Assembly: GCA_008330645.1 (NCBI GenBank)
Contig: VLTN01000026.1
Coordinates: 62,001-126,000, forward strand
DNA: 64,000 nucleotides
Direction: 5' to 3'
From: Cafeteria roenbergensis
Lineage: Eukaryota; Sar; Bigyra; Bicosoecida; Cafeteriaceae
The notes under the pieces are model-generated. The model was not told the origin of the DNA. It searched no databases and saw nothing but the letters and a program-made list of their open reading frames with translations. The translations under genes were made by a program, and so were the position numbers. Below, piece by piece: positions 1-64,000 of the stretch (positions within the stretch are counted from its first letter, which is position 1; each line of letters begins with the position of its first letter).

Positions 1-291
1 AGCGGCCAAGGCAACCGCCGCCAGGGCTCGGGCGACCCCGCAGGCAGTCGCAGCGGCGGCAGCGGCGGCAGCAGTGCTTCGCTGTCCAAGTCGAGCGCTG
101 GGCGGGGCGGGGAGGCGCACGTGCCCTTCCGTGACTCGACGCTGACCAGGCTCCTCCAGCCTTCGCTCACGCGCGGGGCCCGCGCCGCGATGATTGTCAA
201 CCTCAACCCGCTGCATTCGAGCGCGTCGGAGTCGCTCTGCAGCCTGCGCTTCGCCGAGGACGTCGCCAAGCGCTGCTCAACGTCGTCTTGA
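1..291 (+). CDS. Kinesin motor domain, C-terminal end (partial, kinesin-14-like)
   Basis: Frame 1 is open from the window edge to a TGA at 289-291 (96 codons plus stop), so the gene starts outside the window. Residues 1-40 are Gly/Ser-rich and look like a loop insertion. From residue 40 the sequence follows the end of a kinesin motor: [16 protein letters not shown] matches the usual VPYRNSKLTxLLQDSL segment, then MIVNLNP matches the beta-7 strand, and [15 protein letters not shown] matches the last motor helix (ETLxSLxFAxRV). The protein stops four residues after this helix. A motor at the extreme C-terminus is typical of minus-end-directed kinesin-14 proteins, but the subfamily is inferred because neck and stalk lie outside the window. 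The family uses ATP to move along microtubules. Confidence 0.85.
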
Positions 292-708
292 GCCGCCCGG
301 GGATGCCATCACCGGTGCACAGGGCAGCTCCACTGCGAGCCCGCCCCGTGTCGGAGAGGTGAGTCTGTGGGACAGTGAGCGGCTCTTTGGCCCGGGGAAA
401 GCGGGGGTGGGAGTGGCGGGGGGGAGGGGCGGTTGGCAAGCGCTGCCGCAGCGCCGCCGCCGCGAACGTTGACCCTCCCTCCTGCCGCTGGGCGGGGGGG
501 AGCGGGGGAGGAAAAGGACGGTAAGTGTAAGAATGGGTTGATCGGTTCGTGACAGAGGCTGTGCGTGCGGACCACTTGCTGGAACGCTATCCAGAGTGAG
601 CTTTTCTGTGCCTTGGCCTTCACACATCGCAAACACTCGTCCACACGCAAACGGGCAGGCAAGGAAGCCCTGCCATTCCCCTCCCGTGGGCCAGTGACAG
701 CCTGCTTG
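292..708. other. Intergenic, 3' ends of two convergent genes
   Basis: These 417 bases lie between the stop of the kinesin gene (+) and the stop of the dienoyl-CoA reductase gene (-). They should hold both 3' untranslated regions. I see G-rich and purine-rich tracts but no convincing gene, RNA or repeat. Confidence 0.5.
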
Positions 709-1587
709 TCAAAGACGAGAGGGGCGGTGCCCAGCCGCGACCTCGTCCATCATGGTGTCGACGAGCCCTCCGAGCCAGGCCCCCCCGTCCACCACGAACG
801 AGTGGCCCGTTACGTAGCCTGCCGCGTCGTCGCTCGCCAAGAACAGACAGGCCTCCGCGATCTCCCTGCGCTTGGCAAACCGCCCCAGCGGAACTCGCGC
901 CTTGGCCTTTCGCTGAGAGGCCTCTGGCAGGAACCCCCCAAGCCGACGAAGGCCTTCGGTGTCGTCAACAGGGCCCGGGGCGACGTTGTTGATCCTCACG
1001 CCGTCCCTGCCCCACTCCCGAGCAAGGTGGCGACACAACGCGTCGATTCCCGCCTTTGCCGCGCCTGCGTGAGCCTGCAACGGGTCCCCGCGGTACTGCA
1101 GCGTAGCGCTTATGTTGACGATCGCCCCGCCGTGCTCTTGCATCCAGCTGGAGTAGGCCGAAACGCAGCAGTTGAACGTCCCAACTAGGTCAATCTCCAC
1201 CACGGTCTTGAACGCGTTCTCGGACAGGTGCGCAGCCGGGGACAGGAAGTTCCCTGCCGCGCAGTTCACAAGAATGTCGAGGCGCGAGAACGTTGAGACG
1301 ACGGAGCTGACAACGCGGTCGGTGGCTTCTCGAGAGCGGACATCGCACTGGAACGCTTCCACGTCCCCCCCCGTGCCTGCGCGCAGGGAGTCGGCTGCAC
1401 GCTGGACGCGAGATACACTGCGGCTCGCAATTGCTACGGACGCCCCGTGCCGAAGGAGCAGCTCCGCGATGCGGAATCCGATGCCGGAGCCCCCGCCAGT
1501 CACGAGCGCAACCTTGCCTCGGAGCAAGTCTGCACGAAAAGGCCCCCGGTACCCAGACAAGCAGTGCTCGGACCCAGATGCTGCCAT
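709..1587 (-). CDS. DECR2: Peroxisomal 2,4-dienoyl-CoA reductase (SDR family)
   Basis: A short-chain dehydrogenase/reductase of 292 residues. The family reduces 2,4-dienoyl-CoA with NADPH so that polyunsaturated fatty acids can enter beta-oxidation. The cofactor site TGGGSGIGFRIAE lies near residue 30. NCAAGNFLSPA, the SATLQYRG segment, LAPGP-like NVAPGP with EGLRRLGG, and VDGGAWL near the end are features of the peroxisomal DECR2 branch. The N-terminus (CLSGYRGPF, then DLLRGKVALVTGG) also matches DECR2 as I recall it. The protein ends in Ser-Arg-Leu, a PTS1 peroxisome-targeting signal. I start at the ATG at 1587; the frame extends two codons upstream only to a TTG. It lies upstream of the kinesin end on the opposite strand and 293 bases beyond the stop of the giant adhesin gene. 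No intron is needed. Confidence 0.9.
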   Translation of the reverse strand: MAASGSEHCLSGYRGPFRADLLRGKVALVTGGGSGIGFRIAELLLRHGASVAIASRSVSRVQRAADSLRAGTGGDVEAFQCDVRSREATDRVVSSVVSTFSRLDILVNCAAGNFLSPAAHLSENAFKTVVEIDLVGTFNCCVSAYSSWMQEHGGAIVNISATLQYRGDPLQAHAGAAKAGIDALCRHLAREWGRDGVRINNVAPGPVDDTEGLRRLGGFLPEASQRKAKARVPLGRFAKRREIAEACLFLASDDAAGYVTGHSFVVDGGAWLGGLVDTMMDEVAAGHRPSRL

Positions 1588-1880
1588 TCTCAAGAGGCCT
1601 GCCGAAGGGGGCTGCGCGATGCTCTCGAGCGGCAGGGAATGTGCGGCGCTTGGGTCGCAACCAAGTTTGCAGGGTTGAGCGAATACCGCAGGTTTGTGTG
1701 TCGGATTCGTGGCTCATAGTCCGAGCGGCAATCGATTGATGCTGCCACGCAAACGCAACCACGACCGCTAATGCGAACCCGGAGCGCTTGCTTTGCAACA
1801 GCAGCCTTCTATGCCTAGGGGGGCTTGTTTGCCAAGGCAGATTGCGCTTGCAATTGCCTGGCCGCTTCAGCCGAGACAGT

Positions 1881-4800
1881 TCATGGTGCCTTCCCGACCA
1901 GCTTCCTGGGGGAGAGCATCGGGTTGTCTGCAGGGCGGCGCCGCTCCTGCCGCCCCGCGCGACAGGCTGCATCAGCTGCATCCTTGTCCAGCATGTCGGA
2001 AGGTTCCCGGCCGCACTCCATCTCGGCAGTTTCACCTCTGGAGCCGTCGGCAATGTCCTCCCGCGGCAGCAGGTCTCGCTCGTGAGAACGGCTGGCCGAA
2101 TCTGCGTTCAGGGGCGAAAAGGCTGTCCGGGTGAGGAGGGACTCCACTTGCGTGCGCACCTGGTCGGGAGACGCGGGGAGGCTGCTCATGGGGTTGCTGT
2201 GCATGCTGAGGCCTGACTGAGGGCTGCTCAGACTCGCTTGAGCCTGGCCACCAGTGCGAGCTCCTCTGGCCTTTTTTGGCACGCCTCGTTGGGTCGCCGC
2301 GAAGCGCAGGCTTGGCTGCTTGGCGGAGCGTTCGGACCTCGTGCCGGCGGTGGCCGACCCGGCAGGGCAGCATCGGCTGACCAGCCGAGCAACCGGAGGC
2401 GAGCGGACGGCCACGAATGCAACCAGCATCAGTGCCACGAGGATCTGGATGGCAACCACCGCGGTCCCAAGTGACTTGCTCAGCTCGATGTCCTCGATGC
2501 GGAGCGGGGCCACAAACGCGAGGCAAAGCAGAAGCGTTGCCACTCGTGTGCCAGTCACTAGCAGCTCCGCTCCCCACGCCGAAGACGAGCGGGTCGGGCG
2601 GAGCGCCAGCAACGCGGTCAACAGCAGCACTTGCTTGGCCATGAAGGCGCCGGCCTGCGCTCCAGGCCTCGGTGCAAGCCAGACTAGGACCACTGCGGTC
2701 AGGATTCGGTCCACATGCTTGGCCAGCAGCCACGCGCGCCCGCTAGCAGCCTCGTGGCTCGCTCGCCCTGTGGGGTCCACCAGCCTGGCCCCGCGGCCCT
2801 CGTAAGCGTGCACCAAATGCGGCGACGCAACGGCAGCGGAGACATCTGCGCCAAGGCCCATGCGACCGCAAGGTCCCGGGCACCACGCAAGCGGCTGGCG
2901 GAGCAGGGTCAGGCTCGCCTCCAGAGCTGTGAAGCCTACGGACACAACAAGGAGCCCAACCCACCCTGCCGTTCGCCGGCTGCCGTCCTCGCCGTCTTGC
3001 GAAGACGGCGTGTTGATGTCATTCAGCGCGATGAGGGTGAATGTCCCGAAAAACACGAGCGCGATGGTGACCATCGCGGTGCCAGCCCTGTGCACGAGTG
3101 CAACCGCGCCCGAGAAACCGGGAGTTTCCGTCTCCCGGTCCTCGAGGCCTGGGCGGGCAAGCGACAAGGCCGACGAGCTGCTGCCTCGCCCTCGACCTCC
3201 GGCTGTCCTGTCAGTGCGGGCTGAAGTTGCGGCCGACTTCCGGGGAACTGCCACGACGGCAAGCACAGCGTACACCGCAAACACCACGAGCTGGGCGGCC
3301 ACGAGCGTCGCGGCTGCAAGCGTCACCATGTCGCTTGCAGGGATCGACAGCGGCGTCCGTAGCACGGAGATGGCAGTCGGCTCCACTTGGTCGAAGCCGT
3401 CGGGCACGCTGGTGTCGAGCCCAAGAATCGGTTGGAAGACTGCCCAGGCTCCTGGGAGGAGGCCGGTCGTCGACACCATGAGCTCGCTGGTGCGCCGCAC
3501 CACGGCAGGCGCGTGCGCATGGAGCTGTGAAAGCGCCAGGGCGAAGTGCCCGTGCTCGGCGAGGTCCAGAACGCCCATTCCCACCGCTGCCACTGCGGGA
3601 AAAAGGTGCGCGATTGCAGAGCCAGGGCCTGCGTGCAGTGCAGACCTGCCACACACGGCTCGCCCAGTGTCAACCAGGCCTTGCACCATCGCCAGCACGA
3701 CTCCCAGAGCAACGATGGCCGCATGCAGCAATGCAAGGGCCTCGTCGGCAGACGTCACAACCGGTAAAACGCTCGAGGCGGCGTCTTGGGACCCAGGGTC
3801 CTGGCCTCCGCCGCCCGGCCGCCCAGGATCAGCTGATTGGCTGCCGGAAGTAGCGCTGCAGTTCGCCTCGGCCAGCGAGGAGTTGGTCGTGAAGCCAACT
3901 GGGTCCGACGTGCAGTCAGGGCAAGCGGACCCCGGAACGCACAGTCCAAGACAGACGAGCTGGGGCGTCAACGCCGCAGCGGGCTGGCCAATGTCTGGAG
4001 CCGCGAAAATCGCCGCGTCGGAGCTGTAGAGGGGCGACGATGCGTTCCACGACGCTTCCCGCAGCCGCAATTCGGTGTTCCTGCGGCTGAGGGCTCCAGC
4101 CGCTGTCCAGCCTTGAGCTGGAGGCGGGATCACAATGCTCAGGGTTACCTGCTGCCCGAGTGCGAGCTGACTCGTGCTGAAGGCAGTTCCGGGCGAGCCC
4201 TGCGAGCGCGGCGCTGCGAGGTCGATTGCGATGCCACCGCTTGTCCCGGCGCCGAAAACTGCGCTGCTGCTGAAAGAATCCACGCGATAGCCGAGAACCC
4301 GGCGCAGGGAGCCCTCGGCGCTCTGCAGCGCGCTCTGGGCCGTCAGCCACCGCTCCGCAGACTGCGCTGCCGACGCCTTGACCACGGCTGGCAAGTCCAA
4401 GCGGATGCCGCAGGAAAGCACCGGCGCGGCTCCAGGTTCGACGCACGAGCCGCACTCGTCCAGCTGTGCGGAGATGCTGCAGCAGGCCCCTGTGACGTCC
4501 CGCACCAGACATGGCGGTGGGGGTGCAGGCAGGCCCGCAAGCCTGGCCAAAGCCATCACCGGCTGCGCAGCCACGCCCACCGCGCCCGTGCCAGTGCACC
4601 CGTCGGCAGAAAACACGACCCGAAGGCCTGCGCCAATCATCGAGCCTCCAATGCGGACAATGACGTCGCCGAACTCGGCCACGCCGCCCTCAGCCCTCAC
4701 TGCCAGCGGATCTGATGGCTCGGATGCGCCCGCAGTGCGCCCTCCAAGCCCGCCGGACAGGATGCTGCCGTCCGATCCCACAACATGCATCCGCACAATT

Positions 4801-7800
4801 GTCGCAGAGTCGGCAGACACCACGTCCCCAAAGTCGTCGACCAGTTCTACTCGTGCTGCCGGTCTGGGCGGCTCACCCTGGACGAAAACGGCGGGAGTCT
4901 GCGCGATTCGGAGCCCGGAGGGCACTCCAGATCTGCCCGTGACGTAGTATCTGCCGGTGTCAACGTAGAATGCCTGCGCCCGCTCCCACGGCCCGATGGC
5001 GGATCCGCCGGCGGAGTACTCGAGGGCCAGCATCGACTCTCCACGGCCCTGGACCGGGACCTGGCACTCGACAAAGCTGTCCCGCGGTGCCAGGCAAGTC
5101 CCGACTTCGGTATCCGTGATGCGCAGCCTGGTGGCTGCGCTCACCGCGACGCAGCGGAAAACTGCGGCGACAGACACAGCAAACTCCCCGCCGAAGAATC
5201 GGACGCTGCTGCCCCCGCCTGCCGGACCTTCCGTTGGCGCCATGGCCGACACGAATGGCACCCCAGCCTCCATCACCGCCGACTCGTCCACAAGGAAGCT
5301 TGACTGCTGCAGAGAGCTGCCACCAGCCCCTGCTGGTCCTATCAAGGAGACTGAGCCGCCGCTCAGCGAGGATGGCAACGAGGGCGACGAAGAGGCGCTA
5401 CCAGAGTCGGCAGAACCGGGCGCACACAGGCCGAATGCGCAGCGCCCGCTGAGGCAGTCGCTGGCAAGCGAGCACTTGCTCTCCAGTGGGCACGGCGGGC
5501 AGATGCCCCCACACTGCCCTGGCTGGCAGGACGACGATGGCTGGCACACCCCTGCCGTGCACCGGCCGGACATGCAGTCACCGGATCCGCTGCAGTGGGC
5601 AAACACAGGACACAAGGCGCTTCGACCGCAGGCTGCCCCGCAGTCCACATCGGCCTCGCGCTCGCGTTGCCAAATTCCGTCGGAACACGTCCCGGCACCA
5701 CAGACCCCGAGGGGAGCTGTCGGGAAGAGGAACACGCACTTGGCCGATGCACACTGGGAATCGATGGCGCATGCCCCTCCGACGGCTGTCGGGCCGCATG
5801 CAGGACCAACGTCCACGGCCAGCTCTCCAGGGTCAAGGTGCCCGTTGCTGCAGTTGCGCGGCAGCGTGCATCGGGCCTGGGAGCACTCTGACCCTGGCTC
5901 GCGGCAATCATTGCTCACCAGGCATGCGCTTCCTGGGGAGCATCCCTTGGGGCACGAGCCACCGCCGTCAACGCACGTCTCGTCGCCGGAGAGCACGCCG
6001 TCCGCACAATGTTGGCTGCTGCATGTTGCAGTCCCGGGGTTGCAGAACCCTGTCGCGCACTGCACGGAAGACCGGCAGGCGCTGCCGGATGCCTTCAGAG
6101 CCCCGCAGCGACCTCCGAAGTCGACATCTGTCTCACCATCATCCGGATCGTGCCGCCCATTGCTGCAGTGAGACGGCGACAGGCATCTACCGGTCGCTGC
6201 GCTCCACATACCGGAGACGCATGCGGCGGCGGATTTGGCCGTCTGCCCGGGCTGGCACTGCGCACACCCCGATTCGCCGCACCGACCCTCGCACGACACG
6301 GTGCACTGGCTGGCAGAGCAGCGCAGCCCCTCGGCACAGTCGCTGGAGGCCTGGCACCTGGTTCCAGCAGGGCATGGGCCGCAAAGGCCGCCGCATGTTC
6401 CGTTTCCCAGCGGGCATACCTGACTGCGGCCAGTGCTGGCACCCAAGTCGGGGACCGCCCCAGCACTCGACCCGCCACCCACGGCGATGGTCAGGTTGCG
6501 GATCGTGTCTGGGGTCAGGGACGCGCACCGACCCGAAACGCACTGGCCACCCAGGCAAGCAGAGCCGCTTGTGCACCGCTCTCCCGGAAGGCACAGCTGA
6601 CACCCGGATGAAGGGGGACCGCAGTCCACGTCCTGTTCGGATCCATCGAGCAGTCCGTTGTCGCACCTCGGAGCCTGACACACGCCGCTGATGCACTGGC
6701 CAGTGCACTGGGATGACGACGAACAAGACACGCCAGGCCCGCACAAGGCGCACCTCCCACCCCCGCAGTCTCCGCCCGGAGCCTCATCCGCCTGCGCAAT
6801 TCCATCAGAGCACGACGGCGCAGCGCAAAAGCCCGCGGTGCACGACTTGGAGACACAGTCGGATCCTCGCGAGCAAGGGCTTCCCACCGAGCAACGGCTG
6901 CATCCCGAAGATCCCCCGCAGTCGATTCCGGCCTCCCCACCATTCTGACGGCCGTCAAAGCAAGTCGGGCGCTCGCAGACGCTCGCGGATGTGCTGCAGT
7001 GGCCAGAGTCGCAGTCTCGGTCACGCGAGCAGCGGGCAAGCGGCGCGCAAGGCGGGCAAGTCGCGCCTCCGCCGTCAACACAAGTCTCATTGCCGTCCAG
7101 AATCCCGTTAGTGCACGACGGCGGTGCGGCGCACCGTCCGTCGAGGCACTCCCCAGTCTCGCAATCGTCCGCAGAGTCGCATCTCGCGCCGACTCTGCAC
7201 TTGCCACAACCGCTGGCCTTCGAGCTCTCCGAAGCGCCAGCCGAGCCGCAGTCTGTGTCAGTTTCAGCAAGAGGGTTCCAGACTCGGTCCTGGCAGGTGG
7301 GCGGCTGGCACACGCCTCCTGCGCATGCCCCTCCTGTCGCGCAGTCGGCAGCCGCGACGCATGACTCGCCTTCTGCACACTGCCGCTTGCCTGGTGGCCG
7401 GTCTGTGCACGGTTCGTCGCCGTTTCGCACGCCATCAGACAGAGAAGGCGGTGCGCAAAGTCCAGCAGAAACGCCGGTGAGGGCGACACGCGCACCTGCA
7501 ACCAGTCGGCTGCTGCTCACAGCATCGCAGACAAGCGACCGGCACTGGTCCGAGCGCAGGCATGGCGAAAAGGCGTCGATGTCCGTAGCTGCGGGATCAA
7601 TGCCCGTGTTGAACCCTGTTCCGTCTGCTGTGCCGTTGAGGTCGCCGCCCTCGAGTCCAGCCAGCGGATCGACGCGGCACTCGCCCTGGAAGCAGAGCAG
7701 CCCAGCTGCGCAGTCGCTTGCTGATGTGCAGCGGCTAGCCTCGGGGCAGCCCCCGCAAGTGCCGCCGCAGTCGGTGTCAGACTCGAAGTGAGACATGCCA

Positions 7801-10800
7801 ACGCTGCCTTGCCGGATGCCATCGGCACAGGATGGGACTGCGCAAACCCCGGCACCGCAGATGCCGCTCGCGCACTCCGCGCTGACGACGCACGCACTTC
7901 CTGGCTCCGCCAGAGTGGAGCAATTGACCTGGCCAGATGGTGGGCATGGGTCTGCGGGAGAATCTGCCAGTGCTGCTCCGCACTTGGACCCCTGAATTGC
8001 TAGTTGCTGCTTGGTGGCATTCAGCTGCGCCTCAAAGCCATGAGACCGGTTCAGTAGTTGTTGTATGCTTGCCTCGTAGGAAGCAGCACGGCTGGCTGCT
8101 GCGTCCAACTGGCCCTTGCGGAGCATGGCCACCTCCTCAGCGGCCTCTGCCCGCTGCACCTCGTTGGCAAGGCGCAAAGTCAAGTTGCCCAGAAGGGCGA
8201 CCAGTTCCGATCCGTTTGCGCTTTGCGCCGCGATGACAGAGTTTTGCATCGCAATCACGCCCTGGGCATCTCGCAAGTGGGTTCGAAGCACGCTCAGGTT
8301 TCCAGCAGAAATGATGGCCTGCTGCTCCAGCTCGGATATCGTGCCGTTTCGGGTGGCCGCGAGAGCTTCGGCGGCATTGGCTCGTTTTGACTCTGCTGCC
8401 AAGGCGGCCTCCTTGTTTGCGAGTTGCGTCTCAAGGCTGGCAAGCCGGCCTTGCAGCGCTGTCTTGTTGGCGTCACATGCTTGGGCGGCCGCCAGCGTCT
8501 CGGTGTGAGCTTGTACCAAGCTGGAGTGGTTGCGCTCGAGAGCCGCGATGCGAGTCTCCGCCACTGCCAACTCTTGCGCAGCACTGACGCCATCTTTGCC
8601 GCAGACTCGGCTGAGCGTCGCGGCAAGCGCCCTTGCGTCGGCCAATTGCAGGGAAAGTGCCGCCGCTTGCGCCCGGGCGTCTGCCCTGCACTGCGCAGAC
8701 GCCTGCCGCTCCGATCGCAGGTCCGAGAAGGACTGATTGATGGCTGCGCGGGTGAGCGCAAGGTCCCGCTCGAGGCGGAGCACCCGGGCCTGGAGCGCTG
8801 CAAAGTCTGGAAACTCGCAAGAGCCGTCGTCCAGCGCCCCATGCACAAAAGCGTTAGCAGCAGAGTACGGGCATCCGACCACGAGTCCCGCCGGCAGCTG
8901 GCATGACCCGTCGTTGATTTGCGCAAGGGGGTTGAAATTTGCGGCCACTGGGTACGTACAGCCTCGCACGCCGCCGTAGGCGCACACGGAGTTGTCGGCA
9001 TGCAAAGCTGCGCTGTTGAAATTGTTTGCCGAGGCGTCTTTGCACCCCGTCACGGCGATGGCCGCCGAAGTGCGGTCGTTTTGGCACACCTTGAGAGTTT
9101 CAGCTCCATAGACCTGGCCCTCAATTGTCAAAGAAATGTTGCAGACTGCAGTGACCGTGGGCAGGAACAACGTGCCTCCCGCGGCAATGTTCATGTCGGC
9201 GTAGAATAGTTCTGCCGGCGCCGTGAGCACGCGCTGTTGCCTGAACACGGTGCGTTGGCCGTCATCATCGTACCGGACCAAGGTTGTCTCACGCCCAGGC
9301 GCCCACCCGGACGCCTTGCCAAGGACCGCGACGGACGTATTCAAATACACAAATAAGGTCCCAGAGTTATCGCCTTCGATAGCTCGCAAGCGGAGCTGGA
9401 CAGAAGGGACGCGTGCAGCGTCAGCTGTGGTCCGGACACTCGCATGGCCGTTTCGAATCAAGAACAGTGCGTCCAAGTCCTCCGCAGCGCGCAGTCCGCT
9501 GCCAATTTGCGCTGCTCCCGTCGGCTGAACACCGCACGCGTCGACAACGACAGTCCTGCTGGAGTTCTTGCCAGAAGCACTTGATTCAACACATCCAACG
9601 CCCTGGCAACGGAAAATCGTTCCAGGCGCAGCCCCTGAGTCCTGGGCAGGCTTCCCCGAGCAAGCAGTCGTCTGCCCCTGCCAGAAATCAACACCGACAT
9701 GCAGCGCGACTCGGCCACCGGAGCCGGCGTACCCCGAGTAGCCCACTGGGTTCCCGGTCCGGGCGTCGCCGCCGTCCGCCGACACGGTGCCCCAGCCCGA
9801 CATCCGCGACGCCACGATCAGGATCGAGCCGCCCGCGCCGGCCCCGCCCGCGTAGGCGTAGTTCCCTGTGCCGCCCCCGGTGGTGCCCCGCGCGGACACG
9901 GTCCCGTTGATGCTCACCTCGCTGGATGCGGACGCGTTGCAGAGGATGATCAGGGACCCGCCGCCCGTGCCGCCGGCTCCCGTGCCCGGCGTTCCGCCGG
10001 CGCCGGCGAGGGTGGGCCACTCGTAGTCGCCGCAGGCCTTTCCGGCCGGCCCGCCGCCGTGGAACCCGCCCCAGCGCGCGGGCCCGGAGCCGCACGACGC
10101 GTGGCGCTGGTTCTGCACGTAGCCTCGGCCGTCGGCCGTGATGGCGGCGCCCGTCGCCACCGTGAGCGAGTCGCGTGCGAGGAGGCGGAACTGCTGCGCT
10201 GGCAGCTCCGGCAGCGTCAGGCTGGCTGTGTCCTCGACCCACAGCTCCGCTGCGCCCAGGGCCGTCACGCCCTCCGTCAGCTCCAGAGTGGCGTCGCCCA
10301 CCATGCGCAGGCGGGCCAGGCCGTACCGCCCCCGAGCATCGCCCGAGGCGCGGAGCTGGCCGCGCGAGGCGCAGGCCGGCACGAGGTCCGACTCGCACGC
10401 CCACTGCGCCCACGACTCGCCAGCTGCGCCCAAGGCAGTGTCGTTCACCCAGATGCCCCCGAGCTTGGACAGCGTCGCTGAGGATCCCGTGTCCAGGAGC
10501 AGACTGCGCATGCCCACCAGCTCCCCGTCCACCACTAGCGATGCGCCTCGCACCACCACCGTGGGGGGCAGCACTGCGCGGCCGTGCTCGTGAACCGTGA
10601 TGGAGGCCGCCGACACCTCGAGGGGCTGCATCACCGTGCTGCGCATCTGCAGAGTGACGGCGCCGCCGTCCAAGTCGTCGGGCCGCACGACCGACGTGGC
10701 GAGGCCGGTCTGCACCGCGGCGGCGGCCACGCCGGCGAACGTGAGAGTGGTGCCGCCCTGGACGTGGACCACCGGGGAGCCCGTGCCCGGCGCGCTGGTC

Positions 10801-13800
10801 ACGGCCCCGATCGTGAGCAGCGACCGCACGTCTGGCGAGTCGGTGGGGTCGAATGCATCCAGGGGTGCGAGAGACAGGCGCGCGGTCCGCCCGAGGTGCA
10901 GCTCGTCCACCTCGAAGCGGGTGCGGCCGGGGGCGACGGGGACGATCTGGGAGTGCATCGTCGCCGGCGTGGCGAAGTTGCTGTTGTCCACCTCGAGCCG
11001 GCGCAGCGCGCACCTGAACGGGTTCGTTTCGTCGTCCGGCCCGGCTGCCGATCCGGCCAGCTCGCACCAGAAGACACTCCCAGGGCCTCCAGGCAGGCCC
11101 GCGTCTCCGGCAGGCGCCCCGGACCTGGCGGTGACCGCCCCGTGAAAGTCGGCCGCGCGGGAGCCGCTGATGTGCAGCGCGACTCGGCCGCCGGAGCCGG
11201 CGTACCCGGAGAAGCTCACTGGGTTCCCGGTCCGGGCGTCGCCGCCGTCCGCCGACACGGTGCCCCAGCCCGACATCCGCGACGCCACGATCAGGATCGA
11301 GCCGCCCGCGCCGGCCCCGCCCGCGTAGGCGTAGCTCCCTGTGCCGCCCCCGGTGGTGCCCCGCGCGGACACGGTCCCGTTGATGCTCACCTCGCTGGAT
11401 GCGGACGCGTTGCAGAGGATGATCAGGGACCCGCCGCCCGTGCCGCCGGCTCCCGTGCCCGGCGTTCCGCCGGCGCCGGCGAGGGTGGGCCACTCGTAGT
11501 CGCCGCAGGCCTTTCCGGCCGGCCCGCCGCCGTGGAACCCGCCCCAGCGCGCGGGCCCGGAGCCGCACGACGCGTGGCGCTGGTTCTGCACGTAGCCTCG
11601 GCCGTCGGCCGTGATGGCGGCGCCCGTCGCCACCGTGAGCGAGTCGCGTGCGAGGAGGCGGAACTGCTGCGCTGGCAGCTCCGGCAGCGTCAGGCTGGCT
11701 GTGTCCTCGACCCACAGCTCCGCTGCGCCCAGGGCCGTCACGCCCTCCGTCAGCTCCAGAGTGGCGTCGCCCACCATGCGCAGGCGGGCCAGGCCGTACC
11801 GCCCCCGAGCATCGCCCGAGGCGCGGAGCTGGCCGCGCGAGGCGCAGGCCGGCACGAGGTCCGACTCGCACGCCCACTGCGCCCACGACTCGCCAGCTGC
11901 GCCCAGGGCAGTGTCGTTCACCCAGATGCCCCCGAGCTTGGACAGCGTCGCTGAGGATCCCGTGTCCAGGAGCAGACTGCGCATGCCCACCAGCTCCCCG
12001 TCCACCACTAGCGACGCGCCTCGCACCACCACCGTGGGGGGCAGCACCGCGCGGCCGTGCTCGTGAACCGTGATGGAGGCCGCCGACACCTCGAGGGGCT
12101 GCATCACCGTGCTGCGCGTCTGCAGAGTGACGGCGCCGCCGTCCAAGTCGTCGGGCCGCACGACCGACGTGGCGAGGCCGGTCTGCACCGCGGCGGCGGC
12201 CACGCCGGCGAACGTGAGAGTGGTGCCGCCCTGGACGTGGATCGCCGGGGAGCCCGTGCCCGGCGCGCTGGTCACGGCCCCGATCGTGAGCAGCGACCGC
12301 ACGTCTGGCGAGTCGGTGGGGTCGAATGCATCCAGGGGTGCGAGAGACAGGCGCGCGGTCCGCCCGAGGTGCAGCTCGTCCACCTCGAAGCGGGTGCGGC
12401 CGGGGGCGACGGGGACGATCTGGGAGTGCATCGTCGCCGGCGTGGCGAAGTTGCTGTTGTCCACCTCGAGCCGGCGCAGCGCGCACCTGAACGGGTTCGT
12501 TTCGTCGTCCGGCCCGGCTGCCGATCCGGCCAGCTCGCACCAGAAGACACTCCCAGGGCCTCCAGGCAGGCCCCGCGTCTCCGGCAGGCGCCCCGGACCT
12601 GGCGGTGACCGCCCCGTGAAAGTCGGCCGCGCGGGAGCCGCTGATGTGCAGCGCGACTCGGCCACCGGAGCCGGCGTACCCGGAGAAGCTCACTGGGTTC
12701 CCGGTCCGGGCGTCGCCGCCGTCCGCCGACACGGTGCCCCAGCCCGACATCCGCGACGCCACGATCAGGATCGAGCCGCCCGCGCCGGCCCCGCCCGCGT
12801 AGGCGTAGCTCCCTGTGCCGCCCCCGGTGGTGCCCCGCGCGGACACGGTCCCGTTGATGCTCACCTCGCTGGAGGCGGACGCGTTGCAGAGGATGATCAG
12901 GGACCCGCCGCCCGTGCCGCCGGCTCCCGTGCCCGGCGTTCCGCCGGCGCCGGCGAGGGTGGGCCACTCGTAGTCGCCGCAGGCCTTTCCGGCCGGCCCG
13001 CCGCCGTGGAACCCGCCCCAGCGCGCGGGCCCGGAGCCGCACGACGCGTGGCGCTGGTTCTGCACGTAGCCTCGGCCGTCGGCCGTGATGGCGGCGCCCG
13101 TCGCCACCGTGAGCGAGTCGCGTGCGAGGAGGCGGAACTGCTGCGCTGGCAGCTCCGGCAGCGTCAGGCTGGCTGTGTCCTCGACCCACAGCTCCGCTGC
13201 GCCCAGGGCCGTCACGCCCTCCGTCAGCTCCAGAGTGGCGTCGCCCACCATGCGCAGGCGGGCCAGGCCGTACCGCCCCCGAGCATCGCCCGAGGCGCGG
13301 AGCTGGCCGCGCGAGGCGCAGGCCGGCACGAGGTCCGACTCGCACGCCCACTGCGCCCACGACTCGCCAGCTGCGCCCAGGCAGTGTCGTTCACCCAGAT
13401 GCCCCCGAGCTTGGACAGCGTCGCTGAGGATCCCGTGTCCAGGAGCAGACTGCGCATGCCCACCAGCTCCCCGTCCACCACCAGCGATGCGCCTCGCACC
13501 ACCACCGTGGGGGGCAGCACTGCGCGGCCGTGCTCGTGAACCGTGATGGAGGCCGCCGACACCTCGAGGGGCTGCATCACCGTGCTGCGCATCTGCAGAG
13601 TGACGGCGCCGCCGTCCAAGTCGTCGGGCCGCACGACCGACGTGGCGAGGCCGGTCTGCACCGCGGCGGCGGCCACGCCGGCGAACGTGAGAGTGGTGCC
13701 GCCCTGGACGTGGATCGCCGGGGAGCCCGTGCCCGGCGCGCTGGTCACGGCCCCGATCGTGAGCAGCGACCGCACGTCTGGCGAGTCGGTGGGGTCGAAT

Positions 13801-16406
13801 GCATCCAGGGGTGCGAGAGACAGGCGCGCGGTCCGCCCGAGGTGCAGCTCGTCCACCTCGAAGCGGGTGCGGCCGGGGGCGACGGGGACGATCTGGGAGT
13901 GCATCGTCGCCGGCGTGGCGAAGTTGCTGTTGTCCACCTCGAGCCGGCGCAGCGCGCACCTGAACGGGTTCGTTTCGTCGTCCGGCCCGGCTGCCGATCC
14001 GGCCAGCTCGCACCAGAAGACACTCCCAGGGCCTCCAGGCAGGCCCGCGTCTCCGGCAGGCGCCCCGGACCTGGCGGTGACCGCCCCGTGAAAGTCGGCC
14101 GCGCGGGAGCCGCTGATGTGCAGCGCGACTCGGCCACCGGAGCCGGCGTACCCGGAGAAGCTCACTGGGTTCCCGGTCCGGGCGTCGCCGCCGTCCGCCG
14201 ACACGGTGCCCCAGCCCGACATCCGCGACGCCACGATCAGGATCGAGCCGCCCGCGCCGGCCCCGCCCGCGTAGGCGTAGCTCCCTGTGCCGCCCCCGGT
14301 GGTGCCCCGCGCGGACACGGTCCCGTTGATGCTCACCTCGCTGGAGGCGGACGCGTTGCAGAGGATGATCAGGGACCCGCCGCCCGTGCCGCCGGCTCCC
14401 GTGCCCGGCGTTCCGCCGGCGCCGGCGAGGGTGGGCCACTCGTAGTCGCCGCAGGCCTTTCCGGCCGGCCCGCCGCCGTGGAACCCGCCCCAGCGCGCGG
14501 GCCCGGAGCCGCACGACGCGTGGCGCTGGTTCTGCACGTAGCCTCGGCCGTCGGCCGTGATGGCGGCGCCCGTCGCCACCGTGAGCGAGTCGCGTGCGAG
14601 GAGGCGGAACTGCTGCGCTGGCAGCTCCGGCAGCGTCAGACTGGCTGTGTCCTCGACCCACAGCTCCGCTGCGCCCAGGGCCGTCACGCCCTCCGTCAGC
14701 TCCAGAGTGGCGTCGCCCACCATGCGCAGGCGGGCCAGGCCGTACCGCCCCCGAGCATCGCCCGAGGCGCGGAGCTGGCCGCGCGAGGCGCAGGCCGGCA
14801 CGAGGTCCGACTCGCACGCCCACTGCGCCCACGACTCGCCAGCTGCGCCCAAGGCAGTGTCGTTCACCCAGATGCCCCCGAGCTTGGACAGCGTCGCTGA
14901 GGATCCCGTGTCCAGGAGCAGACTGCGCATGCCCACCAGCTCCCCGTCCACCACCAGCGATGCGCCTCGCACCACCACCGTGGGGGGCAGCACTGCGCGG
15001 CCGTGCTCGTGAACCGTGATGGAGGCCGCTGACACCTCGAGGGGCTGCATCACCGTGCTGCGCGTCTGCAGAGTGACGGCGCCGCCGTCCAAGTCGTCGG
15101 GCCGCACGACCGACGTGGCGAGGCCGGTCTGCACCGCGGCGGCGGCCACGCCGGCGAACGTGAGAGTGGTGCCGCCCTGGACGTGGATCGCCGGGGAGCC
15201 CGTGCCCGGCGCGCTGGTCACGGCCCCGATCGTGAGCAGCGACCGCACGTCTGGCGAGTCGGTGGGGTCGAATGCATCCAGGGGTGCGAGAGACAGGCGC
15301 GCGGTCCGCCCGAGGTGCAGCTCGTCCACCTCGAAGCGGGTGCGGCCGGGGGCGACGGGGACGATCTGGGAGTGCATCGTCGCCGGCGTGGCGAAGTTGC
15401 TGTTGTCCACCTCGAGCCGGCGCAGCGCGCACCTGAACGGGTTCGTTTCGTCGTCCGGCCCGGCTGCCGATCCGGCCAGCTCGCACCAGAAGACACTCCC
15501 AGGGCCTCCAGGCAGGCCCGCGTCTCCGGCAGGCGCCCCGGACCTGGCGGTGACCGCCCCGTGAAAGTCGGCCGCGCGGGAGCCGCTGATGTGCAGCGCG
15601 ACTCGGCCACCGGAGCCGGCGTACCCGGAGAAGCTCACTGGGTTCCCGGTCCGGGCGTCGCCGCCGTCCGCCGACACGGTGCCCCAGCCCGACATCCGCG
15701 AGGCCACGATCAGGATCGAGCCGCCCGCGCCGGCCCCGCCCGCGTAGGCGTAGCTCCCTGTGCCGCCCCCGGTGGTGCCCCGCGCGGACACGGTCCCGTT
15801 GATGCTCACCTCGCTGGATGCGGACGCGTTGCAGAGGATGATCAGGGACCCGCCGCCCGTGCCGCCGGCTCCCGTGCCCGGCGTTCCGCCGGCGCCGGCG
15901 AGGGTGGGCCACTCGTAGTCGCCGCAGGCCTTTCCGGCCGGCCCGCCGCCGTGGAACCCGCCCCAGCGCGCGGGCCCGGAGCCGCACGACGCGTGGCGCT
16001 GGTTCTGCACGTAGCCTCGGCCGTCCACGGAGAGCACACCGGCACTTTCTACGGTCAACTTTGTTGCGCTGATTTCGAGCGAGGCCTGTTGTCCCGAGCC
16101 CGTCAGGATTCCGGCGACCGTCAGACTGTTCGAAATTTTGAGCTTTGCCGGCAGCGCCACCGTGAGCGTTGCACCGGCGTCGATGCTGAGCGAGCCGAAG
16201 CTCCAGTCTCCAGAGGCCAAAACGCACGTTTCCTGAACTCTGGGGCTGCTTCCTTGGGCGAAGTCAGGGCAGACCGGCTCGGGCGGGCCGGAGGCGGCGT
16301 TTGCGGACATCGCGCACCAGGCCATGACGAACCCGACTGCCCCTCGCAAGCCCCGCATGCTGGTCTGCGGCGCCCTTGGGGCTGAGAGGCTTTGCAAGTT
16401 TCGCAT
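1881..16406 (-). CDS. Giant secreted/membrane adhesin-like protein with long tandem repeats and polytopic C-terminus
   Basis: About 4841 residues if two compensating one-base indels are corrected. Start: first ATG at 16406 (another at 16358 sits just before the signal peptide; the frame upstream reaches only a TTG). Order: signal peptide with AVGFVMAWCAM ending near ANAASG (about 17-40); unique segment to 127; four and a third Gly-rich 491-residue repeats (about 128-2236), with GGxGxGGSxxI runs resembling glycine-rich beta-helix surface proteins; two or three NxNxxAxxxDGSC motifs (about 2450-2530); coiled coil (about 2535-2805); about eleven Cys-rich repeats of the CxDGxxxGxExDVDCGGxC type (about 2825-3660); an IPT/TIG-like domain (about 3715-3810); some six to eight hydrophobic segments (about 4210-4670); Ser/Arg-rich tail. 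This suggests a large ectodomain anchored by a polytopic membrane region, perhaps adhesive or sensory. Function is inference; I do not recognise the membrane family. Confidence 0.75.
9697..16025 (-). repeat. Tandem coding repeat, 1473-bp unit, about 4.3 copies
   Basis: The DGRGYVQNQRHASCGSGP segment recurs on the minus strand starting near 16025, 14552, 13078, 11606 and 10133, a period of 1473 bases (491 codons). Four full units and a fifth partial unit of about 437 bases are present. The copies differ at very few bases: for example one unit encodes GNYAYAGG where the others have GSYAYAGG, and one has an ATG where another has ACG codon context. Such uniformity indicates recent expansion or ongoing homogenisation. 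The unit length is a multiple of three, so copy number can change without breaking the frame. Confidence 0.95.
12573..13380 (-). other. Frame-shifted segment within the repeat (two compensating one-base indels)
   Basis: Near 13380 one repeat copy has one G fewer than the other copies (CCCAGGCAGTG against CCCAGGGCAGTG or CCCAAGGCAGTG on the plus strand). Near 12573 the same unit has one C more (GGCCCCGCG against GGCCCGCG). Between the two sites the normal repeat protein is read in another frame; outside them the frame is the same (16406 and 1881 are in register). Both changes are homopolymer-length changes, so a sequencing or assembly error in a repeat is the simplest reading, though a real 270-codon frame-swapped patch cannot be excluded. 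Confidence 0.8.
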
Positions 16407-16617
16407 TCCCTTGGCTGAAGCCTGGCCGGTCCCGCCGGCCTCGCCAGCTTCGGGCGGTTGGGGAGGTGCGGGAGCCGGGCGCAAGGCATTCGATCGAGAG
16501 CGGCGGTTTCACGGCAGTTTCGAATGTCTTTGTTTGCGCTGTCGAGGCTCGGGCAGGTCATTTAGCTTGGGCTCGCGCACGCGCCAGATGCCAGTCTCAG
16601 GCTTGCAAAAATTGCAG

Positions 16618-18084
16618 TCACACCTTCGCAGCATGCTCCGCCGTGTCCACAACTTTTTTCAGCACGCCGGCCGGTGGGAGCGCAGACCGGTGGCGAGGTG
16701 CGTGCGCTGCGGCTGGAGAGGCGGGCGCTGAGCGCCCCGCTTGCACGCTTCCAGGGGATGCGGGGAAGGGCGATGACGCTTCGGCAGCGGCAAAGCTGAT
16801 GCGTGAGCCACCCAGGCTTGCCGAGTACCGTGGCTCGCCTCTAGCTTGGCGGCCCGCTGTGCTCTCGAAGCTGGCAACCGAATCTGACCCAAGGGACTGC
16901 CGGCCGGCGATCGTGCGGTCTGTCCACACCGCGCGCTGAGAGCCCGGCCCCTCTGCAGCGCCGAGATGCCGCGGCTGCCACGGAGTGGACGGCCCAGCAG
17001 ACGATTCTGCCGCGTGGCAAGGCGCTTGGTCTTCAGGGAACAGTCGCCGCAGTTGTCGGCCAGCGCAGGCGACCGCGCCGTGCGATGCCAGCTGAGCGGC
17101 CGTTGGACGGCTTGTCGGGTCAAGTCGCAGACAGGTTGCCGCGACGTCTGCCAAATCGCCCGGCCATGCCCCCCGAGCCTCCACGCCAGAGGCGCGGCCT
17201 TGTGCTCGAGGTGACATCCCAAGCACGCTCGCCGTCGTCCCCAATGAGGAGGGTTGGCTCCTGTGGTCCGCTTCCCACCTCTCCCGAGCGGCCTGCAGCG
17301 CCAGAGCGGCCCCGTTCTTGGTTCTCCTCAGGGCAGTGTAGGCCGAGCCACTGCGTGGCAGGGGCTCACCAGAGAGCATTTCCAGCATGATCAGACCAAG
17401 CGCGAAAATGTCGGCAGGCCGACGGTCCTGCCCGGGGACCGGGTTGAGGGTCTCCGGAGCGATGTAGTCGGAGTCTCCGTCTCGCGATCGGTCGTCATTC
17501 CATCTGGCGCACCGGCCGAGGTCTGCAAGCTTGAACACTGGGGCGGCAGAGCCAGACTTGCCGGCTCCCGCCAATGCATCGGTGGACGGCAGTCCCGTCA
17601 AGCCGGCGACGAACGGCAGGAAGTGCCCTGCGCGGTCGCAGAGCGGCCTTGAATAGCCGACGAGGATGTTGCGCGGCTTCACATCCAGGTGGGCCAAGCC
17701 GCGGGCGTGCAAGTGTTCCAGCCCTCTGGCGAGGTGGAGGGCCACGCACCGAATGTCGATGGCGTGAGGGGTTGCGCGCCGCATCCTCGTTCCGTCCGAG
17801 TGCATGTCGTCACGGCCCATCACTTCGCTCTGAGAGAGCTGCGCCAGCTTCAGAGACTGGAAGGACACCTGCGACAAGGAGGGGCCCGCGTCGCAACCAT
17901 CGCTGCCACCGGAAGCGCGAGGCGCGAGGGCGAACGACGAGGTGGCCGCTGCTCCAAGACCGCCACGCTCAGCGCCAGGCCTCTGGCTGCGCCTCCACGC
18001 TTCGTCCGCTTCATCCGCTTGCGCCTCCGACATGGCGGCTCCCATGCCCATGCCGTGGGAGAGGTCGCCATTGTCCGAGAACGC

Positions 18085-18122
<38 letters not shown>

Positions 18123-19686
18123 CGCTTGCGTCGCTGTCCGCATTTGCAGTGGCTGAGGGAGTGGCCTGCCGCCCGCGCCCGGAAGCGCCTCCTCCGAAGT
18201 AACTCCGGATGTCCGCCTTGGCAGCCGCTTGAGGCCTACCCCGCTGCAGCGACCTCGAAGGTGCCGACACCTCCCCATCGTCATCATCGCTCGACTCGGC
18301 GTCGTTGCAAGATGGGCCAGCCGAGCCATTGGACCGCACTGGACCCGTTGCCGCCGAGGGGGAACAGCCTGGGCTGAAGGCAAGCGCCCTCGCAACCGGG
18401 CCACCGGAGGGAGTGCCCGGCGATCGAGGCACAGCCCGAGCAGCCCGGCCCGAGGACCGGTCGGCGACTGGCGAGCTTGCAGGAGGACCACGCCGCGGGC
18501 TGGTTGTCCTGCGCTGCGGGTGCAGCGGACTATCATCCAGATCGCCATCGTCATCGCCCTCGGGCCCGCGAGCACGGACCCGGCCAGACTGCCCCGACGC
18601 TTCGGCGGGGCGACCCTCACCTTGCGCGCTGTCGCCACGGCCTGCCAGAGGACCATCCTCCGACACGGCGCCGAACCGAAGGGCGGCCACGCCGCTCTCG
18701 CCGGGGCCGAATCCGCTCCCGCTGTCAGTGAACGCGCTCTCCTGCGACGCGAACGAGAGCTGGCGCCCAAGTCCCCCAACGGGAGCAGCCAAGCGCGCTC
18801 CCGCCCGCGCCACTCCGATATCATCATCGCCGTAGTCGTCTTCGTCGTCCCCGTAGCTCTGGGACGCCGTCCCACCGACGGGAGGGGAGCCGAAAGCCAG
18901 AGTCGACCCAGCCGCCCCGAGCCCTCTCGCTGCTCCGGCGATTTCCCTGCCCGCCCCCACCCGCGAGACGGAGCGATGCTTAGACTTGAGGACGGAGGGC
19001 GGGGCAGACGGCACCACGGCGCGGGCCGCCACTGCATAGGCACGCCCGGCCGCTTGTCTTGAGCACCGGCTTTGCTTCCCGCTTCCCTCTGCGGCATCGT
19101 CATCGCCCGCAGACCTTGCGTCGGAATCGCATCCCTCATCGCCCAAGCCAGACCCCGTCGGCTGTCTGCGCCCGACCAGCGCGTCTAAAAGCGTGCCCCA
19201 AGCAAGCTCCAGCTGGATGCACAACTGCCCATGCCCCCCCCCCGGCGGAGCAGCTTCCCTCCAGCTGGAGTGGTAACCCACCAGGTGCTCGTGCCGCCCC
19301 ACTGCCGCCATCGCGTGCACTTCGGCCAGCAAGTCTGCCGCCGCCTCCGCGTCCCCCTGCCTCTGCTGCACAGCCCGCTTCACAGCGTAGGTCACCCCGT
19401 CCACGCGCGACCGAGCGCGCACCACCTCACAGAACGCGCCCCTGCCAGCGAAGCCGATCTCCTCAAACTGCATCGCGAAGATGGACACCCTGCCGTCCGG
19501 TCCCACGCTGCTGCCAGAGCGCCCCGCGACGTCACGCCGCAGCCTCCTGCGCCGCCGGTCCGCAAACCTGGCAGCAGAAGCAGCGTCGGGCACCTCCAGC
19601 AGAGGGTTCTGGGACATGGGAAGCTTGGCGCGCCTCACTGCCGGCGAATCGTCTGCGACGTGCCGAGAGGCAACCTGGTCGCGGGC

Positions 19687-19728
<42 letters not shown>

Positions 19729-20541
19729 CCCGGCCCCGGCGCCACCTGCGGTCTTGTCCATCGCGGTCGCGCTCCTCCCTGGGCGCGCCCGGCAGCTCGG
19801 CTCCTGCCCAGATGCGGCAGCATCGCCCAGAGGTCCGCCAGAAGCAAGCGGCAGACAGGGCGACCGCCCAGCACCGCCCCTGGCCGCTGCAGCAGAGGCA
19901 CCTGGCGGGCTTGAGACAAACGCCAGCCTTGCACTCAGCGGGCGACCATCGCAGTCGGGGCGGGCTGGCGTGGGAGGCGAGGCCACCAGCGGCTTGCTGG
20001 GCGCCGCCCACGCCGGCCTGGAGGCTCCACAGGTGGACCCAGGGGACGAGTCTGCCCCGCAAGCACCCACTGCCTCCGTGGCCCATGCCGGAGGCCCAGC
20101 TGGCTTGCCTCGGGAGTCGTTCTGCCTCGGTTGACCTGCCCAGCTCCGCATGCCGGCACGGCCGCCGGCCTGCTGGCTGTCCGGGGACGCTCCATCGCCG
20201 GACGACGAAGGGGGACCGGGCACTCCAAGTGTCATTCTGGCCCGCTTCGACGCAGAGGCGGGGACGGGCGGCGCTGTGGGCGTGGAGTCGGGGCCTCGCG
20301 AGCGCTCGCGCGCTGCTGCAAGGGCCCGGCGCAGCGACGGCCTCCCAGCGAGGCCACCGCCAGAGGGCGGCGACGCGTCGGAAGAAGCCCTCCTGGCTCT
20401 GGCCGGCGACAGCCGAAGCCGGGACATGCCCAGCGAGCCAACGGACGCCTGAGAAGCGCCGACGCGGCGAGGCGACACCTGCCTCATGGGCAGCGCGCCT
20501 GGCCCATCATCGCTAACGATGCTATCGTCCAGGTCGGACAT
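16618..20541 (-). CDS. WEE1: Wee1-like protein kinase with a large insert in the catalytic domain
   Basis: 1307 residues from the ATG at 20541 (MSDLDDSIVSDDG). The frame is open up to an ATG at 21111, but those 190 extra residues are rich in Cys and Trp and look non-coding. Residues 1-350 are Ser/Pro/Arg-rich and disordered. The kinase begins FEEIGFAGRGAFCEV (359), with the ATP lysine in YAVKR (K388). The catalytic loop is HLDVKPRNIL (D953). The metal-binding motif is DLG (1007-1009) rather than DFG, as in Wee1, followed by GDSDYIAPE and ADIFALGLIMLEMLSGEPLPRSG, which matches the Wee1 signature GDSRFLAxE, ADIFAL and GEPLPRNG. Wee1 kinases inhibit CDK1 by phosphorylating its ATP loop and delay mitosis. 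Between the N-lobe (about 455) and the C-lobe (about 925) lies a roughly 465-residue acidic, Ser-rich insert. Gene ends 212 bases before the adhesin start. Confidence 0.85.
18085..18125 (+). repeat. Hexanucleotide microsatellite GTCGCT
   Basis: Six to seven copies of GTCGCT stand in the kinase insert. On the coding (minus) strand they encode an alternating Ser-Asp run within the acidic part of the insert. Confidence 0.85.
19688..19726 (+). repeat. (CTG)13 trinucleotide repeat
   Basis: Thirteen perfect CTG triplets on the plus strand. In the minus-strand kinase gene they are read as AGC and give a run of serines in the N-terminal disordered region, followed by ARDQ. Perfect repeats of this length are likely to vary in length between strains. 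Confidence 0.95.
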
Positions 20542-21168
20542 GCCGATCGGCCGCTCCGGAACGTCATCATCACAGGTCCTGCGAACGCCCAGCGCACACT
20601 CGGGGCAACGAGCCAAACTCAGGCACATGCACCGACGAGTCCGACCCGCGTCTGCGCCCCCAGGCCATTCTGGTGGGTCGGGGCACCAGCAAGCGAGGGG
20701 CGCGTCGGCTGTTCTCATGATTCCAGGGCGAATTCTCGCTCGATGCACCCCCTGGCCGGACTGGTGGAGCGGCACTCGGGCGGAAGATTCAAATTGATTG
20801 CATCGCGCCTCTCGCAGCCGCTGCTGCTCGCGGTCATGGGAGCTCACCGTCGCTTCCGGCGTGTCATTGCCGTGAGAGTCGTCTGGGTGGCCATGGCTCC
20901 GGCCGCAAGTGCCGATCTGCGGCGCCAGGCCTCGCAGGGTGGTGAGGGGCGGTTCTGTGGCACAGAAAGCCTGGCAGAGCCGCACACCGGGAGCGCAACA
21001 CAACCCCGGCGGGCCGACGCCGGCGCGCCACGCGCCGCAGCGGCACCTCGTCCGCCCTGCAGGCTGCCAGATCCAAGGCTGCCACGCCGCAGGTTTTTGC
21101 TTCGGGCGCATCGGGGAGGGGGCGTGGCACGTCGACCGACAGCACGTACCAACTGCAAAAAGAAGAAG
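20542..21168. other. 5' flank of the Wee1-like gene
   Basis: About 630 bases between the chosen kinase start and the tRNA terminator. The kinase frame is open through most of it, but the translated composition (many Cys and Trp, no known domain) argues against coding. It probably holds promoter and 5' untranslated sequence. I see no other gene. Confidence 0.5.
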
Positions 21169-21175
21169 AAAAAAA
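21169..21175 (-). terminator. RNA polymerase III T-run terminator
   Basis: Seven A on the plus strand, thus seven T in the direction of tRNA transcription, three bases beyond the tRNA 3' end. A second T-rich stretch follows. This is the standard Pol III stop signal. Confidence 0.85.
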
Positions 21176-21178
21176 GGC

Positions 21179-21250
21179 AGGCCATACCCGGGTTCGAACC
21201 GGGGTCTTCGCAGTCAAAGTGCGACGTCATTACCACTAAACTATAAGGCC
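21179..21250 (-). tRNA. trnQ-UUG: tRNA-Gln, anticodon UUG
   Basis: 72 nucleotides on the minus strand. The acceptor arm is GGCCTTA pairing with TATGGCC with one T-T mismatch. The anticodon stem TCGCA/TGCGA encloses the loop CTTTGAC, giving anticodon TTG at 21217-21215, which reads CAA (Gln). The T arm is CCCGG, TTCGAAC, CCGGG, and the B box GGTTCGAACC is intact. The discriminator is T (U73), usual for eukaryotic tRNA-Gln. No CCA is encoded and no intron is seen. It lies between the PH/coiled-coil gene and the kinase gene, in the same orientation. Confidence 0.95.
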
Positions 21251-21518
21251 TCAGTGTCCGGGATGGAGTGAATTGCATCTGGAAATTAATACGCAACGCT
21301 CCCAGTTTTAATGACTGAGTGGTTCTGCCTGCGTTCGCTTGCGGCGTCGTGTGGAGGTCGGAATGTCGCAGCTGAGAGCAGGGAGGTGGCTTGAAAGCAC
21401 TGCAGCGAATGAAAATACGTGGTTGCCTGGGAATGCCAACAGATCACAATAGGCTCCAAGCCCAACGTGCATCAGGGCGGCGGGGCCCAGCAGCCTGATG
21501 GCTGGCGGCACCAACAAG

Positions 21519-23556
21519 TCACCAGTCGCTGTCGTCATCGTCTGCGTCGCCAGTCTGAGCAGCGCCTCCAGCAGCAGCGCCCTCCTCGTCGCTGCTCCAG
21601 TCGTCTTCCGGAGCAGGTGGGGCAGCGGCGACTGCAGCCTGCGCGCCCGGCCCCGAGGAGGCAGCGGCAGCGGCCGCTTGGGGTGCGTCGTCGCCCCAGC
21701 CGTCCTCGTCCTCGACAGTGGCCGCGCCGCTGCCGGCGGGCTCGGCCTCGTCCTCCGACGAGCTGCTGTCAGCGTCAACGAGGCCCTTGCCCATGATGAA
21801 CCGGCGCTTGGCCTGAAGGGCCTGCTTGATAAGCTCGGTGCGCTGGGCGTCCCGCTTGGCCGTCTCCACGCGCTCCTCGAAGAAGCTCAGCAGCGTGCGG
21901 ACGTCGCCGAACACATCCACGTCGAGCTTGTGGCCGCCGCGGCGAAGCGCGTCGTCCAGCTTGCGCACCGACGCCTCGGCCACGCGCAGGCGCATTTCCA
22001 GCTTGCGCTTAGCCTTGGTCTCCTCCTTGAGGGCACGGCTCTGCTGTGACACTTCCTCGAGCTGCTTGGCCAGGTCCTCGTGAGAGGCAGCCATCGACAC
22101 GACCTGCTCCTTGAGGCCCGCCGCCTCGGCTAGCATGCGCACGCGCTCGGCCTCGAGCTCCCTTGTTTTGGCTTCGGCAGCCGCGACCGCCTCTGCGCCG
22201 CCATCGCCGGCAGAGACGCGAGCAGCCTCCAGGTCCGCTTCCAGCTTGGCGAGCTGGCGGGCCTGCTCGTCGGCTTCGGCCTCGCGCTCCGTCCGGAGGC
22301 GCTCCAGCTCCGCCTCGGCCGCTTTCCGCTTCTGCTCCTCCTCCGCTGCGCGCTTGGCAGCCTCGGCAGCAGCAGCAGCGCCAGCCTTTGCCTTTGCCGC
22401 AGAAGCGCCTCCCGCCTCCGCCTCGGCTGCCTCCGCGAGCTTCTTCTCAAAAGCCTCCTTCTCGGCCCGGAGCCGCAGTGCCTCTGCCTTGAGGCGCTGC
22501 ATCTCCTCTTCCTTGCCTTGCGCCGCGGCTGTGCCCTCGGCCTTGAGGCGGTCGATCATGGAGTCGCCGAGCAGCGCGTTCTCCATGGTCACGCGCGAGC
22601 AGTTCTGAAGAGTGTCTCGCCACGCGGCCTGCTCCTCAGCGCTTGCAGCCGCGAGAACGAGCGCCCGCCCAGCGTAAAAGTCAGGGTGCTGCAGGCGAAT
22701 CCCAAACGTCGTCTTCGCCGGGCCGCGCTCGACGAGCTCCACGGTGCAGCCCCCGAGAGGAACCACTCCTTTAGGCTTGGTGTCAAAGTGCGCCATTGTG
22801 GGCGACTGGGAGGGCGCGTAGTACAACAAGAAGCCGTCCTTCGCCACAAACAGCCGCTTCTGCCACCTCTCCGACGTGGGTCTGCGAGCCACAGAGGGGA
22901 GGGCAGGGGGACAGGACGCAACGATGTCATACCACACGAGTGGCGGGGGCCGTCTTGGACCGCAGCGGCCATCTTTTCCGGCAATTGAGGACACCGCTGC
23001 CGGCGACCCGCTGCAACCGGAGTGCGCGACTCCCGACAACAGCCGTCACGCTCGCGGACAGCGCCCTCGGTCGCCATGGCTGGCAACAGTTGGAGCACAG
23101 CGAATCGCTGCCACCATGCGGCTCGCGACCACGCACGCTGGGCGGCGCGAACGGCCGTGTGACTTGCGCAGAACACGTCGCACGAAGGCCGCCGGTGCGG
23201 CTGCTGCCGCATGCGCAGTGACGCCCCTCGCCGACGGTGCTGCCCGGGACTGGTGCGAGCCCGCCCTCCTGCCCGCCCCCCCTCAAGCGAGCGCGACCAC
23301 GCCCCGTCCCCCACCACCCGATGGAGCCCCGGTTGGGACGATCGCAACGGGAACCCGCGAAATGCAGCGACCTCAAGCCTTCGCGAGACCGCTGGTCCGC
23401 AAAGAGTCCGCAACTCGCTTCGTCTCCGGCCGAGCCAAGCTGCCACGACGCCCTCAGCAACGTGGCGCTGGCGCCTTGGGCCAAGGCTCACTTGCTCATC
23501 GGCAGCTTGTGCAGGTACCCTGCTCGCTGGTAGTTGGCCTTGATCTCGCCGCTCAT
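21519..23556 (-). CDS. PH domain and coiled-coil protein (two exons)
   Basis: Exons 23556-23492 and 22881-21519 join to give 475 residues. Exon 1 encodes MSGEIKANYQRAGYLHKLPM plus S and the first two bases of a Lys codon; exon 2 continues as PTSERWQKRLFVAKDGFLLYY. Splicing rebuilds an unbroken PH domain (residues about 11-120): GYLHK strand, RWQKRLFV, KGVVPLGGCTVE and the invariant Trp in EEQAAWRDTLQ. Residues about 125-390 are a charged coiled coil rich in Ala, Glu and Lys. The last 60 are acidic, with DDWSSDEE and a terminal DDDDSDW. PH domains bind phosphoinositides or proteins at membranes. The PH plus coiled-coil order recalls SWAP-70-like proteins but I would not name it so. It starts 297 bases from the divergent p25-alpha-like gene, suggesting a shared promoter region. 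Confidence 0.85.
22882..23491 (-). other. Intron of the PH/coiled-coil gene (610 bp)
   Basis: Donor GTGAGCC follows ATGAGCAA; acceptor GGCTCGCAG precedes ACCCACG. Joining in this phase yields MSKPTSERWQKR, continuous PH domain sequence. The unspliced frame upstream of 22881 has no PH beginning. Confidence 0.85.
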
Positions 23557-23853
23557 CCTTCCCTTCCTGTTCGCGGCTGCGCTGCGGATGCGAGCAGAGG
23601 GTTGCTCCCGTCTGGAGGAGAGCCCGTCGGCCGCTCGGCTCGAGGACTCTGCGGTCGGAGGGTGCTGCGGCGCCGGACTGCGGAGAGGGGTTGCCCCGGC
23701 TGTTGCAATGGCGCGCCCCCGATGACATGAGCAACGGTGCAGAGCCGGTGGCGCAGATGGCTGCGAGACCCAACCACCGACCGGCAAGCGTACCGCCCGC
23801 AGGCGCAAGGCTGCTCGGATTCCGGAGCGGCACTGCCCGCGCCGTTGGCTGCA
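23557..23853. promoter_or_regulatory. Divergent (possibly bidirectional) promoter region
   Basis: 297 bases separate the ATG of the PH gene (-) at 23556 from the ATG of the p25-alpha-like gene (+) at 23854. Both genes must be driven from this stretch or from the first intron of a neighbour. No TATA-like box was recognised. Confidence 0.45.
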
Positions 23854-26800
23854 ATGGCCAGCTCGTCCGCGAGCACGGCGTCCACCGCGCCGACCGGTGG
23901 GGCCGCGACCGCGAGCCCGGCTACTGGCGCCCAGGGCCTGGGCGCCAGGCTCCAGGATGCGCTCCAGGCCAAGTTCGGCCGATTCACATCGATGTCCCAC
24001 CCTTCCGAGGGAGCAGGAGTGCTCAGTGAGCCAGTGACTCGCGCACCGGCGCCCGCAGCCGCTGCTCGCGCCAGCTTGATCGCGCTCAGGACTCGCCCAC
24101 GCCCGCACCGCCGGTGCTTGCCCGGACCCTCCACGCTTGCTTGCCCCCAGCCTGCTGCATCGCGCATACTGCGCTGCCCGTTGCTGCTGGCCACCGCGTT
24201 CCCGCCGGCCTGGGCGCTGCCGGTCAACGTGCGACCTCCGGCCCCGCTCTGCCTGCTCGGTTGCCGCAGGTCGCTCGGGCTTCCAGTTCCTTCTCAAGTC
24301 CTGCAGAGGTGTCGTCTTTCCCGAGGAGGTCGTCGACCTCGCATGGAGCGCGTGGTCCCAAGGGGCCGCGGATGGGAGGCAGCTGCTGACCTTTGCAGGA
24401 TTCGTCTCGTCCATCTCTCAGCTAGCAAGCGCTGCCCACCCTCGCGAGAGTGAGATATAGCCGTTGAAGCGCTTGTGCGCGCCAGGCTTTCCTATTCCCA
24501 AGCTCTTCACGCCGCAGGTACGCGTTGGGGGAGGGTGGGGGGGAGCTGGGGGCCGGCGCGCGCGCTGCCGCGCGGAAGCAACTGCTGGTTGATTCGTGAT
24601 TGGGTGAATCTCCCGTGCCGCACCCCGCCGCAGCGAGCAAGGCGGCCCTCTGCATGTTTTTGACGCAAAACCTCCTCGGGGCTGCATTGGCGGACGCTGC
24701 CGATGCCGCGCAGCCAGCGGGCGCGCAGGCGCAACCTGTATCCGCAGCGCGAGCGGCGTCAGCGCGCGCCGCGGTCCTGCACGATGCGCTTGCGGCCATC
24801 CAGTCCGCCCACCCAGTCGAACGATCAAGCCTCATGGCTGAGCCAGCGCCGGAGGACCTGCCCCACGGCGATGGCCCGGAACCCGCTTCGGGAGCTTGCG
24901 ACGCAGCCGACCTGGCGGCGCCCCCGGCAGAGCTGGACGACTGCGACGCGCCGGAACCCACTCGTGAAGTCAGCAGGGCGGGCGCATCGACATCAGGGTC
25001 TGGTGGGGTCAGCGAAGCGCCCTCCGCAGGCGCGGCCGCGCGTGCAGACGCCATCAGCACCAGTTTTGGCAACAGCAACAGCCCTGTGACCGCGTCTGGG
25101 ACCAGCTTTCTCCTGTCATCGGAGGGGAAGCGCGCAGCGCCTGCCAGCGCGCTCAAGGGGGGCCAGCTTGCCGGAGCGGCGTCGCAAAGCCAGCCGCCCG
25201 CCGCAGCCAAGGCCCCTGACCGGCGTGTCTCGTTCGGTGACAGCGGTGGCACAGGGCCCAACCTTCGGCTGAAGGCACCGGCTGCCCTCGATCACGAGGC
25301 CCCTGCCGCAGGGTCAGACTCCAGCAATGCCTCGACGGAGCCCGGGGAGCCGGCCGGCAGAGAGCCGACCGGCGGCGGCGAAATCGTGTCAGTACCGGAT
25401 TTGCTGGCTGCCTTGAGTATGAGCCGCTTTGCCGACGCGCTGGCAGAGGCAGGCATATCCACCATGGACGAGGTGGCCACGGCGGCGCAGGACCCTCCTC
25501 GGCTCCTCGCTGCGGGACTGCCTGCGGCCGCGGCGCGCCGGTTGGCCGCTGCCGGTCGCCGCATCGAGGCCGGCGTCCTCAGAAGACCGGGCGGCGCTGA
25601 CGGGCCGGGCTCTCCAACGGAGATTTCAATGGGTCTGAGGTCCCCAACCCCTCCCACAACATCCCTCCCTCCAGCTCCGTCGCGGTACCGCGCAGGGGAC
25701 GCATCGCCTCCGCGGCCTGGCCAGATGCGGTCCGGCGCCCCCCACAGCTCCGCGCCGAGTGCCGAGGTGAGCGAGCCGCCCGCCCAGGCGTTGCAGGCCA
25801 TGCCACAGGGCACGTCGGCAGCTGCCTCTGCTGCAGGCGCGGAGACCACCGAGCGCTCGCAGCCAAACAGCGAGCGGGCGCCCGCCCCTCGTCCATCGAC
25901 CGGCGTGGCGAGCCAGCTTCGCTCGCAAGCCCCACAGCCTAGGCTCGAAGGCAGCACACGCGAAGCAGGTGCCGGGCAGTTGTCCGCAAGCGGAGTGGCG
26001 AGTTGCCTCCCTGGGCCGGCTGCGGATGGAACAACACCGCAGGCCGCGGGCACCTCTCCCGCTGGCCTTGCAGCACCGACGTCAGCGCTGCAATCGATGC
26101 AGCCGCCCGACGTGCCAGCTGTGGCAACCGCTGCAGTGGAGGTGCCGGTGGCCGCGACAGCACGCGCCCCCGACCCCGCAGCAGCCGCGGCCGCCGTCTC
26201 TGCGCCTGGGCTGTCGTCAATGCCCCCAGCCTCGGCAGCTGCTGTTGCGCAGGCGCCAGCCGCCGCCCTGGGCGCAACGGCGTCCGGCGGTGTTCGGCTG
26301 GCAGCGGCACCAGACGACTCACTGCCAGCAGACGCGCCAGTTTCAGCGGTGCTGGGCGAGCCGACAGTCACGGCCGCCCCTCCCTTGTGGGAAGAGTTCG
26401 CTAGCCAGGACGGGTACGTGTATTTCCACAGGAGGGACACCGGCGCAACGCAGTGGGAGCGACCCGCGGGCGCGTCGATTCTCACCCTGGAGCAGAAAGC
26501 CAGGTCCCATGCTGCTCGCCGGCCGGTGTCCAAGCCAGCCTCTGGGACCGGGACTGCGTCCGGTGCCGACAGCCTGCCCGGAGCAGACGGCGTCGCTGCT
26601 CCCGGAAGCGTCGGTGACGTTGGTGAGGGAGCGCGAGCCTTTTACAACACCCAGCCTGGGGGGCAAGACAGCCGGGCTTCGGCTCCGCACCTGCTGCAGC
26701 TCGAGTCGCCGGCGGCCGACTGGCGGAGAACTCGGCTCCGTGCTCGGCACAACGCTGGCAGCACGCTCCTGCAATCAGAGTTCAAGTCTGATCGGCAGCG

Positions 26801-28508
26801 ATGGAGAGACGCTTGGAAGGACGTCATCGCCCCGTCCCCCGCGGACTCTCTGTCCGCCCCCGGGTCCCCCGCCCCCGGAAGTTCTCCCGGCTCCCCCCCG
26901 GCTGGGAGTGGCACTGTCTCTCACTCCCTCTCTGGGGCTGATACCACGGCCGCCCCCAGCCCGTCCTCCTCCGCCCCACAGTCCCCTGCTGTTGCGCCGC
27001 TGCCAGCGCCGCCGCTAAGGTTCCTGCAGTCGCAGTCAGCGCACCTCCGTGGCGACGACGCGCCAGCAGCCTTCAGCGGCCACGGCGCGGCTTCCCCTGC
27101 ATCACAGAGCGGAGCCGGCGAGCCAGTGGCCGATGTCGTCTCGAGGGCGCTGGCCCTGGCTGCCAAGGCGCGAGCTGCAGCCAGCTCGGTGCCTTCGGCA
27201 AGGGGCGGCCGCGCCCGTGCTTCTGACGAGGCGCACGGGCCGCCGGCAGCGCATTCCCCTTTGAGGGGCAGAGAGCCCATGCCGGGCCCCGCTCTCTCCA
27301 GCTGGTCAAGGTCTCCCTCTCCCCAAAGGAGCTCTCGCGTGCCGGCAGGCTCGGTCACTGGCTCAACCGCGGGCCCGGTTAGCAGTGCAGCGGGTGTCGC
27401 TCCAGCCAGCCAGGCCGAGGCCCCCAAGCCTGCGGACTCGTGGCGCCTCAGCGGCGCTACAATCACCCCTGGCTGGAAGTCGGGCGCTGCAGCTGGGTCC
27501 CCAGCGCGTCAGGCTGGGCTTGGGGGTGCGTCGCCCCACGGTCGGGTGACAGTAAGCACCGCGGGGGGCTCGCCCGCGCACGGGTCGCCAACGTCGCCCA
27601 ACCACTTGCCAGCGCGCTTCCGGAAGCAAGGGCCTGCTCCCGCTCCTGCCCCCGTGAGAGGGACCCCCGAGGTCAGGCGGGACGGATCCGTTGACGGCAG
27701 CCAGCGAGCGCAGCCAGCTCAGCGCCCGTCTCTGGCATCGTTCGAGTCCCCGACCTCTCGCGCATTCACCACACAGCCAGCCAGGACTGCGCCGAGCCAG
27801 CCACCGGCGACTGCCACAGCCGCAGCTCCTGACCCAGCCGCGGCCCGGGAGGCCCCCGGCCTGGAGGTGAGCGCTCTGCCGTCGCATGACGACCTCAGTG
27901 GCCGAGCCGATCCCGAGCTGCAGGCGGCGGCGCGAGCTCCGCGCCTCAGGCGCGCAGGGTCCTCTCTCCGGGTCAAGAGCTACGCAGACAGGCAGCCTGA
28001 TGGGTGGGCCGCACCCAGGCCGAGCGCAGCTGCCGAGAGCCCGGTAGCGAGCGCCGAGATGGTGGGCATGCGACGAGGCGAGGCCGCATTCGCCACCAGC
28101 CTCAGAGGCGGGGACATGCCGGGTGGCTCACGGCTCCCTGCCAAGCCAGATGGGAGCACGCCGGGCCTGGGCCGTTCTGCAAGCTTCACTGCAATGCGGC
28201 TAGGCATGGACTGCGCCGCGCCCGCCGAGTCGGCGACCGGGTCGTATGCGTACGGTCACAAAGCAGCAGCTGCTCGAGCGGCTGGCGCCGGCTCAGTGTT
28301 TGATCGGCTGACGGACACCCGAGGCTACACTGGCACGCACAAGCACCGGTTCGACAGCGGCGGCCGAGGCCGCGGCCTCCGGGGTCGAGACAGCAGCGAC
28401 GTGGACTACGAGTGGGTGAAGCAGCACAGCCTCGGAGCGCCTGGCGCGCCGGTGTTCACCACGAACGACGCGGGCAGCCTTGCGTTTGGCGTGCGTAGAT
28501 TGCAGTGA
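23854..28508 (+). CDS. Giant p25-alpha/TPPP-like protein with SAM-like and WW domains (three exons)
   Basis: Exons 23854-24025, 24270-24449 and 24634-28508 give 1408 residues; all junctions are phase 1. Residues about 35-135 match the EF-hand-like core of p25-alpha (TPPP): KFGRF, then LSRSGFQFLLKSCRGV against the TPPP segment MNGKNWAKLCKDCKV, then VVDLAWSAW, LLTFAGFVSSISQLA against INYEEFKKALEELA, then ETSKAAL and FLTQNLL. The C-terminus carries the other p25-alpha hallmark, SVFDRLTDTRGYTGTHKHRF followed by GRGRGLRGRD (about 1340-1375). Between them are a SAM-like helical segment (about 370-435), a WW domain (about 701-732: PLWEEF, GYVYFHRRDTGATQWERP) and long disordered Pro/Ser/Ala stretches. 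TPPP proteins bind and stabilise microtubules and are tied to cilia; WW domains bind proline-rich partners. Function here is inferred. Confidence 0.8.
24026..24269 (+). other. Intron 1 of the p25-alpha-like gene (244 bp)
   Basis: Donor A|GTGAGCC at 24026 and acceptor TTGCCGCAG at 24269. Phase 1 on both sides; the joined codon AGT (Ser) sits in GVLSRSGFQFLLKS. Confidence 0.8.
24450..24633 (+). other. Intron 2 of the p25-alpha-like gene (184 bp)
   Basis: Donor A|GTGAGAT at 24450 and acceptor CCGCCGCAG at 24633. Phase 1; the joined codon ACG (Thr) sits in HPRETSKAAL, which continues the p25-alpha core alignment. Confidence 0.75.
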
Positions 28509-28827
28509 TGTCGCCGTGCAGAATTTCGGAATCTGTTGTCAATTCCCTCGCGTTGATCGGCAAAGTCCACCGGCCAGCTCGCTCACATTCCGCAATATTG
28601 GAAACTGGAAACATTGGCAGAGTCGCCAGCTCAAGCAGGCGGCACAGGCAACTTGGCGCGCGCGGCGTGCCCGCTGGCGCGAGCTGCGACCGACCAGGCT
28701 GCTGTCCACGTGGGGGAGGTATCTGGCTCGGCTCGAGGTGGGCCAGGCTCTCATCGTTTGGAGCTGCCAAAAGGCCGTGCGACCGTTGTGCTGAGGCCGC
28801 AGTGCGCCGCAACCAGCCTGCGGCAGC
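28509..28827 (+). other. Intergenic, upstream of the giant repeat gene
   Basis: 319 bases between two genes on the plus strand: 3' untranslated sequence of the p25-alpha-like gene and the probable promoter of the repeat gene. No other feature recognised. Confidence 0.5.
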
Positions 28828-31800
28828 ATGTCGACAGCCGGCAAGCCGAGCCCCAGCAGTGAGTCTGCCAAGTTTGCACGCCTTGCCTTGGCTTTGTGGG
28901 CGGCTGGTGAGCGGCCCAGCCTTGTCCACCACGCGGCATCCCGACTGCGCCCAACGCCTGTGGCTCGCTGTGCGCAGCTAAGCCAAAGCCCGCAGCGCCA
29001 ATGGCCGGGAAGCCGAAGCCGACACCACCAGCCGTCAACACGCGCAGCGCAGCTTCCCCCCAACCCGGAAAGGCAGCGCCGTCTGCTGGCTCGCCGAAAC
29101 CCGCAACAGCCGCGAAAGCTCCGCCTCCCAAACCCGGCGCGCCTCCAAAGGCTGTCAAACCTGGAGCTCCAGTGAAGCCAGGGGTGCCAAAAGCAGGCCC
29201 GCCGCCCAAGGCTGCGAAACCTGCGTCTCCAGCCAAACCAGGAGCACCGGCCAAGCCGGGCAGCCCGGCGGCAGGTCCTCCGCCGAAGGAGGGCAAGCCC
29301 GGAGCACCGGCCAAGCCGGGCAGCCCGGCGGCAGGTCCTCCGCCGAAGGGCGGCAAGCCCGGAGCACCGGCCAAGCCGGGCAGCCCGGCGGCAGGTCCTC
29401 CGCCGAAGGGCGGCAAGCCCGGAGCACCGGCCAAGCCGGCCAGCCCGGCGGCAGGTCCTCCGCCGAAGGGCGACAAGCCCGGAGCACCGGCCAAGCCTGG
29501 CAGCCCGGCGGCAGGTCCTCCGCCGAAGGGCGGCAAGCCCGGAGCACCGGCCAAGCCGGGCAGCCCGGCGGCAGGTCCTCCGCCGAAGGGCGGCAAGCCC
29601 GGAGCACCGGCCAAGCCTGGCAGCCCGGCGGCAGGTCCTCCGCCGAAGGGCGGCAAGCCCGGAGCACCGGCCAAGCCGGGCAGCCCGGCGGCAGGTCCTC
29701 CGCCGAAGGGCGGCAAGCCCGGAGCACCGGCCAAGCCGGGCAGCCCAGCGGCAGGTCCTCCGCCGAAGGGCGGCAAGCCCGGAGCACCGGCCAAGCCGGG
29801 CAGCCCGGCGGCAGGTCCTCCGCCGAAGGAGGGCAAGCCCGGAGCACCGGCCAAGCCGGGCAGTCCGGCGGCAGGTCCTCCGCCGAAGGGCGACAAGCCC
29901 GGAGCACCGGCCAAGCTGGGCAGCCCGGCGGCAGGTCCTCCGCCGAAGGAGGGCAAGCCCGGAGCACCGGCCAAGCCGGGCAGTCCGGCGGCAGGTCCTC
30001 CGCCGAAGGGCGGCAAGCCCGGAGCACCGGCCAAGCCGGGCAGCCCGGCGGCAGGTCCTCCGCCGAAGGAGGGCAAGCCCGGAGCACCGGCCAAGCCGGG
30101 CAGTCCGGCGGCAGGTCCTCCGCCGAAGGGCGACAAGCCCGGAGCACCGGCCAAGCCGGGCAGCCCGGCGGCAGGTCCTCCGCCGAAGGGCGGCAAGCCC
30201 GGAGCACCGGCCAAGCCTGGCAGCCCGGCGGCAGGTCCTCCGCCGAAGGAGGGCAAGCCCGGAGCACCGGCCAAGCCGGGCAGCCCGGCGGCAGGTTCTC
30301 CGCCGAAGGGTGGCAAGCCCGGAGCACCGGCCAAGCCGGGCAGCCCGGCGGCAGGTCCTCCGCCGAAGGGCGGCAAGCCCGGAGCACCGGCCAAGCCGGG
30401 CAGCCCGGCGGCAGGTCCTCCGCCGAAGGGCGGCAAGCCCGGAGCACCGGCCAAGCCGGGCAGCCCGGCGGCAGGTCCTCCGCCGAAGGGCGGCAAGCCC
30501 GGAGCACCGGCCAAGCCTGGCAGCCCGGCAGCAGGTCCTCCGCCGAAGGGCGGCAAGCCCGGAGCACCGGCCAAGCCGGGCAGCCCGGCGGCAGGTCCTC
30601 CGCCGAAGGGCGACAAGCCCGGAGCACCGGCCAAGCCGGGCAGCCCGGCGGCAGGTCCTCCGCCGAAGGGCGGCAAGCCCGGAGCACCGGCCAAGCCTGG
30701 CAGCCCGGCAGCAGGTTCTCCGCCGAAGGGCGGCAAGCCCGGAGCACCGGCCAAGCCGGGCAGCCCGGCGGCAGGTCCTCCGCCGAAGGGCGACAAGCCC
30801 GGAGCACCGGCCAAGCATGGCAGCCCGGCGGCAGGTCCTCCGCCGAAGGGCGACAAGCCCGGAGCACCGGCCAAGCCTGGCAGCCCGGCGGCAGGTCCTC
30901 CGCCGAAGGGCGACAAGCCCGGAGCACCGGCCAAGCCTGGCAGCCCGGCGGCAGGTCCTCCGCCGAAGGGCGGCAAGCCCGGAGCACCGGCCAAGCCGGG
31001 CAGCCCGGCGGCAGGTTCTCCGCCGAAGGGCGGCAAGCCCGAGCACCGGCCAAGCCTGGCAGCCCGGCGGCAGGTCCTCCGCCGAAGGGCGGCAAGCCCG
31101 GAGCACCGGCCAAGCCTGGCAGCCCGGCGGCAGGTCCTCCGCCGAAGGGCGGCAAGCCCGGAGCACCGGCCAAGCCGGGCAGCCCGGCGGCAGGTCCTCC
31201 GCCGAAGGGCGGCAAGCCCGGAGCACCGGCCAAGCCGGGCAGCCCGGCGGCAGGTCCTCCGCCGAAGGGCGGCAAGCCCGGAGCACCGGCCAAGCCGGGC
31301 AGCCCGGCGGCAGGTCCTCCGCCGAAGGGCGGCAAGCCCGGAGCACCGGCCAAGCCGGGCAGCCCGGCGGCAGGTCCTCCGCCGAAGGAGGGCAAGCCCG
31401 GAGCACCGGCCAAGCCGGGCAGCCCGGCGGCAGGTCCTCCGCCGAAGGGCGGCAAGCCCGGAGCACCGGCCAAGCCGGGCAGCCCGGCGGCAGGTCCTCC
31501 GCCGAAGGAGGGCAAGCCCGGAGCACCGGCCAAGCCGGGCAGCCCGGCGGCAGGTCCTCCGCCGAAGGGCGGCAAGCCCGGAGCACCGGCCAAGCCGGGC
31601 AGCCCGGCGGCAGGTCCTCCGCCGAAGGGCGGCAAGCCCGGAGCACCGGCCAAGCCGGGCAGCCCGGCGGCAGGTCCTCCGCCGAAGGAGGGCAAGCCCG
31701 GAGCACCGGCCAAGCCGGGCAGTCCGGCGGCAGGGCCTCCGCCGAAGGAGGGCAAGCCCGGAGCACCGGCCAAGCCGGGCAGTCCGGCGGCAGGGCCTCC

Positions 31801-34800
31801 GCCGAAGGAGGGCAAGCCCGGAGCACCGGCCAAGCCGGGCAGCCCGGCGGCAGGTCCTCCGCCGAAGGGCGGCAAGCCCGGAGCACCGGCCAAGCCGGGC
31901 AGCCCGGCGGCAGGTCCTCCGCCGAAGGAGGGCAAGCCCGGAGCACCGGCCAAGCCGGGCAGCCCGGCGGCAGGTCCTCCGCCGAAGGGCGGCAAGCCCG
32001 GAGCACCGGCCAAGCCGGGCAGCCCGGCGGCAGGTCCTCCGCCGAAGGGCGGCAAGCCCGGAGCACCGGCCAAGCCGGCCAGCCCGGCGGCAGGTCCTCC
32101 GCCGAAGGGCGACAAGCCCGGAGCACCGGCCAAGCCTGGCAGCCCGGCGGCAGGTCCTCCGCCGAAGGGCGGCAAGCCCGGAGCACCGGCCAAGCCGGGC
32201 AGCCCGGCGGCAGGTCCTCCGCCGAAGGGCGGCAAGCCCGGAGCACCGGCCAAGCCTGGCAGCCCGGCGGCAGGTCCTCCGCCGAAGGGCGGCAAGCCCG
32301 GAGCACCGGCCAAGCCGGGCAGCCCGGCGGCAGGTCCTCCGCCGAAGGGCGGCAAGCCCGGAGCACCGGCCAAGCCGGGCAGCCCAGCGGCAGGTCCTCC
32401 GCCGAAGGGCGGCAAGCCCGGAGCACCGGCCAAGCCGGGCAGCCCGGCGGCAGGTCCTCCGCCGAAGGAGGGCAAGCCCGGAGCACCGGCCAAGCCGGGC
32501 AGTCCGGCGGCAGGTCCTCCGCCGAAGGGCGACAAGCCCGGAGCACCGGCCAAGCTGGGCAGCCCGGCGGCAGGTCCTCCGCCGAAGGAGGGCAAGCCCG
32601 GAGCACCGGCCAAGCCTGGCAGCCCGGCGGCAGGTCCTCCGCCGAAGGAGGGCAAGCCCGGAGCACCGGCCAAGCCGGGCAGTCCGGCGGCAGGTCCTCC
32701 GCCGAAGGAGGGCAAGCCCGGAGCACCGGCCAAGCCGGGCAGTCCGGCGGCAGGTCCTCCGCCGAAGGGCGACAAGCCCGGAGCACCGGCCAAGCCGGGC
32801 AGCCCGGCGGCAGGTCCTCCGCCGAAGGGCGGCAAGCCCGGAGCACCGGCCAAGCCTGGCAGCCCGGCGGCAGGTCCTCCGCCGAAGGAGGGCAAGCCCG
32901 GAGCACCGGCCAAGCCGGGCAGCCCGGCGGCAGGTTCTCCGCCGAAGGGTGGCAAGCCCGGAGCACCGGCCAAGCCGGGCAGCCCGGCGGCAGGTCCTCC
33001 GCCGAAGGGCGGCAAGCCCGGAGCACCGGCCAAGCCGGGCAGCCCGGCGGCAGGTCCTCCGCCGAAGGGCGGCAAGCCCGGAGCACCGGCCAAGCCGGGC
33101 AGCCCGGCGGCAGGTCCTCCGCCGAAGGGCGGCAAGCCCGGAGCACCGGCCAAGCCTGGCAGCCCGGCAGCAGGTCCTCCGCCGAAGGGCGGCAAGCCCG
33201 GAGCACCGGCCAAGCCGGGCAGCCCGGCGGCAGGTCCTCCGCCGAAGGGCGACAAGCCCGGAGCACCGGCCAAGCCGGGCAGCCCGGCGGCAGGTCCTCC
33301 GCCGAAGGGCGGCAAGCCCGGAGCACCGGCCAAGCCTGGCAGCCCGGCAGCAGGTTCTCCGCCGAAGGGCGGCAAGCCCGGAGCACCGGCCAAGCCGGGC
33401 AGCCCGGCGGCAGGTCCTCCGCCGAAGGGCGGCAAGCCCGGAGCACCGGCCAAGCCTGGCAGCCCGGCGGCAGGTCCTCCGCCGAAGGGCGACAAGCCCG
33501 GAGCACCGGCCAAGCCTGGCAGCCCGGCGGCAGGTCCTCCGCCGAAGGGCGACAAGCCCGGAGCACCGGCCAAGCCTGGCAGCCCGGCGGCAGGTCCTCC
33601 GCCGAAGGGCGGCAAGCCCGGAGCACCGGCCAAGCCGGGCAGCCCGGCGGCAGGTTCTCCGCCGAAGGGCGGCAAGCCCGGAGCACCGGCCAAGCCTGGC
33701 AGCCCGGCGGCAGGTCCTCCGCCGAAGGGCGGCAAGCCCGGAGCACCGGCCAAGCCTGGCAGCCCGGCGGCAGGTCCTCCGCCGAAGGGCGGCAAGCCCG
33801 GAGCACCGGCCAAGCCGGGCAGCCCGGCGGCAGGTCCTCCGCCGAAGGGCGGCAAGCCCGGAGCACCGGCCAAGCCGGGCAGCCCGGCGGCAGGTCCTCC
33901 GCCGAAGGGCGGCAAGCCCGGAGCACCGGCCAAGCCGGGCAGCCCGGCGGCAGGTCCTCCGCCGAAGGGCGGCAAGCCCGGAGCACCGGCCAAGCCGGGC
34001 AGCCCGGCGGCAGGTCCTCCGCCGAAGGAGGGCAAGCCCGGAGCACCGGCCAAGCCGGGCAGTCCGGCGGCAGGTCCTCCGCCGAAGGGCGGCAAGCCCG
34101 GAGCACCGGCCAAGCCGGGCAGCCCGGCGGCAGGTCCTCCGCCGAAGGGCGGCAAGCCCGGAGCACCGGCCAAGCCGGGCAGCCCGGCGGCAGGTCCTCC
34201 GCCGAAGGGCGACAAGCCCGGAGCACCGGCCAAGCCGGGCAGCCCGGCGGCAGGTCCTCCGCCGAAGGGCGGCAAGCCCGGAGCACCGGCCAAGCCGGGC
34301 AGCCCGGCGGCAGGTCCTCCGCCGAAGGAGGGCAAGCCCGGAGCACCGGCCAAGCCGGGCAGTCCGGCGGCAGGGCCTCCGCCGAAGGAGGGCAAGCCCG
34401 GAGCACCGGCCAAGCCGGGCAGTCCGGCGGCAGGGCCTCCGCCGAAGGAGGGCAAGCCCGGAGCACCGGCCAAGCCGGGCAGCCCGGCGGCAGGTCCTCC
34501 GCCGAAGGGCGGCAAGCCCGGAGCACCGGCCAAGCCGGGCAGCCCGGCGGCAGGTCCTCCGCCGAAGGAGGGCAAGCCCGGAGCACCGGCCAAGCCGGGC
34601 AGCCCGGCGGCAGGTCCTCCGCCGAAGGGCGGCAAGCCCGGAGCACCGGCCAAGCCGGGCAGCCCGGCGGCAGGTCCTCCGCCGAAGGGCGGCAAGCCCG
34701 GAGCACCGGCCAAGCCGGCCAGCCCGGCGGCAGGTCCTCCGCCGAAGGGCGACAAGCCCGGAGCACCGGCCAAGCCTGGCAGCCCGGCGGCAGGTCCTCC

Positions 34801-37800
34801 GCCGAAGGGCGGCAAGCCCGGAGCACCGGCCAAGCCGGGCAGCCCGGCGGCAGGTCCTCCGCCGAAGGGCGGCAAGCCCGGAGCACCGGCCAAGCCGGGC
34901 AGCCCAGCGGCAGGTCCTCCGCCGAAGGGCGGCAAGCCCGGAGCACCGGCCAAGCCGGGCAGCCCGGCGGCAGGTCCTCCGCCGAAGGAGGGCAAGCCCG
35001 GAGCACCGGCCAAGCCGGGCAGTCCGGCGGCAGGTCCTCCGCCGAAGGGCGACAAGCCCGGAGCACCGGCCAAGCTGGGCAGCCCGGCGGCAGGTCCTCC
35101 GCCGAAGGAGGGCAAGCCCGGAGCACCGGCCAAGCCGGGCAGTCCGGCGGCAGGTCCTCCGCCGAAGGGCGGCAAGCCCGGAGCACCGGCCAAGCCGGGC
35201 AGCCCGGCGGCAGGTCCTCCGCCGAAGGAGGGCAAGCCCGGAGCACCGGCCAAGCCGGGCAGTCCGGCGGCAGGTCCTCCGCCGAAGGGCGACAAGCCCG
35301 GAGCACCGGCCAAGCCGGGCAGCCCGGCGGCAGGTCCTCCGCCGAAGGGCGGCAAGCCCGGAGCACCGGCCAAGCCTGGCAGCCCGGCGGCAGGTCCTCC
35401 GCCGAAGGAGGGCAAGCCCGGAGCACCGGCCAAGCCGGGCAGCCCGGCGGCAGGTTCTCCGCCGAAGGGTGGCAAGCCCGGAGCACCGGCCAAGCCGGGC
35501 AGCCCGGCGGCAGGTCCTCCGCCGAAGGGCGGCAAGCCCGGAGCACCGGCCAAGCCGGGCAGCCCGGCGGCAGGTCCTCCGCCGAAGGGCGGCAAGCCCG
35601 GAGCACCGGCCAAGCCGGGCAGCCCGGCGGCAGGTCCTCCGCCGAAGGGCGACAAGCCCGGAGCACCGGCCAAGCCTGGCAGCCCGGCGGCAGGTCCTCC
35701 GCCGAAGGGCGACAAGCCCGGAGCACCGGCCAAGCCGGGCAGCCCAGCGGCAGGTCCTCCGCCGAAGGGCGGCAAGCCCGGAGCACCGGCCAAGCCTGGC
35801 AGCCCGGCGGCAGGTTCTCCGCCGAAGGGCGACAAGCCATCCGCCGGCGCCGCGCCTCCGAAGGGCGACAAGCCTTCAGCCGGCGCCGCGCCTCCGAAGG
35901 GCGAGAAGCCGTCACCGGCTGGGAAGGGCGGCGCGCCTCCTCCGAAGGGCGACAAGCCATCCGCCGGCGCCGCGCCTCCGAAGGGCGACAAGCCTTCAGC
36001 CGGCGCCGCGCCTCCGAAGGGCGACAAGCCATCCGCCGGCGCCGCGCCTCCGAAGGGCGAGAAGCCGTCACCGGCTGGGAAGGGCGGCGCGCCTCCTCCG
36101 AAGGGCGACAAGCCATCCGCCGGCGCCGCGCCTCCGAAGGGCGACAAGCCATCCGCCGGCGCCGCGCCTCCGAAGGGCGACAAGCCATCCGCCGGCGCCG
36201 CGCCTCCGAAGGGCGAGAAGCCGTCACCGGCTGGGAAGGGCGGCGCGCCTCCTCCGAAGGGCGAGAAGCCTTCAGCCGGCGCCGCGCCTCCGAAGGGCGA
36301 CAAGCCATCCGCCGGCGCCGCGCCTCCGAAGGGCGAGAAGCCGTCGCCTGCTGGGAAGGGCGGCGCGCCTCCTCCGAAGGGCGACAAGCCATCCGCCGGC
36401 GCCGCGCCTCCGAAGGGCGACAAGCCATCCGCCGGCGCCGCGCCTCCGAAGGGCGAGAAGCCGTCACCGGCTGGGAAGGGCGGCGCGCCTCCTCCGAAGG
36501 GCGACAAGCCATCCGCCGGCGCCGCGCCTCCGAAGGGCGACAAGCCATCCGCCGGCGCCGCGCCTCCGAAGGGCGACAAGCCATCCGCCGGCGCCGCGCC
36601 TCCGAAGGGCGACAAGCCATCCGCCGGCGCCGCGCCTCCGAAGGGCGAGAAGCCGTCACCGGCCGGGAAGGGCGGCGCGCCTCCTCCGAAGGGCGACAAG
36701 CCATCCGCCGGCGCCGCGCCTCCGAAGGGCGACAAGCCATCCGCCGGCGCCGCGCCTCCGAAGGGCGACAAGCCATCCGCCGGCGCCGCGCCTCCGAAGG
36801 GCGACAAGCCATCCGCCGGCGCCGCGCCTCCGAAGGGCGACAAGCCTTCAGCCGGCGCCGCGCCTCCCAAGGGCGACAAGCCATCCGCCGGCGCCGCGCC
36901 TCCGAAGGGCGAGAAGCCGTCACCGGCTGGGAAGGGCGGCGCGCCTCCTCCGAAGGGCGACAAGCCATCCGCCGGCGCCGCGCCTCCGAAGGGCGACAAG
37001 CCATCCGCCGGCGCCGCGCCTCCGAAGGGCGACAAGCCATCCGCCGGCGCCGCGCCTCCGAAGGGCGACAAGCCATCCGCCGGCGCCGCGCCTCCGAAGG
37101 GCGAGAAGCCGTCACCGGCTGGGAAGGGCGGCGCGCCTCCTCCGAAGGGCGAGAAGCCTTCAGCCGGCGCCGCGCCTCCGAAGGGCGACAAGCCATCCGC
37201 CGGCGCCGCGCCTCCGAAGGGCGACAAGCCATCCGCCGGCGCCGCGCCTCCGAAGGGCGACAAGCCATCCGCCGGCGCCGCGCCTCCGAAGGGCGACAAG
37301 CCATCCGCCGGCGCCGCGCCTCCGAAGGGCGACAAGCCATCCGCCGGCGCCGCGCCTCCGAAGGGCGACAAGCCATCCGCCGGCGCCGCGCCTCCGAAGG
37401 GCGAGAAGCCGTCACCGGCTGGGAAGGGCGGCGCGCCTCCTCCGAAGGGCGAGAAGCCATCCGCCGGCGCCGCGCCTCCGAAGGGCGAGAAGCCGTCACC
37501 GGCTGGGAAGGGCGGCGCGCCTCCTCCGAAGGGCGAGAAGCCATCCGCCGGCGCCGCGCCTCCGAAGGGCGACAAGCCGTCACCGGCTGGGAAGGGCGGC
37601 GCGCCTCCTCCGAAGGGCGACAAGCCTTCAGCCGGCGCCGCGCCTCCGAAGGGCGACAAGCCATCCGCCGGCGCCGCGCCTCCGAAGGGCGACAAGCCAT
37701 CCGCCGGCGCCGCGCCTCCGAAGGGCGACAAGCCTTCAGCCGGCGCCGCGCCTCCGAAGGGCGACAAGCCATCCGCCGGCGCCGCGCCTCCGAAGGGCGA

Positions 37801-40800
37801 CAAGCCGTCACCGGCTGGGAAGGGCGGCGCGCCTCCTCCGAAGGGCGAGAAGCCACCCGCCGGCGCCGCGCCTCCGAAGGGCGACAAGCCGTCACCGGCT
37901 GGGAAGGGCGGCGCGCCTCCTCCGAAGGGCGACAAGCCATCCGCCGGCGCCGCGCCTCCGAAGGGCGACAAGCCGTCACCGGCTGGGAAGGGCGGCGCGC
38001 CTCCTCCCAAGGGCGACAAGCCTTCAGCCGGCGCCGCGCCTCCGATGGGCGACAAGCCATCCGCCGGCGCCGCGCCTCCGAAGGGCGACACGCCGTCGCC
38101 GGTCCGAGAGGCCCTTTCGTTGCCTCAGCCAGGTCACGACGTCGAGGGCTCGCGGGCTCCTCTTCTCGCCGTTCCCTTGGAGCCGCACCACGCAGCGTTG
38201 CTCCAAGCAGGTTCTCAAGCTAGCGGGCTTCCCACCCCCGGCACATCCCCTGCAAAGCTGCATGCTCAGGCTCACAGCGCTGGTGGCTCGAGGGGGCCTT
38301 CCAAGTCGTCGGCATCCCTGGCACACTCGGGCGCAGGTCAGGCAGACGACTCATTGCTTTCCCTGGACGACCTTCCCGAGGAGCTTGAGCTCATGGCCGC
38401 AGCTGAGTCGGCTTCCTTCGAGGCAGGCGTGCGCCTCCGCCAGAAGCTTCAAGCCTCCGGCGGCTTCGACCCCAGCGCGCCTCCTCCCAAAGTTTCGGCG
38501 CTGGACGACATTCCCGAGGTTCCTGTTGTGCCTACCCCACGGGCGGCCTCCTCGTCGAAGCCAGTCACCGAGTTTGTGGGCCAGACGCCCAAGAAGCCGG
38601 CATCAGCCTCGCTGACCATCGTCGTGTCGAAAGAGCCTTCGGATGATGTCCCATCCCGCGTCCAGGCTGCTCCCGACCCGCAGGCCGACGCTGGTGCCGC
38701 CTCCGAGAGCCACCACGCCGGTGAACCAGCGGCCAGCGAGGCAGCGTCACATCGAGTCCCTCCATCCGCAACCACAGATGTGGCCTCAAGCAGCCTGGCT
38801 CGACCGCCCGCGCTGGCCCAGACCCCGCACGAGTCGGGCGGGGCTCCTGAGCGCCTTCCCAGCTCACAAGCCTCGGAGGCCAGACAGCCTGAGGGCCAGC
38901 CAGAAGCCCGCGACGCCGGCGACTCTCAGGCGACAGAAAATGCTGGTACGGAGCAGCAGCCACCTCCGCTCACAACCCCTCGGCGGAAAGGGCGAGCGTC
39001 CCAGCCAGGCGCAATCCGGGCTCCGCTCGGCGGCAGCGCATCTCGTCTCACTGGTTCAGCTCGCCGGGGGTCGCAGGGCGTCGCTGCCGCGGGCCCGTCG
39101 CTGGACCAGCACAGAGGTCCAGCTTCCCCCCCGCCAGTCATGTCCGTCGGACCGCGAGCAGCGCAGGGCATGGACTCCGGAGCAGTCTCCCGTGATGCCC
39201 ACAGCGAGGACCAGGACGTGTCCCGGGAAGGATCCGCTGCTTCGCTTCGTGCCGGAGAGCGTCATGCCGGAGCGGGCCACGGCCTTGACCTGGACGAAGG
39301 CGGAGTGGACCCCGTGCGACTGTTTGCCGTCCCGGAAGAGGGCGGCGGAACACTCTCCGCAGCCGACTTGCAGCGGGTTGCCAACGAGCTGCGTCGGGCC
39401 GGCGTGCAGGTCTCGGAGGGGCTCCTGGCAAAGGCTGTGCAGGCCGCGGCCCAGGCCGGCCCGGTTGCTGAGCTGGACACTGTCGCGGCTGCGGGGATTT
39501 CTGCCGGCGAGCGCGCTGTGGCGGGCGCAGCAGCAACCGCGGACGAGGCGCGGCAGGTCTCAAGCGAGACGAGGTCGCAGTCCTCACGACGGCCTCGCGC
39601 GGGGGAGGCAGCCATTCTCCGGCTCGAAGTCAGCGGGGGCGTCGCTTCGGCCAGCGGTGGCGACACCAACCCTGCCGCAGCACGCCAGCTGGCCGGTGGG
39701 CAGCTGGCAGCTCTGGGCGACGCGCGCGGCTCCGGCCGCTCCACTCCACGGCGCGGCAAAGTTCGCTCCATGGCGCTCCTGGACGCTCTGGCTCGACGCG
39801 CTCGCGGTTTCCCGGCTGCCTCAGACGAGGGAGCGCTCCCGCCGCCTCCACAACCGCAAGCAGCGGCCACGGCAGCGCCTGCACCTCCGTTGGCAAAGCC
39901 GAGCGACGCGGCTGCCAGGGTTGCAGACTCGCCCCGCAGCCGCGCTGCCTCGCCTTCTCGCGCAGTGCTCAGGCCCACCGACGATGACGTCGTCCTTCCT
40001 GGGGTGGCCGCGGCCCCAGGGCATCTGACGCAGTCACAGCAGCAGTCGCAGCCTGCTGGCCCTGCTGCCGGTCGCGCTCCTCGCGCTCAATCGCCCGCAG
40101 TTGCGCCGCCAGCCGGCCCGCGAACGTGGGCGGTCAGAACGCCGTCCCCGGCGCGCAGCGGGCCGCCCAGGCCACGGCCGGCCTCCCCCCAGCGGCCTGC
40201 GCCGGCCACTCCCCCAGGATCGCCACCAATGAGCCCCACGGTGGCACCTGGACGACCGGGCAGGCCCGACCGCTCGCCGTCTCCCCCTGCCCTGGGCTGG
40301 GGCGCGGCTGCCCGCAAGTCCCCCATGTCCATGGATCTTGCCTCGGCCTCAGCAGCTGCCGTTGCGGCCGTGCTGGGTGAGGCCCCGGTTGGCACCTCAG
40401 ACGACCGCGTGGCGATGCTTGCGGCCTCGGACGCAGTCGGCCACACTTCTCCCACTTCGGCCCGAGGCCGGGCAGCCTCTCCCCGTCTCTCTCCTGGCTC
40501 CGCCAGAGGGGGGAGCCCGGAGCCCGCATCGTGGCGCCGAAGCAGCCCGTCCGCTTCAGCCCCTGCTCCGGGCCCCAGCCCCGGCCCTGCCCCCGCGTCG
40601 GCACCCTCACGGCCCAACCCCAAGTCTGCTGGCAGCCTGCGGCGCCAGCAGCACCTTGTGCAACTCGTAAAAGCCACAGCGGCCCTCGGGGCGGACGGAG
40701 TCCCAGTCGCCTCGCTGCGAGCCTCGGAGCTCTGCGTGCGGCAACTCCGGGGCAGCGTGCAAGAGGTTGCAGAGGCAGCCTCGGAGGCCCGGGGGGAGAT

Positions 40801-41971
40801 GACCAAAGCTCGCTTCGACGCGTCAAGCAGTGTGCAGACGTTGCAGCACCTGCTCGGGAGGGCCGAGCTGGCCCGCTCCGATGCCCGAGCCCAGACCAAA
40901 GAGGTGGAGTCCGCAGTGGCGGAAGTCATGTCTGGGCTCGCCTCCCGAGTGGCCCGCGAGGCGGAAGCCGCCGCAGCCGATGCTCGCGGTGAGCTTGAGC
41001 GCGAGCTGAGTGCTCAGCGCCGAGCGCGCGCGGACGCGCAGGCCGCTGAGGAGGCAAGCCTCGAGCAGAGCCGCAAGGAAGCGGCGCGTGCGGCGCAGGT
41101 GGAGAACGAGTTCGAAAGCCTGCGTGCCGCTGTGGTGGCCCAGCGCAACGCGCAGGCGGCGGAGGTGTCCCAGCTCGAGAGCCGAATCCGGGAGCTGGAG
41201 GCCGGCCTGCGCATGAGCGGCGGTTTGCGGCGCGAGTCAGCCTTAAAGGAAGCGGAGGAGAGGGCGAGGGCGCGCGCTCAGGCGGCTGCTGCTCGCGCCG
41301 CCGAGGCCATGGTGCAGCGGCAGCAGTCGACCAACAGCCGCATGGTGCGCGCCGCGACCGAGGAGGCCGACAGGGCGGCCGAGGCTGCGCTGGCAGAGGC
41401 CGAGGCTGCTGCGCGCCGCACGCTGCAGGAGCGGCTCCAGCAGCTCGAGCTGGCACGGGAGCGCAGCGCAACGGAGGCGGCCCGCCTTCGGGAGGCGCGG
41501 GAGGCGCTGGACGTCCAGGCGCGCGCGCTCGCCATGTTTGACAGGCGCAAGCTGCAGGCCGAGTCACGCTCTGCCGAGTTCCAGCAGCTCAAGGGCGCCG
41601 TGCGGTCGCTCTGGGACCGGCGCCGGGTTGCGCTGGAGCGTCGGCGCATGGCCATGGAGGGCATGCTCTGGACCTGGGGGTGCAACGATGCCTTGTGCGA
41701 CCGCCTCCGGGTGATGAGCGCACGCCTGGAGGAGAGGCGCAAGCGACGCGAGCTCAAGTCGGCTCCAGCGTCGTCCAAGGCCGCGGCAGCCGGGCGCAGG
41801 CCGCACGAGTCGCCTTCCCCCGCTTCAAGCGCCCCCCGTCCAAGGCATCGCTCTGTCTCTCCAATGCCGTTGGTGGACTGGACCCCTGGGGTGGATGGCC
41901 ATGCGGCCGTCAGCCCGGCTGCAAGGTCCTGGTCCCGCCCCGCGAGCAGCCTGTCGAACCAGAGGTCGTGA
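28828..41971 (+). CDS. Giant Pro/Ala/Gly/Lys repeat protein with C-terminal coiled coil
   Basis: About 4335 residues if one missing base near 31040 is restored. Exon 1 is tiny (28828-28858, MSTAGKPSPS plus one base); exon 2 starts at 28996 and reads TPMAGKPKPTPP in the same composition. A start at the internal ATG at 29001 is the alternative. Residues about 80-2280 are about 110 copies of GKPGAPAKPGSPAAGPPPKG with small variants (PPPKE, PPPKGD). Then about 750 residues of DKPSAGAAPPKG and EKPSPAGKGGAPPPKG units. From 38100 the sequence is non-repetitive: a DDSLLSLDDLPEELELM acidic segment, Ser/Pro-rich disorder, then an Ala/Glu/Arg coiled coil from about 40680 to 41640 ending RRRVALERRRMAMEGMLWTWG. 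No membrane segment or signal peptide. It looks like an extended, basic, disordered spacer joined to an oligomerising rod. Function unknown; I do not recognise a family. Confidence 0.75.
28859..28995 (+). other. Intron of the giant repeat gene (137 bp)
   Basis: Donor A|GTGAGTCTG at 28859 is a near-consensus site; acceptor AAAGCCCGCAG ends at 28995. Phase 1, joined codon ACG (Thr). The first exon has only 31 coding bases, but its residues match the Lys/Pro/Ser character of what follows. Confidence 0.65.
29240..35830 (+). repeat. 60-bp coding minisatellite, about 110 copies
   Basis: Every unit is exactly 60 bases apart from one, near 31040, which lacks one G. Units vary at a few sites: AAGGAG or AAGGGCGAC in place of AAGGGCGGC, AAGCCT or AAGCTG in place of AAGCCG, AGTCCG in place of AGCCCG. 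The order of variants shows a higher-order period of 44 units (2640 bases). The unit has no stop codon in any of the six frames. Confidence 0.97.
31035..31045 (+). other. Single-base deletion shifting the frame of the repeat gene
   Basis: The unit reads AAGCCCGAGCACC where all other units read AAGCCCGGAGCACC. The equivalent unit one higher-order period later (33661) is intact. Upstream coding frame (from 29001) and downstream coding frame (of 41971) differ by exactly this base. Sequencing or assembly error is the simplest explanation. Confidence 0.85.
35833..38093 (+). repeat. Mixed 36-bp and 48-bp coding repeat array
   Basis: Roughly 44 units of 36 bases (DKPSAGAAPPKG) are interspersed with about 14 units of 48 bases (EKPSPAGKGGAPPPKG). 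The two share the PPKG(D/E)KPS junction, so they probably arose from one another and from the end of the 60-bp unit (PPPKGDKP). Confidence 0.9.
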
Positions 41972-42535
41972 TGGCGGTGCACCGCCCCTGCTCCTGCCGG
42001 CGCCGCGCCGCGGTTGCTTTCGAGGCAAACGTTGTGTTGCCTCGCATGCCCCAGAGGCGCCTTTTGCTCGTCGCTGGGCAGCCCGAGACCCGCCCTTCGG
42101 CCGGCGGGGTTGGCCACCAGCGGCGCGGAAATATTGCAGTTCGTTGTCCTCGCAGAGTGCGTGAGTGTCAAGGTGGGGCGCGAGCCATGTTGTGTTTCTA
42201 AGTGTTCCACTGGCAGGCTGCTTGCTGCGCCTCGACCAGCTCGCCGGGCATCGCTCCGAGCGCTGCAACATGCAACCCGGTGGGGCGAGACACGAATTCG
42301 AAACCACGCACCGCAGCACGCCCAGCGCTCGCCCACTCATTCGTGCGTCATCAACGGGGTCGACGTCCAAGCTGGAATTCTCGACCAGACACTCGGGGCC
42401 GAGACGGAGGGAGCAGCACAAACTTCAGTCCAAACAGCAATTGCCCTCTCGCCGAGGCAAGGCGCTCGCGGGGCAGGGGCGGCAGGCTCCCCATGGGCGA
42501 CGGAACAAGCCGGCCGTGCCCTGCCGGGAACAGCA
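41972..42535. other. Intergenic, 3' ends of convergent genes
   Basis: 564 bases between the stop of the repeat gene (+) and the stop of the polycystin-like gene (-). Open frames here overlap in several frames without recognisable domains. No RNA, repeat or mobile element recognised. Confidence 0.5.
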
Positions 42536-45500
42536 CTAGAAAAAGTCAACGGGGGTGGTTCGGGGCGAGGACGTGCGGGCCGGAGACGCCGAGGCGCGCT
42601 TTGCGTCTGCCGCTGCGGTCCTGTCCGCTGTGGCCGAGGACAACGGGGACGGCAGGGCCGAACCCGACGCGTCTCCCACCCCCGCCGGGAGCGACGCGCG
42701 GGCTTGCGGAGCGGCCTCCTTGCTCTGATCCCCGGATGCGGCCTTTGCAGCCTGAATGAACCTCCCTGCGCTCATCTGCTTGGTGACAATTCGCCGCATG
42801 GCGGCCTTGCCTGACATGGCTCGCCGGACCGTCGGAGAGCTGCCCGCCACGCGCTGAACGGCCTTGCTGGAGGCTTTCGCCTTGAGCCGCTTGGATGACT
42901 TGGCCCGGGCTGACATCTTGCTCACCGTGGCGTGGGCGCCGTCGACGCCAGAGCGAGACAGCATCATGGCCGCCTCCGCCGGCTGCATTACCATAAGGTC
43001 TGAGAGCATCTGCATGCGCCGGTGCAGCTTGGCCGTCACGGCGCAGAGCTCCTCGTAGAATCGGGCGGTCTCGTTGGGGCGCGAGAACTCGATGTTGAAC
43101 ACGGTCTCGAGGCCCCCTAGCTTGCCCTCCAGCTCGGCGGGCACTCCCTGCGACGTGAAAATGAGGCTGATGCTGCAAGAGTCGTTGAGCCGCTGCTCCA
43201 CCGCCACAAGCTGGGACAGGGGAAGCCGCTTCTTGAGGTGGTCGCGCGCGTCGAAGTTGAGCAGCTCCCCGCGCTCGTCGTCCAGGACGAGGTTGCGGTG
43301 AAGCACCCTTCCGCCGATGCGCTTCCGGACCTTGAACGGCGCCACGCCACGGGCGTCCTGCTGCTCCTTCGCGCGCTGGTGCTTGCGCGCGGCGGCGACG
43401 AAGTGCACCTCCTCCGTGGACACGTACGCCTTGACAAGCCGCCGCAGCGCCTGCCACTCGCGCTTCTCTGTTTGCGCCGTGGACCGGCGCCTGGACCTGC
43501 GCCTGGCCGCCGCGGTGTCCTTCTTGGCCCCGCAGCCCGAGAAGCAGCTGCAGCCACGGCAGCGGCTGCTCTCGCCGTAGCTGACCCTGCCGGTGGTGCA
43601 CAGGCAGCAGCAGAGGCCCCACAGCATGGGCCCGCACTGCTGCCTGGCGACGTCGTCCGGGTCGGGGTCGAAGATCACCGCTGCGTCGGCTTCGGTCACT
43701 GGCTGCGCGTCGATTTCCGCCTGGAGCTCGGCAAGGAGCTGGTCAATCGTGGGCTTGGCACGGCGGGCGGGCGGAGTCGGGGTAGGTGGCGGCAGGGGCG
43801 TCGGTCCAGCGATGGTCGGGCCTGTGGCACCCGCCGCTGGTGGGGCCGCGCTGCCTCCTGCTGCCCCTGCCGAAGCAGCGGAACCCGCAACCGATGCAAG
43901 TGCGATGGGGTTCAGCGCTCGAGCCTTTTTCCCGCCCTCGAAGTAGAGGACCGGGGCGGAGTACACCTGGTCCTTGTAGAGCAGGGACGCCAGCTCGTGC
44001 CAGCTAATGAACATGGCGTCGTCCTTGCCCGCGTCGTCGTAGACGCGGTCGAAGTGCCGGAAGAGGTCAGTGCCCTCCCGCTTCGCCTGGCGCATGCACT
44101 CTCTCAGGGCAGAGCGGAAGCGGTCCCGAGCGGCAAGGACCCGCTCCATGCGGAGGTCGGAGTCGCCGGGCATGAGCGGGACACCGAACACCCGGCGGCA
44201 GCAGATGGACGAGCCGATCCTCATGCGCTCCAGGCAGGCTGTCTCCACGGGCTGCGAGTTTTCCTTCCAGCGGTCCGCCGTCTCCACGATGTCGAGAACT
44301 TCAGAGAAGCTCGTCTCGATGATGCCGATGATCATGTTGAGGAGGGAGATGGTCATCAGGGCGCTGTACAGGCTGAAGAAGACGCCCGCAAAGGCCGGCC
44401 GCGCGTCGCGCAGCTGAGTGTAGTCCCATGCGCCAAGCGTGAACCGCGCAAGGGTCGATGCGGACGACCAGAACGTGCGGAAGTCCTTGAGGAAGAAGCC
44501 GAAGGACATCTCTCCCCACAGCGCAAAGCCGACGATGACAAGCCCAAAGGAGATGCCGAACGCCACGAGGTTCATCATGCCGTTCTGGAAGGTCAGCCAC
44601 ATGGTGCTCAGCCGCTTGCTGATGCTCATGAACTGGAAGAGCCGGAAGCTGGCGCACAGGCTGACCAGGCCGGCCCAGGACAGGGCGAAGATGAAGCCCT
44701 CAGCCTCCGTAAACAGGTCCACGTAGCCGGGACTGTTCACGTCGAAGGCGCTGATGCCGGGGGAGGTCACGTACCGCAGCCACTGCTGCATCATGACGAT
44801 GATCAGGGCGGAGAGCACCAGCTCGAACATCGTGCTGGGCACCACAGCGGCCTTGATGAAGCCCATGCCAGCCCTCGAGTCGCGGAAGATGCGCCGGAGC
44901 GACTTTTGGACGTAGTAGATCACGTACACCACGAGGATGCACTCGAACCCGGCCCGGATGAGGTCCTGGACAGACGAGTACTGGAGCACGGGCACAGAGT
45001 AGATGCGGGCCCACTTGAGCACGTGCCCGCTGGGGAACATCTCGAAGACAACGCGGCAGACCGAGAGCAGCCGCGTGTTGGTGTTGTACAGGTTGATGCC
45101 CACCTCGAGAGCGCGGGAGGCGCGGTCAAGAAACGCGTCGGCAAAGATCTGGTCCAGCTTCTCCGCAGCCAGCGTCTGGTTCGTGGGCAGCTCCACCACG
45201 TAGCCCCCGGTTCCGTAGAGCTGGTCCCACCCGTAGAGGCCGTCGAGCTTGGAGAGGCCCGACTGCCACGTATACTCGTGGCCGTTTCGGTAGAACGGCT
45301 CCTTGGCCTCGGTGCTGTCGAAGCTTGTGAGGCTTTCCGACGTTCGAAACGCACCGTAACATGTTCCGTCGATGTTGTCGAATCGCCCCAAGCACGAGCT
45401 CGCCGACCCGCTGGCCACCGGGTTGCCGAACACGTCCGTCGCCTCTTTCGAGCAGTCGGCCAACGCGCGCTCGGAGATGCACGAGTCGTTGCGAACGCGC

Positions 45501-46466
45501 AGCTGCCGCAGGCGCACGCCCCCGACAAGCCTGAAGTAGCCAAGTGCGTATTGCTGCTGGATGGGGGAGAGGGGCCGCCCCGAGTAGGACTCGGTTGGGT
45601 ACAGCTGGCCCAGCATGGGACCCTGCAGCCACTCGAAAATTTCACCTTGCGTCATGACCTCGTAGAAGTTCTTCTTGAAGCTGGCCTGCGGGCACACGGT
45701 TGGGGCACACGCCGCGGGGCAGGCGGGCGGGCGGGTGGGTGGGGCAGCAGGTCGACCTCGCCCTAGGTGGCGGCGGGGCGGAGGCACCAACTTGCCCTAG
45801 AATTGCTTGCTTGGCGCGGGCTGCTCACGCCAGGAAATTCTTCGTCAAGGAGGAGGTCCTCGAGCGCGGCGTTGGTCTTGTAGGCAACTGCGCGGGGACA
45901 GGGTCGGGAGGGAGCGGGGACGACGCGGCGGGGGGGATGTCGAGCGAGCAAGGCGCAGAGAGCGATCACTCGCGTGCCGGCAAACTGCTCAGCGGGCGGG
46001 CGCCGACGACCGGTCCTGCTGCCGGGCGCAAGCTGGAGGTCAATCGCATGCTGGCCGCGTGCCGGGGGCAATCGTGGGGAGCGGGGGGCAGCGTGGGCCG
46101 CTTGCTTGACGCACCTCCGACATCGTATAGCTGAAACGCGATGATGCCAAAGATGGCGAACAGGCCGAAGAACACGGCCACCTCGCCCAGGCGCTTCTGC
46201 CGCTCGATCTCGTACATGGACGACAGCATCTGTCGCACGGGCAGGCCGGCGGCTCCGGAGTCGGTCACGCCGGGCTTGGAAACCGGCACGACTCTCGCTC
46301 CCGGCCGAGAGGTCGTTTTGTGGGCCTGCCGCTCCACCTCGTGCTTGAGCAGCTGGCCCAGCACGAAGACATTGGACCGCGCCGCCGCATGCTTGTCAAC
46401 CAGCCCCACCGACTGCGTCGCGCTGTCGACTTGCGCAGGCGCCGTCGGGTTGCCCAGGTCCTGCAT
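42536..46466 (-). CDS. Polycystin-2-like cation channel with C-terminal PH-like domain (two exons)
   Basis: Exons about 46466-46122 and 45685-42536 give about 1164 residues. Exon 1 ends with TM1 (GEVAVFFGLFAIFGIIAFQLY, about 94-114). Residues about 116-345 form the large extracellular polycystin (TOP) loop with several Cys. TM2-TM6 follow (about 355-575), with NLVAFGISFGLVIVGFALWG (TM5), the pore helix FRTFWSSASTLARFTLGAWD, and TM6 ending LLNMIIGIIETSFSEV, close to PKD2 LLNMFLAIINDTYSEV. PKD2 channels pass Ca2+ and other cations, often in ciliary membranes. The filter reads LGA where PKD2 has LGD. After TM6: an EF-hand-like stretch (about 653-685), a Cys-rich patch (about 797-830: GLCCCLC, CRGCSCFSGCG), a PH-like module (about 895-1005) and a basic Ser-rich tail. 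Convergent with the repeat gene. Confidence 0.85.
45686..46121 (-). other. Intron of the polycystin-like gene (about 436 bp)
   Basis: The acceptor GTGCCCGCAG before GCCAGCTTC is clear and phase 0. A phase-0 donor GAT|GTCGGA lies at 46121; the stronger-looking donor GGAG|GTGCGT seven bases on does not fit the phase. The exact donor is therefore uncertain, but a first exon is needed to supply TM1. Confidence 0.6.
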
Positions 46467-47100
46467 CTCGGCAAGTGGAGCCGAGGCTCAACTCGCGCTG
46501 GAGACTGGCCGTGCGCGGGGCTTTGGCGCCGGGACCGGAGCAGGCCTGCTCGAGGCCTCCAAGCAGGAGTCTGCGGGCCCGGTGATGGAGGGACGGGGGC
46601 CTGCGGGCCTCGGAGTGGCCGGGCGCAGGCGGACGCGACGAGCGCAGAGCGACCGCTAGTCGCAGTGGCAACAGCGCCGCCCCGAAGGCCGGCCCCAACC
46701 ACACCTTCTGGACGCCGACGACCGGGCGGCGATCGCCCCGTCGCCACTCCGTCCTCCCGCTGGTTAATGTCCCCGGCGCAAGCCGCGGGGCTCGACGCAG
46801 GGAGCACACCGAGTGCCTTCACGCAGATCCCAGCAGCGAACAGCGCACAAGCGTTTCTCGAAGCGTCTTGTCGGGGCGCGCTGCCACGGTGGCCGGCTGT
46901 GCTGCAAACAAAGCCACGCAGATACATTGCACACGAGCACCACGCATCGCAGCCGGGGCCCGTGGATGCTGCTGGTTGCGGCGTCCGCAACGCAGGCCGC
47001 GCGCAGGACACACAACACGTCGGCGAGCACAGGTGCAGGCCTCCCTTCCTCGCGCGCAGCCACCGCTCGCGCCCACCGTGACTGGCACCTCGCTGGGGGT
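46467..47100 (-). other. Intergenic between carrier and polycystin-like genes
   Basis: 634 bases between two minus-strand genes: 3' end of the carrier and 5' flank of the polycystin-like gene. Overlapping open frames on both strands show no domain. Nothing else recognised. Confidence 0.5.
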
Positions 47101-48084
47101 CTAGGCCACGCCGAGCAACATGCGGAACTGCTCGAGGAAGGAGAACGTCAGCACGGTGTGCGGGGCCAGGCGCAGATACAGCGCGCCGGCGCCACGCCAG
47201 AGGTTGCGCACGCCCTCCACGCGCGCGGTCTTGACGAAGCAGTCAAGCGGCGACGAGTAGTGGCCCGACCCCTTCTGGGACTGGATATACCTCGTGGAGA
47301 CGACGTCAAACGGCGTCATGATGGCGGTGATGACGACCGACGCGCCAGCCGAGGCGAGGGTGTGAAGGGCGATCCCCGACGCGCCGAAGCCAGCGAAGAG
47401 CTCCTTGAAAGTCTCGTAGGACGCAAGCTGCGCGGCTGAGCCCGCTCCCACGCGCATCACGGCGGCGTCCACGCCCCGGAACAGCGCCCGCACGCCGCCC
47501 TCATTCAGGTAGATGCGGCGCAGGCCGTCCACGGGGCCCTTGTAGTCATACTTGTGCACGGCTACGAAGCCGTCCTTGGCCTTGCTGATGGACTGCAGCC
47601 GGTTCTTCACGAGGAAGAGCGGATGGCCGATGGCTCCGCCCATGATGCCGGAGGTCAGACCCGCGCTTAGCCGAGCGGCAACCGCTGCCGAGTGGCTTCC
47701 CGCTGAGCGGCCGTTCTCGCTGTCGGCGACTGTGTGCTGCACGCCGTACAGTTGGTGGAACGCGGAGTTCAAGTACGGGAACGAGCCGAGACGCACGCCG
47801 TTGAGCGCGAGCTGAAACGCCATGGCAGGGGCAAGCCCCGCCTGGATGCCGCGGATGCCCTCCTCCGCGAAGATTCGCCGCATCCCCGAGATTGCGGACG
47901 TGTACTCCCTGGCGCCCGTCGAGTGGCCAAGCTCGCCCTGCAGCTGCATGCGAGTCTTGATCACGTCCACGGGGTTGCTGAAAATGGTGGCCGTCGCGGC
48001 CGCTGCGGAGCCGGCAGCAATCGACCGAAGTGCGCGCGACAGCGCACTCATCGAGCTAGTGCGGTCATCAGCGGCGGCGGCCAT
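47101..48084 (-). CDS. Mitochondrial carrier, Oac1/SLC25A34-35-like
   Basis: 327 residues, the usual length for the SLC25 family, which exchanges metabolites across the mitochondrial inner membrane through three repeats of two helices. The three repeat signatures are NPVDVIKTR (about 37-45), GHPLFLVKNR and TPFDVVSTR. The second lacks the acidic residue (PLFLVK), and the third ends in STR; both details fit the oxaloacetate/sulfate carrier Oac1 and its animal relatives SLC25A34/35 (LQLQGEL, PLFLVKTR and TPFDVVSTR as I recall them). Substrate is inferred from this resemblance only. I start at the ATG at 48084 (MAAAADDRTSSMS); the open frame runs to 48207 but only to a TTG. Divergent from the RCC1 gene. 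Confidence 0.88.
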   Translation of the reverse strand: MAAAADDRTSSMSALSRALRSIAAGSAAAATATIFSNPVDVIKTRMQLQGELGHSTGAREYTSAISGMRRIFAEEGIRGIQAGLAPAMAFQLALNGVRLGSFPYLNSAFHQLYGVQHTVADSENGRSAGSHSAAVAARLSAGLTSGIMGGAIGHPLFLVKNRLQSISKAKDGFVAVHKYDYKGPVDGLRRIYLNEGGVRALFRGVDAAVMRVGAGSAAQLASYETFKELFAGFGASGIALHTLASAGASVVITAIMTPFDVVSTRYIQSQKGSGHYSSPLDCFVKTARVEGVRNLWRGAGALYLRLAPHTVLTFSFLEQFRMLLGVA

Positions 48085-48788
48085 GACTTCCCTTGGCGCT
48101 GCGGGTTGTTCTTGTTGCGAAGCAGCTGACGAAAAGTCCCGAGTCCGCTGGTGAGTCGGAAGTGGCCCGGAGCAGCGGTTCAAGGCACAACCCTTGGACT
48201 GGGGCAATTAATTTCAGGACGCCTCGCAAAGGCCTGGCCGCAGGCGCGTCCGCAATGGGGGACCTTCGGGCGCGGGAGGAGTGCTGCCGGAGCAGCAACT
48301 CGCTTCGTGCGGCAGAGCGCGCTTCTCCCAGCGCCGCAAGCGTCGCACGCGCGTGGTCGCCACTGCCCCAAGGCGCTGCAGCAGTTGTGGTTGAACTTGG
48401 GGGTTTGCTCCAGGGACCTGCGAGGAGTGTTCATGCAGCCGAGTGCCCGCTGGTTCGCGTGGGGGGCGGGTGAGGAGTGTCGGGCAGGCGCCCGCTCCTG
48501 GCATCGCGGCGAGCACAACTCGTGGAGCAAGGGCCTATGTGCGTGCGCGCGCGCGAGGGCAACGCGCTCCGGTGCGCGCCGCTGTCAATGTCAGGGCCGC
48601 AGGCGGATGCAACGGGCTCGAAGATGACAGCTGTGCTCCCGTGGCCGTGGAGGACGACCGGACTGCGCGAGTGAGGCCGGGGCAGGAGCGGCGTGCAATT
48701 GTTGTTGGCGCGGCGCTTCGGCTTGCTGACTTCCTCCACCTCGGCTGGCACAATCCTTGGTGCGCGCATGAGCAGCGCTGCGTAGGGC
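48085..48788. promoter_or_regulatory. Divergent intergenic region
   Basis: 704 bases between the ATG of the carrier (-) and the first ATG of the RCC1 gene (+). It should contain both promoters. GC-rich with alternating GC tracts near 48545; no defined element recognised. A 5' exon of the RCC1 gene could be hidden here. Confidence 0.45.
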
Positions 48789-50501
48789 ATGCGCCCTCTC
48801 CGGGCGCCCGGGCGCCACAGCGTCGTTCGTTCCGCTCGTTCAGTGTTCCCGCAGGCGCTTTCGTCCGCGGTGTGCGCCGCTAGCTCTGGTCGCCTGATGG
48901 CAGTGACCACAGCCGAGGTGGGGGGGCTGTGGCTGGCTGGCGCAGCCGACAGCCCCGCCATGTGCTGCCGAGAGACAAGCTCGCGCCACTGTCTGCGACG
49001 CGTGGGTGCAGACAACTGCCGCGACGGTGCAGGCATAACCCCGGGATGCCCCGCCGGGGCAGCGGCGGCTCACCCAGTGAGCAAGGACGCCGCGGAGCCA
49101 GGGCAGCCTCTCAAACACGCCGGGGAGGGGCGCGGCGTCGAGCCGGCCCACCCGTGCAAGGGCTGGCTCGCACCGGCGCCGCCCCGTCCGGACGCCAGCC
49201 TGGCTCTGCCGGTCGCGTTCGTGGCAGTGGCTGTGGGCTGGGACCACGTGGTAGCCGTATCGGCGGAAGGCGCCCTCTGGGCGTGGGGCAGCAACGCCGT
49301 GGGCCAGTGCGGCGCCCCGGTCGCGGGCGGCGACGGCTCCTCCGGCCGAGGCGGGGGCGACGCTTGCCACGGCGGCGCAGCGGTGACGGTGGGGAGGCCT
49401 TGTCGGGTGTGGGCTCCTGAGCGCGGAGGTGCGGGCGCAGTTTCCGTCGCTTGCGGCCTTCGGCACAGCGTGGCAGCGCTTGCGGACGGAGCCGTGCTTG
49501 CCTGCGGCGACGACTCGCGGGGCCAGGTGAGTGCCCAGCCGCCGCAGGCAAGGGCTCGGCGGGCAAGGAGGCGTGGCGCAGTCGGGGCAGCGGGCTCCCG
49601 GGCAGAGGCGGACGGGGCGGCAGCCGGCGACCCTGAGCCGCGGGCAGTTGCCTCGGCGCCGTCGACTGCAGCAGGGGCGCCTCGCGCTGATGCTGGCGAC
49701 GGCAGCGCTCCGGCGCGGCGGGGGAGGCTTGCCCGCTCCCCGGCGCATGTGTTGCGGTGGCGGGCCGTGGGCGGCCTGGGGCGGGGCGGCGTCGCGGCCG
49801 TCGATTGCGAGTGCGGGCTCAGCGTCGAGGGGGCGGCCGCTCGTCGCGGCAGCGTCGCGTGCGGGCAGCGCTTCTCAGCAGCGATCGCGGCGTGCGGCAG
49901 GTGTGTTGTTGCGTGGGGCGATGGGCGCCGCGGCCAGCTCGGGGCAGCGCTCCCCGAAGGCAGGGCCATGGCGGTGGTTCCCGTGCGGGCGGCGTGCTCG
50001 GGCGGCCCCGTTGCGTCAGTGGGCCGTCTGAGCTGCGGATGGAGCCACGCGGTCGCGACCGTCCGGCTCGACGGCCGGCCGCACCCAGTGGCCGTGGCGT
50101 GGGGCCGCAACGACATGGGGCAGTGCGGCGGCGCGGCGGGCGAGCAGCCGCGGCAGCTGTCAGCACCGAGCGGCGCCCCGCTCGTTGCAGCCCACGCCGG
50201 CTCGGAGACCACCGCGCTGCTGGCCAGCGACGGCCTGTGGCAGGCGGGCTGGAACGAGCACGGGAACCTCGCGCGCCCCTGTGGCCCCGCGGACGGACTG
50301 CCGCTGTCACGGGCCTTCCTCAAGGCGGCTCTGCCCGGAAAACCGTGTGATGGCTGCTTTGGCGGCGCGTCCGTGGTCGCTGGCGTGCTCGACAGCGACC
50401 TCGCTGGCCCCCGCTCGGCGGCAGAGAGCGCCGTGGCTGCCCCCGGCGGCGCGTCTGCCGCCGCTGTGCGGGATTCGTGCGGGGCGCTGCCTCGGGGCTA
50501 G
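48789..50501 (+). CDS. RCC1-repeat (beta-propeller) protein
   Basis: 570 residues from the ATG at 48789; an in-frame ATG at 48897 (MAVTTAEVGGLWLAG) is a good alternative. RCC1 blades are visible as VGWDHVVAVSAEGALWAWGS with NAVGQCG, CGLRHSVAALADGAVLACG with DDSRGQ, CGQRFSAAIA with VVAWGDGRRGQLG, CGWSHAVATV with VAVAWGRNDMGQCG, and ETTALLASDGLWQAGWNEHG. The last, WNEHG, recalls SERGEF/DelGEF-type proteins. The family ranges from Ran exchange factors to scaffold proteins, so the partner is unknown. An Arg/Ala-rich stretch (about 246-345) separates blades two and three; a GTGAGT directly after GRGQ (49527) could be an intron donor there, but no acceptor in the right phase was convincing, and the frame stays open. 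Confidence 0.7.
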   Translation: MRPLRAPGRHSVVRSARSVFPQALSSAVCAASSGRLMAVTTAEVGGLWLAGAADSPAMCCRETSSRHCLRRVGADNCRDGAGITPGCPAGAAAAHPVSKDAAEPGQPLKHAGEGRGVEPAHPCKGWLAPAPPRPDASLALPVAFVAVAVGWDHVVAVSAEGALWAWGSNAVGQCGAPVAGGDGSSGRGGGDACHGGAAVTVGRPCRVWAPERGGAGAVSVACGLRHSVAALADGAVLACGDDSRGQVSAQPPQARARRARRRGAVGAAGSRAEADGAAAGDPEPRAVASAPSTAAGAPRADAGDGSAPARRGRLARSPAHVLRWRAVGGLGRGGVAAVDCECGLSVEGAAARRGSVACGQRFSAAIAACGRCVVAWGDGRRGQLGAALPEGRAMAVVPVRAACSGGPVASVGRLSCGWSHAVATVRLDGRPHPVAVAWGRNDMGQCGGAAGEQPRQLSAPSGAPLVAAHAGSETTALLASDGLWQAGWNEHGNLARPCGPADGLPLSRAFLKAALPGKPCDGCFGGASVVAGVLDSDLAGPRSAAESAVAAPGGASAAAVRDSCGALPRG

Positions 50502-50909
50502 TTGTGCGAGCGCGCTGGCCGAGAGTTGCTCGCTAAATTTCGAGGGCTTGGGCCTGTCGAGTCGTCGTCCGGGCGGCTCCTTCAGTCGGCATGCGTTGCC
50601 CTCGCTTGACCACGCACCCCGCACTCGCGCGCCGCCGCCGCCGCCGCCGCCGCCTGCCTTGGCCTCGGTCCGCGCTCGTTCCCGAGACCCCTCTTCCCCT
50701 GCCAGCTGTGGTCGGGCTCGGGCGCGGCGCGAAGGGGACTCCGCCTCCGTTCACGCCCGCCAACGCACCTGCAGCGGCGGGAAAACCCCCGCTCGTCTTC
50801 GCGGCCGCGTGCAGGCGTGTGACAGGCCGCATACAGGGGCGCTGGTAGGCTCTTTGGCCGCCGCCACCGTCCTGCCGGCAACTCGCCAGGCGTTGCAGCC
50901 CTTGCCGCG
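50502..50909 (+). other. Intergenic with (GCC)8, upstream of the channel gene
   Basis: 408 bases between two plus-strand genes. It holds eight GCC triplets at 50631-50654 and GC-rich sequence likely to form the promoter and 5' untranslated region of the channel gene. No gene recognised. Confidence 0.5.
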
Positions 50910-53900
50910 ATGGCAGCGGCTGTGCGCCTGCCCGGCGCGATGACCACCGGCAGCAGGGCCGAGATGCCCCGGCCGGTGGACCAGGACGATGCGGCCATGG
51001 GGGACGCTGCGTTCGGCGCGAGCCAGCGGTCGCTGCGGTCGGGCTCCAAGCGGTCGCTGCCCCGCTCCGGCAGCAGTCAGGCGTCAATGAGCTCGCGGCA
51101 GCCGTCGGAGCTATCGCCCGCCGAGAGCGAAGAGGCCCGCTTCATCAACGATGTGGTCTTGGACGTTCGGCGCAACTCGCTCAACCCCGAGGCGGCCACG
51201 CGGCAGGCCATCCAGGCGCGGCTGAGGCGGGAGCGCAGCGGCTTTGGCAACGCCCGCCAATGGCAAATTTGGCTGCGCGACGAGGTCGTCCGTCACCCGC
51301 TCTTCGACGCATTCATCCTGGTGTGCATCATCCTCAACTCGGTCACGCTGGCGATGAGCAACCCGCTCATGGACCCCAACTCGGACCTCGCGGGCGTCTT
51401 GGAAATAACGGATGTCGTGTTCACAGGCATTTTTACCATCGAGATGCTCACCAAGATGTTCGCGCTCGGGGTCTTCGACGGAAAGGTCTGCGGCTTGCGC
51501 TGTTGCGGCGAGGATGTTCCCTTTTTCGGCGGCATCATCTCGTTGCCGGCCAAGGCCGGGCAAATGCCAGTGGCCAAGCCTCGAGCCGGGGGAGGGACGG
51601 CAATCGCGCCCATTTCCTCGGCAGCCATCGCGGCGCCGCCTGCGCTTGCATCGCTGCCGCCCGGCACAGCAGCCGCACCATCGGCGCGCCCCATGGCGGG
51701 CTCGGCGATGCGCCTCGCCCGCCCGCCGCGGGCGGAGCAGTCTGGGTCTGCGGCGTCGACCGACACGTCAGCCGTGAGGGTGACGCCTGTGGCCATCGCC
51801 GGCCACGGCGTCCACGGCGTCGAGGGGGAGATGCCCTCGTCGGGGGCCAGCTCCCCCGTGGCGGCTTTTGACGAGAACGACGCGGACCTTGGGGCCGAGG
51901 CCACGGGGATCGACGGCGCCGCCGCGAGCGAGCACGCGGACGGCGGGAGGGACGACGCGGCCAGGGGGGGCCAGGTGGACGAGTCAGAGCACCTGGAGGC
52001 AATCGAGGAGCGGGTGCGGGCGGTGGTCGACGACGCAGCGGAGAAGTTTCCCCGCGCGTATCTGGGCTCCCCATGGAACGGCCTGGACTTCATCATCGTG
52101 GTGGCCGCGCTTCTGGGGTACATCCCGGCTGTGGGCGCCGCGGGCGGGTCCGGCGTGCGTCTCATGCGGGTCCTTCGGCCGCTTCGCAGCGTGAACCGCC
52201 TGCCTTCGCTCCGCGTGATCATCTCGACCATGCTCGACTCCTTCCGGGGCATGGTGTCCGTCATGGTGCTCGTCCTCTTCCTGTTCGTCATCTACGGCAT
52301 CGTGGGCGTGCTCTTCTTCAACGGCGCCCTCCACCAGCGCTGCTACGACACCGGGTCGGTGCCGCCGGCGCCCCCCCCGTTTGCCCCCGAGGAGGACACC
52401 TACGCCCTCGACGGGTACTGCTCCACGATGCCCGGCTTCGCGTACCAGTGCCCCGCGGGGCAGACGTGCTCGCCTCGCGCCGAGGACCCGCAGTACGGCT
52501 GGGTCTCCTTCGACAACATCGGTCTCGCGTTCCTCGCCATCTACAACGTCATCTCCATGTCCAACTGGGCCCCTCTCAGCTACCAGATCAGCGACACCAC
52601 GGGCAGCTTCGGCGCCGTCTTCTTCGTGACGCTCATCCTCTTTGGGACCTTTTTCTCCATCAACATCGTCCTCGCCGTCGTGGTGGCATCGTACGAGGAG
52701 AACTTCTCCAAGCAGCAGACGCGGGACAGGCAGGCCGCGGCCATGGACCTCCTTGCCACGCGCGAGAGCAGGCACTCCCGGGTCATTGCCGTGCTTCGGA
52801 GGGCGCGCGGTCTGGGGAAGGTGCACATCGATTCGATCGAGGTCAACGCAGACGACGTGGATGCGCAGGGGGGCACCTACGCCATGTCCAACAGCGACGA
52901 CGAGGACGCCGAGCTCGACCTGCCCCCTCCCCGCTCGGCCGGCGCCCAGGTGGCCCCGTCCCAGCCGGTCACGCCCAACGGCAGCAGGAACCCGTCCCTT
53001 GGCGGCGGTGACTGGGGCGGCGCCAACGACGACGGCGGGCCCGTCACCATGGGCTCCATCCGCAGCCAGCAGGGCGCGAGCTTCGGCGCGGCGTCCGGCG
53101 CAAACTCGCCTCCGGGCTCGACGCGCCCTGGCTCGCGCGCCACCAGCCGCGGGGACGGGGCCTCGCGCCCACCTTCGATCGGCGGGGGCGGAGGCGACGG
53201 TGGCGCTGCTGGCGACAGCAAGGCCACTAGGGATTCGGCTCCCGACCCTGAAGGGTCGCCCGCCGTTCCCGACGGAGACGATACCCCGGGGTTGCCGATG
53301 CCATCCCACGACGAGCCGCAGAAGCCGAGGCAGCCGCAGCAGCACCAGGTGCACCAGGGAGTCAGCGCCTCCGCCCAGTCGTCCGTCACCGCCGGCATGG
53401 CCAGCTCCCAGCTTCCCGCTGGCAGCTCCGGCACTCACTCGGAAGTCCCGCCCGCGGGCCAGGCGCCAGGCGCCTCCGCCGGGCCGTCACTGCCGCCGAC
53501 GGGGGCCGCTGCTCCGTCGCTGCCGCGACTTCCAGAGGGCGTTCCAACGCCTGCCGGCGGCGCGTCGCCCGTTGACAGGAAGGAGGTGGCGTCCCCTCCG
53601 TCGTCGTCGGCGAGCACCAAGGGCGCCCACGTCGCAGGGGCCGCTGGGGCCACGCACTCGCTCCAGCCGCCCACCGCCGTGTCGGGAACGCTTCTCCAAG
53701 ACGCCGCCCGCCTCGTCTTCGGGGCCAAGGCCGACCACGCGCACATGCGCGAGCTTGCCGAGGCCGAGCGCCGCCAGATGGCGATGGGCGGTCGGGACAG
53801 CCGCGCCAGCAGCGCAAGCGACTCCGGGCTGAGCGAGGAGGAGCGGATAGTCGCCTTGGCCAAGGCAGGGAAGGACGACGGGGCGGGCGTGACTCCTGGC

Positions 53901-56900
53901 GCGGCGCGGGACGTGCCCCTGCCTCTGTCCGTTGGGCCGTCGGGCGACGACGCGCCCGCCCCCAGCGGCTTTCACCCGGCCCCCGCTGCAGGACGGCGTA
54001 AGCGGGATCACCTGAAGCTGGACTCTGACGCCGGTGCCGGTGCCGGTGCCGGTGCTAGGGCTGGGGCTGGCCCGGGCGGAGCGGGCCGCGCCCCCGTGTC
54101 CCCGCTGAGCCCGAGCGAGCGCCGCCGGGCCGAGCTGGTGCAGGCGCGGCAGGACGAGGCGGCGGAGCAGGAGGAGGAGCGAGCCAAGCGGCGCAAGGAG
54201 AAGCGGCAGGCCAAGCTCCGCCGCCAGTGGGCCGCCGCTGCGCGAATCGTGCTTCGCTCGGAGGAGAAGCTTCGCTCCCAGCGAGCCTGGCTGCGAGGCA
54301 AGCCGCGCCCCATTCACTGGCTCAACACCTTTGTGCGGTCCGGAGTCTTCTCCGCCATCATCGTCATCGCCATCGTGATCAACACCATCCTGCTAGCCAT
54401 GGATGCCAAGGACAACACTCGCGAGCTCGACACTGCTCTGGAGCAGGCAAACGTCGTCCTCACAGCCATCTTCACGGCGGAAATGGTGCTCAAGCTGGCC
54501 GGCCTTGGCCCGCGCGTGTACGCCTCGGACGCCTTCAACGTCTTCGACGGCATCATCGTGGTCACGTCGCTCGTCGAGCTCATCGTCGCAGCTGCGTCCC
54601 CGTCGGGCGAGTCCGGGAGCATCGTCGGCCTGTTCAGGACCTTCCGCCTGCTGCGTGTTCTCAAGCTGGCCAAGAGCGTCAAGACGCTCCGCATCCTCCT
54701 GGTGACCACGATCAACTCCCTCCCCGACATCGGCTGGATGAGCCTCGTCCTCGTGCTCTTCCTCTTCATCTTCGCCGTGCTGGGGGTGCAGCTCTTCGCG
54801 GGCGCCCTCGCGGGCCTGCCCTCGGACCCCCCCTACAGCTTCGACGACCTGTTCAACAGCCTCTTCTCCGTCTTCCAGGTCCTCACCGGAGACGACTGGA
54901 CCTCGATCATGGCGGACACTGCCCACGCAACGTCCGGCGCGGCCATCTTGTACTTCGTGCTGCTTCACGCCTTCGGCTCCTACATCGTCCTGTCGCTCTT
55001 CGTCGCAATCCTCCTGCAGCGCTTCTCCGACCAGCAAGACGCCGCCTTCGACGAGGAGGACTACTCGGAGATGGGGGTTCTCTCGCTTGAGCGGAGCCTG
55101 CTCGCGCGTGACCCCACAGGGTTCATGGCGCCCCCGCCGACCGACAAGGCGTCCAGCGTGGCCTCCACCCGCGAGGCTGCCAACGACATCGTGGCCGCAG
55201 TCGGCGAGGTGGTGGAGGAGATGCAGGCGCGGGACCTGGTGCGCCGCCGGCAGGCCAAGAACAAGAAGGACAAGCACAACAACAAGGACCCCGGACCGGG
55301 CATCGTCGTCCGCAAGCCGGGCGAGACTGCATCCGCCAGCATCTTCAAGGCTGACCCGCACAACCGCTTCACGCGAGAGGACGGCGCCGAGTTCGACGAG
55401 GTGCTGCACGGGCTCAACGGCAGCGTCTGCGGCTGCTTCCACGAGGACAACTGCCTTCGTATCGGCCTCTTCCGCCTCGTGACGTCGTCCTGGTTCGAGG
55501 TGGGAGTGCTCATCGCCATCCTTGTCAACTGCGTCTTTCTGGCCCTGGAGTCGCCGGACAACGAGCCCACCTCGGTGCTCTCCGAGGTGCTCGCCACCGG
55601 CGACGTCGTCTTCGCGGTCCTCTTCACGGTGGAGGCCAGCTTCAAGATCGCTGCCTTCGGGATCTGGAAGGCCGGCCCCCACGCGTACCTGCGCTCCGCC
55701 TGGAACGTCCTCGACTTCTTCATCGTCGTCGTGTCCCTGCTCTCGCTCGCCCTTCCGGACGTCTCGGCCCTGCGCTCCCTCCGTGCGCTGAGGCCGCTCC
55801 GCGTCGTGGTGCGCTCCCCCCAGATCCAGGTGGTCATTCGCGCCCTCGTGTACGCGCTGCCCAACATCTTCAACGTGTTCGTCCTCACCATGCTCCTGTG
55901 GCTCATCTTCGCCATCCTGGGCGTGAACCAGTTCAAGGGCACCTTCTCGTCCTGCACCGACCCGGGTCTCGACAAGGCCGCCTGCGTCGGCATGTTCGTG
56001 GATGAGTCAGGGGCCAACGCGACGCGGATGTGGGACACGCCGGTGACCAACTTTGACTCCGTCGGGCCGGCCATGCTCACGCTCTTCCAGGTTGCCACCC
56101 TGAGCGACTGGGCCACCGTCGCCCGCCTCGCAATCGCGGCCACAGGGACCGACAGCGCCCCCAAGGACGGCACCAACCCCCTCGCGCTCCTCTACTTCTT
56201 CGCCTTCATCGTCGTCGGGTCCTTCTTCAGCCTAAACCTCTTCATCGGTGTGGTGATCGACAACTTCAACCGGCTCAAAAAGGAGCTCGATGGCTCCGCC
56301 TTCATGACCAAGGAGCAGCGCCAGCTGGCCAACGCCGACAAGCTCATCCGCACCGTCAAGATCGAGACTCGGCCCGAGGCCCCGTCCGCCAGCTGGCGCC
56401 GCGTCGCCTTCCGTATCATCATGATGCCCTGGTTCGACCCGTTCATCTTCGGCGTCATCATCGCCAACGCGCTCACCATGTGCATGCAGTTTTACGGCAT
56501 GGACGCCGTGTACGCCGCGGTGCTCGACGGCCTCAACACCGCCTTCCTGGTCATTTTTGGCATCGAAGCGGTGCTCAAGCTCTCCGGTCTGGGGATCGAG
56601 GTGTACTGGCGCAGCCTGTGGAACCGGTTCGACTTTATTGTGTTCATCGCAAGCGTCATCGGCGTGTTCTTCGACGCCGGCGCCGGGGCCTCTGTCATCC
56701 GCGTGCTGCGCATCGCCCGCATCATTCGCATCGCGCGCGTGGGCATGCTCCGCCAGCTGCTCACCACGCTTCTGAACTCCGTTCCCTCCCTGTGGAACAT
56801 CGGCGGCCTCCTCTTCGTCCTCTTCTTCATCTTCGCGACCCTGGGCACCAACCTGTTCGGCCGCGTCCCCTTTGAGGACGTCAACGACCTCGGCGTCTCG

Positions 56901-58097
56901 CGCCACGCCAACTTCCGCAACTTCGGCATGAGCATCTTCGCGCTCTGGCGGGTGGCCACGGGGGACGCCTGGGAGGGCCTGCTCTACAGCACCATGGCCT
57001 TCTCCCCCACCGTAGCCGTAGTCTACTTCGTGGTGTTCCAGGTGGGCGTCGCCTTCGTGATGATCAACCTGTTCATCGCCGTCATTCTCGAGAACTTCGA
57101 GGAGTCCAACGAGGAGGAGAAGGGCGACTCTCGCCTGGACGAGATTCACGGCTGGGCGGAGATTTGGAACAAGTTCGACCCGCTGGCCCTCAAGTGGGTG
57201 CCTGTCGCGCTGTTCCCGCGGCTCATGGCGTCAGCACCGCGCCCGTTCGGCTTCGGCCGGCTCATCATGCGGCCCTCGACCGTCATTGCCACCATGGCCC
57301 AGCTCCGCGTGCCCCTCGAAACCCGCCCTGCAAGCCTCTTCAACGGCAAGATCGGCTCCCGCATCCTCAGCGCGTCGCGGGCGTCCAACCCTTTCCAGGC
57401 CAACTTCGAGCCCCTGCCCGCCGATGGCGCTCACGTCTTCTCGGGCCGCTCTTCCAAGCCTCAGACCCTGGCCAACCCGGCCGGCGCGCCCTCGCACGCG
57501 GCGTCCACTGCAAGCATGGCCGCCCCCGGCAGCCGAACGAACTCCAAGCGCCTTGGCGTGCCGTCCGACGCCACCGCGCCCGACGCCGCTGCGGACCGCC
57601 AGTCGCCCACGCCCATGCCCGAGCCTGGCATCGCCAACGCGCTGTCCGACCAGGGTGCGGATGATGCCGACGACCCCACTTCGCCACTGGACAAGAGCCC
57701 AGGCTCGCGCCGCGTGTGGTGCGTCAACCTGACAGCCACCCTCAAGGCCCTCGCCGCAGTGGTCGCGCACCTCGACGTGAAGCTGGAGTCCGAGGCGGGC
57801 CGCAGGCGGTACTTTGCCCACGAGTGGCTCTTCGTGCGCATGGTCGAAACCGTGGCGGTGCAGTGGCTGCGGCGCCGCCGGCTGGCGCGCTCAGCCGGCA
57901 GCTTCAAGAGCGAGGCCGGGCCCGGCGACACCCCGCCGCTTGCGTCCAAGCCAGGAGCGGCTGCGCCCGCTCCCCGCACGGCCGCCTCCCACCCAGCGGA
58001 GCCATCCCGCCAGCTGCCGCCCATGGAGGAAGCCGAGGCGGAGAGCGGCGGCGGCGGGCGCCTGGGCGCCGCAATCGGCTCCTCCAGCAGAGACTGA
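50910..58097 (+). CDS. Four-domain voltage-gated cation channel (Cav/Nav superfamily)
   Basis: 2395 residues from the ATG at 50910. Four six-helix repeats are present: I about 129-600, II about 1141-1390, III about 1525-1790, IV about 1835-2060. Each S4 has regular Arg/Lys: VRLMRVLRPLRSVNRLPSLR, FRTFRLLRVLKLAKSVKTLR, LRSLRALRPLRVVVR and VIRVLRIARIIRIARVGMLR. Pore motifs are SMSNW (S551), TGDDW (D1328), TLSDW (S1732) and TGDAW (D2019), so the ring at the Cav EEEE positions reads Ser-Asp-Ser-Asp. The III-IV linker keeps MTKEQ. Repeat I has about 195 disordered residues between S2 and S3. The I-II linker is about 540 residues and Ser/Pro/Gly-rich. Channels of this fold open on depolarisation and pass Ca2+ or Na+ across the plasma or ciliary membrane; selectivity here is not predictable. 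No intron needed. Confidence 0.93.
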   Translation: MAAAVRLPGAMTTGSRAEMPRPVDQDDAAMGDAAFGASQRSLRSGSKRSLPRSGSSQASMSSRQPSELSPAESEEARFINDVVLDVRRNSLNPEAATRQAIQARLRRERSGFGNARQWQIWLRDEVVRHPLFDAFILVCIILNSVTLAMSNPLMDPNSDLAGVLEITDVVFTGIFTIEMLTKMFALGVFDGKVCGLRCCGEDVPFFGGIISLPAKAGQMPVAKPRAGGGTAIAPISSAAIAAPPALASLPPGTAAAPSARPMAGSAMRLARPPRAEQSGSAASTDTSAVRVTPVAIAGHGVHGVEGEMPSSGASSPVAAFDENDADLGAEATGIDGAAASEHADGGRDDAARGGQVDESEHLEAIEERVRAVVDDAAEKFPRAYLGSPWNGLDFIIVVAALLGYIPAVGAAGGSGVRLMRVLRPLRSVNRLPSLRVIISTMLDSFRGMVSVMVLVLFLFVIYGIVGVLFFNGALHQRCYDTGSVPPAPPPFAPEEDTYALDGYCSTMPGFAYQCPAGQTCSPRAEDPQYGWVSFDNIGLAFLAIYNVISMSNWAPLSYQISDTTGSFGAVFFVTLILFGTFFSINIVLAVVVASYEENFSKQQTRDRQAAAMDLLATRESRHSRVIAVLRRARGLGKVHIDSIEVNADDVDAQGGTYAMSNSDDEDAELDLPPPRSAGAQVAPSQPVTPNGSRNPSLGGGDWGGANDDGGPVTMGSIRSQQGASFGAASGANSPPGSTRPGSRATSRGDGASRPPSIGGGGGDGGAAGDSKATRDSAPDPEGSPAVPDGDDTPGLPMPSHDEPQKPRQPQQHQVHQGVSASAQSSVTAGMASSQLPAGSSGTHSEVPPAGQAPGASAGPSLPPTGAAAPSLPRLPEGVPTPAGGASPVDRKEVASPPSSSASTKGAHVAGAAGATHSLQPPTAVSGTLLQDAARLVFGAKADHAHMRELAEAERRQMAMGGRDSRASSASDSGLSEEERIVALAKAGKDDGAGVTPGAARDVPLPLSVGPSGDDAPAPSGFHPAPAAGRRKRDHLKLDSDAGAGAGAGARAGAGPGGAGRAPVSPLSPSERRRAELVQARQDEAAEQEEERAKRRKEKRQAKLRRQWAAAARIVLRSEEKLRSQRAWLRGKPRPIHWLNTFVRSGVFSAIIVIAIVINTILLAMDAKDNTRELDTALEQANVVLTAIFTAEMVLKLAGLGPRVYASDAFNVFDGIIVVTSLVELIVAAASPSGESGSIVGLFRTFRLLRVLKLAKSVKTLRILLVTTINSLPDIGWMSLVLVLFLFIFAVLGVQLFAGALAGLPSDPPYSFDDLFNSLFSVFQVLTGDDWTSIMADTAHATSGAAILYFVLLHAFGSYIVLSLFVAILLQRFSDQQDAAFDEEDYSEMGVLSLERSLLARDPTGFMAPPPTDKASSVASTREAANDIVAAVGEVVEEMQARDLVRRRQAKNKKDKHNNKDPGPGIVVRKPGETASASIFKADPHNRFTREDGAEFDEVLHGLNGSVCGCFHEDNCLRIGLFRLVTSSWFEVGVLIAILVNCVFLALESPDNEPTSVLSEVLATGDVVFAVLFTVEASFKIAAFGIWKAGPHAYLRSAWNVLDFFIVVVSLLSLALPDVSALRSLRALRPLRVVVRSPQIQVVIRALVYALPNIFNVFVLTMLLWLIFAILGVNQFKGTFSSCTDPGLDKAACVGMFVDESGANATRMWDTPVTNFDSVGPAMLTLFQVATLSDWATVARLAIAATGTDSAPKDGTNPLALLYFFAFIVVGSFFSLNLFIGVVIDNFNRLKKELDGSAFMTKEQRQLANADKLIRTVKIETRPEAPSASWRRVAFRIIMMPWFDPFIFGVIIANALTMCMQFYGMDAVYAAVLDGLNTAFLVIFGIEAVLKLSGLGIEVYWRSLWNRFDFIVFIASVIGVFFDAGAGASVIRVLRIARIIRIARVGMLRQLLTTLLNSVPSLWNIGGLLFVLFFIFATLGTNLFGRVPFEDVNDLGVSRHANFRNFGMSIFALWRVATGDAWEGLLYSTMAFSPTVAVVYFVVFQVGVAFVMINLFIAVILENFEESNEEEKGDSRLDEIHGWAEIWNKFDPLALKWVPVALFPRLMASAPRPFGFGRLIMRPSTVIATMAQLRVPLETRPASLFNGKIGSRILSASRASNPFQANFEPLPADGAHVFSGRSSKPQTLANPAGAPSHAASTASMAAPGSRTNSKRLGVPSDATAPDAAADRQSPTPMPEPGIANALSDQGADDADDPTSPLDKSPGSRRVWCVNLTATLKALAAVVAHLDVKLESEAGRRRYFAHEWLFVRMVETVAVQWLRRRRLARSAGSFKSEAGPGDTPPLASKPGAAAPAPRTAASHPAEPSRQLPPMEEAEAESGGGGRLGAAIGSSSRD

Positions 58098-58448
58098 GTC
58101 CGGCGGCGCCCCAGGCCGGTGTCTTTCCCCCCCCCCCCTCCCCACAGTCCGTTCGAGGCTGCGCTGTCCTGGGCAGCAGCATGCTCCTTGCCTCGCGCAA
58201 TTCAGTCTTGACCCGTCTCGATTAAGTCCCATTTTTCTTTGTTTCTGCTGCGTGTCTGTGCCTCGGCGGTGTGGTGTGGAGTCCCCCCCTCCCCCAAAAG
58301 CAAGCGAGGTCACCGGTGGCTTGCACTTCCGTGCACGAGCGTTTCCTTGCGCTGCTCTCAAGCGTCGCACAGCTGGCGTCGTCATCCGGCCCCGGCAGAG
58401 CCGAATCGCGGAACCACGCCGAACTGCGCCGAGCGAGCACAGGCCGCC
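58098..58448 (+). other. Intergenic with a C homopolymer
   Basis: 351 bases between channel stop and PPP4R2-like start. Contains an 11-C run (58128-58138) and a second C-rich tract. Holds the channel 3' end and the promoter of the next gene. Nothing else recognised. Confidence 0.5.
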
Positions 58449-59811
58449 ATGGCCGCCTTGCTGCGCGAGGCCGTGCAGGGCATGGCGTTGCTGAGTGAGC
58501 CCGCGGCCCAGCGCAGCAGGGGCGCCTCGGTTCTCTGGCCTGAGCCTGGCAGGGCGCGGTTGGCCGGCCTCGTTGTCGCAAGCGCAAACATCGGCACATT
58601 GCTGGCAGCGCGTGGAGGGACCGCGGTGCGCGCCTGGCAGCGGTAATGTCGCGCTCGGCGCTGAACGTGGCTGTTGCCATTGGGGCTTTGCACCTCCATC
58701 CCTCGCCCGACGCAGCGTTTGACTCTTCGGCGCGCGTGCCCGCCGACAGCCCCGTCAGAGAGGTGAGCGTTCTCGCTGCCCCTGTGGAGCTCCTTGCTCG
58801 CACGAGCCGCGCCGCAGTTGTTTCCGCGCTGGGCCGGCTGAAGCTCGCTATCGGTGGAAGGCGCGGTGGCTGGAGCCCGACGGCAGCAGCAGCAGTTCCT
58901 CCCCCCAAAACCGCACGCTTCCGCTTGCAGGCCGTCAAGGATGTGGCCGTCTCTGGGAGGTTTGTGCACCAGTGGGAGCTGCTGAGGGAGGCAATCGCCG
59001 CGCTGGCTGCTGAGGTGAGGGCATTGAGGGCCGGCGGGGTCCTGCAGTCGACATTCGAGCGCGGCACACCCAACGGCGCCTCTGCCCAACCACCGGTTTG
59101 TTGCGCGTGTGGCACCCACGGCTCGCATCGCAGTGCCTCGTGAGCCTTCCTAACGACGTCGGGGATGGTGACGGCGAATCCTCGCCAGCGGCGAAGCCTG
59201 ACGGCCTGGCGCCGGTTGACGCGCTCAGGGCCGACATCCAGGTGACCAAGGACAGTACACAGGATGGAGTGGCGCCCGCCGACGTGGTCCCCCTGATACA
59301 GTCGCTCCCCGCGGCCCCCTTCACCCTGCAGAGGCTCTGCGAGGTGGTCTCAGCCCGCGGCGGGGGCGTTTACAAGTCGAGGCCGAAGCTCGCCTACGCG
59401 CTCCACAGGCTCGCATCCGTGACTTCCACCTTGCAGCCCGTCGCGGTGGAGGACCGTTGGGCGCAAGGAAGCGGCGGCGGTCTTGGCGGCGAGGGCAGCG
59501 ACATGGCGGGCGCGCTCAGGCTGAGGCGTCCGCTGGGCGAGGACACGGATGAGCAGGCCGACGGCTCGGAGCTGTCAGCAGCGGCGGCACCCGCCGCGGG
59601 AGCAAGGACCGTGAGCGCGAAGCGGCCCCGGGAGGGCGATGACGCCGATGGCGCTGACCCGGCGGCTGCCACTGACGATGGCGGCCGCGACGGTGAGGCG
59701 GAGCCAGCAGCAAGCGCGCAGTCGGGGGAAGCCGCCGGCGCCAGCCGCGCCGGCGCGGCGGGTCCTGACTCGGAGCAGGGACCGGCCAAGAGGCCGCGCC
59801 CCTCGCAGTGA
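58449..59811 (+). CDS. PPP4R2: Protein phosphatase 4 regulatory subunit 2-like (four exons)
   Basis: Exons 58449-58494, 58716-58762, 58931-59014 and 59134-59811 give 284 residues. The ATG at 58449 has an ideal context (GCCGCCATGG). Exon 1 encodes MAALLREAVQGMALL; exons 2-3 give ADSPVREAVKDVAVSGRF and VHQWELLREAIAALAAE, comparable with the N-terminal PPP4R2 segment containing VAKTGxTxxxW. Exon 4 carries the hallmark PFTLQRLCEVV followed by YKSRPKLAYALHRL, comparable with PFTIQRLCELL in PPP4R2. The C-terminal 130 residues are acidic/Ala-rich with two KRPR motifs that could be nuclear signals. PPP4R2 targets the PP4 phosphatase catalytic subunit in DNA-damage and centrosome functions; this role is by family. 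All intron phases agree. Confidence 0.75.
58495..58715 (+). other. Intron 1 of PPP4R2-like gene (221 bp)
   Basis: Donor A|GTGAGCC, acceptor CTCGCCCGACGCAG after a pyrimidine-rich tract; phase 1, joined codon ACG. Confidence 0.65.
58763..58930 (+). other. Intron 2 of PPP4R2-like gene (168 bp)
   Basis: Donor GAG|GTGAGCG, acceptor CTTCCGCTTGCAG; phase 0. The frame through it is open, so retention is possible, but removal brings PVRE next to AVKDVAVSG. Confidence 0.65.
59015..59133 (+). other. Intron 3 of PPP4R2-like gene (119 bp)
   Basis: Donor GAG|GTGAGGG, acceptor GCTCGCATCGCAG; phase 0. The two flanking exons are in different frames and both carry PPP4R2 motifs, so an intron is required here. 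Confidence 0.75.
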
Positions 59812-59840
59812 GACGTCTGCCTGCCGGGCGCCGAGTTCGC

Positions 59841-59920
59841 TGGACGGCGCCTGTGCTCGCTGGACGGCGCCTGTGCTCGCTGGACGGCGCCTGTGCTCGC
59901 TGGACGGCGCCTGTGCTCGT
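59841..59920 (+). repeat. 20-bp minisatellite, 4 copies
   Basis: TGGACGGCGCCTGTGCTCGC is repeated four times head to tail (the last copy ends CGT). It lies in the 282-base region between the convergent PPP4R2-like and NECAP genes, probably in a 3' untranslated region. Confidence 0.95.
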
Positions 59921-60093
59921 GGGTGTGGCCGTGCTTGTTTTGTGCCTGGGCGCGTGCTTGTGTGCATATTTGTGCATGCTTGAGGATGCAGTCGCAACCG
60001 TGCCGTTGACATGGACTGTGGAGCCTGTTGCAGGCAATCGCTCCGTCGCCGGGCCCGGCCCAGTGACTGGCAGCCCCTCGCGCACGCCTGCCG

Positions 60094-61167
60094 TCACCCA
60101 AAGTCCCCGAAATCGTCGTCGTCCGCTCCCCCGCTGTCGCCTCCCGCCCCACCACCTTGCCCGCCCCCTTCCGTGGTCGCCGCCGCGGCCGCATGGCCAG
60201 GGGCGGCCGCTGGCCCGTCGGCCGGGACGGCCGGCGCCTCTGAGGGCTTGCTTGACGGCGCGGGTTTGGGAGCCTTGCTTGAAGCAGCAGCAGCAGCGCT
60301 TCGAGGGGGCGAAAGCACGGCGGCCGATCGCGGTGGCGCCAGCCCAGGGCCAGTCGCCGACCTTGGCGCCCCCAGTCGGGGAGGCCCGCCTGCCTCCGCC
60401 CTCCTGGCCGGACGGCGGCCAGGGCTCGCCCGCTTGGCCGCAGAGCCGACGTTGAGGTGGATGGTGGCGCCCTCGGTCAGCGACACGCCACCGACCTCCT
60501 TCTCGAGGGCCTCCATGGCGCGCGCGGCCGCCTCGGTGGCGGCTGCCTCGGCCTCTGCCTCGGTGGCGCCGGCGTCGATGGCTGCCGCGGCGCCGCCTGC
60601 ATGCCGCTCGCACCGGGCCACGTGGTCGTTGATGGCCTCCTGGAAGGCGTACGCAATGTGCCTCTCCCTGAATCCAAGCCCCACGCGAGCTGTGGCGCTG
60701 CCCCGCCGCACTCGCAGGACGAAATAGCGCGAGGAATCGTTTGCCTTGTCCACGAACCACTCCAGCCTCGCCGTCGGATCCCCAGAACGCGCGCGCGCCT
60801 CGTCTCCGTATGGCAGGTCCGCGACTGCAATCGCAAGAAGCTTGCTGCCCGCCTTGGGTGCACTGGGTGCACCCGGCGCCGGGGCAGGCGCAGACGCAGA
60901 CGGAGGGCCCGAAGCTGCTCGCTCCCCCGGAACAAGCCCGGCCGGCCCTCCCGGCGCCGTCCGCGCCGCCTGCGTGTCATCCACGCTCAGGACCTGGACC
61001 GCCAGGGCGGTGCCGCGCGCCACAACGACCACCCTTGCCGTGGCTGCGGGCTTGTCCAGGCCCCAAGCTGCTGCCCGGTGGATCGACGCCTCGTCCAGGC
61101 CCGTGAGCGTGTAAAGGAATGCCTCGCCTGCCGAGAAGAGCGTGTCATCGTCGGTGCGAGCCGCCAT
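60094..61167 (-). CDS. NECAP: NECAP (adaptin-ear-binding coat-associated) protein
   Basis: 357 residues from the ATG at 61167; the frame runs on to 61230 only to a TTG. NECAP proteins bind the AP-2/AP-1 ear and clathrin machinery through a PH-like domain and help vesicle formation. Matches to NECAP: AAAWGLDKP (against AAEWQLDQP), the central SSRYFVLRV with RVGLGFRERHIAYAFQEAIN and DH (about 141-175), and LTEGATIHLNVG (against FKEGQTIKLNI). An Ala/Pro-rich insert of about 45 residues interrupts the core before KLLAIAVADL. The C-terminal third is Ala/Pro/Ser-rich disorder and ends DDDDFGDFG, an acidic Phe motif of the kind that binds adaptin ears. Convergent with the PPP4R2-like gene; 249 bases beyond the CFAP58 stop. 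Confidence 0.88.
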   Translation of the reverse strand: MAARTDDDTLFSAGEAFLYTLTGLDEASIHRAAAWGLDKPAATARVVVVARGTALAVQVLSVDDTQAARTAPGGPAGLVPGERAASGPPSASAPAPAPGAPSAPKAGSKLLAIAVADLPYGDEARARSGDPTARLEWFVDKANDSSRYFVLRVRRGSATARVGLGFRERHIAYAFQEAINDHVARCERHAGGAAAAIDAGATEAEAEAAATEAAARAMEALEKEVGGVSLTEGATIHLNVGSAAKRASPGRRPARRAEAGGPPRLGAPRSATGPGLAPPRSAAVLSPPRSAAAAASSKAPKPAPSSKPSEAPAVPADGPAAAPGHAAAAATTEGGGQGGGAGGDSGGADDDDFGDFG

Positions 61168-61416
61168 GCCGCGCTGGGCGTCGGCGGGCTCCGAGTGAGG
61201 GTGCGCGCGCCCGTCGAACTCCCGTCGCAATCGAGTGCCACGTCATCCAAGCTGGAGCCAAGGCACGAGGCAAATTGTGTTGCTATGCACTCGCTGGCGA
61301 AGCGGACACACTCATGCACGGGGGGCCGCCATTTCACGCGTAAGGAAGCAGGTGGAACGAAAGCAAACCGGGGCCGCGCGCGCGGGCGAGGGGGGGGGGA
61401 GGGGTGAACGCGCTGC

Positions 61417-64000
61417 TCACTCTGCTGGACCGCCCATGCCGGACGCTGCGGGGCCAGCGGCCCCCAAGGCACTCGCCTCGAACGACGGCACGCTCCCAGC
61501 AGCGCTTGTGGAAGCTCCCCTCGGCCCGGATCCCATTCTGGTGTTGAACCCGCCACCCACGAAGCGAGGCGCGGCTGCCTGCGCCTGCTTGACCTGCGTT
61601 GCGGCCAGGCGCGCACCGGTCTCGGAAGCCACCGCAGCCGACGACCCGGCCGGGGCCGTGCCGCCGAGCCCGGCTTCGCTGCCGGCCGCCGCGGAGGCTG
61701 CCGCCCGCTGCCCGGCAAGCGCTTGCCTGCGCCGCGTCTCGTAAAACCGCTTGCGAGCGTCGGTGAGGTCGTGCTCCAGGCGAGTGACCTCAAAGCGGTA
61801 CTCCTCGACCTGCGCTTGCGACATGTTGAGCTCCGACGCCATGGCACGCATCTGGCGCGTCCGCTCCCGCAGCGCCTTCTGGAAGGCCGCCAGCCGCTGC
61901 GCCATCTCCGGCCCCGGCTGGCGTGCCAGCAGCTCCTTGAGCTCCGCGTAGAGGCGCTCCTTCTCCTGGATCGCCACCTCCTTCTCCACCGCCTCCTGCG
62001 TCTTGGAGATGAGGCGGCGCTGCAGCGTCTGCACCTTTTGCACCAGCTCGTAGGTGGACGGGTCGGACCCTTCGAGGCGGCGCCAGCGGTGGACGTTCAT
62101 CGGGTTCTCCAGCTCCTCTGCGAGCGCCTTGGTCTTGGTTCTCTCGGCCATGAGCTCGCGCTGCAGCTGCACGATCTGGCGCTGCAGGCTCTCGACGCGG
62201 CCCGCCGCGGTGTTCGCCGTGACCAGCTGCCTGCGGAGGTCCCCCACCTTGAGCTTGAGGACGCGCATGTCCTCCAGCCGCTCGCTGTACTGCGCCGCGC
62301 CCTTCTTCAGCGTGGACTCCATGATGTCAATCTTCTCGTGAAGCAGAGCCACTTCGTCGTTGCGACGGATGAGCTGCATGCCGACCATGTCGCGCTCGTT
62401 GACCAGCTTGCCGGCCGTCCGGCGCTGCTCCGCGGCCTCGGCGTCCATCCGCTTCACCGCGGCGTTGAGCTCCGCCACAACGGCCCGCAGCTGCTGCACC
62501 TCCCGCTGGGCCTTGACGAGGGCCCCGCGCAGCTCGTCGGCCTCGCGCGCCTTGTCCTCGAGCTTCTTGCTCGACGTCTTGGAGTCGAAGCGGACCGCGA
62601 CCAGCGTGCGATCCTTGGCCGCATTGTCCAGCTCCAGCTGCTCCGCCTGCCGCGTTTTGGTCCTGATTTTGCGCCGCAGCTCCGTGTTTTCGTCGCGGGA
62701 GGCGATGAGCTTCTTCGAGTAGCGGTTTCGCTCGTTGCGGACCTCGTCGTAGAGGGTCTTCTGTTGCCGGAGGCGCCCCTCGGCAGCCGCCTCGCGCTTC
62801 TCGGCCTCCTTCACCTGGGCCTCGCGCGCCTTGACCGTGTCCGCCGCCTCGCTGCGCGCGGCCTCCAGGTCCAGGATGCGCCGCTTGAGGGCGGAGACCA
62901 CCCTGTCGAGCGCGAAGAGTTTCTTGTTCAGGTCGGCGTTGACACGCGCGTACTTTTCAAGCTCCGACTCTGTGCGCTTCGCCGCCGCCTCCGTCTCCGC
63001 GGCCGCCTCCTCTGCCTCCATCTTCCGCGTGGCCTCGATGCGGACGCGCTCCGCCTCCTGCCGCACGGCGTGCTCCAGTCGCGAGACCTGGTTCTGGGCC
63101 TGCCCGAGCGCGCGCGTGCCAGTCTCTGCCTCCTTCTCCTTCTCGGTGAAGGCGGCCCTGACGGTCGCGGCCTCGGACTTGTGGTCCGCGATCTGCCGCC
63201 GGAGCGACGCCTCCACGGTCTCCGCTGCCGCCAGCTTGGCGAGCACGCGCCGCTTCTCGGCGTCCACCCGCGCGCTCTCCTGCTTGGCGCGCCGCGCCTC
63301 GTCGCGCTGCCTTGCGGTCTCGCGCTGCAGGTCGGCGATGCGCCGCTCCGCCTCCTCGGCCTTCTTCTTGTAGGCCAGCCTGTCCTTGGTGGCCAGCGTC
63401 ATCTGGTTCGCCGTGGTCTGGGCCAGGTCCTGCAGTCCCTCGATCTTGTCCTGCATGGCCTCCGCGTCCGTCACGGCGCGCTGGTACTCCCGCTCCAGCT
63501 CCGCGGCCTCGCGCTCGCGGCGGGAGAGGGTGTCCTTGACCTTATCCACCTCGGCGCGGAGGCGCGCCTGCCTGCCCGCCTCCCTGGCCTCCTCCTCCTC
63601 CCTGCTCTGCAGCTGGGCCCTGAGCTCGCTCACGAGCGCGCGCTGCTCCTTGAGCTTCTCCTTGCGTGCCTCGAGCCGGGAGAGCAGGTCGTCGGCCCGC
63701 TGCCGCTCGTACTTGGCTGCGTCTGCGGCCTCGTCGTAGCGCCGCTTGAACGCGTCCCGGGCCTCCATCACGTCTTCCAGCGTGTTGTCCTCCCCGAGCA
63801 GCCCCGTGTACCGCTTCACCACCCCGTTCAGCTGCTCAACGTCCGCCTGCAGGCGCTCCACGGTGGTCTGAGCCGCCTCCTCCTTGGCGTTTGCCGCCTC
63901 CACCATGGCGTACGCTCGCTCGACCTGCTTCCGCAGCGCCTCGATGTTGCTGTCGTCGTCTTCGGAGATGCGCAGCGCAGACGCCACCTTGGCCGCGTTG
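61417..64000 (-). CDS. CFAP58: Cilia- and flagella-associated protein 58 (partial at right edge)
   Basis: Open to the window edge; about 860 residues are visible and the N-terminus lies outside. Almost all is coiled coil. Signatures of CFAP58 (CCDC147) as I recall the human protein: NAAKVASALRISEDDDSNIE at the edge (human NSAKVATALKLSQDD), LYDEVRNERNRYSK, ERDMVGMQLIRRNDEVALL, and the most telling ELENPMNVHRWRRLEGSDPS followed by TYELVQKVQTLQRRLISKTQ and ARQPGPEMAQRL. CFAP58 is an axonemal protein needed for flagellar assembly and motility. The last 130 residues (Ala/Gly/Ser-rich) are not conserved. An apparent start at 63987 is a GTG and should be ignored. No intron in this part. Confidence 0.95.
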   Translation of the reverse strand, partial: NAAKVASALRISEDDDSNIEALRKQVERAYAMVEAANAKEEAAQTTVERLQADVEQLNGVVKRYTGLLGEDNTLEDVMEARDAFKRRYDEAADAAKYERQRADDLLSRLEARKEKLKEQRALVSELRAQLQSREEEEAREAGRQARLRAEVDKVKDTLSRREREAAELEREYQRAVTDAEAMQDKIEGLQDLAQTTANQMTLATKDRLAYKKKAEEAERRIADLQRETARQRDEARRAKQESARVDAEKRRVLAKLAAAETVEASLRRQIADHKSEAATVRAAFTEKEKEAETGTRALGQAQNQVSRLEHAVRQEAERVRIEATRKMEAEEAAAETEAAAKRTESELEKYARVNADLNKKLFALDRVVSALKRRILDLEAARSEAADTVKAREAQVKEAEKREAAAEGRLRQQKTLYDEVRNERNRYSKKLIASRDENTELRRKIRTKTRQAEQLELDNAAKDRTLVAVRFDSKTSSKKLEDKAREADELRGALVKAQREVQQLRAVVAELNAAVKRMDAEAAEQRRTAGKLVNERDMVGMQLIRRNDEVALLHEKIDIMESTLKKGAAQYSERLEDMRVLKLKVGDLRRQLVTANTAAGRVESLQRQIVQLQRELMAERTKTKALAEELENPMNVHRWRRLEGSDPSTYELVQKVQTLQRRLISKTQEAVEKEVAIQEKERLYAELKELLARQPGPEMAQRLAAFQKALRERTRQMRAMASELNMSQAQVEEYRFEVTRLEHDLTDARKRFYETRRRQALAGQRAAASAAAGSEAGLGGTAPAGSSAAVASETGARLAATQVKQAQAAAPRFVGGGFNTRMGSGPRGASTSAAGSVPSFEASALGAAGPAASGMGGPAE

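Follow-up and report, generated by a model that had tools for sequence, protein, structure and literature searches.

The TPPP proteins contain a p25-alpha domain of 160–170 residues and are described as carrying no other domain (PMC8180608). The corresponding Pfam family, PF05517, "is not a structural domain" in the words of Orosz (2012, PMC3498115), who reports that its C-terminal 31–32 residues occur independently of the rest. The same source describes stramenopile p25-alpha proteins of 900–1,500 residues, in which a single incomplete core is combined with extra domains (Ectocarpus CBJ49059 and CBN75312, Phytophthora infestans XP_002905233). A WW domain is listed in one of them, CBJ49059, and a tail-like fragment is placed before or after the core in some stramenopile proteins, following a short core in Ectocarpus. 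Binding to microtubules in Xenopus cells is documented for the partial p25-alpha of TgDCX (PMC7048138), and PMC8180608 likewise reports microtubule binding for the p25-alpha tail region of relatives. Tetrahymena TLP1 and TLP2 are placed at the central pair of the ciliary tip; TLP2 (1,694 amino acids), which has two TPPP-like domains, wraps a ciliary-tip microtubule (PMC11642885, preprint).

Here, we describe a gene of Cafeteria roenbergensis found in a stretch of 64,000 nucleotides of contig VLTN01000026.1 (the window). We consider it reasonably likely that the product of this single three-exon gene is a TPPP-like multidomain protein of 1,408 residues, with a diverged core at the N terminus, a conserved tail at the C terminus, and a linker that carries a probable SAM domain and a WW domain.

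Gene model and domain layout

The product of 1,408 residues is obtained from three exons (23854–24025, 24270–24449, and 24634–28508, + strand) that are joined in phase. The features are as follows.

23854–24025, + strand: exon 1, residues 1–57 and the first base of codon 58, with the phase-1 donor GTGAGC
24026–24269, + strand: intron 1, 244 bp, GT–AG, phase 1; codon score negative in six of six frames
24270–24449, + strand: exon 2, middle of the probable p25-alpha core
24450–24633, + strand: intron 2, 184 bp, GT–AG, phase 1; codon score negative in six of six frames
24634–28508, + strand: exon 3, end of the core, low-complexity linker, SAM-like segment, WW domain, p25-alpha tail, and stop
25377–25592, + strand: SAM-like segment, residues 366–437, with weak Pfam SAM matches, a five-helix model, and weak Foldseek SAM matches
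26379–26465, + strand: WW domain, residues 700–728, PF00397, with Trp703 and Trp725
28275–28397, + strand: p25-alpha tail, residues 1332–1372, with RLTDTRGYTGTHKHRFD and GRGRGLRGR, PF05517 positions 101–141

A codon model was trained on 3,071 codons from other open reading frames of the window. For exon 1, exon 2, and the first 743 bases of exon 3, the frame of the gene model scored best of six by small margins (0.14, 0.05, and 0.11 bits per codon, respectively). The GT–AG sites, the agreement of phase at both junctions, and the codon scores bear out the coordinates, the three-exon structure, and the product length given in the preliminary description. Exon 1 lies at a natural 5′ end, because a PH-domain gene diverges upstream in the opposite direction, and its likely ATG (23556) is 297 bases from the ATG at 23854. 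The GC content of the window is 64–79% per 2 kb, in keeping with the 70–71% reported for Cafeteria (PMC6972860).

Exons 1 and 2 might instead belong to a TPPP-like gene of their own, short or truncated, or represent an alternative product, with exon 3 as another gene. Exon 3 does lie within its own open frame of 1,302 codons, and if intron 2 is retained, an in-frame stop near its start (24458–24460) ends the translation of the unspliced exon 2 after about 121 residues in all. However, the GT–AG sites keep the phase at both junctions, and the codon scores favor the exons over the introns, so that such a division is quite improbable. An alternative donor at 24518 (CAG/GTACGC) was rejected, because the frame of exon 2 reaches the stop earlier. 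Intron 1 resembles in position and phase the phase-1 intron that often follows the first 30–40 residues of fungal-type TPPPs (PMC9698843). Despite this likeness, the intron position was not used as an argument, since the human exon 1/exon 2 border is given as phase 2 (PMC8180608).

The p25-alpha tail and the N-terminal region

The C-terminal tail aligns with profile positions 101–141 of the 153 in PF05517, with an E value of 1.5e-7 (32.2 bits) in the full protein and 6.9e-9 (36.5 bits) when cut out; both scores pass the curated cut-off of 22.6 bits. Its best PDB matches are TPPP3 (2.4e-9) and, in second place, Toxoplasma DCX/apicortin (3.2e-9). The motif GXGXGXXGR is present in exact form as GRGRGLRGR at residue 1361, once in the protein. 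By itself, this motif proves nothing, because the pattern occurs 10 times in the six frames of the window; RLTDT and TG.HK.RF occur once each in these frames. Judged on sequence, the tail is a secure p25-alpha match, confirming the C-terminal hallmark proposed previously. With the PF05517 cut-off passed and the tail motif present, the protein is assignable to the TPPP-like superfamily, which includes any protein with a complete or partial p25-alpha. The tail alignment was also searched against viral contigs and genome contigs, which consist of viral, bacterial, and archaeal sequence. The pattern was matched by 34 and eight stretches, respectively, and none was confirmed, a result on non-eukaryotic sequence that has little bearing on eukaryotes.

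The N-terminal region, which had been described as aligning with the EF-hand-like p25-alpha core, gave no family match in Pfam when its pieces were searched alone and no TPPP match in the PDB. The evidence for a core is therefore indirect. Exon 1 encodes LQAKFGRF (residues 37–44), the only occurrence in the protein of L(V)xxxF(Y)xxF, the motif of the domain start. This motif also began within the first 20 positions in 361 of 20,000 shuffled cores, and the longer form LxxxF(Y)xxFxxF (PMC9698843) fails here at the last F. When the core was joined to the tail, the alignment with PF05517 extended along positions 3–141 and scored 41.2 bits, compared with 37.3 for the tail alone. The 14 control joins scored 34.6–40.1 bits, and none began before profile position 52. 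The core–tail join was thus the highest of the 15 and the only one aligned from position 3, although chosen decoys came within 1.1 bits of its score. An hhalign comparison with the TPPP core was collinear over 76 columns; its own probability was 1.07% (E = 0.05), and its score was reached by 8 of 500 shuffles, each over 22 columns or fewer. The pairwise local scores for TPPP3 and TPPP1 were reached in 27 and 35 of 2,000 shuffles and in 14 and 49 of 1,741 window segments, respectively; for the two end-to-end scores, 54 and 360 of 2,000 shuffles did so. The shuffle rates for the core evidence are thus mostly 1–3%, with one end-to-end test at 18%. The single-sequence AlphaFold2 model of exon 2 has three helices (pLDDT 82), and its six Foldseek matches at E up to 10 include no TPPP. 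A PDB profile search with an alignment containing the window core retrieved TPPPs and was discounted as evidence for the core, because 2 of the 3 alignment rows were themselves TPPPs.

The failure of the N terminus to match Pfam or TPPPs alone, the hhalign probability of about 1%, the negative Foldseek result, and the frequency with which window segments and end-to-end shuffles attain the pairwise scores are all consistent with an alternative in which only the tail is p25-alpha. The N terminus would then be an unrelated small helical region of a large "partial p25-alpha" protein, like apicortin or the Aureococcus protein combining a partial p25-alpha with WD40; partial p25-alpha proteins are reported from many protists (Orosz 2012). 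Against it stand the rank of the core–tail join and its start at profile position 3, the opening motif in its proper place, and the collinear alignment. We regard this alternative as unlikely, though the likeliest of the rival readings, and the N terminus as quite probably a diverged EF-hand-like p25-alpha core.

Between the end of this probable core (residue 137) and the start of the tail (residue 1332) lie 1,194 residues, in agreement with the separation of about 1200 noted previously. We favor reading the two pieces as distinct modules that a long linker connects, because p25-alpha is no structural domain and its tail is found alone (Orosz 2012). The expression "split domain" was, on these grounds, an over-reading. 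If the domain were truly split, its two distant parts, core and tail, would reunite in cis as one binding unit. The order of the family, with a probable core first and a secure tail last, would suit such an arrangement, but the tail is reported as unstructured in solved TPPPs and solitary elsewhere (Orosz 2012), so that no folded unit needs restoring. We consider a reunited domain very unlikely and retain the separate-module reading.

The linker and comparison with the family

The linker of about 1,200 residues is rich in Ala, Pro, Ser, and Gly, of low complexity, and probably disordered. Its SAM-like stretch gave Pfam E values of 0.022 and 0.047, under the cut-off (SAM_2, 15.3 bits versus the 20.5 needed). 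The single-sequence model contains five helices with a mean pLDDT of 71 (72–83 in the helical blocks), and its 19 Foldseek matches, none significant, include the SAM domains 3k1r, 2kso, and 2y9t. Residues 366–437 are a probable SAM domain. The WW domain scored 29.4 bits against PF00397 when cut out (cut-off, 26.9) and 23.2, under the cut-off, in the full-length scan; its assignment is a good one at the level of sequence. Of the two modules previously placed between the ends, the WW domain thus stood when cut out, whereas the SAM domain did not reach the Pfam cut-off and has the five-helix model and the weak SAM matches in its favor.

A proline-rich ligand may dock on the WW domain. A motif scan of the 1,408-residue protein found no PPxY, LPxY, or PPLP motif; stretches of the PP(x)K/R type number three. 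Downstream on the same strand, the neighboring gene encodes some 110 repeats of PGAPAKPGSPAAGPPPKGGK, which is basic and rich in proline, and the repeat product might serve as a WW ligand.

The protein shares with the long-type TPPPs (human TPPP1–3) the order of core (here a probable one) and then tail, the opening motif, and the Rossmann-like motif. A strict long-type TPPP was rejected, as there is no continuous p25-alpha of about 160 residues, the probable core and tail are far apart, and a WW domain is present. A short-type TPPP, defined by a GGP triplet and no conserved tail, was rejected since GGP is absent from the protein and the tail is present, and a fungal-type TPPP, in which the tail region occurs twice, since the full-length protein has one p25-alpha stretch and one GXGXGXXGR. 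Apicortin was rejected because no doublecortin (DCX) domain was found in the Pfam scan at E up to 1; like the present protein, apicortin/TgDCX has the p25-alpha tail as a module of a multidomain protein. TLP2 is also a very long TPPP-domain protein and a microtubule scaffold, but its two TPPP-like domains are joined by a long helix, it also has an ARM domain, and its description in the preprint mentions no SAM or WW domain.

Compared by description, the protein also resembles the named stramenopile proteins, which are likewise large and have extra domains; its probable core would correspond to their single incomplete one. They are described as having a B-box zinc finger and IQ motifs (PMC3498115), neither of which the Pfam scan (E up to 1) reported here. 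Unlike these proteins as described, the present one has the full GXGXGXXGR tail and a SAM-like segment. The combination of p25-alpha, SAM, and WW in one protein was not found in the literature searched, which leaves out most subscription journals, and no paper there linked Cafeteria with TPPP and tubulin polymerization; a search for p25alpha, WW, and stramenopile also misses Orosz 2012, whose table lists WW under other wording. The earlier statement that no p25-alpha protein of this architecture has been described therefore holds for the exact combination, as far as searched, but not for its elements, given the long stramenopile proteins described in PMC3498115. The protein appears to belong to a known family whose parts are here arranged in an unusual way, and not to be a new kind of protein.

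Proposed role of the protein

The protein is likely a flexible microtubule-associated scaffold, probably flagellar. We prefer this reading on account of the microtubule binding of the p25-alpha tail region in related proteins (PMC7048138, PMC8180608), from which binding by the present protein is inferred; its location and partners are inferred as well. The tail, perhaps with the core, would anchor it to flagellar or basal-apparatus microtubules, and the probable SAM domain and the WW domain on the long, probably disordered linker may recruit partners or self-associate. A more speculative and unlikely version is a two-headed microtubule tether, in which the folded core and the tail, neighbors in ordinary TPPPs but here moved to the ends of a flexible arm of about 1,200 residues, would grip two separate lattice sites or two microtubules, while SAM and WW load partners on the arm, the downstream repeat product possibly among them as the WW ligand.

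According to Orosz (PMC10304595), the function of part of the multidomain TPPP-like group is unknown. If the core is confirmed, the two p25-alpha pieces would be used as independent long-range modules within one natural protein. It could then be asked directly which of them is responsible for binding to tubulin, curvature, or partners. The multidomain TPPP-like group would then be extended, probably to a free-living flagellate lineage.

Gene model and genomic surroundings

The GC content of the window (64–79% per 2 kb) is consistent with the 70–71% published for Cafeteria roenbergensis, for which 1.67–1.89 introns per gene were reported (PMC6972860). Introns, a tRNA, and the kinds of genes present suggest that this GC-rich DNA is eukaryotic. 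The p25-alpha gene and its divergent neighbor are as follows.

23854–24025, + strand: exon 1 of the p25-alpha gene (predicted gene model)
24270–24449, + strand: exon 2 of the p25-alpha gene (predicted gene model)
24634–28508, + strand: exon 3 of the p25-alpha gene (predicted gene model)
21519–23556, − strand: PH-domain gene, divergent; likely ATG at 23556, first intron donor at 23491

In-frame splicing of the three predicted exons across two GT-AG introns, each in phase 1, gives a product of 1,408 residues. With a codon model built from 3,071 codons of the other ORFs of the window, the model frame was the top of six, by small margins, for exons 1 and 2 and for the initial 743 bases of exon 3, and both introns scored below zero in all six frames. 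Matching phases, GT-AG borders, and codon scores favoring exons over introns thus support the three-exon splicing of the preliminary description. A short read-through product is also possible because unspliced exon 2 runs into a stop at 24458. The divergent start codons are 297 bases apart, a spacing compatible with a divergent promoter, and therefore no other gene is needed to account for exon 1. The first donor of the PH-domain gene is GTGAGC, as in intron 1 of the p25-alpha gene, and its likely acceptor, one among four in-frame options, is near 22882. By eye, this 23491/~22882 splice apparently adds the start that the PH domain otherwise lacks.

Other features of the window are listed below.

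16621–21213, − strand: protein kinase domain (PF00069, E = 2.9e-28), two stretches in a low-complexity 1,531-codon frame
21176–21251, − strand: tRNA-Gln, TTG anticodon (ARAGORN; tRNA match by Rfam), overlapping the kinase open frame at its upstream edge
29001–38102, + strand: downstream gene with two successive repeat arrays
42539–45796, − strand: polycystin-type channel (Polycystin_dom, E = 4.7e-26)
47104–48207, − strand: mitochondrial carrier
48786–50498, + strand: RCC1-repeat protein
50823–58094, + strand: large ion channel, five Ion_trans stretches in a single 2,424-codon frame

The arrays of the downstream gene have a 60-bp unit (PGAPAKPGSPAAGPPPKGGK, ~110 copies, 29234–35838) and a 36-bp unit (35822–38102), and all six frames are open simultaneously across ~6.7 kb. 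Among the 109 unit starts found in the 60-bp array, a lone 59-bp unit lies at ~31035, the other spacings being multiples of 60. The repeat peptide PGAPAKPG shifts frame there (27 copies in one frame before, 75 in another after), reflecting either an error in sequencing or assembly or a genuine frameshift.

C-terminal tail and probable N-terminal core

Residues 1332–1372, the tail, match positions 101–141 of the 153 in PF05517 (E = 1.5e-7 in the full protein, 6.9e-9 cut out). In the PDB, the tail matches TPPP3 (2.4e-9), Toxoplasma DCX/apicortin (3.2e-9), and TPPP (6.3e-6). It contains an exact GXGXGXXGR (GRGRGLRGR), a pattern that a six-frame scan of the window found 10 times; the scan found RLTDT and TG.HK.RF a single time each. 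On this sequence evidence, chance is excluded for the profile match, and the HMM search confirms the proposed C-terminal hallmark.

The core (residues 26–137) had no match in the Pfam scan, and phmmer against the PDB returned no TPPP, only four non-TPPP chains (E at least 0.64). When joined to the tail and scored against PF05517, it gave 41.2 bits over profile positions 3–141, versus 37.3 for the tail alone. Joins with eight shuffled cores gave 34.6–35.7 bits, with one arbitrary sequence 35.3, and with five window segments picked as hard decoys 35.1–40.1, just 1.1 bits behind the core at best; none of these 14 alignments started before profile position 52. In hhalign, the core was collinear with the core profile of three TPPPs over 76 columns (probability 1.07%, E 0.05), a score attained by 8 of 500 shuffles, all spanning 22 columns or fewer. 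Pairwise scoring against TPPP3 and TPPP1 was a weak test: local scores as high were seen in 27 and 35 of 2,000 shuffles, respectively, and in 14 and 49 of 1,741 segments taken from the window. For the end-to-end scores, 54 and 360 of 2,000 shuffles did as well. The opening motif of the family, L(V)xxxF(Y)xxF (PMC10304595), is present a single time in the protein (residue 37). Among 20,000 shuffled cores, 361 had it beginning within the first 20 positions. For exon 2 alone, three helices are predicted (pLDDT 82), which presumably lie where the TPPP core has its second to fourth helices; Foldseek matches of this 59-residue model included no TPPP. These tests are mutually non-independent. The join, the collinear alignment, and the motif make it quite probable that the N-terminus is a p25-alpha core, as had been proposed, but Pfam and PDB matches do not bear this out, and the end-to-end scores and the low hhalign probability weigh slightly against it.

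The preliminary description regarded the two parts as one domain split by about 1200 residues. According to Orosz 2012, p25alpha is not a structural domain, its conserved C-terminal 31–32 residues are found independently, mainly in unicellular eukaryotes, and solved TPPPs have an unstructured C-terminal part and a more ordered middle (PMC3498115). Therefore, two modules on a long linker describe the protein better than a domain cut in two.

WW domain, SAM-like segment, and linker

The WW domain (residues 700–728; tryptophans 703 and 725) exceeded the Pfam cut-off of 26.9 bits when cut out (29.4) and fell under it in the full-length scan (23.2); the former upholds its assignment. Residues 366–437 probably form a SAM domain, as suggested earlier: folded alone, they gave five helices (mean pLDDT 71, helical blocks 72–83), and the SAM domains 3k1r, 2kso, and 2y9t were among 19 Foldseek matches, but none of the 19 was significant and Pfam scores were under the cut-off (SAM_2, E = 0.022; SAM_EPH, E = 0.047). 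The linker between core and tail is probably disordered because Ala, Pro, Ser, and Gly make up 57–62% of its three long parts (residues 138–365, 438–695, and 736–1318). In the motif scan of the whole protein, PPxY, LPxY, and PPLP were absent and three stretches of the PP(x)K/R type were present, so a ligand of the WW domain would more likely lie outside the protein.

Precedent and proposed role

B-box and IQ have been described in stramenopile p25-alpha proteins, together with WW in one of them (Ectocarpus CBJ49059), and sizes of 900–1,500 residues are mentioned; in some, a tail-like fragment precedes (Phytophthora) or follows (Ectocarpus) a short core, and in Aureococcus the tail is coupled to WD40 (PMC3498115). 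Compared by description, the present protein differs in its full tail motif and SAM-like segment. The exact p25-alpha, SAM, and WW combination was not found in the published literature searched, and to that extent the architecture is new, as claimed; given these precedents, the protein is a novel variant inside an already known group.

In Xenopus cells, the partial p25-alpha of TgDCX, together with a portion of its linker, bound microtubules, and the unbound fractions were prominent (PMC7048138). In Tetrahymena, the TPPP-like domains of TLP1 and TLP2 favor high-curvature protofilament pairs; TLP2 is wrapped around half of a microtubule, and it likely forms a bridge across the central pair at the tip of the cilium (PMC11642885, preprint). 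In Chlamydomonas, fap265 mutants show a defect in reassembling their flagella following division (PMC5607191). By analogy, the tail, and perhaps also the core, may anchor the protein on flagellar or basal-body microtubules, where the WW domain and SAM-like segment would recruit partners.
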